Source: an uncultured bacterium
GTDB lineage: Bacteria > Verrucomicrobiota > Kiritimatiellia > RFP12 > UBA1067
Assembly (NCBI GenBank): GCA_902779565.1
Contig: CACZCD010000016.1
Location: 1 to 49,932 of the forward strand
Length of the DNA: 49,932 nt
Reading direction: 5' to 3'
Under the pieces are notes generated by a model. That model was not told where the DNA came from. It worked only from the letters and a program-made list of their open reading frames with translations, and did no database searches. Both the position numbers and the translations under genes were made by a program. Of the stretch, positions 1 to 49,932 are shown in pieces (the stretch's first letter is position 1; each line of letters starts with the position of its first letter).

Positions 1-2497
1 CATGCTGCACATACGTTCCGTATGCGTTGCGGCCCACATAGAACCTGTCCGACACGAAGTGGCCTCCGAACACCTCGGCACAGCCCTCGACAACAAGATC
101 CCCCAGACTTCTGAAGTACCCGTCGCGCATTGTGAAGGATGCCACCTTGCCGCTGGAATATCCAAACGACACGCTTCCCGTCACGCACGCATCACCGGCA
201 ATCTCGAACACGGAGCGCCCAACCGTATTCGTGAGCCTTAAGCCCAGTCCTTCCGCCCGCGAACTGCCGCCGACCACAAGCCGCCCCTGCTCGTTCGTTA
301 TGGTCCAGCTCCCGTTCAGGGCGGCAAGCACCGCATCGCCCGCGCCAATCTTGCGGATGGCACCGGATGTACCCTCAAGCCTTGCGTTCACGGTAAGCGG
401 CAGCAACGCATCCGCATTGTCGAGAAGAAGCTCGTCCGATGTCACGTCCCCTTCCCCCGCCGCCGTGCCGATGGTGAACGCACCGGACGTCGCCGTACGC
501 GCAAGCGTCGAAGCAGCAAGCGTCTTCCCGGGGAGCGAGACCGTCGCGTCCGCGAACGCCTTCTGGACGAGCGCACCCACCTCGACCGAATCCGCCGCGA
601 GCGTAATCGGGCCGGTGTCGCCATCGGTGGTGATTCCCGTAATTTCTCCCGCATTGTCCGTGACAACGCCGCCGCGTGCGACGATCTCCACAGTTGCCGC
701 GTAGCCGTCCACAGAAACCAGCCTGCCATCCGCCCCAAACGTCGCGGGCGATCCGTTCACCGTAACGCTGGCTGGCGTCGTTCCGGCGGCGGCGGCGCAC
801 ACGATGCGAACCCTCGGCCCGACCGCAAAGTCAAGCGTGCCGGAATTGGCGAGCGCCGGAGCGGACTGGAGGTTGAGCGTCACGCCCTCCTCCACCACCA
901 CCGTGGCCGCGCCGCCATCGGCCGTTATCGCGGCGACGGTCTGCGCAACGGTCCCTTCCGCCGACCTCTCGAACCTGAGCGTCGCTCCCTTGGAGACGGC
1001 AATTCCCGAAGACGAGGCAAGAGAACTGGTCGCGCCGACTGCAAGCGTTCCGGCGCTTACGGTTGTTGCGCCGCCGAAGGTGTTGGCACCGGTCAGGCGC
1101 CAAAGCCCGGCGCCCGTCTTTGCAAGGTTCAGGAGCGATGGATCGGCAAAGTCTTCGCCCAAAGCCGTTGCGAGGATCGCATCATGTCCCGTGCCGTTCG
1201 ACAGCGTAAGCGTTGTGGCGACGCCAGCCCCGTTCTGGACGATGTCCGAAGCGACGGTCCAAGGCCCCGTGCCGCCCTGAAGCAGGGTGCCGGCGGCGGA
1301 AGCGACGTTGGTGATGACGATGGTGCGCGTCGTCGTCTCGCCCGCGCCCGTGTACTTCAGCGTGCCGCCCGCGCTGAGGAACACGTTCGTGCCGGAACCG
1401 AGATTCGTCTTCTCCCCATCCGCGCCGATCGACGCGGCGGCCAGAACAGACTTGCCCGGCACGATGAACGCGCCGGCGGTCTTCATGTCTCCCTTGAACT
1501 CCAGAACGCCGTTCCCCGACATCCGTATCGTGTGGTCCTTCGCACGGGCCAGCGAATAGGTGTTCGTGATGGATACGGCGCATTCGACCGCGAGGTACTT
1601 CATGGTTGCCGGGGATGTGTCGAAAGAGAACTGCGTGCGATCGTCATGCGTCGGCGAACCCGTCGGGCGAAGCTCTCCGCCGCCGAATATCCGGCAATCC
1701 TTGCTGATGGAGGTAAAGCCGTCGGGGTTCTGGTAGTAGAACGAGAGGAATGCGCCCTCCTCGATCTCGATCTCGGGTGTCCCGCCCAACGATATGCTCC
1801 GGATACCCGGCATGTTCCCCCCGATTGTGATCTTGCCTGTCGTGTTGAAGTTTATGTAGATGAGGTTGGAGGATGGCCTGTTGTTGACCTTCATAACCCC
1901 CTGGTCTATGCGGAAAGGCCCCGTTCCGGCAAAGGCGATTCTCGGCATGTTCCAAGTTTTTGTAAAGGATGGCGGCGTATCCAGACATCCTATCGCCCCC
2001 ACGAAAAGCTCACCGGCTGCGTTGTTGGAGTACTTTACGTAATTGTTCGCGTTCCATACCTGATATGTACACCCTTCGCCGAGCGACGCGACGCTGTTGA
2101 TACGCGGCATGTTCACGACGCTCGCCTCCACGGTGAACACGCCTCTCAGCCGCAGCGGGAACTTCTGCGATATCCCCGTCCCGAAGACGATCTGCGGCGT
2201 ATCCGCGCCACGCACGATCACGTTGGAGATGGAGTGGAGTCCGTCAAGGTTGATGGTCGTGCGCGTCACGGCGCCCTCGAACAGCGCCGTGGCGTTCTCC
2301 ACGTCGAAGTTCGCCCAGTCCGTATCGTTGTCGCCGCTCTTTGCGACGCCCGGGCACCTGTCGGCAATCTCGTTGCCGGAATCAACCCAGTTGAGGCGGT
2401 TGGTCCAGTATTCGTCCTGCGCGCCGGTCCATTTGTACGTCTCGGCATAGATCGAAATGGATGCCATGCCAAACATCGCCACCAGAACTTTTCTCAT
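1..2497 (-). CDS. Secreted β-strand-repeat (PATR-type) protein, 3' end outside window
   Basis: The gene is still open at the left edge, so only about 830 N-terminal residues are visible. I chose ATG 2497 over the in-frame ATG at 2503 because an AAAGGAA ribosome-binding site is well spaced only for 2497. It begins with the signal peptide MRKVLVAMFGMASISIYA and a Trp/Asn-rich opening (ETYKWTGAQDEYW). Around 1020-1140 it reads LAKTGAGLWRLTGANTF followed by GGATTVSAGTLAVGA, a textbook autotransporter-associated β-strand repeat (TIGR02601/PF12951 type). Gly/Thr/Val-rich β-helix-like sequence fills the rest, with several segments of the form GGTLKYTGAG. Such proteins are exported and usually form long surface β-solenoids; the ligand is unknown. 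It has its own promoter, 45 bases after the stop of the large GH42-like gene, so it probably belongs to the same glycan locus. Whether a barrel or sorting domain ends the protein cannot be seen. Confidence 0.85.
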   Translation of the reverse strand, partial: MRKVLVAMFGMASISIYAETYKWTGAQDEYWTNRLNWVDSGNEIADRCPGVAKSGDNDTDWANFDVENATALFEGAVTRTTINLDGLHSISNVIVRGADTPQIVFGTGISQKFPLRLRGVFTVEASVVNMPRINSVASLGEGCTYQVWNANNYVKYSNNAAGELFVGAIGCLDTPPSFTKTWNMPRIAFAGTGPFRIDQGVMKVNNRPSSNLIYINFNTTGKITIGGNMPGIRSISLGGTPEIEIEEGAFLSFYYQNPDGFTSISKDCRIFGGGELRPTGSPTHDDRTQFSFDTSPATMKYLAVECAVSITNTYSLARAKDHTIRMSGNGVLEFKGDMKTAGAFIVPGKSVLAAASIGADGEKTNLGSGTNVFLSAGGTLKYTGAGETTTRTIVITNVASAAGTLLQGGTGPWTVASDIVQNGAGVATTLTLSNGTGHDAILATALGEDFADPSLLNLAKTGAGLWRLTGANTFGGATTVSAGTLAVGATSSLASSSGIAVSKGATLRFERSAEGTVAQTVAAITADGGAATVVVEEGVTLNLQSAPALANSGTLDFAVGPRVRIVCAAAAGTTPASVTVNGSPATFGADGRLVSVDGYAATVEIVARGGVVTDNAGEITGITTDGDTGPITLAADSVEVGALVQKAFADATVSLPGKTLAASTLARTATSGAFTIGTAAGEGDVTSDELLLDNADALLPLTVNARLEGTSGAIRKIGAGDAVLAALNGSWTITNEQGRLVVGGSSRAEGLGLRLTNTVGRSVFEIAGDACVTGSVSFGYSSGKVASFTMRDGYFRSLGDLVVEGCAEVFGGHFVSDRFYVGRNAYGTYVQH

Positions 2498-2524
2498 CGT
2501 CATTTCCTTTCTTTCAACGGTTGC

Positions 2525-2533
2525 ATTATATCA
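2525..2533 (-). promoter_or_regulatory. Extended -10 promoter for the β-strand-repeat gene at 2497
   Basis: On the minus strand this reads TGATATAAT inside TTTTGATATAAT, a perfect extended -10 element. It lies about 28 bases before the start codon and just after the stop of the upstream gene (2543). No convincing -35 hexamer is present. The same TTTTGATATAAT string precedes the gene at 25803. Confidence 0.6.
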
Positions 2534-2542
2534 AAACTTCGC

Positions 2543-5500
2543 TTACCGCGTGATTTCCGCAACGCGGCTTTCGCCCGTCAGCACGTCCGTCGCCTCGATC
2601 CGCCACGCGCCTTTCGCATCCGACTTCGCGAACGGGATCGTCATCGTCGCCTGGCCATCCTTCACGACGACCTTCCGCGAATAGTACCACGCCTCGGTAC
2701 CCGACGGATCGAACACCTTCACCCGCACCACGGTATCGACCGTTCCCGGTTCCCCATTCCCCGTTCCCCGTTCCCCATACCTGATACGCACATCCGCCCC
2801 GTTCGCCGAGACCGCCATCTTCGGCTCCGTGTCTAAAAGTTCGAACGCATACGCCCGCCCCTTCGAGAGCGGCAGGCGGAAGCGGTCGCCCTGCCCGATC
2901 TTTTGTCCGGAAACGAGATCGTAGAGATGTCCTTTCTTCGGGAACACGAAATCCACCAGACGCGATCCCTTCTTCTCGTTCGAGACGACGCACCAGACCG
3001 GCTCTCCGTGCCGTCCAATGCGCGGCCAAACGGAGACGAGCCGTACGCGCGAACCGTCCACCGCGTCGCGAATCAAGAGGCGCGGCGCGCCCACGACGGT
3101 GGCGAGCGCCTTTTCGAGCCGATCCTGCTCGGCGGCGATGGCGGCGGCGTTCTTTTCGTCGCCCGGGTATTCCAGTGCCTTGAGATAGCCGATCTCCGGC
3201 GTCTCGGCAAGCATCGTCACGCACCCGGCGAGCGGCGAGACCTTGCGCGGACGGCAGTTCGCCTCGCGCCGCGCCGGAACGCCCTCGGCCAGCACAGCGC
3301 CGCCCTTCGCCGCAAAGCGTTTCACGGCGGCGATTTCGCCGTCGCCCATCGCGCAGGCGTCAGCGAGGATCAGCGCCTTGTAGGCGCGCTTCTCGAACGT
3401 GCCATCCGCAAGCTGCTCGTAGGAGACGAAATCGAAGTCGTAGCCGAGATGCCGCAGAAGCGCGATGTATTTCTCGCGCAGCGCGTTGTGATCCTTCATG
3501 CGGTTCTCGAAGAACGCCGCACGGATGGATGCCTGCGAGTAAAGGATGGCGATCGGCGGTTTGTTGAGAAGGTTGTTGAGGAAGTGCTTGCCGACGCCGG
3601 CGGCAACGCGGTCCATGCCCGGCTTCGCGTCACGGTAGCCGCTGCTCCACGTCCAGTCGGGGTTGAAGATCGAAAGGTCGTGGAAGCCCATGATGCCGCG
3701 GCAGCCGTTGAAGAGCGTCAGCCAAACGCCGATCGCGGCACGGTTGCCCTGACTCGAATAGCCCCAGTTCCACGGCATGAAATCGCCTTTGGGATTGAAG
3801 GAGCGGTGAATATCGACCTGTCCGCCCACGCCGTAACTGAGGGCACCGCCGAGCACGTTGACCTGCTTCCACCAGTCCATGCCGCCGTAGGCGGTCGGCG
3901 GCTGGGTTCCGGAAATCGACGTCCCCACGTTCGGATCCTCCGCCTGGAATATCTTACGCGCGTAGTCAAGCGAGTTGGCAAGCCTTCCGTCCATGAACTC
4001 CAGATGGTCTGCCCACCCGGCCACATGCCGCTCGCCGCCCGGCGCCCACACCTCCTGACGCGTGAATGGCACCACGGCCTCCCAATCCTTGAAATCCGTC
4101 TCCCACGCGGCGTTGAGCGCAGCGAGCGTCCCATACCGCTCCTTGAGGAACTTGCGGAATTCGGCGAGGCAGTGCGGCGAGAAGCAGAAGTCGATCGGCG
4201 TGCCGCCGTAGCCGGTAAGGGACTGCTCGTCGCCGAACCACACGTAGCGGATGCCGAGATTGGCGATGCGCTGCGCCACGGCGGAAAGATCCTTCTTCTG
4301 CCGCGCGAAGAACGCGGGATCGGAAAGGCACGTCTTCCGCACGAGCGTCATCTTATCGCCCGTCTTGGAATATTCCGCCGGCTCCGTGCTCCTGCCGAGA
4401 CCTGCCCCCGAAAGGATCGTCGGCTCGAATCCGTGGCGCATCGCGAAGTCGATGGCCATGCGCCACTGGTTGGCGATGTTGGCAGAAAGGTTCATCTCGC
4501 GAAAGAGTTTCGCGAACTCGGGCCAAAGATACTCGCGGAGGCGCTCGCCCGTCCAGAGGCCGAACGTGAAATCGTCGTGCGGCCACTTCGTCGGATCGGG
4601 ACGGGCACGGATCTCGGCGCGGAGACGGTCAATCTCCTTCCCACCATCCATCAGCCTCGCCGTCGTCTCGTACATGCGCGCGGGCAGCTCGTTGGAGATC
4701 ATGAAATCGGCGGCGACTTCGGCGGCGGCGGGCAAGACCTTCTCGTCCAAAAGCCGCCCGAACGAATCGCGGAACTCAAACCGCACGGACTTGCCGGCGA
4801 CATCGCCCGAAACGGACGCCTTCAGTTTCACCGTATCGCCATCCCGGTACGCGCCGCCCTTGGCCGCATCGCGGTCGGCCGCAAACGAGGCGAGCGATGC
4901 AGCCGGACGATTCTCAAACGCCCATGCACCCCACGTCATCACGCGCCCATCTCCGTCGCGTAGCACGGCCTCAAACGCGAGTGGTCCCGAATATGGCGCA
5001 AGGCCGTCGAGCGACAAGTCGCGTACCGTCGCACCGACCTTCAGCGAAATGGATTCGTTTCCTTGCGCAAGGACTCGTCCGAAACGGTCGCGCACCGTCC
5101 ACTTGAGAACACCATTGGCGTCTGCACGTACGACAATGCCAAAATGGGCGCGGACTTTGGAGACCATTGTGCTTCCAACCTTTGCGTGCGACACTTGTAT
5201 TCCGACCTTCCTGAACGCCGCCGGCATCTCGACGTTCGTCGCGCGCAGGAGGCACTTCGCGATGAGCGAATAGTAGTATTCGACCGGCGCGGCATGGTCG
5301 GGATAGTAGTCCCTCAAATTCGGCGTGATGCCCGTCGTGTTGTTCAAGGCGCCGAAGATCGCCGCGTACGGAAGATGGATGACGCGGCCCTTGCCAAGCG
5401 CGTTCTCGGTGAGCCAAGGTGAGTCCCCCGCCTTGGCGTGGACGGTCGCGCCGTCCGCCTTGAACGCATACGACGGCTCGGCGCCGAGCAGCCCAAACGG

Positions 5501-7591
5501 GACATCCGCGAATGCCTCGCCCACCGCCGTCGGCGCAAGGCGCACCATCTTCGGCGCACAGCCGGTGCGGAAGATCTCGGGTTCGTCGCGATCCTGCCCA
5601 ATCCACACAAGTCCGCAACCCGCCTTCACTTTCTCAAGAATCAGCTTCTTCGCCGCCTTCGGGAAAATCTCCCACGGAAGCCCGCCCACGAGAATCGCGT
5701 CCGCATCCTTCTTCAGCGTCTTGATCAGATTCTCCTCCACGTCGGCGGTGGAAAGCGAACCGAAATAGTCGCCGTTGTCGTAGATGGGGTTCGAGATCGT
5801 GCGCTGCTTGGGCCGGTTGCGGTAGTAGTGGAGCGCGATGGAGGTGGTGAGCAGTTCGCAGTCAAAGCGGTCCGCAAAGAAGCCGAGCTCCACATTGTCT
5901 CCCACGCCCGTGAGGGCGATCACGCGCATCTTCTTCGCCGCGAGCGGCTTGGCGAACGGCACGCACACCTGATGGGGAAGATTCGTGTAGCACGTGAGGT
6001 CGAAGCTCTTCATGTCGCTCGTGCGGCTCGCCTCCGTTGGCGCGAGCGTCCACGCCCCCTCTTTCGGCGGCGCTTCGAGGCGGCACACCTCTTTGCCGTC
6101 CTTCTCGAGGATCACGGTCGTCGCGTCCGCCTTGAACGTGCGGACTTCGCCCGGCTTCGCGAACGTCAGCTCCACCGTCTTGCCGTCCGCCTTCGCCGTC
6201 ACCTTGCCGCGCCGCGAGTTGAACACCTTCACCGTGCCGCCGACAATCTCGCCCACCAGTCCGCCGCCTGCGCCGGACACCTTCGAAAGCCCCTTGAAAG
6301 CTATCACCTCGGTCGGCACCGAATACGACTTCCCGTTGTCGATCGACACGGGGATCATCCGCCACTCAAGCGTCGGCACAACATCGGACGCGAGCCAGCT
6401 GTAGAAGCTCTTCACCTCCTTGAACGGCATCGTCACCGCGACGCCACGCCCAAGGTCGTCCACCGCCGCCATCCAGCCGCGCGACGGGTGGTGGATCCAC
6501 CGCTCCTGCGGACGCTTGTCGCGCTCGATCTCCACGATTCCTTCGTCCGAGGGGTAGTAGTAGGAGCACAGCCGCCCGTTGATGCCGAGCGTGGTGTGGA
6601 TGAGCAGTCCGTATATCTGCGCGCTCATCGCGTCCGGCAGGTTGCCGAACTCGTAATCGACCCTGAATGCCGTGGAATCGTCGTAGAGCGTGTACTTCTT
6701 ATCGATCACGAGGAAGTCCGTGCCGCCGCCCTGCGCGTTGCCGCGCGCCTCCAGACCGCAGAAACCGTCTCCGCTGAACGGCTTCAGCGTGAACGGCTTC
6801 TTGAGGTAGAACCACTTGTTGCCGCGCCGCGACCAGTCAAACTCGCTGAACGTTCCAGCGTCGGGCTTCACGTTCGTAAGCTCCGCGTCGAGGAACTTCG
6901 ACCGGAGACTCAGCACGCGTCCGCCGAGCGGCGAAACCAGCATCTCGAACTGCCCATTCTCCACCTTCGTCAGGTTCCCCGGCAGCGCCGCCCTCGCTGC
7001 CGCAATGTCGGTTTCCTTTGCGGCAGGCGGCGCGGCTTCCTTACGCAAAGGGCTGGGGGGCTTTGCGTTCTCTGTGTTCTTTGCGGCTAAAACCGCTCCC
7101 GCCTTGCCGTCATCAAGCACGATTTCCGATAGTGCGCCCCACGCATGGGTCTTCACCACCACCTTCACCTTCACCGCCTTCGCCGCCACCGGCACGCGCA
7201 GGGTGAGGTTCGTGCACGACGCATCGATCACCGGCGGCTTGCCGCTGTACTTCGAAATCGGCACCGGCACGGACTTCGGCTTGTCGTATTCGCCGGAGCC
7301 GTCCGCATCCACCGCCACCTCCACCTCGTGCATCAGGTACCAGTTCGTCGTTTTCTTGACCGTCACCACGACCTCGGCGATCTCGGTTGCCGCCGGCAGC
7401 TCGCACACCACCACGCCCTGCGGTCCCTTCCAGTACGCAGAAGTCTTCAGGTTGCCGTCATTGATCGCGCCGCTCTTCGTTTCGGTCACCTTCTGCGGCG
7501 AGAGGATTCTGTACGTGTACGCCACCGGTGCCGCGCCGCACGCCAGCGCACACATCGCCGCCGAAAAACACAAAAAGCCTCTGATTCTCAT
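2543..7591 (-). CDS. Very large secreted GH42-like multidomain glycosidase candidate
   Basis: This is a 1682-residue exported protein. It begins with a signal peptide ending near residue 20 (CALACGAAPVAYTY); the ATG follows a strong GGAGAGGGAGGAAT site. Residues about 22-160 form a discoidin-like β-sandwich. Residues about 200-480 look like a mutarotase/glycosidase β-sandwich. Residues about 550-790 resemble a ThuA/GATase-like α/β domain, then come Ig-like sandwiches. From about 1000 (WPHDDFTFGLW) there is a TIM barrel like GH42/GH-A β-galactosidases, with FGDEQSL (E1122) as likely acid/base. A trimerisation-like domain follows (KALILADACAMGDGEIAAV). Substrate is unknown; a β-galactosidase-type activity is inference. 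Residues about 169-177 and 1606-1617 are encoded by 9-base and 7-base tandem repeats. The gene has its own promoter at 7624. Confidence 0.72.
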   Translation of the reverse strand: MRIRGFLCFSAAMCALACGAAPVAYTYRILSPQKVTETKSGAINDGNLKTSAYWKGPQGVVVCELPAATEIAEVVVTVKKTTNWYLMHEVEVAVDADGSGEYDKPKSVPVPISKYSGKPPVIDASCTNLTLRVPVAAKAVKVKVVVKTHAWGALSEIVLDDGKAGAVLAAKNTENAKPPSPLRKEAAPPAAKETDIAAARAALPGNLTKVENGQFEMLVSPLGGRVLSLRSKFLDAELTNVKPDAGTFSEFDWSRRGNKWFYLKKPFTLKPFSGDGFCGLEARGNAQGGGTDFLVIDKKYTLYDDSTAFRVDYEFGNLPDAMSAQIYGLLIHTTLGINGRLCSYYYPSDEGIVEIERDKRPQERWIHHPSRGWMAAVDDLGRGVAVTMPFKEVKSFYSWLASDVVPTLEWRMIPVSIDNGKSYSVPTEVIAFKGLSKVSGAGGGLVGEIVGGTVKVFNSRRGKVTAKADGKTVELTFAKPGEVRTFKADATTVILEKDGKEVCRLEAPPKEGAWTLAPTEASRTSDMKSFDLTCYTNLPHQVCVPFAKPLAAKKMRVIALTGVGDNVELGFFADRFDCELLTTSIALHYYRNRPKQRTISNPIYDNGDYFGSLSTADVEENLIKTLKKDADAILVGGLPWEIFPKAAKKLILEKVKAGCGLVWIGQDRDEPEIFRTGCAPKMVRLAPTAVGEAFADVPFGLLGAEPSYAFKADGATVHAKAGDSPWLTENALGKGRVIHLPYAAIFGALNNTTGITPNLRDYYPDHAAPVEYYYSLIAKCLLRATNVEMPAAFRKVGIQVSHAKVGSTMVSKVRAHFGIVVRADANGVLKWTVRDRFGRVLAQGNESISLKVGATVRDLSLDGLAPYSGPLAFEAVLRDGDGRVMTWGAWAFENRPAASLASFAADRDAAKGGAYRDGDTVKLKASVSGDVAGKSVRFEFRDSFGRLLDEKVLPAAAEVAADFMISNELPARMYETTARLMDGGKEIDRLRAEIRARPDPTKWPHDDFTFGLWTGERLREYLWPEFAKLFREMNLSANIANQWRMAIDFAMRHGFEPTILSGAGLGRSTEPAEYSKTGDKMTLVRKTCLSDPAFFARQKKDLSAVAQRIANLGIRYVWFGDEQSLTGYGGTPIDFCFSPHCLAEFRKFLKERYGTLAALNAAWETDFKDWEAVVPFTRQEVWAPGGERHVAGWADHLEFMDGRLANSLDYARKIFQAEDPNVGTSISGTQPPTAYGGMDWWKQVNVLGGALSYGVGGQVDIHRSFNPKGDFMPWNWGYSSQGNRAAIGVWLTLFNGCRGIMGFHDLSIFNPDWTWSSGYRDAKPGMDRVAAGVGKHFLNNLLNKPPIAILYSQASIRAAFFENRMKDHNALREKYIALLRHLGYDFDFVSYEQLADGTFEKRAYKALILADACAMGDGEIAAVKRFAAKGGAVLAEGVPARREANCRPRKVSPLAGCVTMLAETPEIGYLKALEYPGDEKNAAAIAAEQDRLEKALATVVGAPRLLIRDAVDGSRVRLVSVWPRIGRHGEPVWCVVSNEKKGSRLVDFVFPKKGHLYDLVSGQKIGQGDRFRLPLSKGRAYAFELLDTEPKMAVSANGADVRIRYGERGTGNGEPGTVDTVVRVKVFDPSGTEAWYYSRKVVVKDGQATMTIPFAKSDAKGAWRIEATDVLTGESRVAEITR
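2742..2776 (-). repeat. Heptamer tandem repeat (TTCCCCR) inside the GH42-like gene
   Basis: Five consecutive 7-base units read on the plus strand GTTCCCG, GTTCCCC, ATTCCCC, GTTCCCC, GTTCCCC. Because 7 is not a multiple of 3, the reading frame cycles and the array encodes a Gly/Glu/Arg/Thr/Asn-rich linker (around RYGERGTGNGEPGT). It lies between two C-terminal β-sandwich segments, where a flexible linker would be tolerated. Confidence 0.8.
7043..7087 (-). repeat. 9-base tandem repeat with perfect 8-bp inverted repeat, in coding sequence
   Basis: Three 9-base units (CTTTGCGTT, CTCTGTGTT, CTTTGCGGC) occupy 7061-7087. The first unit also pairs with ACGCAAAG at 7043-7050 to make a perfect 8-bp inverted repeat around a 10-base G-rich spacer. 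The segment is in frame in the GH42-like gene and encodes a Lys/Asn/Ala/Pro linker (AAKNTENAK) right after the discoidin-like domain. Confidence 0.75.
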
Positions 7592-7623
7592 ATTCCTCCC
7601 TCTCCTTAAGTTTTACGCGCAAT

Positions 7624-7632
7624 ATTCTATCA
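7624..7632 (-). promoter_or_regulatory. Extended -10 promoter for the GH42-like gene
   Basis: On the minus strand the string TTTTGATAGAAT holds a TGA-TAGAAT extended -10 element. It lies 33 bases before the start codon at 7591 and shares the TTTTGATA prefix with the promoters at 2525 and 25937. No clear -35 element is visible. Confidence 0.55.
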
Positions 7633-7701
7633 AAACACCCGCCCCAAAAACAATTATTATCATACCCTTCCACTTCCATGGTGTCACCCGATGGAATCTA
7701 C

Positions 7702-7738
7702 AGGGTCTGTCCCCGCGAGAATCGAAGCGTTCGACCCT
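7702..7738 (-). terminator. Possible hairpin after the GH123-type gene (weak)
   Basis: AGGGTC (7702-7707) pairs with GACCCT (7733-7738), and an alternative inner hairpin is TCGAA-GCG-TTCGA (7722-7734). It lies just past the stop codon at 7750 of the last gene of the long operon and before the promoter at 7624. There is no immediate U-tract, so a terminator role is uncertain. Confidence 0.3.
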
Positions 7739-7749
7739 CTATCGCATCG

Positions 7750-10365
7750 CTATTTGGCCGTCAGAAGATCAAGGGTGCGACCGACCGCGAGACGCCAGGC
7801 ATCAACCTTCTTCTGGTCACGCGCCTTCACGATTTCACCGCGTTCAGCCAGAAGCGACCGCGCCCAGGCCAGCAATTCCGCTGAAGGGCGGCTCGCCGCG
7901 TCCAGCGCCTCAACGCGTGCGAGCGCCTTCTCCAGCGCATCCATGTACGCAACATCCTCCAGTCCTTCCCGCACCGCCTCCAGCCGCTTGGTCGGGACCG
8001 GCTTCTTGTCGTTGCCGCGCCAGCACAGCCCTTCATCGATACCATCGCGGGAATCCCATCCGTCATCCCCTTCCGGCGTGAAGATCGTGTAGTAGGCCAT
8101 TCCGTCCAGCTCCATCAAACGGCATTCCCATGGATAGAACCTGAAATATTCCAGAACGTCCCGCCGCTGCATATACCGACGGCACTGGTAGCTCCAGACC
8201 TTCGCCCCCTTGGATTTCAGGACGCGCCGCGTCTCCGGCCCGCGAACCGGATCTTTCAGGAGTCCGTGTATGACCGTCCACATCTTGTAGAACTCGGGCA
8301 GTTTCGCCTCCTCGATCTGCTCCAGCGTGGCCCCCGTCGGCGGCGGCGTGGAGAGCAGCACCGCCTGAAACCACAGGTTTGTGTTCCAGGCCCAAACCGC
8401 CTCACGCTCCTTCGCGCGTTTCGGTATGTCCCGCGCCACGAACTCGTCGCTGATGAGTCCCTTGAACACAAACTCGTCGTCACGGAAGCCCAATCCATGC
8501 AAGCGGTCCACCATGATCTTGTACCATTCCAACTGCGGAGGAGTGACCCACCCCATGACAAACTTCATGTCCAGCTCCTTCGCCACCCGGAAGAACTCCC
8601 CGCCCGCGTTCAAGGCGAGCTCGCGGTTGAACCCCTTTTCCCACAGCGCCTTGGACGGCCAGACGACGTTCCGGTCGTTCTTGAGTCCGTAGCAGTACCG
8701 CCGCGCCTGCGTCCAGCCGTACATGACATGATATTCGTGCATGAGCTTCAGCAGCGCCACCTCATCGCAGCGGAAAAGCTCCGGCCCCCAGAAGAATGAC
8801 GGGAGCGGCCAATCCTTCGTCTCCGGCAGCGAGAAGTTCCACACCTTCACCGTCACGGGGATCTCGCGGTCGGCAATGGAGGCGTCATACGCAGGCTTCA
8901 GGACGATCTTTGTTTCGTACTCCCCCGGCGGCACGCCGCGCGAATTGAACGTGATCCACACGCGCTTCGCGACGCCCGGCGAGAGCGTGACGACGTTCCC
9001 CGGCGACCGGACATGCGGTGCCGTCATCACGTCCCCCTCGAACCGGATGAACGGCTCCATCGCCACCTCGAAGTTGTCGCCGGAGATGAACGTCTTGCCC
9101 TTCGAAACCGGTATCGGAACGATGCGGATGTCAAGTCCGGCCCCGGCAAGCGCGCCCGCAAGCTCGAGGCACACCGCCTCGCGCTCGTTTCCCGCCTGCT
9201 CGAAAACAAGCCGTTCCGGCATGCGCCCGGCCGCATGCGGCGGACGGTCTTTCGGCGAACCCTTCTCCCACAGATCCGCAGGCCAGACGAAATACGACCA
9301 GTCGGATACGAAGTGGCCAAATCCCTCCACCGCGCCAAGGAAACGTTTCGCGGCATCCGGCGAGACGTCCCTTCCGCCCCGCACCGCTTCGCCGCTTCCG
9401 CGCTCGAACGCATCAAGCTCTTCCTGCATCTGCGCAATCCCCAACCGCGCCTGGCGGAAAAGCGGATGCTCCTCGCCCGCGAACGCCGCCGCGCCACCGG
9501 AGAGTTCTCCAAGCCGCCGCTTCGCCCCGTCTAAACTGTCTTTCAGCGTCTTGCGGAACTCCCTTTGGCGGCAGGTGGCCATCTCCTCCGAAAGTGCTGC
9601 GGCGTTCGCCCCGGTCGGTGCGGCGAACCGAAGCTTCCCGAAAGCCTCCGTTTTCGCAAACGACGCAAGAACACCTTTTTCGTATCCCGCCATGCGCGGG
9701 ACCGAACCGACTGCCTTCGTCGGCGCATGGACAGTGCGGCACAGACGGAACCCGATGAAATCTCCGGCGATCGGGCGCGCCATCGGAACGCCGGCGTAAG
9801 GGAGCTTGTACTCGAACGTCCACCGGTCGCCGTGCCGGACGGCTTTCGCATTGCGCTTCCGCGTCCAGTATTCGCGGTTCCCGTTCTTCAGGTCGGCAAT
9901 CGATCCAAGGGGATTGATGACAAAGTGATAGGGCGTGGCCGCGCCCTCGACCGGCAGGCAGAGCGAAAACTCAAGGTTGTCGTCATCCCATATCGGCTGA
10001 TCCCGCTGGTCGTACCGGGCGCGCGCGGAGTCCATCGGCTGGAACATCTCGCCGCCGATATAAAGCGCCGTCTTGGAGTACAGCGCCTTCACGGTGCCGC
10101 GATACGGATAGGGCGCACCGTCCGCGCAGAGGACGACCTGTGGCATTGGCTCGGCGGCGTCCCACTCTTTGCGGGAGAAGGAACCTTCCGGCTCAAAATC
10201 CTGCTCGACAAACGCGGCGGTGAACTCCTCTTTCGCGTCTGCAAGCGTGACGGCGGCCGTCCCCGCCGCCGGCATCACCTCGAAAACCTTCGCCGCCGAT
10301 GCGCCCGCCTCGAATGCTGCGAAGATGAATGTAAAATGCAATATGTAAAATGTAAAATGTTTCAT
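7750..10365 (-). CDS. GH123-type exported protein with N-terminal CBM9-like domain
   Basis: This is an 871-residue exported protein. I start it at ATG 10365, behind GAGGAAAG; an in-frame TTG at 10383 is less likely. Signal peptide KHFTFYILHFTFIFAAFEA. Residues about 60-250 match a CBM9/DOMON-like sandwich (ALYIGGEMFQPMD, WDDDNLEFSLCLP, FVINPLGSIADL). A helical linker and β-sandwich follow. Residues about 510-815 match the GH123 catalytic domain (formerly DUF4091), with the paired acidic residues expected for substrate-assisted catalysis in KGLISDEF (D640, E641) and the C-terminal signature REGLEDVAYMDALEKAL. GH123 enzymes known so far are β-N-acetylgalactosaminidases; that activity here is inferred from family. 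It is the last gene of the operon from 21793 and a paralogue of the protein at 14349-16931. Confidence 0.8.
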   Translation of the reverse strand: MKHFTFYILHFTFIFAAFEAGASAAKVFEVMPAAGTAAVTLADAKEEFTAAFVEQDFEPEGSFSRKEWDAAEPMPQVVLCADGAPYPYRGTVKALYSKTALYIGGEMFQPMDSARARYDQRDQPIWDDDNLEFSLCLPVEGAATPYHFVINPLGSIADLKNGNREYWTRKRNAKAVRHGDRWTFEYKLPYAGVPMARPIAGDFIGFRLCRTVHAPTKAVGSVPRMAGYEKGVLASFAKTEAFGKLRFAAPTGANAAALSEEMATCRQREFRKTLKDSLDGAKRRLGELSGGAAAFAGEEHPLFRQARLGIAQMQEELDAFERGSGEAVRGGRDVSPDAAKRFLGAVEGFGHFVSDWSYFVWPADLWEKGSPKDRPPHAAGRMPERLVFEQAGNEREAVCLELAGALAGAGLDIRIVPIPVSKGKTFISGDNFEVAMEPFIRFEGDVMTAPHVRSPGNVVTLSPGVAKRVWITFNSRGVPPGEYETKIVLKPAYDASIADREIPVTVKVWNFSLPETKDWPLPSFFWGPELFRCDEVALLKLMHEYHVMYGWTQARRYCYGLKNDRNVVWPSKALWEKGFNRELALNAGGEFFRVAKELDMKFVMGWVTPPQLEWYKIMVDRLHGLGFRDDEFVFKGLISDEFVARDIPKRAKEREAVWAWNTNLWFQAVLLSTPPPTGATLEQIEEAKLPEFYKMWTVIHGLLKDPVRGPETRRVLKSKGAKVWSYQCRRYMQRRDVLEYFRFYPWECRLMELDGMAYYTIFTPEGDDGWDSRDGIDEGLCWRGNDKKPVPTKRLEAVREGLEDVAYMDALEKALARVEALDAASRPSAELLAWARSLLAERGEIVKARDQKKVDAWRLAVGRTLDLLTAK
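10329..10363 (-). repeat. Heptamer tandem repeat (ATGTAAA) forming signal-peptide codons
   Basis: Five 7-base units on the plus strand (ATGTAAA, ATGCAAT, ATGTAAA, ATGTAAA, ATGTTTC) end at the start codon of the GH123-type gene. They encode the hydrophobic core of its signal peptide, giving the unusual Phe/Thr/His-rich KHFTFYILHFTF. Confidence 0.85.
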
Positions 10366-10377
10366 CGCTCTTTCCTC

Positions 10378-10398
10378 TATCAACTACCAACTAATCAC
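10378..10398 (-). repeat. Short heptamer array at a gene junction
   Basis: Three 7-base units (TATCAAC, TACCAAC, TAATCAC on the plus strand) fill the space between the stop codon of the phosphodiesterase/SGNH gene (10395) and the start of the GH123-type gene. The units resemble the TAACCAC family at 16953, 24157 and 32334. Confidence 0.6.
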
Positions 10399-12356
10399 CG
10401 CCCAAGCAACTCGGCGAACTTCGGCATCACGGCGTCGCGCCACAGTTCATAGCCGGCATGGTGCGGATGCAGAAGATCATCAATCATCAAGCCCGGCTTG
10501 AACTCCCCGTCCGCCCCCAGAAATCGATCCGTGAAATCATACCAGATGACGCGTTCGCCATCTGCGTAGCCTTTGATGATTTCGTTCACGCGAGCGATGC
10601 GTACGCGCTTTGCATCACCCGCATGTCCTCTCGGAAAGATCGGGAGCAGCAGAATCTTCGCTTCCGGCTGGCGGCGCTTCACGGCTTCTATGATCTTTTT
10701 CACTCCGAGTGCGGTATCTTCGGGGCTGTCGCCATTGTTGTTCGTACCGATCATGACCTGAACAATCTTCGCCTTGTAGCCGTCGAGCTCGCCGTTCTCG
10801 CAACGCCACAGGACGTTCTCGGTATGGTCGCCGCCGTAGCCCAGATTGAGCAGCGCATACTTCTCACGCATTCCATCGAACACGTCGCGTCCGCAGCTCC
10901 AGTACGTGAAATCCTCCCAGAAATGCGTGATCGAATCTCCAAGCATCACGACGTCATACTCCCCCTTGCCGCCCGCGATCTCGTTCTGCTTCTCCTCAAG
11001 GCGGTTGAGCCACCACCATTTTCCCCGGCTGCCGGAGATGTCAATCCGGGCCTTGGGCATGCATGTGCGCGGCAACGCGGATTGGGAACATTCCACGTCC
11101 TCCCCGCACCAGACGACGCGCTTGCCGTCTGCCAGTCGCCGTATCTCGCGGTTCACGACATCGCTGCGCGGATAGCGAGCGAACGGATGCAGCAGCAACA
11201 CGGCGTCTGGCACGGCATCGCGTAACGCATCCACAACCGCACGCACGCCGCAGATCGCCGCGATAGGGTTCCTTCCGTCATCCGCATCCAATTCAATCTC
11301 CACGGTCTTGGCCTGCGATCCCTGAAGTTCACCGTCCGCAATTCGCCACAACGCCTCCTCGGATGCCCCTCGCACGAAACCGGCCGTGTCGGACCAATGC
11401 CGGACAATCGGACGCGTCCCTTGCGCGGGCTTGCGCGGCGAAAGCGATGCGGTCTTCGGCGGATCCTTCCACGCGCGTTTTTCATGCACGAGGAAGTCGA
11501 ACACGAGCGGATAATGGTCCGAAAGATCCTCTACATGCCCGCCTGTCGCGACCCGGAACTCGTACGGCTGCACGCGCGCCGGATCATAGAATACATGATC
11601 CAGCCGCATCGTCCGGGCGGCCTTGTCGAGGGGCGTGCCGTGGTACGCACCGTCAGGGCCACGCACCGGGAAGCCGTGCCAGCTCGGGCGCGTATCCTTG
11701 CCGGGCGCTGCCTCCTGCCCGCTCCGCCATCCAAGCCGGTTCAACTCCGTGATGGCGGAGGTCGCGCGCCCGGCGTTCAAATCGCCGCCGCCCACTATCG
11801 CCGCAGAGTTCCTTTCCGCCGCCGCCGACAATTCGAAATGAAGCCGTCTTGCGTTCTCCATGCGTATGTAGTCGTCGCCCTCGCCGTCGGTGCGCCACCA
11901 GAAGTGCGTGGAAAACGCCAAGATCCTTTCGCCCGTATTCACATCCTTGACGGCCACCCAAACCGCACCCTTTGACTTGTCGAGCTCGGGATGGAACAGG
12001 ATCGAACCCTTCTCCAAAAGCGTGAATTTGTCCTTCCGGAACAAGATCGGCGTAAAGGAATCGCCGCCTTTGTCTCCCATCTTCCGTCCGACCGCCTCGA
12101 ATTTGTTCGTGAGGTCACCCATGAGACGCGAGGCCCAGAAGTTGGCGGTCATCTCCTGCAGGGCGATGAAGTCCGGGTTGAGGTTTTTCAGTATCGACGC
12201 CTCGCGCGCATCACGCTCCTGCGGCGGATTGCCAAAATAGTCGCCCCAGATGTTGAACGTCACATACCGGTACGGCGCGGCACACGCCGCAGAGGCGAAA
12301 ACAAAGCACCCGATGCAAAATGCAAGATGCTTGTAGAACGCAACTGTCTCTTTCAT
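10395..12356 (-). CDS. Secreted endonuclease/exonuclease/phosphatase-family domain fused to SGNH esterase
   Basis: This is a 653-residue exported protein (signal peptide ending CFVFASAACAA). Residues about 25-300 carry the EEP fold motifs in order: TFNIWG, ALQE, STHFWW, GGGDLNAG, RLDHVF and LSDHYP. Residues about 466-653 are a complete SGNH hydrolase of the PAF-acetylhydrolase-like type: GDS block I (MLGDSITHFW, Ser about 475), NLGYGGDHTENVLWR, IGTNNN, and DDLLHPHHAGY. Residues about 315-425 align with the middle of that same SGNH domain (ALWRIADGEL against VLWRCENGELDG; GVRAVVDALRD against GVKKIIEAVKR) but have lost the catalytic motifs, so they look like a decayed duplicate. The likely role is esterase/phosphodiesterase trimming of glycan decorations outside the cytoplasm (inference). 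It lies mid-operon, 71 bases after the preceding gene. Confidence 0.8.
   Translation of the reverse strand: MKETVAFYKHLAFCIGCFVFASAACAAPYRYVTFNIWGDYFGNPPQERDAREASILKNLNPDFIALQEMTANFWASRLMGDLTNKFEAVGRKMGDKGGDSFTPILFRKDKFTLLEKGSILFHPELDKSKGAVWVAVKDVNTGERILAFSTHFWWRTDGEGDDYIRMENARRLHFELSAAAERNSAAIVGGGDLNAGRATSAITELNRLGWRSGQEAAPGKDTRPSWHGFPVRGPDGAYHGTPLDKAARTMRLDHVFYDPARVQPYEFRVATGGHVEDLSDHYPLVFDFLVHEKRAWKDPPKTASLSPRKPAQGTRPIVRHWSDTAGFVRGASEEALWRIADGELQGSQAKTVEIELDADDGRNPIAAICGVRAVVDALRDAVPDAVLLLHPFARYPRSDVVNREIRRLADGKRVVWCGEDVECSQSALPRTCMPKARIDISGSRGKWWWLNRLEEKQNEIAGGKGEYDVVMLGDSITHFWEDFTYWSCGRDVFDGMREKYALLNLGYGGDHTENVLWRCENGELDGYKAKIVQVMIGTNNNGDSPEDTALGVKKIIEAVKRRQPEAKILLLPIFPRGHAGDAKRVRIARVNEIIKGYADGERVIWYDFTDRFLGADGEFKPGLMIDDLLHPHHAGYELWRDAVMPKFAELLGR
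12313..12333 (-). repeat. Short heptamer repeat (ATGCAAR) in signal-peptide codons
   Basis: Three 7-base units (ATGCAAA, ATGCAAG, ATGCTTG on the plus strand) encode the start of the hydrophobic stretch of the EEP/SGNH signal peptide (YKHLAFCIG). The unit is close to the ATGTAAA repeat in the signal peptide of the next gene at 10329. Confidence 0.6.
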
Positions 12357-12427
12357 CGTTATTTGCCTTTCACTTTTCGTATGACCTTATCGGCCACAGG
12401 GTACGGTCGCACCATGTTGTCTCCCCT

Positions 12428-14347
12428 TCATTTGCTGTCCCCAGAAATCGCGGATGTTCCGAACAGGACTTCGTGCGGCGCGAGCGTCCGGCCATCAGCG
12501 AGGGTCCGTCGCTTGTCGGAAAAGTTGACCGTCACGGTGAATCCGCCGGAAAAGCGACTCTGTTGCACGAGGCGATCGGCGGAAAGCCACCTGTATTCCA
12601 AGAGAAGGGAGTCCGCCGTCTCCTTCGCCGTGCGGGCCGCCACCTTCACGCTTTCGGACAAACGTTCCTTCTGCTTGGCGAACGTCTCCGGCGTGAAGAG
12701 GTACATGGGCGCCGTGCCGGTAATCGCATTAAGCGCATCGCGCTGCCACCATGTATCGAGGAAACGGTTGTTGTAGTCTGTCCAGTACCAATACGATGAC
12801 ACGCAGTCATGGAATACCATTTCCCAGAACGGATAGCGCGTGGCCGGATCGATTGCGTATTTCATCACGGCCGGAGACGTCTCGTATGTCTTCCACATAT
12901 TCCGTCCGCCATCCACCCGCCACGTGTAGGCGGAGAAATTGCCTTCAAGGTAGTCGCACTCAGGGACGAAGCATTCCAATCCCTCCTCCGTACCTGTAAC
13001 AAGGCCGAACTCCCTGCCGGGTATTCCCAGCATTTCACGTCGCGCCGATACGGCCTGACGTAGCGTAAGGGGATGGCGCGGGTTGTGGCATTCGGTAATG
13101 CCAGTCCCGGTCACGTCATAGAAACGGGCTCTGTACGGTGCCTCAGCCAGCCGCTCACGCAGACGTCTGCGCATATACCATCCGCCGCACGCCTGGCAGA
13201 TCTTCAGACAGCCGACGGCAGGCTTCCCCGGATTCTCCTTGAGCGCCACCTTCCATCCGCGCACAATCCGACCCTCGGCATCCATCACATAGTCGCCGCG
13301 CTCCCACACCTCTGGCGGCCAATGCGGGCGTGTCGCATCTATCCTCGGCAGCATTTCCGGCTCCATGGCATCGTGGACGATGTCGTATTCTGTCGTCAGG
13401 ACGCCAGGGATCCGTGCGAGCTCCACTACTTCGTCCGGCTCAACCCAGGCGCCAAGGTCGTGACGTGTAACGGTGGAGAACAGCATGTTCCCGAACCCGA
13501 GGCGGCGCAGTTCACGCGCCACCTGCGCCTTGTCCCGGCGTTCAGTCCAATACCAGATGTTCGGTGCCCCCTTAAGCATCCGCAGACCTTCGGCGATCCT
13601 GGGGTTGCGTCTCGCCTTTTCGGCGAACGTAACGCGAAATCCGCGCCGCTCCATCTCGGCTCGATAGCGGGCCGCCAATGCGCCGGGCGAGGCATGGTCG
13701 AAGAACACCACGCGCAGTCGCCGCGCGTAGCCGAACCTGCCGTTCTCGGCCCGCCATTCCACGCCCATGCCGAGCCTTCCGTTGGATCTTTCACGGAAAG
13801 TGGTCTCGGCGTCTGTCGGCGTCTCGATGATCGTCAGCGCACCGGCTTCCTGCCGCATCACACCGTCACCGTCCGGAAGCTCGGCATACTGCGCGAAGCA
13901 CGCCATCTTCATGAAGCCCGTGTAAAGGCGCATGCGCGACATGTCCCAGTCTGCGACATACTCCCCGAAATCCCAACCTTCGGCGGGGAAGCTGTAGCCG
14001 CACCCCATCGGCACGAAGATGCGGTCGTGCGACTGCGCCTCCAGCGGCTTCAGCGCCAGGAACCTCGCCGGAACCGCAATGTCGGGCGGTGCCGTGAAAT
14101 CGAACGCGAGTTCGCTCCCGTCCGCCACGACGGATATCTTCACGCCGTCCGCAGGAGACGAACCGGCGTCGTCCAGGGTTTTCCAGATGCGGCCGCAACG
14201 CTTGTCGCGGACCTCCAGTGCGCCGACTTGCGTGTCGAACCGTCCAGAGAGGCAGTCCGTCTCGAAAGAGATCGTCTCCCCGCAAAGCGCCGCCGCGCAC
14301 GAGATGGCGGCAGCAACAAAATACAACCTGACGGAAGAATCGCCCAT
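12428..14347 (-). CDS. Exported glycosidase-like protein of unassigned family (DUF5696/GH101-like features)
   Basis: This is a 639-residue protein with the signal peptide RLYFVAAAISCAAALCG. I do not recognise the family with certainty. An N-terminal β-sandwich (about 25-230) precedes a TIM-barrel-like region. That region has an Asp at a strand end (RARFYDVTGTGITEC), a following Glu-rich turn (GLVTGTEEGLECFVPECD) and aromatic strands (CVSSYWYWTDYNNRFLDTWW), a layout reminiscent of DUF5696 proteins and of GH101 endo-α-N-acetylgalactosaminidases. This is a similarity of pattern, not an assignment. Its ATG lies one base after the TAG stop of the upstream GH123-type gene, so translation is probably coupled. 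The neighbours (two GH123-type proteins, an SGNH esterase) favour a role on GalNAc-containing glycans. Confidence 0.6.
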   Translation of the reverse strand: MGDSSVRLYFVAAAISCAAALCGETISFETDCLSGRFDTQVGALEVRDKRCGRIWKTLDDAGSSPADGVKISVVADGSELAFDFTAPPDIAVPARFLALKPLEAQSHDRIFVPMGCGYSFPAEGWDFGEYVADWDMSRMRLYTGFMKMACFAQYAELPDGDGVMRQEAGALTIIETPTDAETTFRERSNGRLGMGVEWRAENGRFGYARRLRVVFFDHASPGALAARYRAEMERRGFRVTFAEKARRNPRIAEGLRMLKGAPNIWYWTERRDKAQVARELRRLGFGNMLFSTVTRHDLGAWVEPDEVVELARIPGVLTTEYDIVHDAMEPEMLPRIDATRPHWPPEVWERGDYVMDAEGRIVRGWKVALKENPGKPAVGCLKICQACGGWYMRRRLRERLAEAPYRARFYDVTGTGITECHNPRHPLTLRQAVSARREMLGIPGREFGLVTGTEEGLECFVPECDYLEGNFSAYTWRVDGGRNMWKTYETSPAVMKYAIDPATRYPFWEMVFHDCVSSYWYWTDYNNRFLDTWWQRDALNAITGTAPMYLFTPETFAKQKERLSESVKVAARTAKETADSLLLEYRWLSADRLVQQSRFSGGFTVTVNFSDKRRTLADGRTLAPHEVLFGTSAISGDSK

Positions 14348-14348
14348 C

Positions 14349-16931
14349 CTATCTGGCTCCGCCCATCCCGTCGATCACCCGGCCCACCGCAAGACGCCAT
14401 TCGTCAAGCTTTGACTGGTCGTCCGACTTCACGATCGCTTCACGCTCAGCCAAGAGCCTCTTCGCCTCGGTCAAAACCGTAGCGGGCGGACGTTTCTCAG
14501 CAGCGGCCGATTCGGCACGCGCAATCACCTTCTCAAGGGCGTCCATGTAGGCGACATCCTCAAGCCCCTCACGGAACGCCTCCAGCTGCTTCGTGGGCAC
14601 GTTCTTCCGGTCGAGTCCGCGCCAGGTGATGCCGTCGTCGAATCCGTCCTTGGAATCCCAGCCATCGCCCTGCGCACTGAAGAAGGTCCACATCGCCACG
14701 CCGTCCAACCCGCGCAACCAGCAACGCCAGGGATAGAGGCGATAGTATTTCCGGATGCCCTTCTTGTGCATGAACCGCGCGCAGTTGTAGCTCCACACCT
14801 CCTTGCCGGCGTCACGGATCATCTTCACAGTTTCAGGACCGCGCACGGGGTCGTCAAACAAACTGTCGATCACCGTCCACTGCGTGTAGAATTGCGGGAG
14901 CTTGGCATCGATCATGTCCTGCACCGACGCGCCGGTCGGCGGCGGCGTGGAGAGAAGCGTCGCCTGGAAGTGGAGATTCGTGTTCCAGCTCCACACCTCC
15001 TCGCGTCGCTTCGCGCTCGTCAGGAGATCCGCCTTCACGAATTCGTCGCGCAGGAGCCCCTTGTACACGAAATCCTCGTAGGCGAACCCCCTATCGAGGA
15101 GTCGCTTGGTCATCAGCTTGAACCAGTCCATCGAGGACGGCGTGGACCATCCGATCACGAAACGCATGTTGAGTTCGCGCGCCTTGTCGAGGAACGCCTG
15201 GTTGCCGTGCAACGCCACCTCGTCGTCGAAGTCGTGGTCGGGGTTCTGCTTCGCCTTGCCCTTGTTGGCGCTCCAATAGACATGCCGCTCGCGGCAGATG
15301 CCGTACCGGTAGCGGTGGAACTCCGTCCAGCCATGCGTGATGTGGTGATCGTGCGCCATCTCAAGCTGCGCGGCCTCGTCGTTGCCGAATGAGAACGATC
15401 CCCAGAAGAAGCTTTTGAGCGGCCAGTCGCGCGTTTCTGGGAGCGCGAACCGCCACACCTTCGCCTCCACGGGCACCGAGCGCGCAACCACCTGAAGGTC
15501 GTTCAGTGGCTTGAATTTCAGTTCGGTCCTGTACGTATCGGCACCCACGCCGCGCGAGTTGAACACGAACCAAACGCGGACCGTGCGCCCCGGCGTGACG
15601 GTCACGATGCTTCCGGGCGCGCGCACGAGCGGCATGGTGAACACCTCCCCTTCGATCTGCACGAACGGCTCCTCATAGATCTCGAAGGCGTCGGACGAAA
15701 GATACTGCCCTTTCGGCGAATAGATGTAGCCGTTCACGCCGATAGCCTCGGGCCAGAGCCGCAGATCAAGACGCGATCCGCACAGCAGACCGTGAATCGC
15801 GAGGCAGATCTGCTCGCGCTCGTTGCCGGCCTGTTCGAACGCCAGCTTCTTCGGCATCGGCTTCGCATCGGCGGCAGGGAGGTCGCCCTCGGAACCGTTC
15901 GCCCACGGATCCACCGTCCACGCCACGTAGGCATGTTCGTTCGCATACTGCTCAAATGCATCCGCCGCCGCAAGAAACGAGTCAGCTTCAGCTTTGTCTA
16001 TCGGCTTCCGCGCGGCGAGTGCCGCCTCATGGCTCCGCTCAAACGCATCTAAACGCTCCGACATCTCGCGCACCTTCGCCAAGGCCTCGGCATAGACCGG
16101 ATGCTTGGAGCGCTTGAAATACTCCGTGCCGCCGCGCACCTCGTCGAACCGCTTCACAAACGCGTCGTACCGCTTGTAGAACCGTTTGCGCGCGAGGTCG
16201 GCGGCGTATTCGCGGTCGGCCGCGAGAATCGCCTCGGCACCTTCGCCCGTCGGCGCCGAAAAAAGCAGCTTCGCGAACCGTCCACGCTGGTCGTTGCCCG
16301 GGTCGATAAGGTAGGGCGTGGTGCCATGATAGCGTTGTTCGCCGTCGTGGATCCACCGGCAGAACCGCGCGCCGATGAAGTCGCCCGAAACGGGACGGTC
16401 CATCATACCGGCAAAGGGGATCCTGCACTCAAGCGTCCAACGGTCGTCGTATCGCTTTGCCACCGTCTCGATGCCGTCGTTGGACCACACGACGTTCCCG
16501 TCCAAAAGGTCCGCGATGGTGCCGAGCGGATTGATGACGAACTGGAAGAGACCGTTCTTGCCGTTCTCCAACGGGATGAACAGGAACAGCTCAAGATTGT
16601 CATCGCCCCACGTCGGCATGTCCCGCTGATCCCACTTGAACAGCGCCTTGGAGAGATCCTGCCACATCGTCGCACCGATGTAGATCGCCGTCTTCGACCA
16701 CAGCACGCGTATCTCGTCCTTGTACGGAAGCGGCTTCCCGTGCTGGTACATGTTCTGCGGCAGAACCTTCGCCGTCTTCCAGACGGGCTTGTCGAGGTTC
16801 CCGTCGAGCTTATAATCCACCGTGTAGGCGGCAGGGAACACCTCGTCGGTATCGACCACCGGCTGCAACGCCGCGAATGCGCAAGACGCCGCCAGCGCCA
16901 CCATCATCGCTACACCAGTCTTCATCTCCAT
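14349..16931 (-). CDS. GH123-type exported protein with N-terminal CBM9-like domain (paralogue)
   Basis: This is an 860-residue protein. ATG 16931 follows AAAGGGAT, and an ATG two codons on (16925) would also suit the signal peptide TGVAMMVALAASCAFA. Domain order matches the protein at 7750-10365: CBM9/DOMON-like sandwich (AIYIGATMWQDLS, WGDDNLELFLFIP, FVINPLGTIADLL), helical linker, β-sandwich, then a GH123-type catalytic domain with YKGLLRDEF (Asp-Glu pair near residue 627) and REGLEDVAYMDALEKV. Long stretches near the active site (LLSTPPPTGA, DPVRGPET) are shared between the two paralogues, which suggests gene duplication followed by divergence. β-N-acetylgalactosaminidase activity is the family inference. 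It is the third gene of the operon beginning at 21793. Confidence 0.82.
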   Translation of the reverse strand: MEMKTGVAMMVALAASCAFAALQPVVDTDEVFPAAYTVDYKLDGNLDKPVWKTAKVLPQNMYQHGKPLPYKDEIRVLWSKTAIYIGATMWQDLSKALFKWDQRDMPTWGDDNLELFLFIPLENGKNGLFQFVINPLGTIADLLDGNVVWSNDGIETVAKRYDDRWTLECRIPFAGMMDRPVSGDFIGARFCRWIHDGEQRYHGTTPYLIDPGNDQRGRFAKLLFSAPTGEGAEAILAADREYAADLARKRFYKRYDAFVKRFDEVRGGTEYFKRSKHPVYAEALAKVREMSERLDAFERSHEAALAARKPIDKAEADSFLAAADAFEQYANEHAYVAWTVDPWANGSEGDLPAADAKPMPKKLAFEQAGNEREQICLAIHGLLCGSRLDLRLWPEAIGVNGYIYSPKGQYLSSDAFEIYEEPFVQIEGEVFTMPLVRAPGSIVTVTPGRTVRVWFVFNSRGVGADTYRTELKFKPLNDLQVVARSVPVEAKVWRFALPETRDWPLKSFFWGSFSFGNDEAAQLEMAHDHHITHGWTEFHRYRYGICRERHVYWSANKGKAKQNPDHDFDDEVALHGNQAFLDKARELNMRFVIGWSTPSSMDWFKLMTKRLLDRGFAYEDFVYKGLLRDEFVKADLLTSAKRREEVWSWNTNLHFQATLLSTPPPTGASVQDMIDAKLPQFYTQWTVIDSLFDDPVRGPETVKMIRDAGKEVWSYNCARFMHKKGIRKYYRLYPWRCWLRGLDGVAMWTFFSAQGDGWDSKDGFDDGITWRGLDRKNVPTKQLEAFREGLEDVAYMDALEKVIARAESAAAEKRPPATVLTEAKRLLAEREAIVKSDDQSKLDEWRLAVGRVIDGMGGAR

Positions 16932-16952
16932 ATCCCTTTCTTTCTTTTACTC

Positions 16953-16980
16953 CACTAACAACTAACGACTGACCACTAAC
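16953..16980 (-). repeat. Heptamer array (CACTAAC) straddling a stop codon
   Basis: Four 7-base units on the plus strand (CACTAAC, AACTAAC, GACTGAC, CACTAAC) cover the last codons and TAG stop of the 637-residue gene and the spacer before the GH123-type gene. The C-terminal residues LVVSR are encoded by the array. The unit matches the arrays at 24157-24191 and, on the opposite strand, 32334-32361. Confidence 0.85.
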
Positions 16981-18875
16981 TTATACACATGCACCCCGAA
17001 CGGCTCGAAATCATCCTCGAACACACCCTGCGAAAGCGCCACCGTGCGCCCTTCCCACGACACGCCAACCTTCGCCGCCTTCACAGGGCCGAGATTGAAG
17101 CGCGCCCGCACCTTCTCGTTCGCCGCATTCACCGCCATCAGACAGATCACATCCTTCCGTCTTTTCAGCAGCATCGTCACCGCCGGCTTGCCGAGCGGAT
17201 CCGTCTTGGGCCCTTCGACGATTTCCGGTACCGGGGGCTGCGGTGGCGTCCGCTCCAGCAGCAGCGGCGAAAGAGCCGCAATCCGCCGCGTGATGTTGGT
17301 CATCGCGGCCCAGTCCTCCGGCGTGCGGAACATCCCCGAATAGCGTGTGCCCTTCTCCCCGATCTCTCCGCCGTACTTGAACCAGGTGATGCCGTTGCCG
17401 CCGTGGATGATGGCGGCAAAGCTCATCGCATACATCTCCTGCGCCGTCGGGTAGCGTTTCCATCCCTTGCCGTGGAAGCATTGGAGGATCGGCCACACGC
17501 CGATGTTGCGCGAGCCGTCGCCGTATTTGCGTATGTCGGCCCAGCACCGATCCATGTCACGGCAGACCTCCGCCACGCACCGCTCGTCCTTGAAGCCGTC
17601 AATCGGATAGATCTCCGGCATGAACACATCGGCATAGTTCACGTACTCCTGGTAGTTGGACTTTGCCGCCTTCGCGCGCACGCCATCCGCATGGCACGTG
17701 ATGCGGGTGCCGTCGATCATCCGCGCCGCCTCGTCGCGGTCCAAGAGCTGTCCGGGCGTTGTGTTCATTGAGGTGTCGTCGCCGATGTACCAGGCGAGCA
17801 CGGTCCTATCGACCCGTCCTGTCGCCATGAACCACAAATCCTTTTCGCGCCCCGCCCCTTTGCCGTCAGTCCATTGCATCGCACCATGCTTCGCCGCCGC
17901 CGCGAACAGTTCCGGGGAGAAGCGATCCCCGTAGGAGTGCATCAAGTTCAACCCGGCCTTCTTCAGGTCGCGCACGGCCACGTCGAAACTGTTGCTGTTG
18001 AAATCGTATGGGCTTACGGCATACATGCCGATGGGGAAGAACGGCTTGCCGCCCACGAGAGCCATGCCATCGTCTCGGAGCGTCACCGCCAGCCTGCGCG
18101 GACGCTCTCCAACGAGGAACGCCTTGCGCGCGACCGCCGCGTTGCCGAGGATGTCGCTCGCCGCGATGTCGGCGTCCGTCACCGCCACCGAGGACCAGTC
18201 CACCGCCGTGTAGTCCGTGATCTCGTACGTCGCCTTCACGTTCGCGTCCTCCGACGGACTCGTGAACCGGCTCCGCACAATCGGCGCACGAAGATCGGGA
18301 ATACGTTCATCCGGCACGGCATCCCCTTCTGCCAGCAGCGTGAGACGCAAGTTCCGCACGCACACCTTCTCGCCGGGCGGCAGGTTGGGTCCGTCCACCC
18401 CGAACTGCACCTCCACCTTCGCCGCCCCTTTCGGCACCGCGCCCGCGAAACGGAATCGCGCAAACGCCCCCTTCCGGAACTCCAGGCTCAGCCGCCGCCG
18501 CCCGATACGCTTGCCGTCCGCATCAAGCCAGTTGACGGCGTTGTCCCAGGTCTCGCCGGAGGTTTCCGGATTTATCCAGTCCTTGTCGGCGCGGATCTCG
18601 AACTCAAGCGCATACGCCGTTGCCTCTTTCGCCACCGGCACCGGACGCGAATAGACGCCCCACGCCGTCTCACAGACGGACGTCTTCGTGCAGACCACCA
18701 CGAAGTCCGCGCCCGCCGCCGCCGCTCCCGTCAACGCGCGCGTCCGCCCCTCGTAGTGCGATTGCCGTCCTCCCTCGAACGACGGCCTCAGCGAAACCGG
18801 TGACCCCTCCGAAACATGGACAGCAAACGCCAGGACGGCAAATGCTGCCATCACCACATCTTTGCTTCTCCGCAT
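16962..18875 (-). CDS. Exported TIM-barrel glycosidase-like protein with altered acid/base motif
   Basis: This is a 637-residue protein with the signal segment VVMAAFAVLAFAVHVSEGS. ATG 18875 follows AGGGAAGCAGAG. Residues about 30-230 are a β-sandwich (carbohydrate-binding-like, PPGEKVCVRNLRLTLL). From about 265 a GH-A-type barrel begins with VGGKPFFPIGMYAV, which parallels VDGKPFFPLGMIHW in the 1385-residue protein at 43613-47770. Where that paralogue has WFVSDEL, this one reads WYIGDDTS, so the predicted catalytic Glu is Asp (residue 367). Later barrel strands (GNGITWFKYGGE) are intact. The substrate is unknown. Second gene of the operon, 29 bases after the β-strand-repeat gene. Confidence 0.65.
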   Translation of the reverse strand: MRRSKDVVMAAFAVLAFAVHVSEGSPVSLRPSFEGGRQSHYEGRTRALTGAAAAGADFVVVCTKTSVCETAWGVYSRPVPVAKEATAYALEFEIRADKDWINPETSGETWDNAVNWLDADGKRIGRRRLSLEFRKGAFARFRFAGAVPKGAAKVEVQFGVDGPNLPPGEKVCVRNLRLTLLAEGDAVPDERIPDLRAPIVRSRFTSPSEDANVKATYEITDYTAVDWSSVAVTDADIAASDILGNAAVARKAFLVGERPRRLAVTLRDDGMALVGGKPFFPIGMYAVSPYDFNSNSFDVAVRDLKKAGLNLMHSYGDRFSPELFAAAAKHGAMQWTDGKGAGREKDLWFMATGRVDRTVLAWYIGDDTSMNTTPGQLLDRDEAARMIDGTRITCHADGVRAKAAKSNYQEYVNYADVFMPEIYPIDGFKDERCVAEVCRDMDRCWADIRKYGDGSRNIGVWPILQCFHGKGWKRYPTAQEMYAMSFAAIIHGGNGITWFKYGGEIGEKGTRYSGMFRTPEDWAAMTNITRRIAALSPLLLERTPPQPPVPEIVEGPKTDPLGKPAVTMLLKRRKDVICLMAVNAANEKVRARFNLGPVKAAKVGVSWEGRTVALSQGVFEDDFEPFGVHVYKLVVSR

Positions 18876-18889
18876 CTCTGCTTCCCTGC
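18858..18889 (-). repeat. Octamer repeat straddling a start codon
   Basis: Four 8-base units on the plus strand (ATCTTTGC, TTCTCCGC, ATCTCTGC, TTCCCTGC) cover the ribosome-binding region, the start codon and the first residues (MRRSKD) of the 637-residue gene. The minus-strand unit (GCAGAGAN) resembles the octamers in the transporter gene at 30520. Confidence 0.7.
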
Positions 18890-18904
18890 GTTAAATCCCG
18901 TCTC

Positions 18905-21793
18905 TCAGCGGATCAGGAAAGTGCTTCCCTTGAAGTCGTAGGTGAACGCAAGCGCATCATCCGCGACCGACAGCGTGGCGGCGCTTGGCCGCACCCCGCC
19001 CGTCAAGGTGAAGGCAGTGCCGCCCTCGGCCTCCTCCACGCCAAGCGCCGGCGCGATCACCGGCACGGCGTTGGCCGGTGCGCGATTCCCCTGCACCGCG
19101 ACGGAGTAGCTCATCGACTCCGGGAGCGTGAGCTTGCCCGAAATCGCGAGCGGTGCCGCCGCGCCGAAGAACGGGAACGCCAGCGAGGAACCCGTATCGA
19201 AGACCAGGTTCGAGAGCGAGACGTCGCCGAAGTTCTCGTACCATCCCGTCGGCAGGGACGCCGCGTCGAACGCCACTCCGCTCGGCACCACGTAGCTCGC
19301 CACCAGCGCTGGCACAGCATTGCTCGCAACGATCTTGCTCCCCGTCTTGCCGGGCAGCACGAACCCGATCCCGATCGGATCCTTCGGATCGATGATTCGC
19401 ACCTGAACGGGATTGGCGGTGGACGTGCCGTTGTTGGTGTCGAAGAAAAGCCCGTCCGCCTCGAAGTTGTGGAACGAGAAGATGCTGCCTGAAGCGAGGC
19501 CAAGCATTTTGAGCCGGGATCCCTCCGTGCAGGTCCAGGTGCATTGGGCGAGTTCCGTCTCGTTCGTCGTGTCGGGCATTCGGGTCTGGTTCAGCACCTG
19601 CATCGTCGCCCTGCCGTCGATGAGCGCCGAACAGCGTCCAGCCCCCGTGAACATCACATTGACGTACCCGGCACCGCCCCCGTTGAAGCACAACGTACCG
19701 TTTCGGAGTATCACCTTGGCATTTTCGGTGGTTGCGGAACTGTTGCAGGTGATGCGACATCCCGTCTTGAACATGCCTGTTTCCACCTGAATGATGCCGC
19801 CAGAGTATATTGTGAAATTGTCATACAGATGAATGTACGATCCGCCGGTGATGAGAATCTTGGACTCGTACGTCCCGCCGCTTCTGCCAAGATAGGTGTA
19901 GCAGTTGCCGGAAATCTTTTCGTAAGTGCCGCCGGTGGCGATCTCAAGGCAGGCATCGCGCGAGGTGTTGCGATCGAGGCGAAGGTACTGCCAGGCGTTC
20001 CTCACCCGGATGTAGCCGCCATCGCGCACGGTCATGTGCCCGCCCGTGAAATTCTGCTCGCCGTAGACGTCGTATTGGCCCGTCACGTCGGCGTTGCCCG
20101 TGTTCATGCTGAAGCCCCGCAGCTGGCCGCCGCCGGAGAAGATGATGAGCCCGGGCGAATCGATGTTGAGGGTTGCCGTCGTGTTGCCTGCGGAACTCGC
20201 CGCTCCCGTTGTCACCGAGATTGCGCCCGCGACGGTGCCGGTGACGGATGCGTCGAACGTCTTGTAATGGACGGTGTTCGTGTACCAGGTCGGCGCAGCG
20301 AGCGTGGCCGTGCGGCGGAACATCACGGTCGAGCCGTCCCAGAGCGCCAGCGAGGCGTTCGCGCCAAGCCCGTTTCCGTAGATAAACAACGTTTCCCCGT
20401 TGTTCACCGTCACCTCGCCCGCCACATCCGCATCCGTCACGACAAGCCGCGAAGGTTCAGCCAAAGCCTTCGTGCCGCCCATCTGCGTTTGGGCATTAAA
20501 TCCAGTGGCGTCAATCAACAGAAGTGCGCCGCTACCCTCCGTAGTGACCGTCTTGCCCGATGGGATGGAACTTGCCCGCTCCAGCATGAGCGTACCGCCA
20601 GAGACAACGAAATCACCCTCAAAACCGGCAAGTGCCGCATCAGGCAGGTAGAAACGCCCCGTAGAATCATTTACGGAACCATCGAGCAGCAACGTGCCGG
20701 AACCTTCCACCTTAAGACCGCCATCGCCCGTAAACGTCGCGCCGGTCAGGTCAAGCGTCGAACCAGCGGGGATGCAAAGCACGGTGTCCCCTGCCGTCAG
20801 CTTAAACGTTCCGGAAAAGGCATTTGTAACCGTCCCCGCCGAAACGACCGTTACACCGCCGGATACCGTGGTCGTTTCAAGCGCCGCCAATGTGGCACCA
20901 TTCGTGAGGACAATCGTTTCGGCCACCCTTATCGGCGAAATCACTGGATAGGATCCTATGCCATATGTCGTTGCCCCACCACTTTTATTGCTTTCCGATC
21001 CGGTATCCGGGATGAACGACTTATCTGCCCCGAACTTGATTCCGAAACCACCATCTATCGTAACGGTTCTGGCATAAAGACTGCCAGCGCCAAAGTATCC
21101 CTTCGGGAGCGAAAGGATCGCTGGAGCCCTGATCACGACATCCATGTTTGTCAAAGGATGGTTATCATAGACAATCCACGGCACTACTGTATCGCCCTCT
21201 ATTGTAAGGACAATGTTGTCCTCCGCGCCGACATAGCCGCGGTAGGAGGTATTGTAAGCGTAATTCGGAACAATCACAAACGGAGCGGACGAAAGGGATT
21301 GCGCCGCTGGTCCAGACCATATCTGGGATGCCGCAAGGTGGAGTTTCTTTCCTGTTCCGCCATAATACATCTGGAGAGTATTGCCAGCCACCGAATGGAT
21401 GCCATACTCGCCAATCGTTATACATCTCACACGATCCATTGCAAGGGTATGCGGAGCTGAGGCGCCATTCAGCGTTTCAAGCTCAATCCCGTACATATTG
21501 GTATCAGGATGTTCTGCGATCCTCAGGGAGTATGTCGCATCTTTCTCCAGCGTGAAGATGGAACCGGACACCCATGCTATGACTGCCGCTTCTGTATTGT
21601 GTGATTCCTCACGAGAATAGACATTGTATCCAAAACTCCATCGACTGCCGCTCCCCGCTCGTTGGAACAGGTAGTAGTGCTTTACGCCGGAAGCGTCCTC
21701 CCAGTATTCACCCTTGCTGTCAGTTCCCTTGCCGACAGCGAACGCCGAAACCGAAAGGACGGCGGCAAACATCGAACAGAGTATCTTTTTCAT
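18905..21793 (-). CDS. Secreted β-strand-repeat protein, first gene of the glycan operon
   Basis: This is a 962-residue protein with a clean signal peptide (KKILCSMFAAVLSVSAFA) and a GAGGAG ribosome-binding site. The body is repetitive Gly/Thr/Ser/Val-rich β-solenoid sequence with PATR-like segments (AGSTLDLTGATFTGDGGLKV, GGTLMLERASSIPSGK, GGHMTVRDGGYIRV). It stops at GSTFLIR, with no autotransporter β-barrel, LPXTG or PEP-CTERM motif visible. The anchoring mode is therefore unknown. Similar proteins occur at 1-2497 and 36784-40440, each next to glycosidase genes. A surface adhesin or glycan-capture scaffold is a reasonable inference. It starts the operon that continues to 7750, from a promoter at 21872, and is divergent from the histidine kinase gene. 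Confidence 0.82.
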   Translation of the reverse strand: MKKILCSMFAAVLSVSAFAVGKGTDSKGEYWEDASGVKHYYLFQRAGSGSRWSFGYNVYSREESHNTEAAVIAWVSGSIFTLEKDATYSLRIAEHPDTNMYGIELETLNGASAPHTLAMDRVRCITIGEYGIHSVAGNTLQMYYGGTGKKLHLAASQIWSGPAAQSLSSAPFVIVPNYAYNTSYRGYVGAEDNIVLTIEGDTVVPWIVYDNHPLTNMDVVIRAPAILSLPKGYFGAGSLYARTVTIDGGFGIKFGADKSFIPDTGSESNKSGGATTYGIGSYPVISPIRVAETIVLTNGATLAALETTTVSGGVTVVSAGTVTNAFSGTFKLTAGDTVLCIPAGSTLDLTGATFTGDGGLKVEGSGTLLLDGSVNDSTGRFYLPDAALAGFEGDFVVSGGTLMLERASSIPSGKTVTTEGSGALLLIDATGFNAQTQMGGTKALAEPSRLVVTDADVAGEVTVNNGETLFIYGNGLGANASLALWDGSTVMFRRTATLAAPTWYTNTVHYKTFDASVTGTVAGAISVTTGAASSAGNTTATLNIDSPGLIIFSGGGQLRGFSMNTGNADVTGQYDVYGEQNFTGGHMTVRDGGYIRVRNAWQYLRLDRNTSRDACLEIATGGTYEKISGNCYTYLGRSGGTYESKILITGGSYIHLYDNFTIYSGGIIQVETGMFKTGCRITCNSSATTENAKVILRNGTLCFNGGGAGYVNVMFTGAGRCSALIDGRATMQVLNQTRMPDTTNETELAQCTWTCTEGSRLKMLGLASGSIFSFHNFEADGLFFDTNNGTSTANPVQVRIIDPKDPIGIGFVLPGKTGSKIVASNAVPALVASYVVPSGVAFDAASLPTGWYENFGDVSLSNLVFDTGSSLAFPFFGAAAPLAISGKLTLPESMSYSVAVQGNRAPANAVPVIAPALGVEEAEGGTAFTLTGGVRPSAATLSVADDALAFTYDFKGSTFLIR

Positions 21794-21871
21794 GGTTGTC
21801 TCCTCATTTGAAACCTATGCAAAGTTTCAGTTCTCCGTCTCGGCACAACGCACCTCAACGAAACGGCATGA

Positions 21872-21880
21872 ATTATACCA
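21872..21880 (-). promoter_or_regulatory. Extended -10 promoter for the long glycan operon
   Basis: The minus strand reads GTGTGGTATAAT, an extended -10 (TGG-TATAAT) identical over 12 bases to the promoter at 43571. It leaves a leader of about 70 bases before the ATG at 21793. There is no good -35, which is consistent with a need for an activator. Confidence 0.65.
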
Positions 21881-21912
21881 CACTTCTGAGATATTTCGTG
21901 TTCGCCTCGATA

Positions 21913-21928
21913 CCCTACCATCGTAGGG
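21913..21928. promoter_or_regulatory. Inverted repeat CCCTAC-N4-GTAGGG between divergent promoters
   Basis: A perfect 6-bp inverted repeat with a 4-base spacer lies in the 183-base region between the glycan operon and the histidine kinase gene. It sits about 50-60 bases upstream of the expected start of the operon transcript and about 50 bases upstream of the kinase ATG. That placing suits a binding site for a dimeric regulator, possibly the adjacent LuxR-type response regulator. This is inference. Confidence 0.4.
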
Positions 21929-21961
21929 GGGCGCCAACATGAACAATATCACGGAATTTGA

Positions 21962-21967
21962 TAAAAT
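21962..21967 (+). promoter_or_regulatory. Possible -10 element of a nearly leaderless kinase transcript
   Basis: TAAAAT (within TTTGATAAAATAC) lies only 10 bases before the ATG at 21977. If used, transcription would begin at or within a few bases of the start codon. No Shine-Dalgarno sequence is present, which fits a leaderless mRNA. Confidence 0.4.
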
Positions 21968-21976
21968 ACGCCGATA

Positions 21977-24133
21977 ATGAAACACATTGAAGGCCACTCC
22001 CTCCTCTTGTCCGCAATTGCAGCAATGCTATTCTGCGTCACTTCGGCAGCACCCGTAAAGGCGCTGCACAGCGCCGCCGAGATCGATGCTGTACCAGGCG
22101 TCGCGGAATCAGCCGCATTACCATTTGACATTCGAGCCACAGTTGCCGCGCCGGAATCCGCGAACCTCACCAATTGCAACACCTTCATCGTATTCGACGA
22201 CTCCGGCGGTGCCCTGCTTCAGAACCATGTGACAAACCGGAACACCTCAATACACGCAGGCGACCGAGTCCATGCGACCGGTCGCATTGACGTGGACGCC
22301 GGCTCCACGTTTGCCGACTGCTATACGCTGGAGGTGGAGTCGCACGGCCCCAAGCCCCAGCCGATAAAAGCAACCGTGCGCGAACTGCTTTCTGGCCGCC
22401 ACAATTACCAACTCACAACCGTGACCGGCGTGGTTCGCGACATCTTCCTTGATGAGGTGGACAAAAACTACATCTATCTCATCCTGGATTGCGACGGCGA
22501 AACGTTGTACGCGCCCCTGAAAAGCGTTCCGCTTGCCAACTTTGGCGGCAATTCGGCGATAGGGGCCGAAGTCGCCATCACCGGGCGATGCTACGCGCAG
22601 AACGCGGGATCTCGAAGAAGGATCGGAAAGATCTTCAAGGGCGAGGGCAAGGACTGCCTGAAGGTCATCCGTCCTCCCTCCACCGGGCTCTTCGATGCAC
22701 CGCAACTCGAAGACTGCCATCTGATGAGTCCCGCCGAGATCATGGCGCTCGGACGCCGCCGCATTGCCGGCACGGTAACAGCGGTCTGGAACGGAAGCAT
22801 TCTGCTGCAGACGGCCACGGACATCTTTTCCCGTGTCGATTTTGCGGAGGCCGCACTTCCAAAATACGGTGAACACATAGAAGTTGTGGGATTCCCGGAA
22901 AGCGACCTGTACCATATCAACTTCACACGCGCACACTGGAGGCCATCTTCAGCGAGCACCTTTATCCAAGCAACACCTACAGACATCTCCATCAAGGAAC
23001 TGATGAAGAAGGACAATGACCGGCTGATCATTGCGGCGAACTTCCACGGACGGCCCATACGCATCCGTGGCGTGGTGCGGAATCTCCCGGAAGCGGCGAA
23101 CCCGAACAAGACCCTCTACGTGGAAAGCGACCAGTACATCATTCCGGTGGACTTCAACTCATGCCCAACCGTGTGCAATGACATGACGGTCGGATGCGAG
23201 ATAGAGGTTGCGGGCACATGCGTCATGGATTCGGAGAACTGGCGGCAGAACCAGGTGTTCCCGCAGCTCAAGGGCGTCTTTCTCGTTGTCCGAACGTCAA
23301 ACGACGTGCAGATGCTTTCCCGCCCATCGTGGTGGACGCCGGCGCGGCTACTGGTGGTGATCATTGCCATGCTCGCCCTGATTCTTGCGGTGGTCATCTG
23401 GAACCGGTCGCTCCACACACTTGCCGAACGGCGTGGGCGCGAACTGACGGCGGAAATCGTCTCGCGCGTGGAATCGGAGCTGAAGGTGAGCGAACGGACA
23501 CGTCTCGCCGTTGAACTTCACGACACGATCGCGCAGTACCTCACGGGAGCAATTATGGAGATCCGAACGGGGGTCCGTCTCGGCGGCGACAGGCAGCCGA
23601 CGGCGAACGAACACCTTGCCCTTGCGCAGAAGACGCTCGAATCCTGCCGTCAGGAACTCCGCAATTGCCTTTGGGATTTACGGAATCGTGCGCTGGAACA
23701 GTCTAATATGGGTGTAGCGATCCGCCAGACACTCGCGCCGCATGTCAAGAATGTCGATCTTGCCGTACGGTTCAACGTGCCACGCGAAAGGATTTCAGAC
23801 AACACGGCGCACGCGATTCTTCGCATCATCCGCGAACTCGTCATCAACGCCACGCGGCACGGGCGTGCCACCGCAATCAAAATCGCGGGAAGCGTTGAAG
23901 GCGGCAAGCTTCTCTTTTCCGTCAAGGACAACGGATGCGGATTCACGCCAGAAGAGGCACCCAGCATAGAGGACGGGCATTTCGGAATACAGGGAATCCG
24001 CGAGCGGATCACCGCCTTCAACGGAGACTTCATCCTCGAAAGCGCGCCCGGGAAAGGAACCAAAGCCACCGTCATCCTCACCATGCCAACTACCAGCGAC
24101 TCCAAACCAGAAACTCCAAGCCCCAAACTCTAA
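21977..24133 (+). CDS. Sensor histidine kinase (HisKA_3 type) with OB-fold-like periplasmic repeats
   Basis: This is a 718-residue membrane kinase with a signal peptide/first TM (SLLLSAIAAMLFCVTSAAP). Residues about 27-445 are periplasmic and appear to hold about four OB-fold-like β-barrel repeats (TVTGVVRDIFLDE, AEVAITGRCYA, RRIAGTVTAVWNGSILLQTA, IRIRGVVRNLPEA), not a common PAS, Y_Y_Y or Cache sensor. A TM helix at about 455-475 (LLVVIIAMLALILAVVIW) leads to the HisKA_3 dimerisation box with phosphoacceptor His about 515 (VELHDTIAQYLTG), then an HATPase domain with N-box (RELVINATRHG) and G-boxes (VKDNGCGF, GIQGIRERI, GKGTKATV). The C-terminal tail (SDSKPETPSPKL) is encoded by a heptamer array. 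It pairs with the response regulator at 24193 and is divergent from the glycan operon, which it probably controls. Confidence 0.9.
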   Translation: MKHIEGHSLLLSAIAAMLFCVTSAAPVKALHSAAEIDAVPGVAESAALPFDIRATVAAPESANLTNCNTFIVFDDSGGALLQNHVTNRNTSIHAGDRVHATGRIDVDAGSTFADCYTLEVESHGPKPQPIKATVRELLSGRHNYQLTTVTGVVRDIFLDEVDKNYIYLILDCDGETLYAPLKSVPLANFGGNSAIGAEVAITGRCYAQNAGSRRRIGKIFKGEGKDCLKVIRPPSTGLFDAPQLEDCHLMSPAEIMALGRRRIAGTVTAVWNGSILLQTATDIFSRVDFAEAALPKYGEHIEVVGFPESDLYHINFTRAHWRPSSASTFIQATPTDISIKELMKKDNDRLIIAANFHGRPIRIRGVVRNLPEAANPNKTLYVESDQYIIPVDFNSCPTVCNDMTVGCEIEVAGTCVMDSENWRQNQVFPQLKGVFLVVRTSNDVQMLSRPSWWTPARLLVVIIAMLALILAVVIWNRSLHTLAERRGRELTAEIVSRVESELKVSERTRLAVELHDTIAQYLTGAIMEIRTGVRLGGDRQPTANEHLALAQKTLESCRQELRNCLWDLRNRALEQSNMGVAIRQTLAPHVKNVDLAVRFNVPRERISDNTAHAILRIIRELVINATRHGRATAIKIAGSVEGGKLLFSVKDNGCGFTPEEAPSIEDGHFGIQGIRERITAFNGDFILESAPGKGTKATVILTMPTTSDSKPETPSPKL

Positions 24134-24191
24134 ACTCTAAACTGGAAACTCTAAACTAGCCACTAACCACTAGCCACTAACCACTAACTTC
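24094..24191 (+). repeat. Fourteen-unit heptamer array between kinase and regulator genes
   Basis: Fourteen 7-base units run without a phase break: CAGCGAC, TCCAAAC, CAGAAAC, TCCAAGC, CCCAAAC, TCTAAAC twice, TGGAAAC, TCTAAAC, TAGCCAC, TAACCAC, TAGCCAC, TAACCAC, TAACTTC. The array encodes the last kinase codons, contains its TAA stop at 24131-24133, and ends one base before the ATG of the response regulator. No Shine-Dalgarno sequence lies between array and ATG. At least two sub-families (TCTAAAC and TARCCAC) are fused in the same register. Confidence 0.92.
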
Positions 24192-24192
24192 C

Positions 24193-24816
24193 ATGAAAGC
24201 GAAAATCAAGATACTGATCGCCGATGACCACGCCATTGTGAGAATAGGTCTCTCCGCCCTTCTCAAAACGGAACCTGACCTGTCTGTCGTGGGCGTTGCG
24301 AAAGACGGCGAAGAGGCCGTAGCCGAGGCGCTACGTCTCAAGCCGGACGTGATTGTCATGGATCTTATGATGCCGAAGAAAAATGGGGTCGAAGCCACCG
24401 CGGCGATACATGAAAAATTGCCAGATACGAAAATCGTCATCCTCACGACCTTTGCCGCCTCAGATGGCATAAAGCATGCGCTTGACGCAGGAGCGACGGG
24501 TGCCGTGATGAAGACCGCCGAAGACGCGGAGCTTGTTTCGATCATTCGCGCGGTCGCATCTGGCGGCAAGGTGATCTCCGACGAAATACAGCAGCTTCTC
24601 ACCGAAGATCCACCTGCCGAAGAGCTTACGCCGCGTCAGCTGGAGATACTCGAATCGGTAACGCGCGGATTCACCAACGCCGACATCGCCAAACAGCTCG
24701 GCCTCCGGGAGCAAAGCGTCAAGGAACACATCTCCGCAATCCTCTTGAAGATCGGCGCCGCCAACCGAAGCGAAGCCGTCGCCATCACCATGCGCAAGCA
24801 CCTGCTGAAAATATAG
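24193..24816 (+). CDS. NarL/LuxR-family response regulator
   Basis: This is a 207-residue two-component regulator. The receiver domain (1-120) has the acidic pocket DD at 11-12, phosphoacceptor Asp57 (VIVMDLMMP), the Thr/Ser region (ILTTFAASDG) and conserved Lys (VMKTAED). The output domain (about 140-207) is a LuxR-type helix-turn-helix (LTPRQLEILESVTRGFTNAD, then LREQSVKEHISAILLKIGAA). It is the cognate partner of the kinase 59 bases upstream. The ATG directly abuts a heptamer array and has no Shine-Dalgarno sequence, so translation may depend on the upstream gene. Probable targets are the divergent glycan operon and its own promoter (inference). Confidence 0.93.
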   Translation: MKAKIKILIADDHAIVRIGLSALLKTEPDLSVVGVAKDGEEAVAEALRLKPDVIVMDLMMPKKNGVEATAAIHEKLPDTKIVILTTFAASDGIKHALDAGATGAVMKTAEDAELVSIIRAVASGGKVISDEIQQLLTEDPPAEELTPRQLEILESVTRGFTNADIAKQLGLREQSVKEHISAILLKIGAANRSEAVAITMRKHLLKI

Positions 24817-24940
24817 ACGACGAAACCCCGGCCCTCCGAGCTTGTCTTCTCCATGCCACCATGATGTGCCCCCAGGTCCGTTCGCCAAACAGCAAGATTA
24901 GGATGAAGACGAAACAGACCGCCCGTGGCAACCGATTGGA

Positions 24941-25273
24941 TCACTTCGAGCTCTTGATGTAACGATACATGCGCGCCAAAGCCACAGCATCTGGCACAGG
25001 CGAGGAACGTCCATGATACTTTCGATATGTCATGCGGCCGCCATTGCGAAAGACAAGCATGGCCGTAACACGGGTTCCGTACTCAAATTCAGCGGCTTCA
25101 TAGTATCCAGCCACAACCCCTAACCGCAACAATGTCTTCCGACACTCAACCGGCGGCTGATTGTGCTGGGCATCGACACTCAAATCCATCCGGATGCTTT
25201 CGCCTGCGCCCGTTTGACCGCATGACAAAAGCACCAAGATGGACGTTAAGAGAATGCGAATTCGCCTACACAT
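24941..25273 (-). CDS. Small predicted lipoprotein, unknown function
   Basis: This is a 110-residue protein with an N-terminal Arg-rich and hydrophobic signal and a lipobox-like site (VLLSCGQTG), so it is probably lipid-anchored. The remainder is mixed α/β with no recognised motif (VVAGYYEAAEFEYGTRVTAM). It starts 11 bases after the stop of the lipoprotein gene at 25285-25803, so the two form an operon. It converges with the response regulator gene; the 124 bases between them hold nothing I can recognise. Confidence 0.6.
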   Translation of the reverse strand: MCRRIRILLTSILVLLSCGQTGAGESIRMDLSVDAQHNQPPVECRKTLLRLGVVAGYYEAAEFEYGTRVTAMLVFRNGGRMTYRKYHGRSSPVPDAVALARMYRYIKSSK

Positions 25274-25284
25274 ATGCGGAAGCG

Positions 25285-25803
25285 TTACCAGAACGAGACA
25301 CTTGTCTTGGCACGTGCATCCTCAAGCTTTTCCCAGGGTTCCAGTTGAATGACCTGAACATCCTTTTCCAGGACGACGGGTCGCTTGGAAATCTGCCTTA
25401 CGCTCTTCACGTAGGCGGGGAAGCCAACGGCCTCGCACTTCGTCTCGGAATAGAAGAAATAATCCGTGGTCGTATAGTGGTACAAGGCTCCCACAAGCGC
25501 ATCTGCACCGGATTTCTTGATGGCGTCATAGGTGGCAGCCCCCTTCGCCGCGCGAGTGCATGCATCAAAGGTAACCCCAGCTGGAGGCGTATAGCGCCCG
25601 TCATCAGACGCAAAGAACCAAAACCAGCAAGTGGCGCTTCCCGAACCATTGACCCGATTTGTAGCGATATCATAGTTGATGTAATAGGGACTATGGCTGT
25701 AATCGCTAAGTCCAGCCTGAGGATCAACATCACGATCCATGCGGCTCGAAACGCATCCGCACAGAAGTCCAACACAACCGATGCTCCAGATCAGTTTCTT
25801 CAT
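25285..25803 (-). CDS. Predicted lipoprotein, unknown function
   Basis: This is a 172-residue protein with a classical lipobox (CVGLLCGC). The mature part contains TYDAIKKSGADALVGALYHY followed by KCEAVGFPAYVKSV, a layout shared by small envelope lipoproteins of unknown role in gut bacteria. There is no catalytic motif. It has its own extended -10 promoter at 25937 and is followed after 11 bases by a second small lipoprotein gene. Envelope stress or surface assembly would be possible roles, but nothing in the sequence decides this. Confidence 0.65.
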   Translation of the reverse strand: MKKLIWSIGCVGLLCGCVSSRMDRDVDPQAGLSDYSHSPYYINYDIATNRVNGSGSATCWFWFFASDDGRYTPPAGVTFDACTRAAKGAATYDAIKKSGADALVGALYHYTTTDYFFYSETKCEAVGFPAYVKSVRQISKRPVVLEKDVQVIQLEPWEKLEDARAKTSVSFW

Positions 25804-25936
25804 TTCGTTTTTCCTTTTTGCTTTGAAAGCTAAAACAGACCCCTTTTGAATTGAACGATTCAGTGGCCAACCACTTGGTGCACACGCACCACGTCAAACC
25901 GAAAGAAATCGCAATAGCCCGTTAAAATTGCTTTGA

Positions 25937-25945
25937 ATTATATCA
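25937..25945 (-). promoter_or_regulatory. Extended -10 promoter for the lipoprotein pair
   Basis: The minus strand reads TTTTGATATAAT, the same 12-base string as the promoter at 2525. It lies about 134 bases before the start at 25803, giving a long leader in which I see no riboswitch-like structure. Confidence 0.55.
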
Positions 25946-26013
25946 AAATCAGGACACACACTCAAGGCGGAACCGCATTATTGTAGGATGACGCACGACA
26001 TCCGGCGATTCAT

Positions 26014-28281
26014 TCACAGCAGAGGGTCCCAGCTGAGGTCAAGACGGGTGGGAACGTCCGCCGGCGGCGAAAAGCGGCGCGGGGCGGTTCGGGTCGTCAC
26101 CCACAGCCCGTCGAGCGCAAAGGACGTGAACGTATCGCCGTTGGCGGAGACGAGGCGCGAAGGCGCGTCCGTCGCCGGTTCCGTCACGCTGATGAAAAGC
26201 GGCGTGGATTGCTGGACGAGACGCTCAACCGGAATCGGGAACGGCAGCGACTCGGCCTCACGGCCGCTTTCGGGCGACAGCACACAGCGCCTGATGCCCA
26301 GCTCGGCGAGCGCCGCCGCCGCCAGCGCATTGAACGCGTAGAGCGACCAGTCCGCCGTGATGTCCTCAACGCCCAACGCCCGGAGCATCCGAAGCCCCGC
26401 CAGATCCGCCGTTTCCCACTTGACATAGCCCGCGCGCAGCAACGACTTGACGCGTCCGCGAAGCCGCCCATAATCCATCTCCTTCGTGAACACCGGCAAC
26501 GCCAGCCGCACCTCGTCGCCGAACTCCGGCACCTCTCCCGAATGACCGATCGCCACGACAACCTCGTCCCATGCGCCGTCGGGAACCGACTGACCCAACC
26601 GAACCTTAACTACACGCTGGGGAACACTCCCTTCCGGCGAAGCATCGCACGTTCTCGCGGTGCCCGTCAACACCGGATCGGATGAGAGCGCCTCACGGAC
26701 CGATGCAATCTTCTCCTGCCGACGCTTCAGCCGCGCCGCATCCAAACGCGCGACAAGTTCTCGCCGCAGGTCATTGAGCACCGAGGTCGGCACAAAAAGG
26801 CCTTCGGGATCCTCAACCGTGAGCGAGGCGAGCGACCAGCCGCTTCCACCCAACTTGCCGAAGCATTTCCGCACCGCCGCTTCCGTCCGCTCCGGATGCT
26901 GCGCCTTCTGCATCACCGGAACCGAGAGGGAAACCGTCTCGTCCCGGCAGACCGCCTCCACCACACCCGGACGGAGCCGCACAACAGCGTCCATCCGGTT
27001 CGCTCCTGGATAGTCGGAAGCCCGAAAAGGCGGAATCGGGAAGCGCCGCTTCACCGCGTTGGAGAGAGAGCAATGGACCGTGAGGATTGCATGCGGCGTG
27101 CCGAGCGCGGTGGTGAGCGCGTCCAAGAGCTTCTGATCGGAAATCTCAATCTCGACATCGCTCCCGGCGGGCACCTCAAACATCGGCTTGCGCGAAATCG
27201 CAAGCCGCATCTCGCCGATCCCCATGCCGAGCGGACGTCCCGTCTCCGTGTTCGCCGCGGCGCCGGAGACGACGAACTGGAGGCCGTCATGCCGCTCCAG
27301 CGCACGCCGCGTGTGCAGACGGAGCCAGGCGCGTCCGCCGCGATCCTTCGTGATATGCTTGACGGTTCCGATAGGCGTGCCTTGATGACCCAGATTGACG
27401 GGATCGATGAGATCCGCACGCGCCTGCCGCCAGCCATCGATGTAGAGATGCGTGGTGGCGCGGGAGAACACCGTCTCAAGATCGGCGCGCGACGTATCGG
27501 ACCTTCCGCCATCCAACAGGTCCCGGTAGCGCTTCACGACAGAGGCGACGTACAACTCGGACTTCATCCGCCCTTCAATCTTCAGCGAATGGACGCCCGC
27601 CTCACGCAAAAGGTCAAGCCGGTCGTCGAGACGGAGATCCTTCATGGAGAACGGAAGTCCGCGATTCCCCTCCGCATCGATGTAGGCCATGCGGCAGCAG
27701 TAGGCGCACCGCCCTCGGTTTCCGCTGCGGGCCCGCTCCATCGCCGAAAAGAGGCAGAGACCCGAAAGCGAGTAGCAGAGCGCCCCATGCACGAACACCT
27801 CGATCTCGCATCCGCACCGCTGCACGATGGAACGGATGTCGGCGGCCGGCAGCTCGCGCGCCAGCACCACGCGGCTGAACCCCAGTTCCTTCAGCGCCAG
27901 CACCCCTTCGAGGTTGTGCGCCACCAGCTGCGTGGAGGCATGGAGCGCGAGCGAAGGAAACTTCATACGAACGAGCCGCGCCACGCCGAGGTCCTGGACG
28001 ATCAGCGCATCCGGCGCCAATTCCTCCAGCTGTGCGAGCCGCTCCACGGCTTCGGAAAGCTCCACGTCCGAAAGGAGCGTGTTGAAGGTGACATACACCT
28101 TGCGTCCCTTCGCGTGGGCAACGGCCAGAATCTCCGCCAGCTCGTCAACGGAAAAGTTTACGGCCTGGGCGCGCGCCGAAAAGGAGTCCAGGCCGAGATA
28201 AACAGCATCGGCCCCGGCTTCAAACGCGGCGAGCGCCGTGCTGAAGGAACCCGCCGGGGCCAAAAGCTCGATGGCGTCCAT
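26014..28281 (-). CDS. Peptidase U32 family protein
   Basis: This is a 755-residue cytoplasmic protein of the U32 (collagenase-like/RlhA) family. Signatures: ELLAPAGSFSTALAAFEAGA, DAVYLGLDSFSARAQAVNFS, the VHGALCYSLSGLCLF and RGRCAYCCR cysteine clusters expected to bind an iron-sulfur cluster, and LKIEGRMKSELYVASVVKRY. Its length and C-terminal extension match the long U32 proteins with a DUF3656-type region. Members include RlhA (23S rRNA C2501 hydroxylation) and putative proteases; which applies here cannot be told. The ATG lies one base after the stop of the GH109-type gene, so the genes are co-translated. Confidence 0.88.
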   Translation of the reverse strand: MDAIELLAPAGSFSTALAAFEAGADAVYLGLDSFSARAQAVNFSVDELAEILAVAHAKGRKVYVTFNTLLSDVELSEAVERLAQLEELAPDALIVQDLGVARLVRMKFPSLALHASTQLVAHNLEGVLALKELGFSRVVLARELPAADIRSIVQRCGCEIEVFVHGALCYSLSGLCLFSAMERARSGNRGRCAYCCRMAYIDAEGNRGLPFSMKDLRLDDRLDLLREAGVHSLKIEGRMKSELYVASVVKRYRDLLDGGRSDTSRADLETVFSRATTHLYIDGWRQARADLIDPVNLGHQGTPIGTVKHITKDRGGRAWLRLHTRRALERHDGLQFVVSGAAANTETGRPLGMGIGEMRLAISRKPMFEVPAGSDVEIEISDQKLLDALTTALGTPHAILTVHCSLSNAVKRRFPIPPFRASDYPGANRMDAVVRLRPGVVEAVCRDETVSLSVPVMQKAQHPERTEAAVRKCFGKLGGSGWSLASLTVEDPEGLFVPTSVLNDLRRELVARLDAARLKRRQEKIASVREALSSDPVLTGTARTCDASPEGSVPQRVVKVRLGQSVPDGAWDEVVVAIGHSGEVPEFGDEVRLALPVFTKEMDYGRLRGRVKSLLRAGYVKWETADLAGLRMLRALGVEDITADWSLYAFNALAAAALAELGIRRCVLSPESGREAESLPFPIPVERLVQQSTPLFISVTEPATDAPSRLVSANGDTFTSFALDGLWVTTRTAPRRFSPPADVPTRLDLSWDPLL

Positions 28282-28282
28282 G

Positions 28283-29764
28283 TCAGACGTTCAGGGCCGC
28301 CTTGTCCTTCTTGACGTCCCCAACGCCGAGGCCCATCTTGGAAAGATCCACCGTCTCGATGCCGAGCGGCGGCTGCGTCTTCCACGCACCCTTCGTGAAG
28401 TCCGGGAAGTCCACGGAGCTGGAACGGTTGCGGACGGAGCGCTCGGAGAGTTCGCCGATGCAGCACGAGGCCGCGAGATCGTACACGTTGGTGTCCAAAG
28501 GAATGCCGTTCTGGAGACAGTACGCCCAGCGGAGATCCATCAGGAAGTCCATGCCGCCGTGTCCGCCAACCTTCATGGCGATCTCACCGGCCTGCTTCCA
28601 GTACGGGTGCATGTACTGCTTGCGAAGCTCCTTCTGCTTCGCCTCCGGGAAGTAGGCGTGCACGCCGGCGCCGGACTTCTCCTCCCAGCCAAAGCGCACG
28701 GGCCATTCGCTCGTGATCGCCTTGTCGCCGTAGAGGAAGGCGCCGCCCGCGAGCGTTCCCTTCGTTCCGGTGATACGGTTGATGCGCGAATAGGGACGCG
28801 GCGAGGAGACGTCGTGCTGGATCATGATCGAGCGCCCCTTCACGGTCTTCACGAGCGTCGTGTTCATGTCGCCCATCTGCACCTTGTGCTCATGGTGCCA
28901 GTCGCCGGCAGGATAGTTGGCCTTGCCGTACGCCTCGAAGTTGAACTGGTCCGACTCGAGCGAGACGAGGTAGTCGAAGCGGTCGCCGCGGTTGATGCCC
29001 ATGTACTCCATGAGCGGAATCAGCCCGTGGGTGACATACTGGTTGCCCTTGTGCTTCGTGTTCCAGCGCAGACGCCAGTGGTTCCAGTAGGCGTGCGGGT
29101 CCTTCCCGAGATCGCCGTAGTTGTGATCGCGCAGATCGTGGATGTACGCGCCCTCCGCATGGACGAGATCGCCGAGGAGGCCCAGCCGGCAGAGGTTGAG
29201 CGCCAACATCTCGGCCTCGCCGTAGCAGCAGTTCTCGAGCTGCATGCAGTTGAGCTTCAACGATTCGGAGGTCTCGACCAGCTCCCAGCATTCATCGACC
29301 GTGAACGCGCTCGGCACCTCGATGAAGACGTGCTTGCCGCCGCGCATCGCACAGAGCGCCACCGGCACGTGGAGCTCCCACGGCGTGGTGTTGTAGATGC
29401 AGTCCGCGCCATCCCAGTCGCACAGCCGCCGATACGCATCGGCACCCACGAACTCCTTCGCCGCCGGCTTCTTGTTCTCCTTCAGCCACTTCTGCTGGAT
29501 GTCCACGCGCCTCTGCTCGATGTCGCAGAGCGCCACGACCTCCACGCCCGGAATGCTGGCCAGACGGTGCACGGCGCCCGAGCCCCGCGAACCGATTCCC
29601 ACGCATCCCACGCGGATCTTCTTGAGCGGCTTCGCCGCAAAACCGAACATCGACCCGCCCGCGCCGCAGCACGGGGCGTTCTTCGCGCTTATGCATCCGG
29701 CGGCAATCGCCGCCGCGCCCATCCAGGCCGTTCCTTTCAGAAACTCTCTCCGATTCGTATCCAT
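28283..29764 (-). CDS. GH109-type Gfo/Idh/MocA protein, Tat-exported (putative α-N-acetylgalactosaminidase)
   Basis: This is a 493-residue protein. I choose ATG 29764 behind AAGGAG; a start at 29800 lacks support. The N-terminus has a twin-arginine signal (TNRREFLKGTAWMGAAAI) ending in a lipobox-like AAGC. Residues about 55-180 are the Rossmann domain (RVGCVGIGSRGSG, VVALCDIEQRRVD). Motifs typical of GH109 follow: NTTPWELHVPVAL, CWELVETSES, ENCCYGEAEMLALNL, GAYIHDLRDHNYGD, and IMIQHDVSSPRPYS. GH109 enzymes use tightly bound NAD+ to cleave terminal α-GalNAc. That activity is inferred from family, and Gfo/Idh relatives exist with other roles. It lies between the OPA transporter and the U32 gene in one orientation. 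Confidence 0.85.
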   Translation of the reverse strand: MDTNRREFLKGTAWMGAAAIAAGCISAKNAPCCGAGGSMFGFAAKPLKKIRVGCVGIGSRGSGAVHRLASIPGVEVVALCDIEQRRVDIQQKWLKENKKPAAKEFVGADAYRRLCDWDGADCIYNTTPWELHVPVALCAMRGGKHVFIEVPSAFTVDECWELVETSESLKLNCMQLENCCYGEAEMLALNLCRLGLLGDLVHAEGAYIHDLRDHNYGDLGKDPHAYWNHWRLRWNTKHKGNQYVTHGLIPLMEYMGINRGDRFDYLVSLESDQFNFEAYGKANYPAGDWHHEHKVQMGDMNTTLVKTVKGRSIMIQHDVSSPRPYSRINRITGTKGTLAGGAFLYGDKAITSEWPVRFGWEEKSGAGVHAYFPEAKQKELRKQYMHPYWKQAGEIAMKVGGHGGMDFLMDLRWAYCLQNGIPLDTNVYDLAASCCIGELSERSVRNRSSSVDFPDFTKGAWKTQPPLGIETVDLSKMGLGVGDVKKDKAALNV

Positions 29765-29811
29765 AGTTACTCCTTTGTTTGGTGGTTCGTAAGATACCAA
29801 ATGTCGCCCTC

Positions 29812-29837
29812 CCCCGCAACTAAAAAGAGTTGCAGGG
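29812..29837 (-). terminator. Hairpin after the OPA transporter gene
   Basis: A 10-bp stem with one G·U pair (CCCTGCAACT / AGTTGCGGGG on the minus strand) closes a 6-base U-rich loop. It lies 11 bases after the transporter stop and before the GH109-type gene. No U-tract follows the stem, so it may be an attenuator or mRNA-end stabiliser rather than a full terminator. Confidence 0.5.
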
Positions 29838-29847
29838 CGTCACGTGA

Positions 29848-31227
29848 TTAGCGCACGTCGGCGCGCCAGATGAGAGAGAGGACCGCTCCGCCGACAAGCG
29901 CGGCGGCAAGGATCGTGGCGTAGGCGGCGTTCCAACCCCAGTGCTGTGCGACAAATCCGAAACCGATGCCCGAAAGGATTGTCGAGGCGTAGGAGAAGAT
30001 GCCCACGAAGCCGCCCGCGACCCCCGCCGCACGCGGCGTAGCCTGCTGCGTGGTCGCCACGCCCAGAAGCGCCTGCGGCCCGTAGATGAAGAACCCGATC
30101 ATCATGAACGGCAGAAGCTTCACCACCAGCGGCGCAGACACCGGCACGAACCAAAACGCCGCAATCGCCAGCGCCGCCCCCGCCATGCAGAGGACGCTCG
30201 TACGATGTGCGCAGCTGTTGAAAAAGCGATCCGTCGCCCAGCCCGCGACGACCATGCCGAGATTGCCGCCAACGATCTCAAAGACGAAACAGAGCGTCGT
30301 CGCGGCCGCGAGGGACAGACCCTTCGTCTCCATCAGAAGCACAATGCCCCAGTCGAGCGCGGCGAACCGCACCGTATAGACAAAGAAGTCGGCAATGGCG
30401 ATGATCCACACCTTCGGATTGCGGAACACCCAGCGCGAAACGTAGGATTTGTAGTCGTCACCATTTGACTGACAATCGCCTGATATCTTCAGGTGCGAAG
30501 TCTCAACCCCAGAATGCCCCTCTGCGTCTCTGCGGCTCTGCGTGAGATTGATTCCTTCATTCTCCGTGTGAGATATTGCGACCTCCTCCGGCGAATCCTT
30601 GAACAGGAACAGCACCGCCACGCCGCCCGCCGCCGCAATCGCCGCCGGCACGATGAAGCAGAGCCGCCATGAATGGAACAGCGGAATCAGCAGCCAGCCA
30701 CAGAGCGCGAACACCGCCCCCGCCCCGATGGAATGCGACAGGTTCCAGATAGACTGCTTCGTCGAAAGCTCCTCCGGCGGGAACCACTTCGGGAGCGTCT
30801 TGATGCACGGGCCTACGCCCATCCCTTGGAAATACTGGTTCACGATCCAGATGATGCCCATCGTCCAGACAAGCGCCGTGGCGGCTGCCGCGCCTTCCTT
30901 GACGGCCGGAGCCGCGCCGCCCAGAACAAGGAAATCGCTCAGCCCGAACAGCACATTCACGAACGAGCAGATGAAGAGACCGATCGCCATCACCTTGCGC
31001 GCGGAGTTGCGGTCCGCCACGATGCCGTTCAGGAAGCGCCCCACACCATACACAATGCCGCCACAGGTGAGGAACGCACCAAGCTGTACCTTGGAGACGC
31101 CGATATCGCCGAGAAGCGGCATGGCGATGGAAAGATTCTTGCGGATCACGTAATAGAGGGCGTAGCCCCCCATCGTCACCAGCAGCGTCTCCCACTGCCA
31201 CCATTTCAATGATCTTGATGCCGTCAT
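29848..31227 (-). CDS. OPA-family (GlpT/UhpT-like) MFS transporter
   Basis: This is a 459-residue, 12-TM major facilitator. I place the start at ATG 31227, which overlaps the gpsA stop as ATGA; an upstream GTG at 31251 is less likely. OPA-family features: YYVIRKNLSIAMPLLG in TM1, GRFLNGIVADRNSARKVMAI after TM2, and GVGPCIKTLPKWFPPEELST with NLSHSIGAG around TM4-5. The family exchanges organophosphates such as glycerol-3-phosphate or hexose-phosphates for inorganic phosphate. The neighbouring glycerol-3-phosphate dehydrogenase favours glycerol-3-phosphate (inference). The central cytoplasmic loop carries an insertion (INLTQSRRDAEGHSG) encoded by an octamer repeat. Confidence 0.88.
   Translation of the reverse strand: MTASRSLKWWQWETLLVTMGGYALYYVIRKNLSIAMPLLGDIGVSKVQLGAFLTCGGIVYGVGRFLNGIVADRNSARKVMAIGLFICSFVNVLFGLSDFLVLGGAAPAVKEGAAAATALVWTMGIIWIVNQYFQGMGVGPCIKTLPKWFPPEELSTKQSIWNLSHSIGAGAVFALCGWLLIPLFHSWRLCFIVPAAIAAAGGVAVLFLFKDSPEEVAISHTENEGINLTQSRRDAEGHSGVETSHLKISGDCQSNGDDYKSYVSRWVFRNPKVWIIAIADFFVYTVRFAALDWGIVLLMETKGLSLAAATTLCFVFEIVGGNLGMVVAGWATDRFFNSCAHRTSVLCMAGAALAIAAFWFVPVSAPLVVKLLPFMMIGFFIYGPQALLGVATTQQATPRAAGVAGGFVGIFSYASTILSGIGFGFVAQHWGWNAAYATILAAALVGGAVLSLIWRADVR
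30520..30543 (-). repeat. Octamer repeat (CTCTGCGT) in the transporter loop
   Basis: Three 8-base units (CTCTGCGT, CTCTGCGG, CTCTGCGT on the plus strand) encode the TQSRRDAE portion of the central cytoplasmic loop of the OPA transporter. The segment is polar and lies between TM6 and TM7, where an insertion should be tolerated. Confidence 0.8.
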
Positions 31228-32333
31228 GTCTCGAACGTAAACTTCTCCCACGGGATGTTTACGGGCTTCTTCTCGGTGAGGATCTCATCGATGTGCATGA
31301 GAAGCGGGAAGTCGGCGGCGTTGAGCCGCCCCGCCGCGCACAGCGCCTTCACGGCGCGCGCCACGCGTACCGCGACAACAAGCGACTCCAGCGTCACGCC
31401 CTTCAGTTCTGCCTTCGCCTCGTCGATGTTCAGGCCGCGTCCGAGCAGGATGCCGACGAGACGCGTCCGTCCACCATAGACCGTCACGTACAAATCACCC
31501 GCGCCCACGCAGAGGTTTTCAAGCGTTCCCGCGCCCTGAAGGTCGAGAAGCTTCTTCATCTCCTTCACCGCCTGACCAAAAACGGCAGCCTGCGAATTGA
31601 AGTGGAGTTCCGAGTCGAGACCGAACGCCTTCTGGTTCAAGCCGATGGTGAGCGCGATGCCAAGCGCGTAGCCGTTCTTGAGCGCGACCGCGCTCTCGAT
31701 GCCAACGACATCCGTGGAGAGTGAAATGTGGTAGTAGTCAGTGGCCATCGCATTCTTCATCATGCGCAGGGCCTCCATGTCCTTGCCGCAGAACGCGACT
31801 TCGGTCTGGTCGTGGGCAACCAGCTCGTAGGACGTGCAAGGGCCACCAATCGCGCAGATCGTGCGCTTCAGTCCCTTCTCGGCAAGCTTCGCCTCCCAGA
31901 GTTCAGGATAGCAGAGGAGTTTTTCGCCGTCGAACGGACGCGGCGCGTCCTTGGCGAGCGGCGACGCCCCGTCAACGTCAAAGAGCCCCTTCGTCACCGA
32001 GAGAACCGGTAGACTTTCAGGCAGCTTCGGCAAAACTTCCTCGCCGAACCAATCGACGCCGAAGCTCGACACGCCGCCGATGACGAAATCCACCCCTTCG
32101 ATCGCCTTCTCCATCTCCTCAATCTGGTAGAACTCGCACCCTTCCGGGAACGGCGGGATGCCCTTCGGGAAATGCTTCGCGAACTTCGGATGCCGGTTCG
32201 TCTTCCGGCACTCGTCGATGATCTCGCGGTCGAGGGGCGTGCCCACGAGCCGCACTGTGTTTCCGTTTTCACGGGCCGGGAACGCCAGCGCGCTTCCCAT
32301 CATGCCCGATCCGATGATTGCTATTGTCGCCAT
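31224..32333 (-). CDS. gpsA: NAD(P)-dependent glycerol-3-phosphate dehydrogenase
   Basis: This 369-residue cytoplasmic enzyme interconverts dihydroxyacetone phosphate and glycerol-3-phosphate for phospholipid synthesis. The N-terminal Rossmann motif is IGSGMMGSA. Other family motifs are VLSVTKGLFD, GGPCTSYELVAH, the substrate-binding region VVGIESAVALKNGYALGIA (catalytic Lys), and CVGAGDLYVTVYGGRTRLVG. The ATG is directly preceded by a heptamer array and lacks a Shine-Dalgarno sequence. A 37-codon leader ORF with a good ribosome-binding site lies upstream in the same transcript. The stop overlaps the transporter ATG, so the two are translationally coupled. Confidence 0.92.
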   Translation of the reverse strand: MATIAIIGSGMMGSALAFPARENGNTVRLVGTPLDREIIDECRKTNRHPKFAKHFPKGIPPFPEGCEFYQIEEMEKAIEGVDFVIGGVSSFGVDWFGEEVLPKLPESLPVLSVTKGLFDVDGASPLAKDAPRPFDGEKLLCYPELWEAKLAEKGLKRTICAIGGPCTSYELVAHDQTEVAFCGKDMEALRMMKNAMATDYYHISLSTDVVGIESAVALKNGYALGIALTIGLNQKAFGLDSELHFNSQAAVFGQAVKEMKKLLDLQGAGTLENLCVGAGDLYVTVYGGRTRLVGILLGRGLNIDEAKAELKGVTLESLVVAVRVARAVKALCAAGRLNAADFPLLMHIDEILTEKKPVNIPWEKFTFET

Positions 32334-32361
32334 TTTAGTGGTTAGTTGTTAGTGGTTAGTT
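32334..32361 (-). repeat. Heptamer array (GTTAGTK) abutting the gpsA start codon
   Basis: Four 7-base units on the plus strand (TTTAGTG, GTTAGTT, GTTAGTG, GTTAGTT) plus a partial unit begin at the base next to the gpsA ATG. Read on the minus strand the unit is AACTAAC/CACTAAC, the same family as at 16953 and 24157. It occupies the place where a ribosome-binding site would be expected. Confidence 0.85.
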
Positions 32362-32387
32362 TTAGTGATCTCCAGGTTTCGGTCGAA

Positions 32388-32401
32388 GCGGTGATCACCG
32401 C
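32388..32401. promoter_or_regulatory. Perfect 14-bp palindrome over the leader ORF stop codon
   Basis: GCGGTGATCACCGC is self-complementary over all 14 bases and contains the TGA stop of the 37-codon leader ORF. It is 55 bases upstream of the gpsA ATG. It could be a protein-binding site or a weak mRNA structure; there is no further evidence. Confidence 0.35.
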
Positions 32402-32508
32402 GCCGACCTTACCCCTTCCTCAAATCCGGAAAGTGGATCCGCTCGCCGCCGCAGCGACTCAAGAACCATCTGCTCCACCACTTCTGCCGATACCTTCGCA
32501 ATTCGCAT
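32395..32508 (-). CDS. 37-codon leader ORF or gene remnant upstream of gpsA
   Basis: ATG 32508 lies 7 bases after a strong AAAAAAGGAG ribosome-binding site and 26 bases after a TATAAT -10 element. The peptide (MRIAKVSAEVVEQMVLESLR, then RRADPLSGFEEGVRSAR) is Arg/Glu-rich with no motif I recognise. The stop codon sits in a 14-bp palindrome. It may be a translated leader peptide or the 5' remnant of a longer gene; the sequence after the stop reads openly in another frame (VGAVITASTETW), which allows a frameshifted remnant. Confidence 0.4.
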   Translation of the reverse strand: MRIAKVSAEVVEQMVLESLRRRADPLSGFEEGVRSAR

Positions 32509-32533
32509 CCAATAACTCCTTTTTTAAGCACGT

Positions 32534-32539
32534 ATTATA
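32534..32539 (-). promoter_or_regulatory. -10 element for the leader ORF-gpsA operon
   Basis: The minus strand reads TTTTTAGTATAATAC with a perfect TATAAT hexamer. It is followed by AAAAAAGGAG and the leader ORF. The distance to gpsA is about 200 bases, so gpsA would be expressed from a long leader. Confidence 0.5.
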
Positions 32540-32552
32540 CTAAAAACCGCCC

Positions 32553-33551
32553 ATGCTTGCACCCAAACTAAACCTCTGTTCAGGGGTCTGCGGCATCGCC
32601 TGGATCGAGATGTCGAGCTGGTGGCGACCGCGGAACTATGTGCCGGAAATGCAGGCGATCGATTACGCCGGTGCGCTCGAATGGATGAATCCGTGGGGAC
32701 CTTACGTCGCGTGGGCTTCCGACAGCCCCTACGTCTATGCCAAGCGCAAACCGCTCTGCCATTTCTTTGCCGCGCAGGACATCCTGCGCACCGTGGCCGT
32801 CGATTATCCGAAGGGCTCCCGGCCCAAACTTCTGGCGTTGCCGCAAGGGTTCCAGTGCGGCAATTGGGTCAGTCAGCCAGAGCACATCGCGATGGCGCTC
32901 GATAGCTACTTCTTCAACGGATGGGATTCGGCCGTCCTCTACTACTTCCCGCGTGGGTACGACGCACGCTATTGGAAGGCGTTTGCAGAGGCGACGACGC
33001 GCGCCGCGCGCTTTGAGAACGACGTCCTGGACGGGCGGCGGGGGGATGGCAAGACGACCGTCGAACCTCTGCCGGGCGTCTATGCGCAGCCCTGCCGCAT
33101 GATTTCCGGCTAGTTGCCGGAATGCAGAAACGTCTCGCCGCTGCAGTGTGTCACCTACGACCATGACGGCACGCGCCTCGTGGCGGTGTTCAACTTCTGG
33201 CAAAAAGGCGAGGCGTTCTTTACGCTGAAGACGCGCGGACTTGCGTCCGGCACGTATGTGGTTGAGCGGGAGGACGGTCGCCTGTACGTGCCGGATTCCG
33301 CAACGACTGGCGTCTCGGCACGGACATTGGACACGACGGGCATCCGCCTTTCGGTCGGCGTGGCCCGCACACGCGTATTCCGTATCCGCCCCCTTCGCCC
33401 TACGGATGAATCGGCGCCGCGCGAGACGGCCTCGGATGTGGCGGCACGGCTCGAATCCCAACGCCCGGCACTGGAGCGCGCAGCTGATGAAGATGCCGAA
33501 TACGAGAAGCAGAACGGCGACATCGTTCTCGATTCCCTTCCCGTAATCTAA
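32553..33551 (+). pseudogene. Decayed, 5'-truncated glycosidase-like gene with an in-frame TAG
   Basis: The reading frame is open from 32553 to 33551 except for one TAG at 33111-33113; sequence on both sides is in the same frame and continues one protein (AQPCRMISG, stop, then VSPLQCVTYDHDGTRLVAVF). What remains is about 330 residues matching in layout the C-terminal half of the protein at 40437-42707: the end of a barrel (MALDSYFFNGWDSAVLYYF), then a β-sandwich with DGTRLVAVFNFW in place of NGREAIALFNYN. The N-terminal signal peptide and first half are missing, there is no ribosome-binding site, and an in-frame TAA at 32541 precludes extension. The aldolase gene and the GH123-type gene end in TAG, so TAG is a normal stop here. 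Confidence 0.75.
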
Positions 33552-33564
33552 TCCAATTACTGCA

Positions 33565-33582
33565 CCACAGAACCTTCTGTGG
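33565..33582. promoter_or_regulatory. 18-bp inverted repeat upstream of the GH20 promoter
   Basis: CCACAGAA-CC-TTCTGTGG is a perfect inverted repeat centred about 63 bases upstream of the predicted GH20 transcription start. It lies just after the pseudogene stop. A regulator-binding site is the more likely reading; it could also act as a 3' hairpin for the decayed gene, but no U-tract follows. Confidence 0.45.
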
Positions 33583-33599
33583 CACAGTAAAAAGTGCTG

Positions 33600-33629
33600 T
33601 TGCAGTCTGAGTGGGGTTTGTTGTATAAT
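33600..33629 (+). promoter_or_regulatory. Promoter of the GH20 gene
   Basis: TTGCAG (33600-33605) and TATAAT (33624-33629) are separated by 18 bases, a good σ70-type arrangement. It is the only promoter in the window with a convincing -35 element. The leader to the ATG at 33705 is about 70 bases. Confidence 0.65.
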
Positions 33630-33704
33630 TTGCCACAAAACAATAATGACTAACCAACCATAGCACGGCCCCGAAGCCGCGCTTCAACATCTAAGAGGAT
33701 ACCT

Positions 33705-35288
33705 ATGTTCAAAATCTGTCTGTTCGCCGCCGGATGCGCAATCGGAGGCGCTCTTGTTCCCGTGCCCAAGCACATGTCCACGTCCGAGGGTGCGTTCCGG
33801 TGCCGGACTGCTGATCTTGCGACAAAGGTCGAATTCCTCAAGGATGCAGCCCTTCCGCACGAGGGGTATCGCCTCAAGGTGACGCCGGAAAAAATCCAAG
33901 TGTGGAGTTCCGGCGATGCTGGCGCGTTCTATGCCGTGCGCACTCTTGAACAGCTCGCCGACAAGACGTATGTGCCAGACTCCAAATATGCCGAAGTCAA
34001 GCGCCGCGAAAGCGACTACGTGATTCCGTCCGCGACGATCGAGGACGCACCGACCTTCCGGTGGCGCGGACTCATGATCGACGAGGCCCGCCATTTTCTC
34101 GGCAAGGAAGCGGTGATGAAGCAGATCGATCTGATGGCCGATCACAAACTCAACGTGCTGCACTGGCACCTCGTCGATGATCAGGGATGGCGGCTCGACC
34201 TGCCGAAGCATCCCGAACTGGCGAAATACGGCGCGGTGCGGCCTCGCTCGGTGGCGTTCGGCGCCGGCGCGGAATGGTACGGCCAGAAGCAGAAGCTCAA
34301 ATTCCGGCTCAACACGGACCGATACGGACCCTACTGCTACTCCGCCGAAGACATCCGCGAGATACGCGCCTACGCAAAGGCCCGTCATGTGACCCTCGTG
34401 CCGGAGATCGAGATCCCCGGCCACGAACGGGCCTTGCTGGCGGCACGCCCCGACCTCTCCTGCCGCGGCGAAGGAAAGCTGGAGCGCATCCCGCGCGTCT
34501 ATTGGGGGATCGAACACGACGTTCTCTGCGCCGGGAACGACGAAACGATCCGATACCTCGAAAGCATCTTCGACGAGGTCTGCGAACTGTTCCCCGATTC
34601 GCCGTTCCTGCACATTGGCGGCGACGAATGCCCGAAAGGATGCTGGAAGACCTGCCCGAAATGTCAAGCGCGCATGAGGGAGATCGGGGCCAAGGATGAA
34701 CGGGAGCTGCAGGTCTGGTTCACGCGCCACTTCGCCAACTACCTGGAAAAGAAAGGACGGCGCGTGGTCGGCTGGGACGAAGTGCTGTACGGGGACGCCC
34801 CGCAGAGCGTCATCGGGATGAGCTGGCGCATGTCGGCGAATAACGGCGCCGGCGGCGACTTCGTGAGCGCGCCGGAGGCGGCGGCGAAAGGACACGACAT
34901 GATCCTGACGCCGAGTCACTACTGCTATTTCAGCCGCCGGCAGGGATTGGCGGAGGATCCGTATCCCTACTACGATCCGGAACCGTTCGCCGAGCAGACG
35001 CCCCGGCTTGAGCTGACGCTTGAGAAGGCCTATTCATACAATCCGTACGCCGGTTTCCCGGAACGCGACCGCAAGCGCATCCTGGGCTTGCAGGCGAGCA
35101 TCTGGACGGAATCCATCTTCACGCGGTTCGATTTCGAATGGAAGGCCTGGCCGCGCACCTGCGCCCTGGCCGAACTCGCCTGGACAGGTCCCGGCGCACG
35201 CACGTTCGACGATTTCCGGAAGCGGATGCAGATCCATCGCCACCGGCTGATCGCCCTGCGCGTCAACTGCTCCCCGATCGAGCAGTGA
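33705..35288 (+). CDS. β-N-acetylhexosaminidase, GH20
   Basis: This 527-residue exported enzyme removes terminal β-linked GlcNAc or GalNAc. A signal-like start (FKICLFAAGCAIGGALVP) follows an AAGAGGATACCT ribosome-binding site. Residues about 30-115 form the GH20b-type α/β domain. From about 118 the catalytic barrel begins: WRGLMIDEARHFLGKEAVMK, LHWHLVDDQGWRLDLPKHPE, LVPEIEIPGHERALLA, and the catalytic pair in FLHIGGDECPKGCW (D307 polarises the N-acetyl group, E308 is the acid/base). LGLQASIWTE closes the active site. Length and order are canonical. It is transcribed alone on the plus strand between two minus-strand operons, with its own promoter and an upstream inverted repeat. Confidence 0.95.
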   Translation: MFKICLFAAGCAIGGALVPVPKHMSTSEGAFRCRTADLATKVEFLKDAALPHEGYRLKVTPEKIQVWSSGDAGAFYAVRTLEQLADKTYVPDSKYAEVKRRESDYVIPSATIEDAPTFRWRGLMIDEARHFLGKEAVMKQIDLMADHKLNVLHWHLVDDQGWRLDLPKHPELAKYGAVRPRSVAFGAGAEWYGQKQKLKFRLNTDRYGPYCYSAEDIREIRAYAKARHVTLVPEIEIPGHERALLAARPDLSCRGEGKLERIPRVYWGIEHDVLCAGNDETIRYLESIFDEVCELFPDSPFLHIGGDECPKGCWKTCPKCQARMREIGAKDERELQVWFTRHFANYLEKKGRRVVGWDEVLYGDAPQSVIGMSWRMSANNGAGGDFVSAPEAAAKGHDMILTPSHYCYFSRRQGLAEDPYPYYDPEPFAEQTPRLELTLEKAYSYNPYAGFPERDRKRILGLQASIWTESIFTRFDFEWKAWPRTCALAELAWTGPGARTFDDFRKRMQIHRHRLIALRVNCSPIEQ

Positions 35289-35299
35289 ACGCCCGGCGC

Positions 35300-35316
35300 G
35301 CCGTCGGTTCGACGGC
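35300..35316. terminator. Hairpin between convergent GH20 and rhamnulokinase genes
   Basis: A perfect 7-bp stem GCCGTCG / CGACGGC with a 3-base loop lies in the 31 bases between the two convergent stop codons. Neither strand has a U-tract after it, so it may serve as a bidirectional 3' end structure. Confidence is moderate because of position and symmetry. Confidence 0.5.
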
Positions 35317-35319
35317 ACT

Positions 35320-36771
35320 TCAGCGGACGATCGCCCGGCGGGCTTCAGCCAAATCCTTGAACTCGCCCGAGGCGATCATCTGAACGATCATGTTGCCGAT
35401 GGCCGTTCCCTCGGTCGGTCCAGCGACCACCTCAAGCCCCGTCGCCTTCGCGGTCAGCTCGTTGAGATACGTATCCTGCGAGCCGCCGCCCACGATGTTG
35501 AGCGTGGTGTAGTCCTTGCCAGTCAGCGAGGCGAGCAGCTTCGCCTCCTTCGCGTAGCTCTGCGCCAGCGAGACATAGACGCACTGCACGAGCTCGCCGA
35601 CGGTGGCGGGCACCTTCTGTCCGCTCTCCGCACACGCGCCGCACACCGCCGCCGTCATCGAATCCGGCGCGAAGAAGCGCTTGTCGGCGGCATCGACGAC
35701 CGACGTGAAATCACCCGCCGCCCGCGCCGCCTTTTCGAGATCGGCGAAAGAATACTTGCGCCCCTTCTCCCAGTCCGTAATCTTCGCGAGCGCGGATGCC
35801 GTCGCTTCGCCGTCCTTGCCTTCGACGTAGGCCACGCCGTTCAGCTCGCGCCGGATGGACTGCATCATCCAAAGCCCCATGATGTTCTTCAGGAAGCGGA
35901 AACGTCGCCACGCGCCGCCCTCATTCGAGAAGTTCGCCGCGCACGATTCGGACGTGGTGATCGCCGCCTCGTTCTCAACGCCGATGATGCTCCAGGTGCC
36001 GCTCGAAAGGTAGATGGCCTTGTCGTCGCGGGCAGGCACGGCCAGATAGGCGGAGCCCGTATCGTGGCAGGCCGGGATCACGACCTTCGCATCGTAGCCG
36101 ACGACGCCCTTCACCGCCTCCGTGAAGCCGCCCAGGATGGTTCCCGGCATGGTGAGCGGCTTGAAGATCTTGTCAGGGAGCCCCAGCTTGGCGATCACCT
36201 CGCGGTCCCAGTCGCACGTCTTGGCGTTCACGAGAGACGACGTGGAGGCGTCAGTGTACTCGTTCGCCATCTTGCCGGTCAGCACGAAGTTGAGGTAGTC
36301 CGGAACCATCAGCAGACGCTCGGCCTTCTCTAACTGCTCGGGATGCTCCTTCTTGAGCGCCGCCAGCTGATAGATGGTGTTGAAGATCGCCTTCTGGATG
36401 CCGCAGTGCGCGTACAGCTCCTCGAACGGAATCACGGAATCGACATATTCCGGCATCCCCTCCGTCCGCTTGTCGCGATAGGCGACCGCATCGCCCACGG
36501 GAAGCCCACGGTTGTCCACGAGCACAAAATCCACGCCCCACGTATCGATGCCGATCGTTTCGGGGATCTCGCCAGCATCTGCCGCCGCCTTGCAGCCAGC
36601 GAGCACATGTCGCGCGAGAGACTGGATGTCCCAGCAGTCGTGGCCGTTCCGTACGACCTGCGAGTTCTCGAAGCGGTAGATCTCCTTCAGCTGGATCTTT
36701 CCGTTCTCGACCCATCCAAGGATATGCCTCCCCGACGAGGCTCCGATATCAATCGCCAAATGCTTTTTCAT
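35320..36771 (-). CDS. rhaB: Rhamnulokinase (FGGY family)
   Basis: This is a 483-residue cytoplasmic sugar kinase that phosphorylates L-rhamnulose to L-rhamnulose-1-phosphate. It matches RhaB closely: IDIGASSGRHILG, DSQVVRNGHDCWD-like N-terminal region, TIGIDTWGVDFVLVD, YRDKRTEGMP, PDYLNFVLTGKMANEYTDAS, HDTGSAYLAVPA, LSSGTWSIIGVE, NEGGAWRRFRFLKNIMGLW and NIVGGGSQDTYLNELTAKAT. These fit rhamnulokinase better than fuculokinase. AAGGAATCAG precedes the ATG. It is the last gene of an operon that begins with a class II aldolase, 12 bases after a secreted β-strand-repeat gene. The isomerase (RhaA) is not in the window. Confidence 0.92.
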   Translation of the reverse strand: MKKHLAIDIGASSGRHILGWVENGKIQLKEIYRFENSQVVRNGHDCWDIQSLARHVLAGCKAAADAGEIPETIGIDTWGVDFVLVDNRGLPVGDAVAYRDKRTEGMPEYVDSVIPFEELYAHCGIQKAIFNTIYQLAALKKEHPEQLEKAERLLMVPDYLNFVLTGKMANEYTDASTSSLVNAKTCDWDREVIAKLGLPDKIFKPLTMPGTILGGFTEAVKGVVGYDAKVVIPACHDTGSAYLAVPARDDKAIYLSSGTWSIIGVENEAAITTSESCAANFSNEGGAWRRFRFLKNIMGLWMMQSIRRELNGVAYVEGKDGEATASALAKITDWEKGRKYSFADLEKAARAAGDFTSVVDAADKRFFAPDSMTAAVCGACAESGQKVPATVGELVQCVYVSLAQSYAKEAKLLASLTGKDYTTLNIVGGGSQDTYLNELTAKATGLEVVAGPTEGTAIGNMIVQMIASGEFKDLAEARRAIVR

Positions 36772-36783
36772 TTTTCTGATTCC

Positions 36784-39700
36784 TTATCTGAATGTGACCA
36801 TCATTCCAACGAGCCGCGAGAGGTAGATGCGCCCCGCCCTCGTAACAACCTGCCAATGCTTCGCCTCTTCTTCTGAGAGGCCAACCACTTCAAGCGGGAG
36901 GCCTGTAACATCGCCTGTGAAATTGGCGATCGACATGTTCTTGACATCGTTGCCGAGTTCACCAACATTGCTCAGGACGATCTTCGCCCCTTCAGCAAAA
37001 GCCACAGGAGCGTTGCAGGAGTATGGCTGCGGATTTACCGCATCAAAGGTGATGCCCGACAGCGTGACCGTGCCGTTGATGACCGTGCCGCCTGTTACCG
37101 AGATGCCGGCGACGTGGGTCGCGCATCCATTGAGATCGAGCGTTCCGCCTTCAACCTTCACGAACGTATTCGTGGGGAGCACGTCATCATATCTCAGCTT
37201 CAGCGAACCGGCCTTCACGACCGTCGCGCCCGCATAGGTGTTGGTGCACACGAGCGTAAGGGTGCCCGTTCCGCCCTTCGTGAAACCGCCGCTGGCGACC
37301 GTACCGAGCGTGCACTCGCTCGTCGCCAGTACGGTCTTGCCGATGTTGAACCGGGCAACGGCCTTCGTGTAGCCCCATCCCGGACTCGTTACGATAATGC
37401 GTGAGATCCGCCGTGTCGCCATATCGACATCGGCGAACGCGGTCGCGCCATCGCCGTCACCCTCAGTGTCGAAAATCTCGATGTACGGCGGCGCCGCGAA
37501 GTCGCGGTCGGCGATCGCCGCCGGAACCGGAACCGAGACGACAGAGTTCCCGTACGGCGCCGACAACGCAATCGGCAGTTGCGCACCTGTGTTGCTGACA
37601 TCAATGCGCGCACCGCCCTCGAAGACGGTGACACGATCAGGTCTCGTGGGATAGGAACCAGGCGCACCGCCTACCGGCACGGTCGAGGACGACTCGAGCC
37701 GTCCTCCGTTGAAGTTCACATACACACGCGAATACTCGGAAGTAACCGTCGGATAATACCCTACAGCCGAAGCGCGGAACACGCCACCGTTCAGATTGAG
37801 GATCGCCTTCACGGGGCCATTCGCGTTCGAACGCTTGCCGTAAGCCATGTACATGGCATCGGAGCCGGTAATCTGGGTGACCGCCGACTCGCCCGCGACG
37901 GTGTACGACGAGGAGTAGTCCGTGTTGCCGGAGCCAGTGTTGACGAAATAGACACGGTTGCTGAACGTGCACGTGCCACCCGTCTGGTAGCCCACGAAGC
38001 CACCATAGTAGCCGAGATTCACAAAGCCGCCGTTCGGCGACGGGAAATACACCTCGCCACCGGACTGCACGAGGATTCCCTGTCCGTAACTGTCACCCAA
38101 GAACCGGCTGCGCTGATGGTTCAGCAGTGTACCGTTGGAGAGACGATAACAGCCCGTTCCGTACGAGCCGAGCCTCACGCCGCTGGTAGCGGTGACGACG
38201 CCGCCCGTCTGCCAGATTGTGCCCTCGCCCTGCTGGACGCTTGTGTTGCTTCCCAGCCCCGCGCTGAGAGGCGCGGTGATGTTGGAATCCGTCGTGAGAA
38301 CGCCCTTGCCGTAGGCGCCGACGACAATCGCACCCGTTTTGCCGTCCGGCCGCGAAACTGTTGTCCTCTTTATCTCGACATCTCCGTATCCGACTTCCGC
38401 CGTTTGGGACACGCAGCCAAGCGTGATGTTTGCGTCATCCATCGTGACGCCGCCCGTCAGCCCGTCAAAAACGATCCTGCCGCGGCCCTCCGGCGTGCTG
38501 GAGGTCGCTAGCGCCTTGCTCAGCGTCAGCGCACCTGCGCCCGAGATCCGGAGGGTTCCCTCGCGCGCGACCAGTGCGACGGGCTTGGCGACGGTATCGG
38601 AGACGGCGATGTTCATCGTGTTGCCGCCCAAATGGCCGAACGCAACGCCATCACCCGTGACCTGTGCATCGGCAAGCGGGAACGTCGTGCCGTCGGCGAT
38701 TGCGGAGGTATCGACGAAGAGCACAGACCAGTCGGTCACCGGATTCGCGTTAGCATACGCAAGCACGTCCGCCCAGCTCCAGTTCGGCATGGTGGCGGAA
38801 ACGATGGCGCCACCCGGGAAGGAGAGCCCGCCCGCCGGGAGGGCATTCGGCCAGTTGGCCTTCACCCGACCGGCACCATAGACCGTCAGCGATGCAGGAC
38901 GCGTCTCGAGTGCCGCACCGTCGAGCCCGAGCGCGAGCGTGGCGTCCTTCGACACCTCGAGCCGAGACGCCGCAAGCACGCACGGGTTGGAGACGGACAG
39001 TGTTCCTTCGGCGGCCTTCAGAGTATTCGCCGCGATCGTGTCGCCCGAGAGGATCCACTCGCCGGAGCCGAGCTTCGTGACGTTCGGCGCACCCGATCCG
39101 GCGTCGAGTTGCCCGGAGTATTCCGCCGCCACCGCCGTATCGTTGGAGAGAATGAGCGTCGAGGTTGCCGCCGCGGAAACCGGACCTGCAAAGTTCGGCT
39201 TCCCGGAGCCTTTCTGCTCCAGTATGCCAGTCGTATTGCCGCTGATCGTAATCGTGCGGTCCGTCGAATCGTCCGCGCCCGTGTAGCGCACAGTGCCGCC
39301 GCTCAAAAGATTGATCTGCGATCCAAGGCCGAACGGGCTCGCCTCGCCTGCGTTGCCAAGCGCCGCCGTCTCGAAGATGGCGCCGCCCTTGATCGTGACG
39401 GGGCCTGCGAAAACGTTCTCGCCCGTCACCTTCATGATGCCTCCGACGCCAGAATTTCCTGAGTAAGTGCCGTCCAGCACAAAACCCGTCGTCGGCCAAC
39501 CATTTGTGAAGATGCAGCCGACGTCAAGCGTACAGCCCGAGAAGACCACTATTTGCATGTCGTGCGGCGTACTTCCATAGGCGTTGTGGAACAGCATACC
39601 CTCGCCGGTGAAGTCGAGATCCGTCCGTGCGATGATCTGGTAGTCGTAGTTGCCGCCCGAGTCGGGACGGCATTTCGCGCCCTCGTTGACCTGCACCGTC

Positions 39701-40440
39701 TGCTTCCCGTAGCCGGCGAGCGTGCGGATGGCGATCGTGTTGCCGAATGTCCCTGTCAGAATCAGCTTGCCGGACGAGGTGAAGAAGAGATCCGTGTAGA
39801 AGCGACAGTTGTTGTAGCTCGGTTGAGCGCCCGCAATCTGGATGGATCCTTTTCCTCCATAACGAAGCGGCGGCACTGTCCAGGCCGTTGCGGGCGAGCG
39901 ACGATCAAAAGAGTAGGTGAAGTTCATGACTGTTCCTGCCGCATCGTTACAGAACGTCAGAGGCCGGGCATCAGTAATGGCGTCGAAACCAACCCTGCAT
40001 CCGAACGTTGGCGCCTTCGTGCAGGTGTCGTGCACGTAGATGCCGCCGCCCTGTTCGAGATACAGCCAGAAATACTGGCTCTGTCCGATCGTCGGCGGGA
40101 AGTCGTTGGCGTAGAACACGAGATTGCTGACCGAGATCAGCTTGCAGTCGGACCACCCGGAATCGAAGGTCGCCGGATTGCAGCGCCCCCAGCTTATGGC
40201 TTTCGAGCCAAAGTACGCCGTCGCGCCATAGTTCCCGTTCGTGACGAGGTTGTCGTCGGCGTCCTTCACCACATACCGGCCGGGGATGATGCCGTCACGC
40301 CAGTTCGCGGCGTTCCACCAGTAGGTTCCCTCGCCGGTGCTCATGCTTTCCCAGTAGCCCTCATAGACCTCGCCCTCGGCGAAGCCGACGAGCGGGAGCA
40401 TCGCCAGCACGGCAGTCTTGATGCCTATTGTCTTCGTCAT
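36784..40440 (-). CDS. Secreted β-strand-repeat protein within the rhamnose-type operon
   Basis: This is a 1218-residue protein with the signal peptide KTAVLAMLPLVGFAEG. The body is Gly/Thr/Asn-rich β-solenoid sequence, including a classical PATR unit near the C-terminus (GGTGTLTLVCTNTYAGATVV, KAGSLKLRYD), a second-type repeat (VGAYGKGVLTTDSNITAP) and Tyr/Gly-rich stretches (VNLGYYGGFVGYQTGG). It ends with GRIYLSRLVGMMVTFR and shows no autotransporter barrel or known sorting signal. Its ATG overlaps the preceding glycosidase-like gene stop by 4 bases (ATGA), and rhaB follows after 12 bases. A surface binding role for a rhamnose-containing glycan is inference from this coupling. Confidence 0.85.
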   Translation of the reverse strand: MTKTIGIKTAVLAMLPLVGFAEGEVYEGYWESMSTGEGTYWWNAANWRDGIIPGRYVVKDADDNLVTNGNYGATAYFGSKAISWGRCNPATFDSGWSDCKLISVSNLVFYANDFPPTIGQSQYFWLYLEQGGGIYVHDTCTKAPTFGCRVGFDAITDARPLTFCNDAAGTVMNFTYSFDRRSPATAWTVPPLRYGGKGSIQIAGAQPSYNNCRFYTDLFFTSSGKLILTGTFGNTIAIRTLAGYGKQTVQVNEGAKCRPDSGGNYDYQIIARTDLDFTGEGMLFHNAYGSTPHDMQIVVFSGCTLDVGCIFTNGWPTTGFVLDGTYSGNSGVGGIMKVTGENVFAGPVTIKGGAIFETAALGNAGEASPFGLGSQINLLSGGTVRYTGADDSTDRTITISGNTTGILEQKGSGKPNFAGPVSAAATSTLILSNDTAVAAEYSGQLDAGSGAPNVTKLGSGEWILSGDTIAANTLKAAEGTLSVSNPCVLAASRLEVSKDATLALGLDGAALETRPASLTVYGAGRVKANWPNALPAGGLSFPGGAIVSATMPNWSWADVLAYANANPVTDWSVLFVDTSAIADGTTFPLADAQVTGDGVAFGHLGGNTMNIAVSDTVAKPVALVAREGTLRISGAGALTLSKALATSSTPEGRGRIVFDGLTGGVTMDDANITLGCVSQTAEVGYGDVEIKRTTVSRPDGKTGAIVVGAYGKGVLTTDSNITAPLSAGLGSNTSVQQGEGTIWQTGGVVTATSGVRLGSYGTGCYRLSNGTLLNHQRSRFLGDSYGQGILVQSGGEVYFPSPNGGFVNLGYYGGFVGYQTGGTCTFSNRVYFVNTGSGNTDYSSSYTVAGESAVTQITGSDAMYMAYGKRSNANGPVKAILNLNGGVFRASAVGYYPTVTSEYSRVYVNFNGGRLESSSTVPVGGAPGSYPTRPDRVTVFEGGARIDVSNTGAQLPIALSAPYGNSVVSVPVPAAIADRDFAAPPYIEIFDTEGDGDGATAFADVDMATRRISRIIVTSPGWGYTKAVARFNIGKTVLATSECTLGTVASGGFTKGGTGTLTLVCTNTYAGATVVKAGSLKLRYDDVLPTNTFVKVEGGTLDLNGCATHVAGISVTGGTVINGTVTLSGITFDAVNPQPYSCNAPVAFAEGAKIVLSNVGELGNDVKNMSIANFTGDVTGLPLEVVGLSEEEAKHWQVVTRAGRIYLSRLVGMMVTFR

Positions 40441-42707
40441 CTTGTTCCTTTCTTTTCGAAAACGAGCAGACGCACGCCCTCTGCGGGTACATCAACTTCA
40501 AATCCTGCACTCAGGCCCGCGCGTTCGGCCACGGTCTTGCCGGTCACCGCATCGACGGCGCGCCACAGGCCGCCGGAAAGATGCGTCACTTTGGCCGTTA
40601 CGCTCTTTTCCGCGTTGTAGTTGAAAAGCGCAATGGCCTCGCGGCCATTCATCGCCGTCGACGCAAAAAGGAAGTCGGAATCGTCGGCCGCGGCGCGGAG
40701 CGTACCGTCCACACGGCCCCACGGGAACGCCTCGACCGTGGCGATGGCGTCGCGCGCACGCGCAAAGGCCAACATGAACTCCCCATCGTAGTGGCGGCCC
40801 GAATAGACAGCCATGCCGCAGCAGCCGTTGACGAACGCCGCAAGCGCGAACTGCTCGACCTGACGCGGCGTACGGACCTCCTTCTTGCTGAGGTATCCGC
40901 CCGCGCCATCTATCGCGACCACGGGACAATACGGCTTCTTGAGATGCCGCGTGTTGTTGCGCATCATGCGGAAGGATTTCGCGCCGAGGATGTGGTAGTA
41001 GCTCGGCTGGTGGATGTCGAACCATTTCTCATTGCGCTCCGAACTCTTGGCGCAGCCGCCGTAAAGGACACGTTCATCCGGTGCGCCGTACTCGACAACA
41101 TAATCGTAATCCACAATCGTGAGGGTCGGGTCAAACGCACGGATCGCTTCGCACGTGAGGCGCGTCGCATCCTCGGTCTGGCCGATGCGGAACTCGATCC
41201 ACTTCTCCCTGAGATCGCCCTTGCACTGCTCGCCCGGGCGAGGCGCCGTTTCAAGGCCGGCGAATCTGCGGAACGCCTCGAGGCAGAGCGGGCACACGCA
41301 CCAATGCGACGATCCCCATGGCTCAACATCAAGCACAACCCATTCACCGCGCGTCAACTTCTGCGCCGCGAGCCGTTTGGCGATGGCCTTTTTCATGAGC
41401 GCGGCCAATGCGGCGTTCGAGCGGAAGAACTCCGGGCAGATACGGCCTGTGCGCACTTTCCCGCCGTCCTCGATGACATTGGGCGCATGAAGCGTTTTGA
41501 ACTCATCACCGAAAGCGCCGAATTCACCCATGTTGTAGAAGTCCGAGAGGCAGTATGGGAATCTCCATCCCGTTCCGCGCGCCCCAAGCAGCTCGCGCAG
41601 CTCGAGCGAACGGGTACAGGATGCTGGCCATGCGGCCATCGTCAGCCCAGCCGTCTCATAGGCCACCATGGTCTCCTTCATCACGTCGTCCCGCGAGCAG
41701 AGAAGCTCGGAAAGACCCCATGAGAAGATTGGAAAGTTCCTTGGTTTCCGGAGCCCTTTCGGCAGTTCCTCGAAAGTCACGGTCACAGACGTCTCAGCCC
41801 CGCGCAGCTTTCCGTCGCCAACACGGTAGAAGATCTCGAAGGAACCGGTTCTGCCGGAGGAAAGATAGACCGCCACCTTGCGCCCCCAAGCATATTCAGT
41901 GTGGATTATCTTGAACACTTCGAGACGATCGAAGCGAAGCCTCTCGTACGGCTTGCCGTTGCGGTTCACCTTTGCGCGCGCCGTTGGCGATTCGGCCTTG
42001 TGGCACGAGGTATGCTCCAGGAAAGCATCGCGAAACTCAATTCCCTCCGGTATGTCAATCTCGAATGTCGGAGCCTTGAGGAGTCCACGGTCTCCCCTGA
42101 ACGTGAAGGAGAGCGGAAGCGGCGCTCCTGCGAAGCTCGTGAAAGTCTCATAGGCCTGTCCGGTCCAGTCTTTGTTGGGGCGCGCTGGCAGCGCCTTGAC
42201 TTCAAGGGGAATCTCGTCCTCGTCTCCAGCGGCCTCGGCCATAGTCTCGACGCACGCGAACCGTACCGTCCCGCCGGCGAGCGAAAGCATCCGCAGCCGC
42301 GCCGAAGCCGCGTTCGCGGGCGCGTAGAACGTCCAGGAGAGCGACGCCCATGGCGCAGCCTTTGTGCCGCGCACCGTCTTTTCGCCGAGGCTCGTGCCAT
42401 CCGCGCGGAAGAACTCCATCGCGGGGGCGATCTCCGCGCCGCCGTCACATGCGGCCCGCGCCCTCACCGTCCACTTCACCCGACCGGGAATGCCCGTCTT
42501 CAAATCCGTCTCGGCACCGAATTTGAGCGCGCCGGAAATATGCCGCATGGAGAAGCAAGGCTTCGCCCCGTCATATCCTTTGGGAACCGTCTTGACCTCG
42601 GCAATCGCCTCAAGGCCCTCGTAGAACTTCGGCCGCCAGTCATTGATGAACGCGGCCGATGCGGAGGACGCCAAGGCAATCGCCGCAAGCAATAGGCCGG
42701 CATTCAT
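40437..42707 (-). CDS. Exported glycosidase-like protein of unassigned family
   Basis: This is a 756-residue protein. I choose ATG 42707 because it follows CGGAGAG and starts a clean signal peptide (NAGLLLAAIALASSASA); an ATG at 42731 directly after the aldolase stop is possible. Residues about 20-340 are β-sandwich domains. A TIM-barrel-like region follows: FPIFSWGLSELLC, GEWVVLDVEPWGSSHWC (Asp460, Glu462 as candidate catalytic residues), CPLCLEAFRRFAG, and LTIVDYDYVVEYG. A C-terminal β-sandwich (NGREAIALFNYN) ends it. I do not recognise a CAZy family. The degraded gene at 32553-33551 is a relative. Its position between an aldolase and rhaB suggests it releases a deoxysugar such as rhamnose (inference). 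Confidence 0.6.
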   Translation of the reverse strand: MNAGLLLAAIALASSASAAFINDWRPKFYEGLEAIAEVKTVPKGYDGAKPCFSMRHISGALKFGAETDLKTGIPGRVKWTVRARAACDGGAEIAPAMEFFRADGTSLGEKTVRGTKAAPWASLSWTFYAPANAASARLRMLSLAGGTVRFACVETMAEAAGDEDEIPLEVKALPARPNKDWTGQAYETFTSFAGAPLPLSFTFRGDRGLLKAPTFEIDIPEGIEFRDAFLEHTSCHKAESPTARAKVNRNGKPYERLRFDRLEVFKIIHTEYAWGRKVAVYLSSGRTGSFEIFYRVGDGKLRGAETSVTVTFEELPKGLRKPRNFPIFSWGLSELLCSRDDVMKETMVAYETAGLTMAAWPASCTRSLELRELLGARGTGWRFPYCLSDFYNMGEFGAFGDEFKTLHAPNVIEDGGKVRTGRICPEFFRSNAALAALMKKAIAKRLAAQKLTRGEWVVLDVEPWGSSHWCVCPLCLEAFRRFAGLETAPRPGEQCKGDLREKWIEFRIGQTEDATRLTCEAIRAFDPTLTIVDYDYVVEYGAPDERVLYGGCAKSSERNEKWFDIHQPSYYHILGAKSFRMMRNNTRHLKKPYCPVVAIDGAGGYLSKKEVRTPRQVEQFALAAFVNGCCGMAVYSGRHYDGEFMLAFARARDAIATVEAFPWGRVDGTLRAAADDSDFLFASTAMNGREAIALFNYNAEKSVTAKVTHLSGGLWRAVDAVTGKTVAERAGLSAGFEVDVPAEGVRLLVFEKKGTR

Positions 42708-42731
42708 GCGAACTCTCCGACCAACTATCAT

Positions 42732-43550
42732 CTACTTCCCCACCCGCTTCATCTTGTAGCCGGCAAAGGTCTGGGTGTTGTAGAGCGGCTGGCCTTCCGG
42801 GATCGAAAGCCCCATCGCCTTGCGGATGGAAAGAAAGTCCTGCACGCTCTTCTTACCGACCTGCTGGAGCGGCTTCTTGTGGAGTCCCGCCAGAAGACAG
42901 CACTGGCAAAACGCATCGGCGTTCTCGGCAAACCATTCGGCCTCCTCGATGTCGCGGCCGCCGCAGACAATGCCGTGGTTCTCCATGAACACCACGTTCG
43001 AGCGCTTGGCGGCTTCGGCGACGCTCGCCGCCACCTCATCGGTGCCGGGCGTGCCGTACGGCGCGAGCGGAATCTGTCCGAGAAAGATGTCGGCCTCGGG
43101 GTTGATGCCATTCGGCGGCACCTGTCCCGCGAAGATGAACGCGTTGCAGTGCGGCGGATGGCAGTGCATGCAGGCATTCATGCCGGTCGCCTTCATCATG
43201 GCGATATGCACCTTCACCTCGGACGTGCGCGGACGGTAGCCGCAGAGCTGCCCGGCGTTCATGTCCACGAGGCAGATATCCTCCTCCTTCATGAAACCCT
43301 TGCAGCAGAGCGTGGGCGAACACAGCACAAGATCCTCGCCCACACGCACCGAGAGGTTGCCGCCGTTGCCGTCGGTATAGCCCTTGGAGTAGATGCGGCG
43401 ACCCATCTCGCAGATCTGCTGCTTCACCTTGCGGATTGCCGCGCTCTTGAAAAACGCATCAAGCTCCTTGCGTGTACGGGGCTGCTTCTTCCCCTCCCAA
43501 TGATACGCCCGATCCACGAGCGGCGGATTGATGTAAAGTTTGCTGTCCAT
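42732..43550 (-). CDS. Class II aldolase (rhamnulose/fuculose-1-phosphate aldolase-like)
   Basis: This 272-residue cytoplasmic class II aldolase/adducin-family enzyme is expected to split a 1-phospho-deoxyketose into dihydroxyacetone phosphate and L-lactaldehyde. Motifs: DGNGGNLSVRVG (phosphate-binding loop), TSEVKVHIAMMKATG (catalytic Glu), MHCHPPHCNAFI (zinc His pair) and MENHGIVCGG (third zinc His). In sequence style it resembles FucA-type enzymes, but the rhaB gene in the same operon points to rhamnulose-1-phosphate as substrate. It is first in the operon, behind a TGG-TATAAT promoter at 43571, and its TAG stop is adjacent to the next gene. Confidence 0.85.
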   Translation of the reverse strand: MDSKLYINPPLVDRAYHWEGKKQPRTRKELDAFFKSAAIRKVKQQICEMGRRIYSKGYTDGNGGNLSVRVGEDLVLCSPTLCCKGFMKEEDICLVDMNAGQLCGYRPRTSEVKVHIAMMKATGMNACMHCHPPHCNAFIFAGQVPPNGINPEADIFLGQIPLAPYGTPGTDEVAASVAEAAKRSNVVFMENHGIVCGGRDIEEAEWFAENADAFCQCCLLAGLHKKPLQQVGKKSVQDFLSIRKAMGLSIPEGQPLYNTQTFAGYKMKRVGK

Positions 43551-43570
43551 TCTTTCTCCTATTTGCGCGG

Positions 43571-43579
43571 ATTATACCA
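43571..43579 (-). promoter_or_regulatory. Extended -10 promoter for the aldolase-rhaB operon
   Basis: The minus strand reads GTGTGGTATAAT, the same 12 bases as the promoter of the glycan operon at 21872. It lies about 20 bases before the aldolase start, with AGGAGAAAG as ribosome-binding site. TTGACG occurs upstream, but only 14 bases away. Confidence 0.6.
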
Positions 43580-43612
43580 CACTCTTGCCCCGTCAAATTG
43601 CAGGGACGAATT

Positions 43613-46600
43613 TTACGGGAGCAGACGGCTTTGGCGGAACGCCGCCTCAAGTTCGGCGCGGGGAAGCGTAGATTTCAGGTAGAGCCGGGCCGCCGCCGGG
43701 ATTGCGCAACCACCCTCCGCCGCCGAAATGGCGACCGGACGCCCCGCAAACTCATCATACAACGAAACCTTTTCCGGCGCCAGCGGGAGCCACATCTTCG
43801 CGTTGCCCGTGCAGTTCCAGTAAACCACCCAGTTCGCGTCGTCCTTCTCGAAGAAGAACGCACGCACCGGCATTGCGTCGTCTCCGGCAAGGATCTGTTC
43901 GTAGCGCACAAGGTCGTATTCGCCCTTCGCGTCGATAAGCAGATGATGCTCGCGCGACACGTCCTTCAGCTCGTCACGCCACTCCTCGCGGAACTTCCCG
44001 CTCCGGCGCAGATCACCCCATCGCTTCATCGTCGCGAAGATGTCGTCCGTGCGCGGGTGCGCCTTGAGCGCGTCGAGCCGCATCACGATTGAAGCCGCGC
44101 AGTCCCACGCCGTGGCCACCGATACGCCGTATTCCCACAGGTCCGCCTGCGTCCCCATAGAGCCGGGCTTGCCGCCGGCCGGGGCGCGCGGAAGCGAAAA
44201 GCTCCACCACCCGAAATCAACGCGCGTCATGTCCTGCTGCGTGATCGGCGCCTGCCTGAAGGGATACGCGCGCAGGTTTTTCTTGAAGATCTCCGGCGGA
44301 AACGTGTCGAACGCATTCGCACCCGCGAGCATGTGCCAGCCGAAATGCGTCTTCGCCGCCGCCTCGCCAAAGAGCGGCTCCCGCTTGAGCAGCTTCCAGT
44401 AGCGGTACTGGGCGTTCGCGACATGGTAGTTGAATGGAGCGTTCACGCCTTCCGATCCGTCAAGATAGACGTAGTCGTAACCGCAGTTGTAGGCGCGCGC
44501 CAGCTTCGCCGCCACCTCGTCCTGCAGGTCTGTGTTCTGGTCCGCATAGCAGCTCATCGGGAGTCCGTACTCGCTCACATCGAGGATACCGCCGATCTCG
44601 CCGTACGCGTGCGCGGTGACGCGGGTGGCATGAACGCCGCGCTTCACGCCGAAAAACCTGTACGGAGGCTCCGCGCTGCAGCTTTCGTAGGACATCAGCT
44701 CCCCACCGAACTGCAGTATTCGGCACGGCTCGAACATCGGCACGTCCGCCGTGGACTCAAACACCGTAATCTCGGTTGCGTTCGTGGCGGACGGGATCGG
44801 TTCCGCCAGCGTGAACCGCCGCGTCTTGTTGAGGCGCGGATCCGCGACCGGCGTCACGTACCGGCTCTTAAGCCCAATGTGCGAATGGAGCGTATGGAAG
44901 CCAACGTACATGCCCGCCGCATGGAACTTCTCCAGCATCGCCCGCACGTCCGCCTCGCCGTTCGGGATGTCGTCGCGCCAGTCGTAGTCGCCGCAGAGTC
45001 CCCAGCTCGCCGACGACTTGAACAGGTTGTGGTATGACATCGTCGCAAGCCGGAAACCGCCTTTCCGCATGAACGCGATCGCCTCGTCCGTCCGCGCAAG
45101 GGTGTAGTCGCCCGAAAGGTGGAATATCGGCTCCTTCACGATGGACGACCGGCGGCTCTTCACGCCGCGCGGAAGCCCGTAGTCCTGCTCGAACTCCTCC
45201 ATCGCATCTAAAAACGCCTCGCGGCCCGGTGCGGCGAAAAGCGCCGCCGACGCCCCGCGCAGCTTTATTCCCGCAAGCGCCTCCGCGTAGAGCAACTTTG
45301 AGTCCGCCCGGTCCTCGTGGTCGATGTCGGGGTGCGGCGATGCTCCCGCCACGCAGACCGCCGCCCTATCGTCCCAGCAGGCGTTCAGCCAGTTGCCGAA
45401 GTTCTTCCGCCCGCGCACCGGCAGCTGAAGAAATCGGCAAGAGACCGCCCGCGGGATGTCCATCCTAAGATAGGTGTACGACCCCTTCCGCTCGAACGGG
45501 AAATCCTCCAGCGTGAACGCGATATAGTGCGGCGCCACCTTCACGCGCACCGTCGCGTCATACAGCCCATGCGCGAAGCCAAAGACGAGAAGATCCCCTT
45601 CGCGGCGTACGCGGTTGGCGGGATAGACGATCCTCTTGTTGGGGTGGATCAGCTTGAGTTCATTGTCGAATGGACGGTCCTGCGTCACCGTCAACAACGG
45701 CGTCGTCCGCGCAAGATCGAGGGTGAGGCACTCCTCACCCGTCGCTTTCACAACCAGCGACTTCACGCAGGCGTCCTTTCCCACCGTCAACCGGAAATCC
45801 TCATTCTCAAGCTTGAAATCCGCCGCCGTGCAGCACCGGCAACGCAACATCAGGTAGGCGATTGGCTCAAGGGTGAGATTCACCTTGTTGTCGTCAATCT
45901 CCGGCTCTGGGGCGAAATCGGCGGAGACGACCTTGCCGACCGGCTCGGAAAGCGTAATGACCGCCCGCTGTGCGTTCGTCGTGCAGTTGACGGCAAGAAG
46001 ATACATATCGCCGTTATGCCGCCACGTGCGCACCGCGACATCGCCGTTGGAGCTTTCCGCCTTCGGCGCGGCGTCGATGGAGAGGAATACATCCATGTAC
46101 TTCTTGAACTCCCCGGCCATCGCCTTTGTGCGCGCCCAGGCCGGCTCGAACGCATCCGCCGGATCCTCATGCGGCTCGGAAAGATGCTGGTACGCATAGA
46201 AGATGAGTCCGTTCGCGCCGCCGGCGATCGACTGCCAGCCCATATTCGCCATCTCCTTCTGCGTGGGCGCGCGCTGCCCCTTCGTCTCGCGCCGCTTGAG
46301 CCAGCCCCAGCCAAACGCCTGCGGAATCATCCACTTCGCCACCGCCCCGAACGTGTTGGTCACGGCCTGGCATTCGGTTGAATGCACAATCCCAATCGGC
46401 TTCGTTGGGATCGGATAGGGATCAAGGCCTATGATATCGGCAACGCCAAGATAGTGCCGCGCCTCGCGCACCACGTCCTGCGCGTACCAGGTGGGATGAT
46501 CGGGATCAAGTTCTTCCATCCAACCCTGCCGCCGCTTCAGCATGGGAAGATCCGAAAGCGGCAACTCGTCGCTCACGAACCAACCCAGCAGCGCCGGATG

Positions 46601-47770
46601 ATCCTTCAGCGCATTCACGCGTTCCGTCATCCACTGCTTGCCTTCATCGGCCTGGTCGAATCCATGATCCACGCCGCAGGTCACGAGAAGTCCCTTCGCG
46701 TGGCAGATATCGAGATGTTCGCGTGGCATCCGCCACCGCGTGTCTAAACAGTTGAACGGACCTTCCGCATACCGTTCGATGTTCTCTTTCGTCACTTGCC
46801 CCCAGTGTATCATGCCAAGCGGGAAGAACGGCTTGCCATCGACGATAGTGCGCAGATGCCGGTCTATGTACACGCGGCGTGGTGTCGGCGTCGCAAGGCG
46901 CGCGAACGGAACCGCCGCCGATCCGATCTCTTTCCCCTTCAGGTAGAGCGTGCAGACGACATCGTTCGTGCCAAACGCGAAAAGCGACGTATCGAGCGTC
47001 GCCACCGCCTCAGCCGCCGACGCCACCTTGCCTTGCACCTTGGTAGCACCGCCCGGCGCCCTGTAAGTAAACATCGCCGAGTAATCCTCCAGTCGGTTCT
47101 CGCGCACATCCGCATTGATGGACGCCGAGAACCGCACCGGCCCACCCGTCGATTCGCGGCGATACACGTGCGGCAGCACGCACTCCACCGCCGGAATGTC
47201 ATGTTCGGCGAGGTACATGTTATCAACAGCGCCGCGCCCCGAGACGCATCGCTTGGCAGCCGCCCGGAAATAGATTTTCGCCACACCGTCGGGAATCTCA
47301 CGCGTAAGCCCCTCCACCTTCACCCAGTCCGACGATGTACCGGCAACAGCGGGTCGGGCCGAATCACCGAACAGCCATTTACCCTTGTCATCGTAGCCCT
47401 CCACGAAAATCGTAAGACCTTGATACGGCGACTTGCGTTGCGTGACGATCCCATCGGCCTTGATGAGCGCCGAGAAGTCATAGCGTTTGCCCGGCTTCAG
47501 TTTCACTTCCTGCCCGGGTCCACCGATCTTGAACTCGCTCTCCGAGGCGCATTCCCATACAATCGCCCCCGAGCCGTTGTGTCCCGCCTTTTCGGCATGC
47601 CAGTTCGGATGGCGACTCCAACCGACGGCCCTGCCCTTGCCGTCCGTCTGATGGAATCCCGCGTTCTTCAGCTCCACCGGTGCCCCGGCGAACACCGCGC
47701 CCGCAAACAATCCGCAAGCCACCAAACCAATTCGCTTCTTTATTACAGCGCAATTAAAGAATTTCATCAT
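43613..47770 (-). CDS. Giant exported protein with two glycosidase-like barrels
   Basis: This is a 1385-residue protein starting behind AAAGGAATAATC with the signal peptide KKRIGLVACGLFAGAVFAG. Residues about 30-190 are a CBM-like sandwich (RYDFSALIKADGIV), followed by another sandwich to about 290. From 293 a GH-A-like barrel opens with RTIVDGKPFFPLGMIHWG and has the acid/base-like Glu402 in WFVSDELPLSD. A small sandwich (about 600-660) follows. The second half (about 690-1385) has a mutarotase-like sandwich, then a barrel with YDYVYLDGSEGVNAP as a possible Asp nucleophile site, then a C-terminal sandwich. The two halves look like two different glycosidases in one chain. Families and substrates are not recognised. 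It stands alone with its own promoter, downstream of fusA. Confidence 0.65.
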   Translation of the reverse strand: MMKFFNCAVIKKRIGLVACGLFAGAVFAGAPVELKNAGFHQTDGKGRAVGWSRHPNWHAEKAGHNGSGAIVWECASESEFKIGGPGQEVKLKPGKRYDFSALIKADGIVTQRKSPYQGLTIFVEGYDDKGKWLFGDSARPAVAGTSSDWVKVEGLTREIPDGVAKIYFRAAAKRCVSGRGAVDNMYLAEHDIPAVECVLPHVYRRESTGGPVRFSASINADVRENRLEDYSAMFTYRAPGGATKVQGKVASAAEAVATLDTSLFAFGTNDVVCTLYLKGKEIGSAAVPFARLATPTPRRVYIDRHLRTIVDGKPFFPLGMIHWGQVTKENIERYAEGPFNCLDTRWRMPREHLDICHAKGLLVTCGVDHGFDQADEGKQWMTERVNALKDHPALLGWFVSDELPLSDLPMLKRRQGWMEELDPDHPTWYAQDVVREARHYLGVADIIGLDPYPIPTKPIGIVHSTECQAVTNTFGAVAKWMIPQAFGWGWLKRRETKGQRAPTQKEMANMGWQSIAGGANGLIFYAYQHLSEPHEDPADAFEPAWARTKAMAGEFKKYMDVFLSIDAAPKAESSNGDVAVRTWRHNGDMYLLAVNCTTNAQRAVITLSEPVGKVVSADFAPEPEIDDNKVNLTLEPIAYLMLRCRCCTAADFKLENEDFRLTVGKDACVKSLVVKATGEECLTLDLARTTPLLTVTQDRPFDNELKLIHPNKRIVYPANRVRREGDLLVFGFAHGLYDATVRVKVAPHYIAFTLEDFPFERKGSYTYLRMDIPRAVSCRFLQLPVRGRKNFGNWLNACWDDRAAVCVAGASPHPDIDHEDRADSKLLYAEALAGIKLRGASAALFAAPGREAFLDAMEEFEQDYGLPRGVKSRRSSIVKEPIFHLSGDYTLARTDEAIAFMRKGGFRLATMSYHNLFKSSASWGLCGDYDWRDDIPNGEADVRAMLEKFHAAGMYVGFHTLHSHIGLKSRYVTPVADPRLNKTRRFTLAEPIPSATNATEITVFESTADVPMFEPCRILQFGGELMSYESCSAEPPYRFFGVKRGVHATRVTAHAYGEIGGILDVSEYGLPMSCYADQNTDLQDEVAAKLARAYNCGYDYVYLDGSEGVNAPFNYHVANAQYRYWKLLKREPLFGEAAAKTHFGWHMLAGANAFDTFPPEIFKKNLRAYPFRQAPITQQDMTRVDFGWWSFSLPRAPAGGKPGSMGTQADLWEYGVSVATAWDCAASIVMRLDALKAHPRTDDIFATMKRWGDLRRSGKFREEWRDELKDVSREHHLLIDAKGEYDLVRYEQILAGDDAMPVRAFFFEKDDANWVVYWNCTGNAKMWLPLAPEKVSLYDEFAGRPVAISAAEGGCAIPAAARLYLKSTLPRAELEAAFRQSRLLP

Positions 47771-47820
47771 GATTATTCCTTTCCGAACAGACAGTTCCGC
47801 ACCGACCGTTTTGGCTGCAA

Positions 47821-47848
47821 ATTATATCACATCTTGCCAATCCTGGCA
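47821..47848 (-). promoter_or_regulatory. Extended -10 promoter with upstream inverted repeat for the two-barrel gene
   Basis: The minus strand reads TGTGATATAAT, an extended -10 at 47821-47829. Immediately upstream, TGCCA-ATCC-TGGCA (47835-47848) is a perfect 5-bp inverted repeat where the -35 would be. A repressor or activator could bind there. The leader is about 45 bases. Confidence 0.45.
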
Positions 47849-47889
47849 GGGTCATCCCGTCTATGCTGCCCAGTGCCGCATATCCTCAG

Positions 47890-47929
47890 AAAACAAACGG
47901 CCGCACACGCCTAATTGCGTATGCGGCCG
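47890..47929 (-). terminator. Rho-independent terminator of fusA
   Basis: On the minus strand an 8-bp G/C-rich stem, one mismatch and a further 4 bp (CGGCCGCA-ACGC arms, 6-base loop, 47898-47929) are followed by TTTGTTTT. It starts 34 bases after the fusA stop. This is the strongest terminator in the window. Confidence 0.85.
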
Positions 47930-47963
47930 ATTGTTGCCCTTGCTATCGCAAAGGTGGCAGAGA

Positions 47964-49932
47964 TCACTCCGCGGAGGCGCGGACCTTGCCTTCCTTGATG
48001 CGCTTGGCGATCACCTCTTCGGCAATCGACTTCGGCACAGCCTCGTACTGCTTGAAGATCATCGTGAACGTGCCACGGCCCTGCGTGACCGTACGGATCG
48101 CGTTTGAGTAGCCGAACATCTCGCCGAGCGGGACAGTCGCCTTGATGAGCTTCACGCCTGCGCGGTCCTCCATGCCCTCGACGCGTCCGCGCCGCTGGTT
48201 GATGGAGCCGTTCGCCGCGCCCATGTAGGTCTCGGGCACCGCAACCTCCACGTCCATCATCGGCTCGAGGAGCTGCGGCTTCGCCTTCATGAAGCCCTGC
48301 TTGAAGCACTGCATCGCGCAGGTCACGAACGCGAATTCGTTCGAGTCAACCTCGTGATACGAACCGAAGTACACCGTCGCCTTCACGTCCACCACGGGGA
48401 AGCCCGCGAGCGGGCCGGACTCGAGCGCCTTCTTGACGCCCTTCTCAACCGCCGGGATGTACTCCGTGGGAATCACGCCGCCCTTGATCTCGTTGACGAA
48501 CTCGAAGCCCTTGCCAGGCTCCTGCGGCTCCAGCTTGAGGCAGACGTGCGCGTACTGGCCGCGACCGCCCGACTGCTTGACGTGCTTGTACTCGTTCTCG
48601 ACCGTGGTCGTGATCGTCTCGCGGTACGCCACCTGCGGCGCGCCCACATCGCATGCCACGTTGAACTCGCGTTTCAGGCGGTCCACGATGACTTCGAGGT
48701 AAAGCTCGCCCATGCCGGCGATGATCGTCTCGCTCGTCTCCTGGTCGAACGTCACCACGAAGGTGGGGTCTTCCATCGCGAGCGCATGGAGCGCCGCGCC
48801 GAGCTTCTCGTTGTCCTGTCGGGACTGCGGCTTCACCGCGACCGAGATCACCGGCGCCGGGAAGTCGATGGACTCCAGCGTGATCGGATGCTCGGGATCG
48901 CAGAGCGTGTCGCCCGTGCGGGTCTGCGTGAGACCCACGCACGCCACGATGTCGCCGGCCTGCGCCTCGTCGAGCGCCTCCTGCTTGTTCGCGTGCATGC
49001 GGAAGAGACGGGAAATGCGCTGCTCCTGGTTGATCGTGGAGTCCAGCAGTTCGCCGCCCAGCTTGAGCGTACCCGAATAGACGCGCACGAAGGTGATCTT
49101 GCCCATCGCCTTGTCGGACATGATCTTGAACGCCAGACCGCAGAACGGCTCATCGTCGGAAACCTCGCGCTTCTGCGACGGATCGTCGGCCGAGACCGCC
49201 GGACCCGCATCGAGCGGGGACGGCAGGTAGTCGCAGACGCCATCGAGAAGCTGCTGCACGCCCTTATCCTTGAACGCGCTGCCGCAGAACGCCGGCGTGA
49301 TCGTACGGGCGATGCAGCCCTTGCGGATCGCCTTCTTGATCTCATCCTCCGTGAGCTCCTCGCCCGCGAAGAACTTCTCCATCAAAGCATCGTCCTGCTC
49401 GGCGGCGGACTCCACCATCTTCTGGCGGTACTCCTGCGCCTTCTCCATGTACTCCGGCGGAATGTCCTTCTCGATGACCGTCTTGCCGAGCGTCTTCATG
49501 TCGTAGTAGAGCGCCTTCATCCGGATAAGATCGATCACGCCCTCAAACGTCTCCGCCGCGCCGATCGGGATCACCATCGGAACGGGGTTCGCGCCGAGCT
49601 GGTTCTTCATCTGATCCATCACGCTGTAGAAGTTCGCGCCCACGCGGTCCATCTTGTTGACGAACGCGATCTTCGGCACCTTGTACTTCTCGGACTGACG
49701 CCACACCTGCTCGGACTGCGGCTGGACGCCGCCCACCGCGCAGTAGAGCGCAACCGCGCCGTCAAGGACGCGCAAGGAGCGCTCCACCTCGGCCGTGAAG
49801 TCCACGTGTCCGGGAGTATCGATCAGCGACAGGCGGTAGTCACCCCACGAAACGCACGTGGCGGCGGACTGAATCGTGATGCCGCGCTCCTGCTCCTGGA
49901 CCATGAAGTCCATCGTCGCCGCGCCATCATGC
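47964..49932 (-). CDS. fusA: Elongation factor G, 5' end outside window
   Basis: This is the translational GTPase that drives ribosome translocation. The visible 656 residues begin inside the G domain at [20 protein letters not shown]; the P-loop and about 45-50 N-terminal residues lie beyond the right edge. Motifs: DTPGHVDF (G3), [10 protein letters not shown] (G4), [10 protein letters not shown] (G5 region), domain II ([17 protein letters not shown]), and domain IV/V ([33 protein letters not shown]). It is full-length otherwise and canonical, and it marks the edge of the accessory glycan region with a housekeeping gene. A strong terminator follows. Confidence 0.97.

Follow-up and report, generated by a model that had tools for sequence, protein, structure and literature searches.

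A heptanucleotide array at a histidine kinase-response regulator junction and its dispersed relatives in an uncultured bacterium

In this genome, the junction between a sensor histidine kinase gene and its response regulator gene carries a tandem array of 14 heptanucleotides, and the junction is not marked out from the genome's other arrays. We consider, with a probability of about 0.7, that the array belongs to a genome-wide, dispersed set of heptanucleotide arrays of several families, and that the effect of its unit number is incidental and shared with many genes. Most likely, it is a lineage-specific representative of the already known class of dispersed heptanucleotide repeats. The original prediction saw in it a possible slow tuning switch of a two-component system. 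A switch specific to this pair of genes is not supported, as similar arrays flank more than 100 places as well as unrelated housekeeping genes.

The array between kinase and regulator

The array occupies positions 24094-24191 of the plus strand of the window (the whole stretch of 49,932 nucleotides that was analyzed). It consists of 98 bases, or 14 units of 7 bases in one register, and the A/C-rich strand is the sense strand. From 24094, units 1 to 5 read CAGCGAC, TCCAAAC, CAGAAAC, TCCAAGC, and CCCAAAC; units 6 to 9 read TCTAAAC, TCTAAAC, TGGAAAC, and TCTAAAC; and units 10 to 14 read TAGCCAC, TAACCAC, TAGCCAC, TAACCAC, and TAACTTC. The final C is present in all 14 units, and 11 of them end in AAC or CAC. 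The last unit stops one base 5' of the regulator's ATG at 24193. The units and their lag-7 identity (62/91) agree with the earlier description of 14 in-register heptamers that run from the end of the kinase through its stop codon to one base before the ATG. When the whole 50-kb window was shuffled 20 times (Markov-2), the best 98-nt windows had a lag-7 identity of 39 to 45, and in the unshuffled window no other lag between 3 and 12 gave more than 48. TRF reported two repeats within the array, at 24125-24157 (period 7) and 24155-24188 (period 7/14).

The unit listing also bears out the claim that two unit families share one register. The upstream sub-array (24101-24156, plus strand) is of the AAACTCT type, with units TCCAAAC, TCTAAAC, and TGGAAAC, and its degenerate 5' part codes for the tail of the kinase. 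The downstream sub-array (24157-24188, plus strand), with units TAGCCAC and TAACCAC, belongs to the CCACTAR family and is nearest the regulator's start. Units 1 to 5 are degenerate and coding, and unit 14 is weak; the near-perfect part, at 24129-24188, is almost wholly 3' of the kinase stop codon (24131-24133). No more than two C or G are adjacent on either strand of the regular part (units TAACCAC and TCTAAAC), and the array lacks the runs of at least three G per unit that characterize G-quadruplex heptamers. In being a tandem repeat of 7 nt, it does resemble the dispersed heptanucleotide repeats (STRR, TAACTGA, or GGGNATC-like).

The kinase (21977-24133, plus strand; 718 amino acids) has HisKA_3 and HATPase_c domains, and its last ~13 residues are encoded by the array; a peptide-pattern search returned no named relatives of it. 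The regulator (24193-24816, plus strand) is of the NarL/LuxR type, with Response_reg and GerE domains, and its start has no Shine-Dalgarno motif, as had been proposed. The predicted fold of its leader is weak (-8.7 kcal/mol, versus a median of -20.0).

We also considered, in silico, how the two genes would respond to a change in unit number. Loss of any single unit leaves the kinase at 718 amino acids, and duplication of any of units 6 to 14 leaves it unchanged; duplicating one of the degenerate units 1 to 5 adds 11 residues. Thus, the expectation that unit changes would alter the C terminus of the kinase holds for gains among units 1 to 5 but not for most other changes, and the kinase frame is nearly insensitive to unit number, unlike a phase-variation locus, in which such a change switches the frame or start of a gene. 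The expected change in spacing is the part of the prediction that survives: the distance from the kinase stop to the regulator start would shift by 7 per unit. Because the regulator's start has no Shine-Dalgarno motif and the distance would change by 7, a putative effect of unit number on the regulator's translation is possible.

An assembly artifact is unlikely: the array is internal to a contig of 49.9 kb, and others like it are found on many contigs and in independent genomes. A search for plasmid carriage of the array found no match, although low-complexity filtering may mask matches.

Dispersed arrays and their placement

A 1.01-Mb sample of the same genome contains 81 period-7 arrays (score of 45 or more), versus none in Markov-3 shuffles. 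This sample also contains 27 arrays of period 8, and other basic periods are hardly present. A second scan, which took in the 1.01-Mb sample and ten array-rich stretches, gave 116 arrays of period 7 and 35 of period 8; among the remaining basic periods between 4 and 13, none had more than 8. By extrapolation from the sample, the 4.09-Mb genome probably contains several hundred arrays. With period 7 and so many dispersed copies, the proposed likeness to STRR-type heptanucleotide repeats is upheld. The unit families include CCACTAR, AAACTCT, CAACTAC, AAATGTA, and CCCCRTT. Genome-wide, ACTAACCACTARCC has 111 matches, and its reversed control has 1. Composite arrays recur, in which AAACT units are followed by CCACT units in one register: this transition was seen 8 times and the reverse order twice.

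Within the window, TRF identified further period-7 arrays of similar style at 2740, 10328, 16954, and 32335. A second start-abutting array of the CCACTA type (32333-32367, minus strand) lies directly 5' of the ATG of a minus-strand gene (31224-32333). A CCACTA/CAACTA-type array (16954-16980, plus strand) abuts a stop codon, overlapping the stop end of the minus-strand gene at 16962-18851. A stop-free array of the GGGGAAC type (2742-2787, minus strand) lies inside a minus-strand ORF (2543-7555). Finally, a TACATTT-type array (10328-10360, minus strand) codes for the signal-peptide-like N terminus, MKHFTFYILHFTFIFAAFEAGASA, of the minus-strand gene at 7750-10365; here, repeat DNA was apparently recruited as a leader peptide.

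Across the genome, the genes with arrays beside or inside them include alaS, prfB, thiC, hisF, and a tRNA-synthetase gene. (We named alaS, prfB, thiC, hisF, and the presumed V-type ATPase gene atpB by recognizing their sequences.) Array placement tracks coding constraint. CCACTA arrays have stops in all frames, and none of 40 such stop-containing arrays is inside an ORF, whereas 20 of 21 stop-free CCCCRTT arrays are. The CCCCRTT arrays encode, for example, GERGTGN repeats in Glu/Gln-tRNA synthetase, saccharopine dehydrogenase, and MFS transporters. The proportion of gaps between co-directional genes is close to the background (61/65 for array-bearing gaps versus 585/649).

Start-abutting arrays end 0 to 9 nt 5' of the start codon. 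None of 14 array-led starts has a Shine-Dalgarno motif, as compared to 60% of all genes and 34% of shuffled leaders. Stop-abutting arrays are in the opposite orientation, and they often supply the stop codon or begin at it. Some gaps (L093:1658-1885 and L091:3847-4005) contain two inverted arrays, one running from the upstream stop and the other up to the downstream start. The transcript of such a gap could therefore form a long hairpin.

Relatives, other phyla, and polarity

The comparison with relatives that the original prediction had called for did not find the array at this junction in any of them. Of 12 related kinase-regulator junctions, 11 are array-free, with gaps of -10 to +29 bp; the 76-bp gap in the twelfth (G006) is a different heptamer array. 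Unit number does differ between related genomes at other loci, but no orthologous array was found at this junction.

One site elsewhere in the genome has an empty counterpart. In a genome of the same genus, the homolog of L093:1658-1885 reads AAATAG-GAGGAACGGCA-ATGACAATC, with an 11-nt gap that includes a Shine-Dalgarno sequence. Here, the same TAG and ATG are ~222 nt apart, with heptamers between them, and the Shine-Dalgarno sequence is gone. Both flanking reading frames are intact. The arrays at alaS, prfB, thiC, hisF, and atpB were not found in any relative compared, and the ATG of hisF is preceded by arrays independently in three genomes, with differing families. Within coding regions, the loop-forming array of the tRNA synthetase is present in G011 with three units (21 nt) fewer and the frame kept, and it is absent from six other relatives. 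Arrays inside conserved enzymes at L041:12525-12577 and at L076:10541-10584 and 11031-11067 correspond to loops of 8 to 13 residues (GERGTGN type) that relatives lack. Two related loci, one of which is labeled Brevundimonas, have ~6 and ~9 units. Given these empty sites and differences in unit number, the arrays are lineage specific and change by whole units without harm to reading frames. Among the named loci, the highest identity to this genome was for an ORF on a contig labeled Ruminococcus RUG12166 (L153), which is 73% identical over 743 amino acids; that contig may be misbinned.

Within the order, 162 genomes were searched for CCACTARCCACTARCCACTAR, which was found in 29, and controls gave 0. 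The sequence matches 84 times here, 74 times in one other genus, and 0 or 1 times in same-genus genomes. A Y1/REP-type transposase was considered as the driver and rejected, as it is present in array-rich and array-poor genomes alike. More broadly, at least 119 stretches of GTDB genomes, from at least 10 phyla as judged from record titles, contain the 27-base sequence CCACTARCCACTARCCACTARCCACTA, which amounts to almost four exact CCACTAR units. Some of these records come from metagenome bins, in which contigs may be wrongly assigned. The expectation, computed by hand, is far below one. The other arrays at these loci have period 7 in 95 cases, period 9 in 20, and period 8 in 8.

The CCACTA arrays have a polarity as well. 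In this genome, the 3' end of the A/C strand is at the gene edge in 30 of 37 arrays. Across phyla, it is the end nearer the gene edge in 52 of 67 arrays (P = 6.5e-6; first 80 of at least 119 CCACTARCCACTARCCACTARCCACTA loci). Between convergent genes, it is at the gene edge in 16 of 20 arrays, and there the polarity cannot stem from the demands of translation initiation. Nor can a G-quadruplex property explain a polarity shared with other heptamers, as three consecutive G do not occur in CCACTAR arrays. In their location at gene edges and in their polarity, the arrays do behave as dispersed heptanucleotide repeats. For heptamer arrays inside ORFs of this genome (sample L039-L098; n = 32), the A-rich strand is the sense strand in 30 and not in 2, and the opposite strand is often stop-free too. 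We rejected the idea that A-strand polarity holds universally, for all families of heptamers: in other phyla, the split inside ORFs is 5 to 7, and the intergenic count is 32/52, which is not significant. We therefore claim the rule for CCACTA arrays only.

Explanations and known heptamer systems

In the explanation that we prefer, that of a dispersed set, arrays would seed and then grow at any site that tolerates extra sequence, gaining and losing whole units in slippage-like events, with neutral or mild effects on translation. At this junction, an array would have filled the space between kinase and regulator, two genes that are closely spaced or overlap in relatives. It may have supplied a new tail and stop for the kinase and, for the regulator, a leader that is rich in A and C, is unstructured, and lacks a Shine-Dalgarno sequence. 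The regulator would presumably be translated independently of a Shine-Dalgarno sequence or by reinitiation after the kinase stop. An effect of unit number on regulator output would then be a side effect shared by many genes and not an evolved switch of this pair. Counting against this explanation, the polarity of CCACTA arrays and the near-exclusive period of 7 are not predicted by slippage plus tolerance, and at hisF, where arrays precede the same ATG in three genomes, there could be selection for function.

Unlikely, but deserving some weight, is that start-abutting arrays are a translational control element, bound in its unstructured repeat by S1, by a cold-shock or Csr-type protein, or by the ribosome, so that many array-led genes would make up a post-transcriptional regulon. 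MacGregor (2015; PMC4679880) proposed the same role for TAACTGA repeats, and the replacement of the Shine-Dalgarno region at 14/14 array-led starts, array ends 0 to 9 nt before starts, and the differing families at hisF are consistent with it. But many arrays are found within ORFs or, oppositely oriented, after stop codons, same-genus genomes manage without CCACTA arrays, and the units differ between genomes, so a common binding site is not evident. We consider it improbable that unit-number change acts as a slow tuning switch of this two-component system. The start without a Shine-Dalgarno motif and the variation in unit number between species at other loci would suit such a switch, but the same arrays flank unrelated housekeeping genes, the kinase frame is nearly insensitive, and related junctions lack the array. 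Also, the array is imperfect, and imperfect repeats disfavor rapid slippage.

About as improbable, or slightly more so, is a dedicated, strand-directional process (an enzyme or template that adds or copies 7 nt, for example) that makes arrays in many phyla. If true, it would explain why the period is fixed, why families share a register, why the arrays are polarized toward gene edges, and why one unit recurs. Period 7 dominates in independent genomes, CCACTA polarity extends across phyla and to convergent genes, identical units occur in at least 10 phyla, and families share register and order. However, no candidate enzyme was found, the Y1 transposase does not correlate with arrays, and the polarity of the other families is not significant in other phyla. 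It seems very improbable that the repeats serve as DNA sites to which the response regulator or some other transcription factor binds. Direct repeats can be operators, and heptameric ones are reported for SARP-type regulators; but this array lies within an operon-like junction and overlaps the end of the kinase, and such repeats are also found beside unrelated genes and in many phyla. We set aside an operator of the regulator or SARP type, given the location of the array within a transcription unit and its recurrence at unrelated genes.

Heptanucleotide repeats known as STRR are scattered in the genomes of heterocystous cyanobacteria. The arrays described here are similarly scattered, but they have other units and are from another lineage. 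Rehm et al. (2015; PMC4692102) cite a Calothrix case of STRR. That study describes the GGGNATC and GGGGAYT heptamers of Xanthomonas and Nostoc, for which phase variation was considered unlikely: they are dispersed, vary in unit number, lie mainly between aligned ORFs, and are not linked to phase-variation genes. They also have the same polarity as our arrays, with the C-rich strand as the sense strand before starts and the G-rich strand after stops (PMC4692102); but they form G-quadruplexes, whereas the CCACTAR arrays here contain no GGG.

The TAACTGA repeats of marine Beggiatoaceae, some Cyanobacteria, and Bacteroidetes end 1 nt before starts that lack ribosome binding sites (MacGregor 2015, PMC4679880). 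Like the arrays here, they are dispersed, mostly forward, end a few nucleotides before such starts, sometimes overlap the end of the upstream ORF, and are patchy across phyla, with mixed heptamers in Microcystis (PMC4679880). In contrast, the units here are CCACTAR or AAACTCT, the arrays are longer and more degenerate, there are several families in this one genome, and many arrays abut stops or are inside ORFs. The GGGACCG elements of Geobacter metallireducens are also multi-copy heptamers between and inside genes, but they have another sequence, are described as fixed at four units, and were proposed to be regulatory RNA elements (PMC2700814). A 7-nt repeat is reported next to or in HMW1A of Haemophilus influenzae (PMC8262952) and neuO of Escherichia coli K1 (PMC13001214), and its unit number can change expression. 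As described, these are single loci in surface or phage genes, whereas the arrays here are genome-wide, imperfect, and beside housekeeping genes.

By the standards of this genome, the locus is unremarkable. The pattern to which it belongs relates to the question of why 7-nt arrays prevail among unrelated bacteria and why they have a fixed polarity at gene edges; G-quadruplex formation, which was invoked for the G-rich class, is inapplicable to CCACTAR arrays. The question of period and polarity can be tested on relatives that are rich or poor in arrays and have empty sites, and such relatives imply that a bacterium can swap the Shine-Dalgarno leaders of ordinary genes for repeat DNA.

Other repeats are dispersed in this genome as well: the sample L039-L098 includes octamer arrays (of the GTGGAAAG and CCTCCAAA types) and hairpin-like repeats (CTCCCCCTCTAAGATAGAGGGGGTGGC and others), and some of these directly adjoin heptamer arrays.
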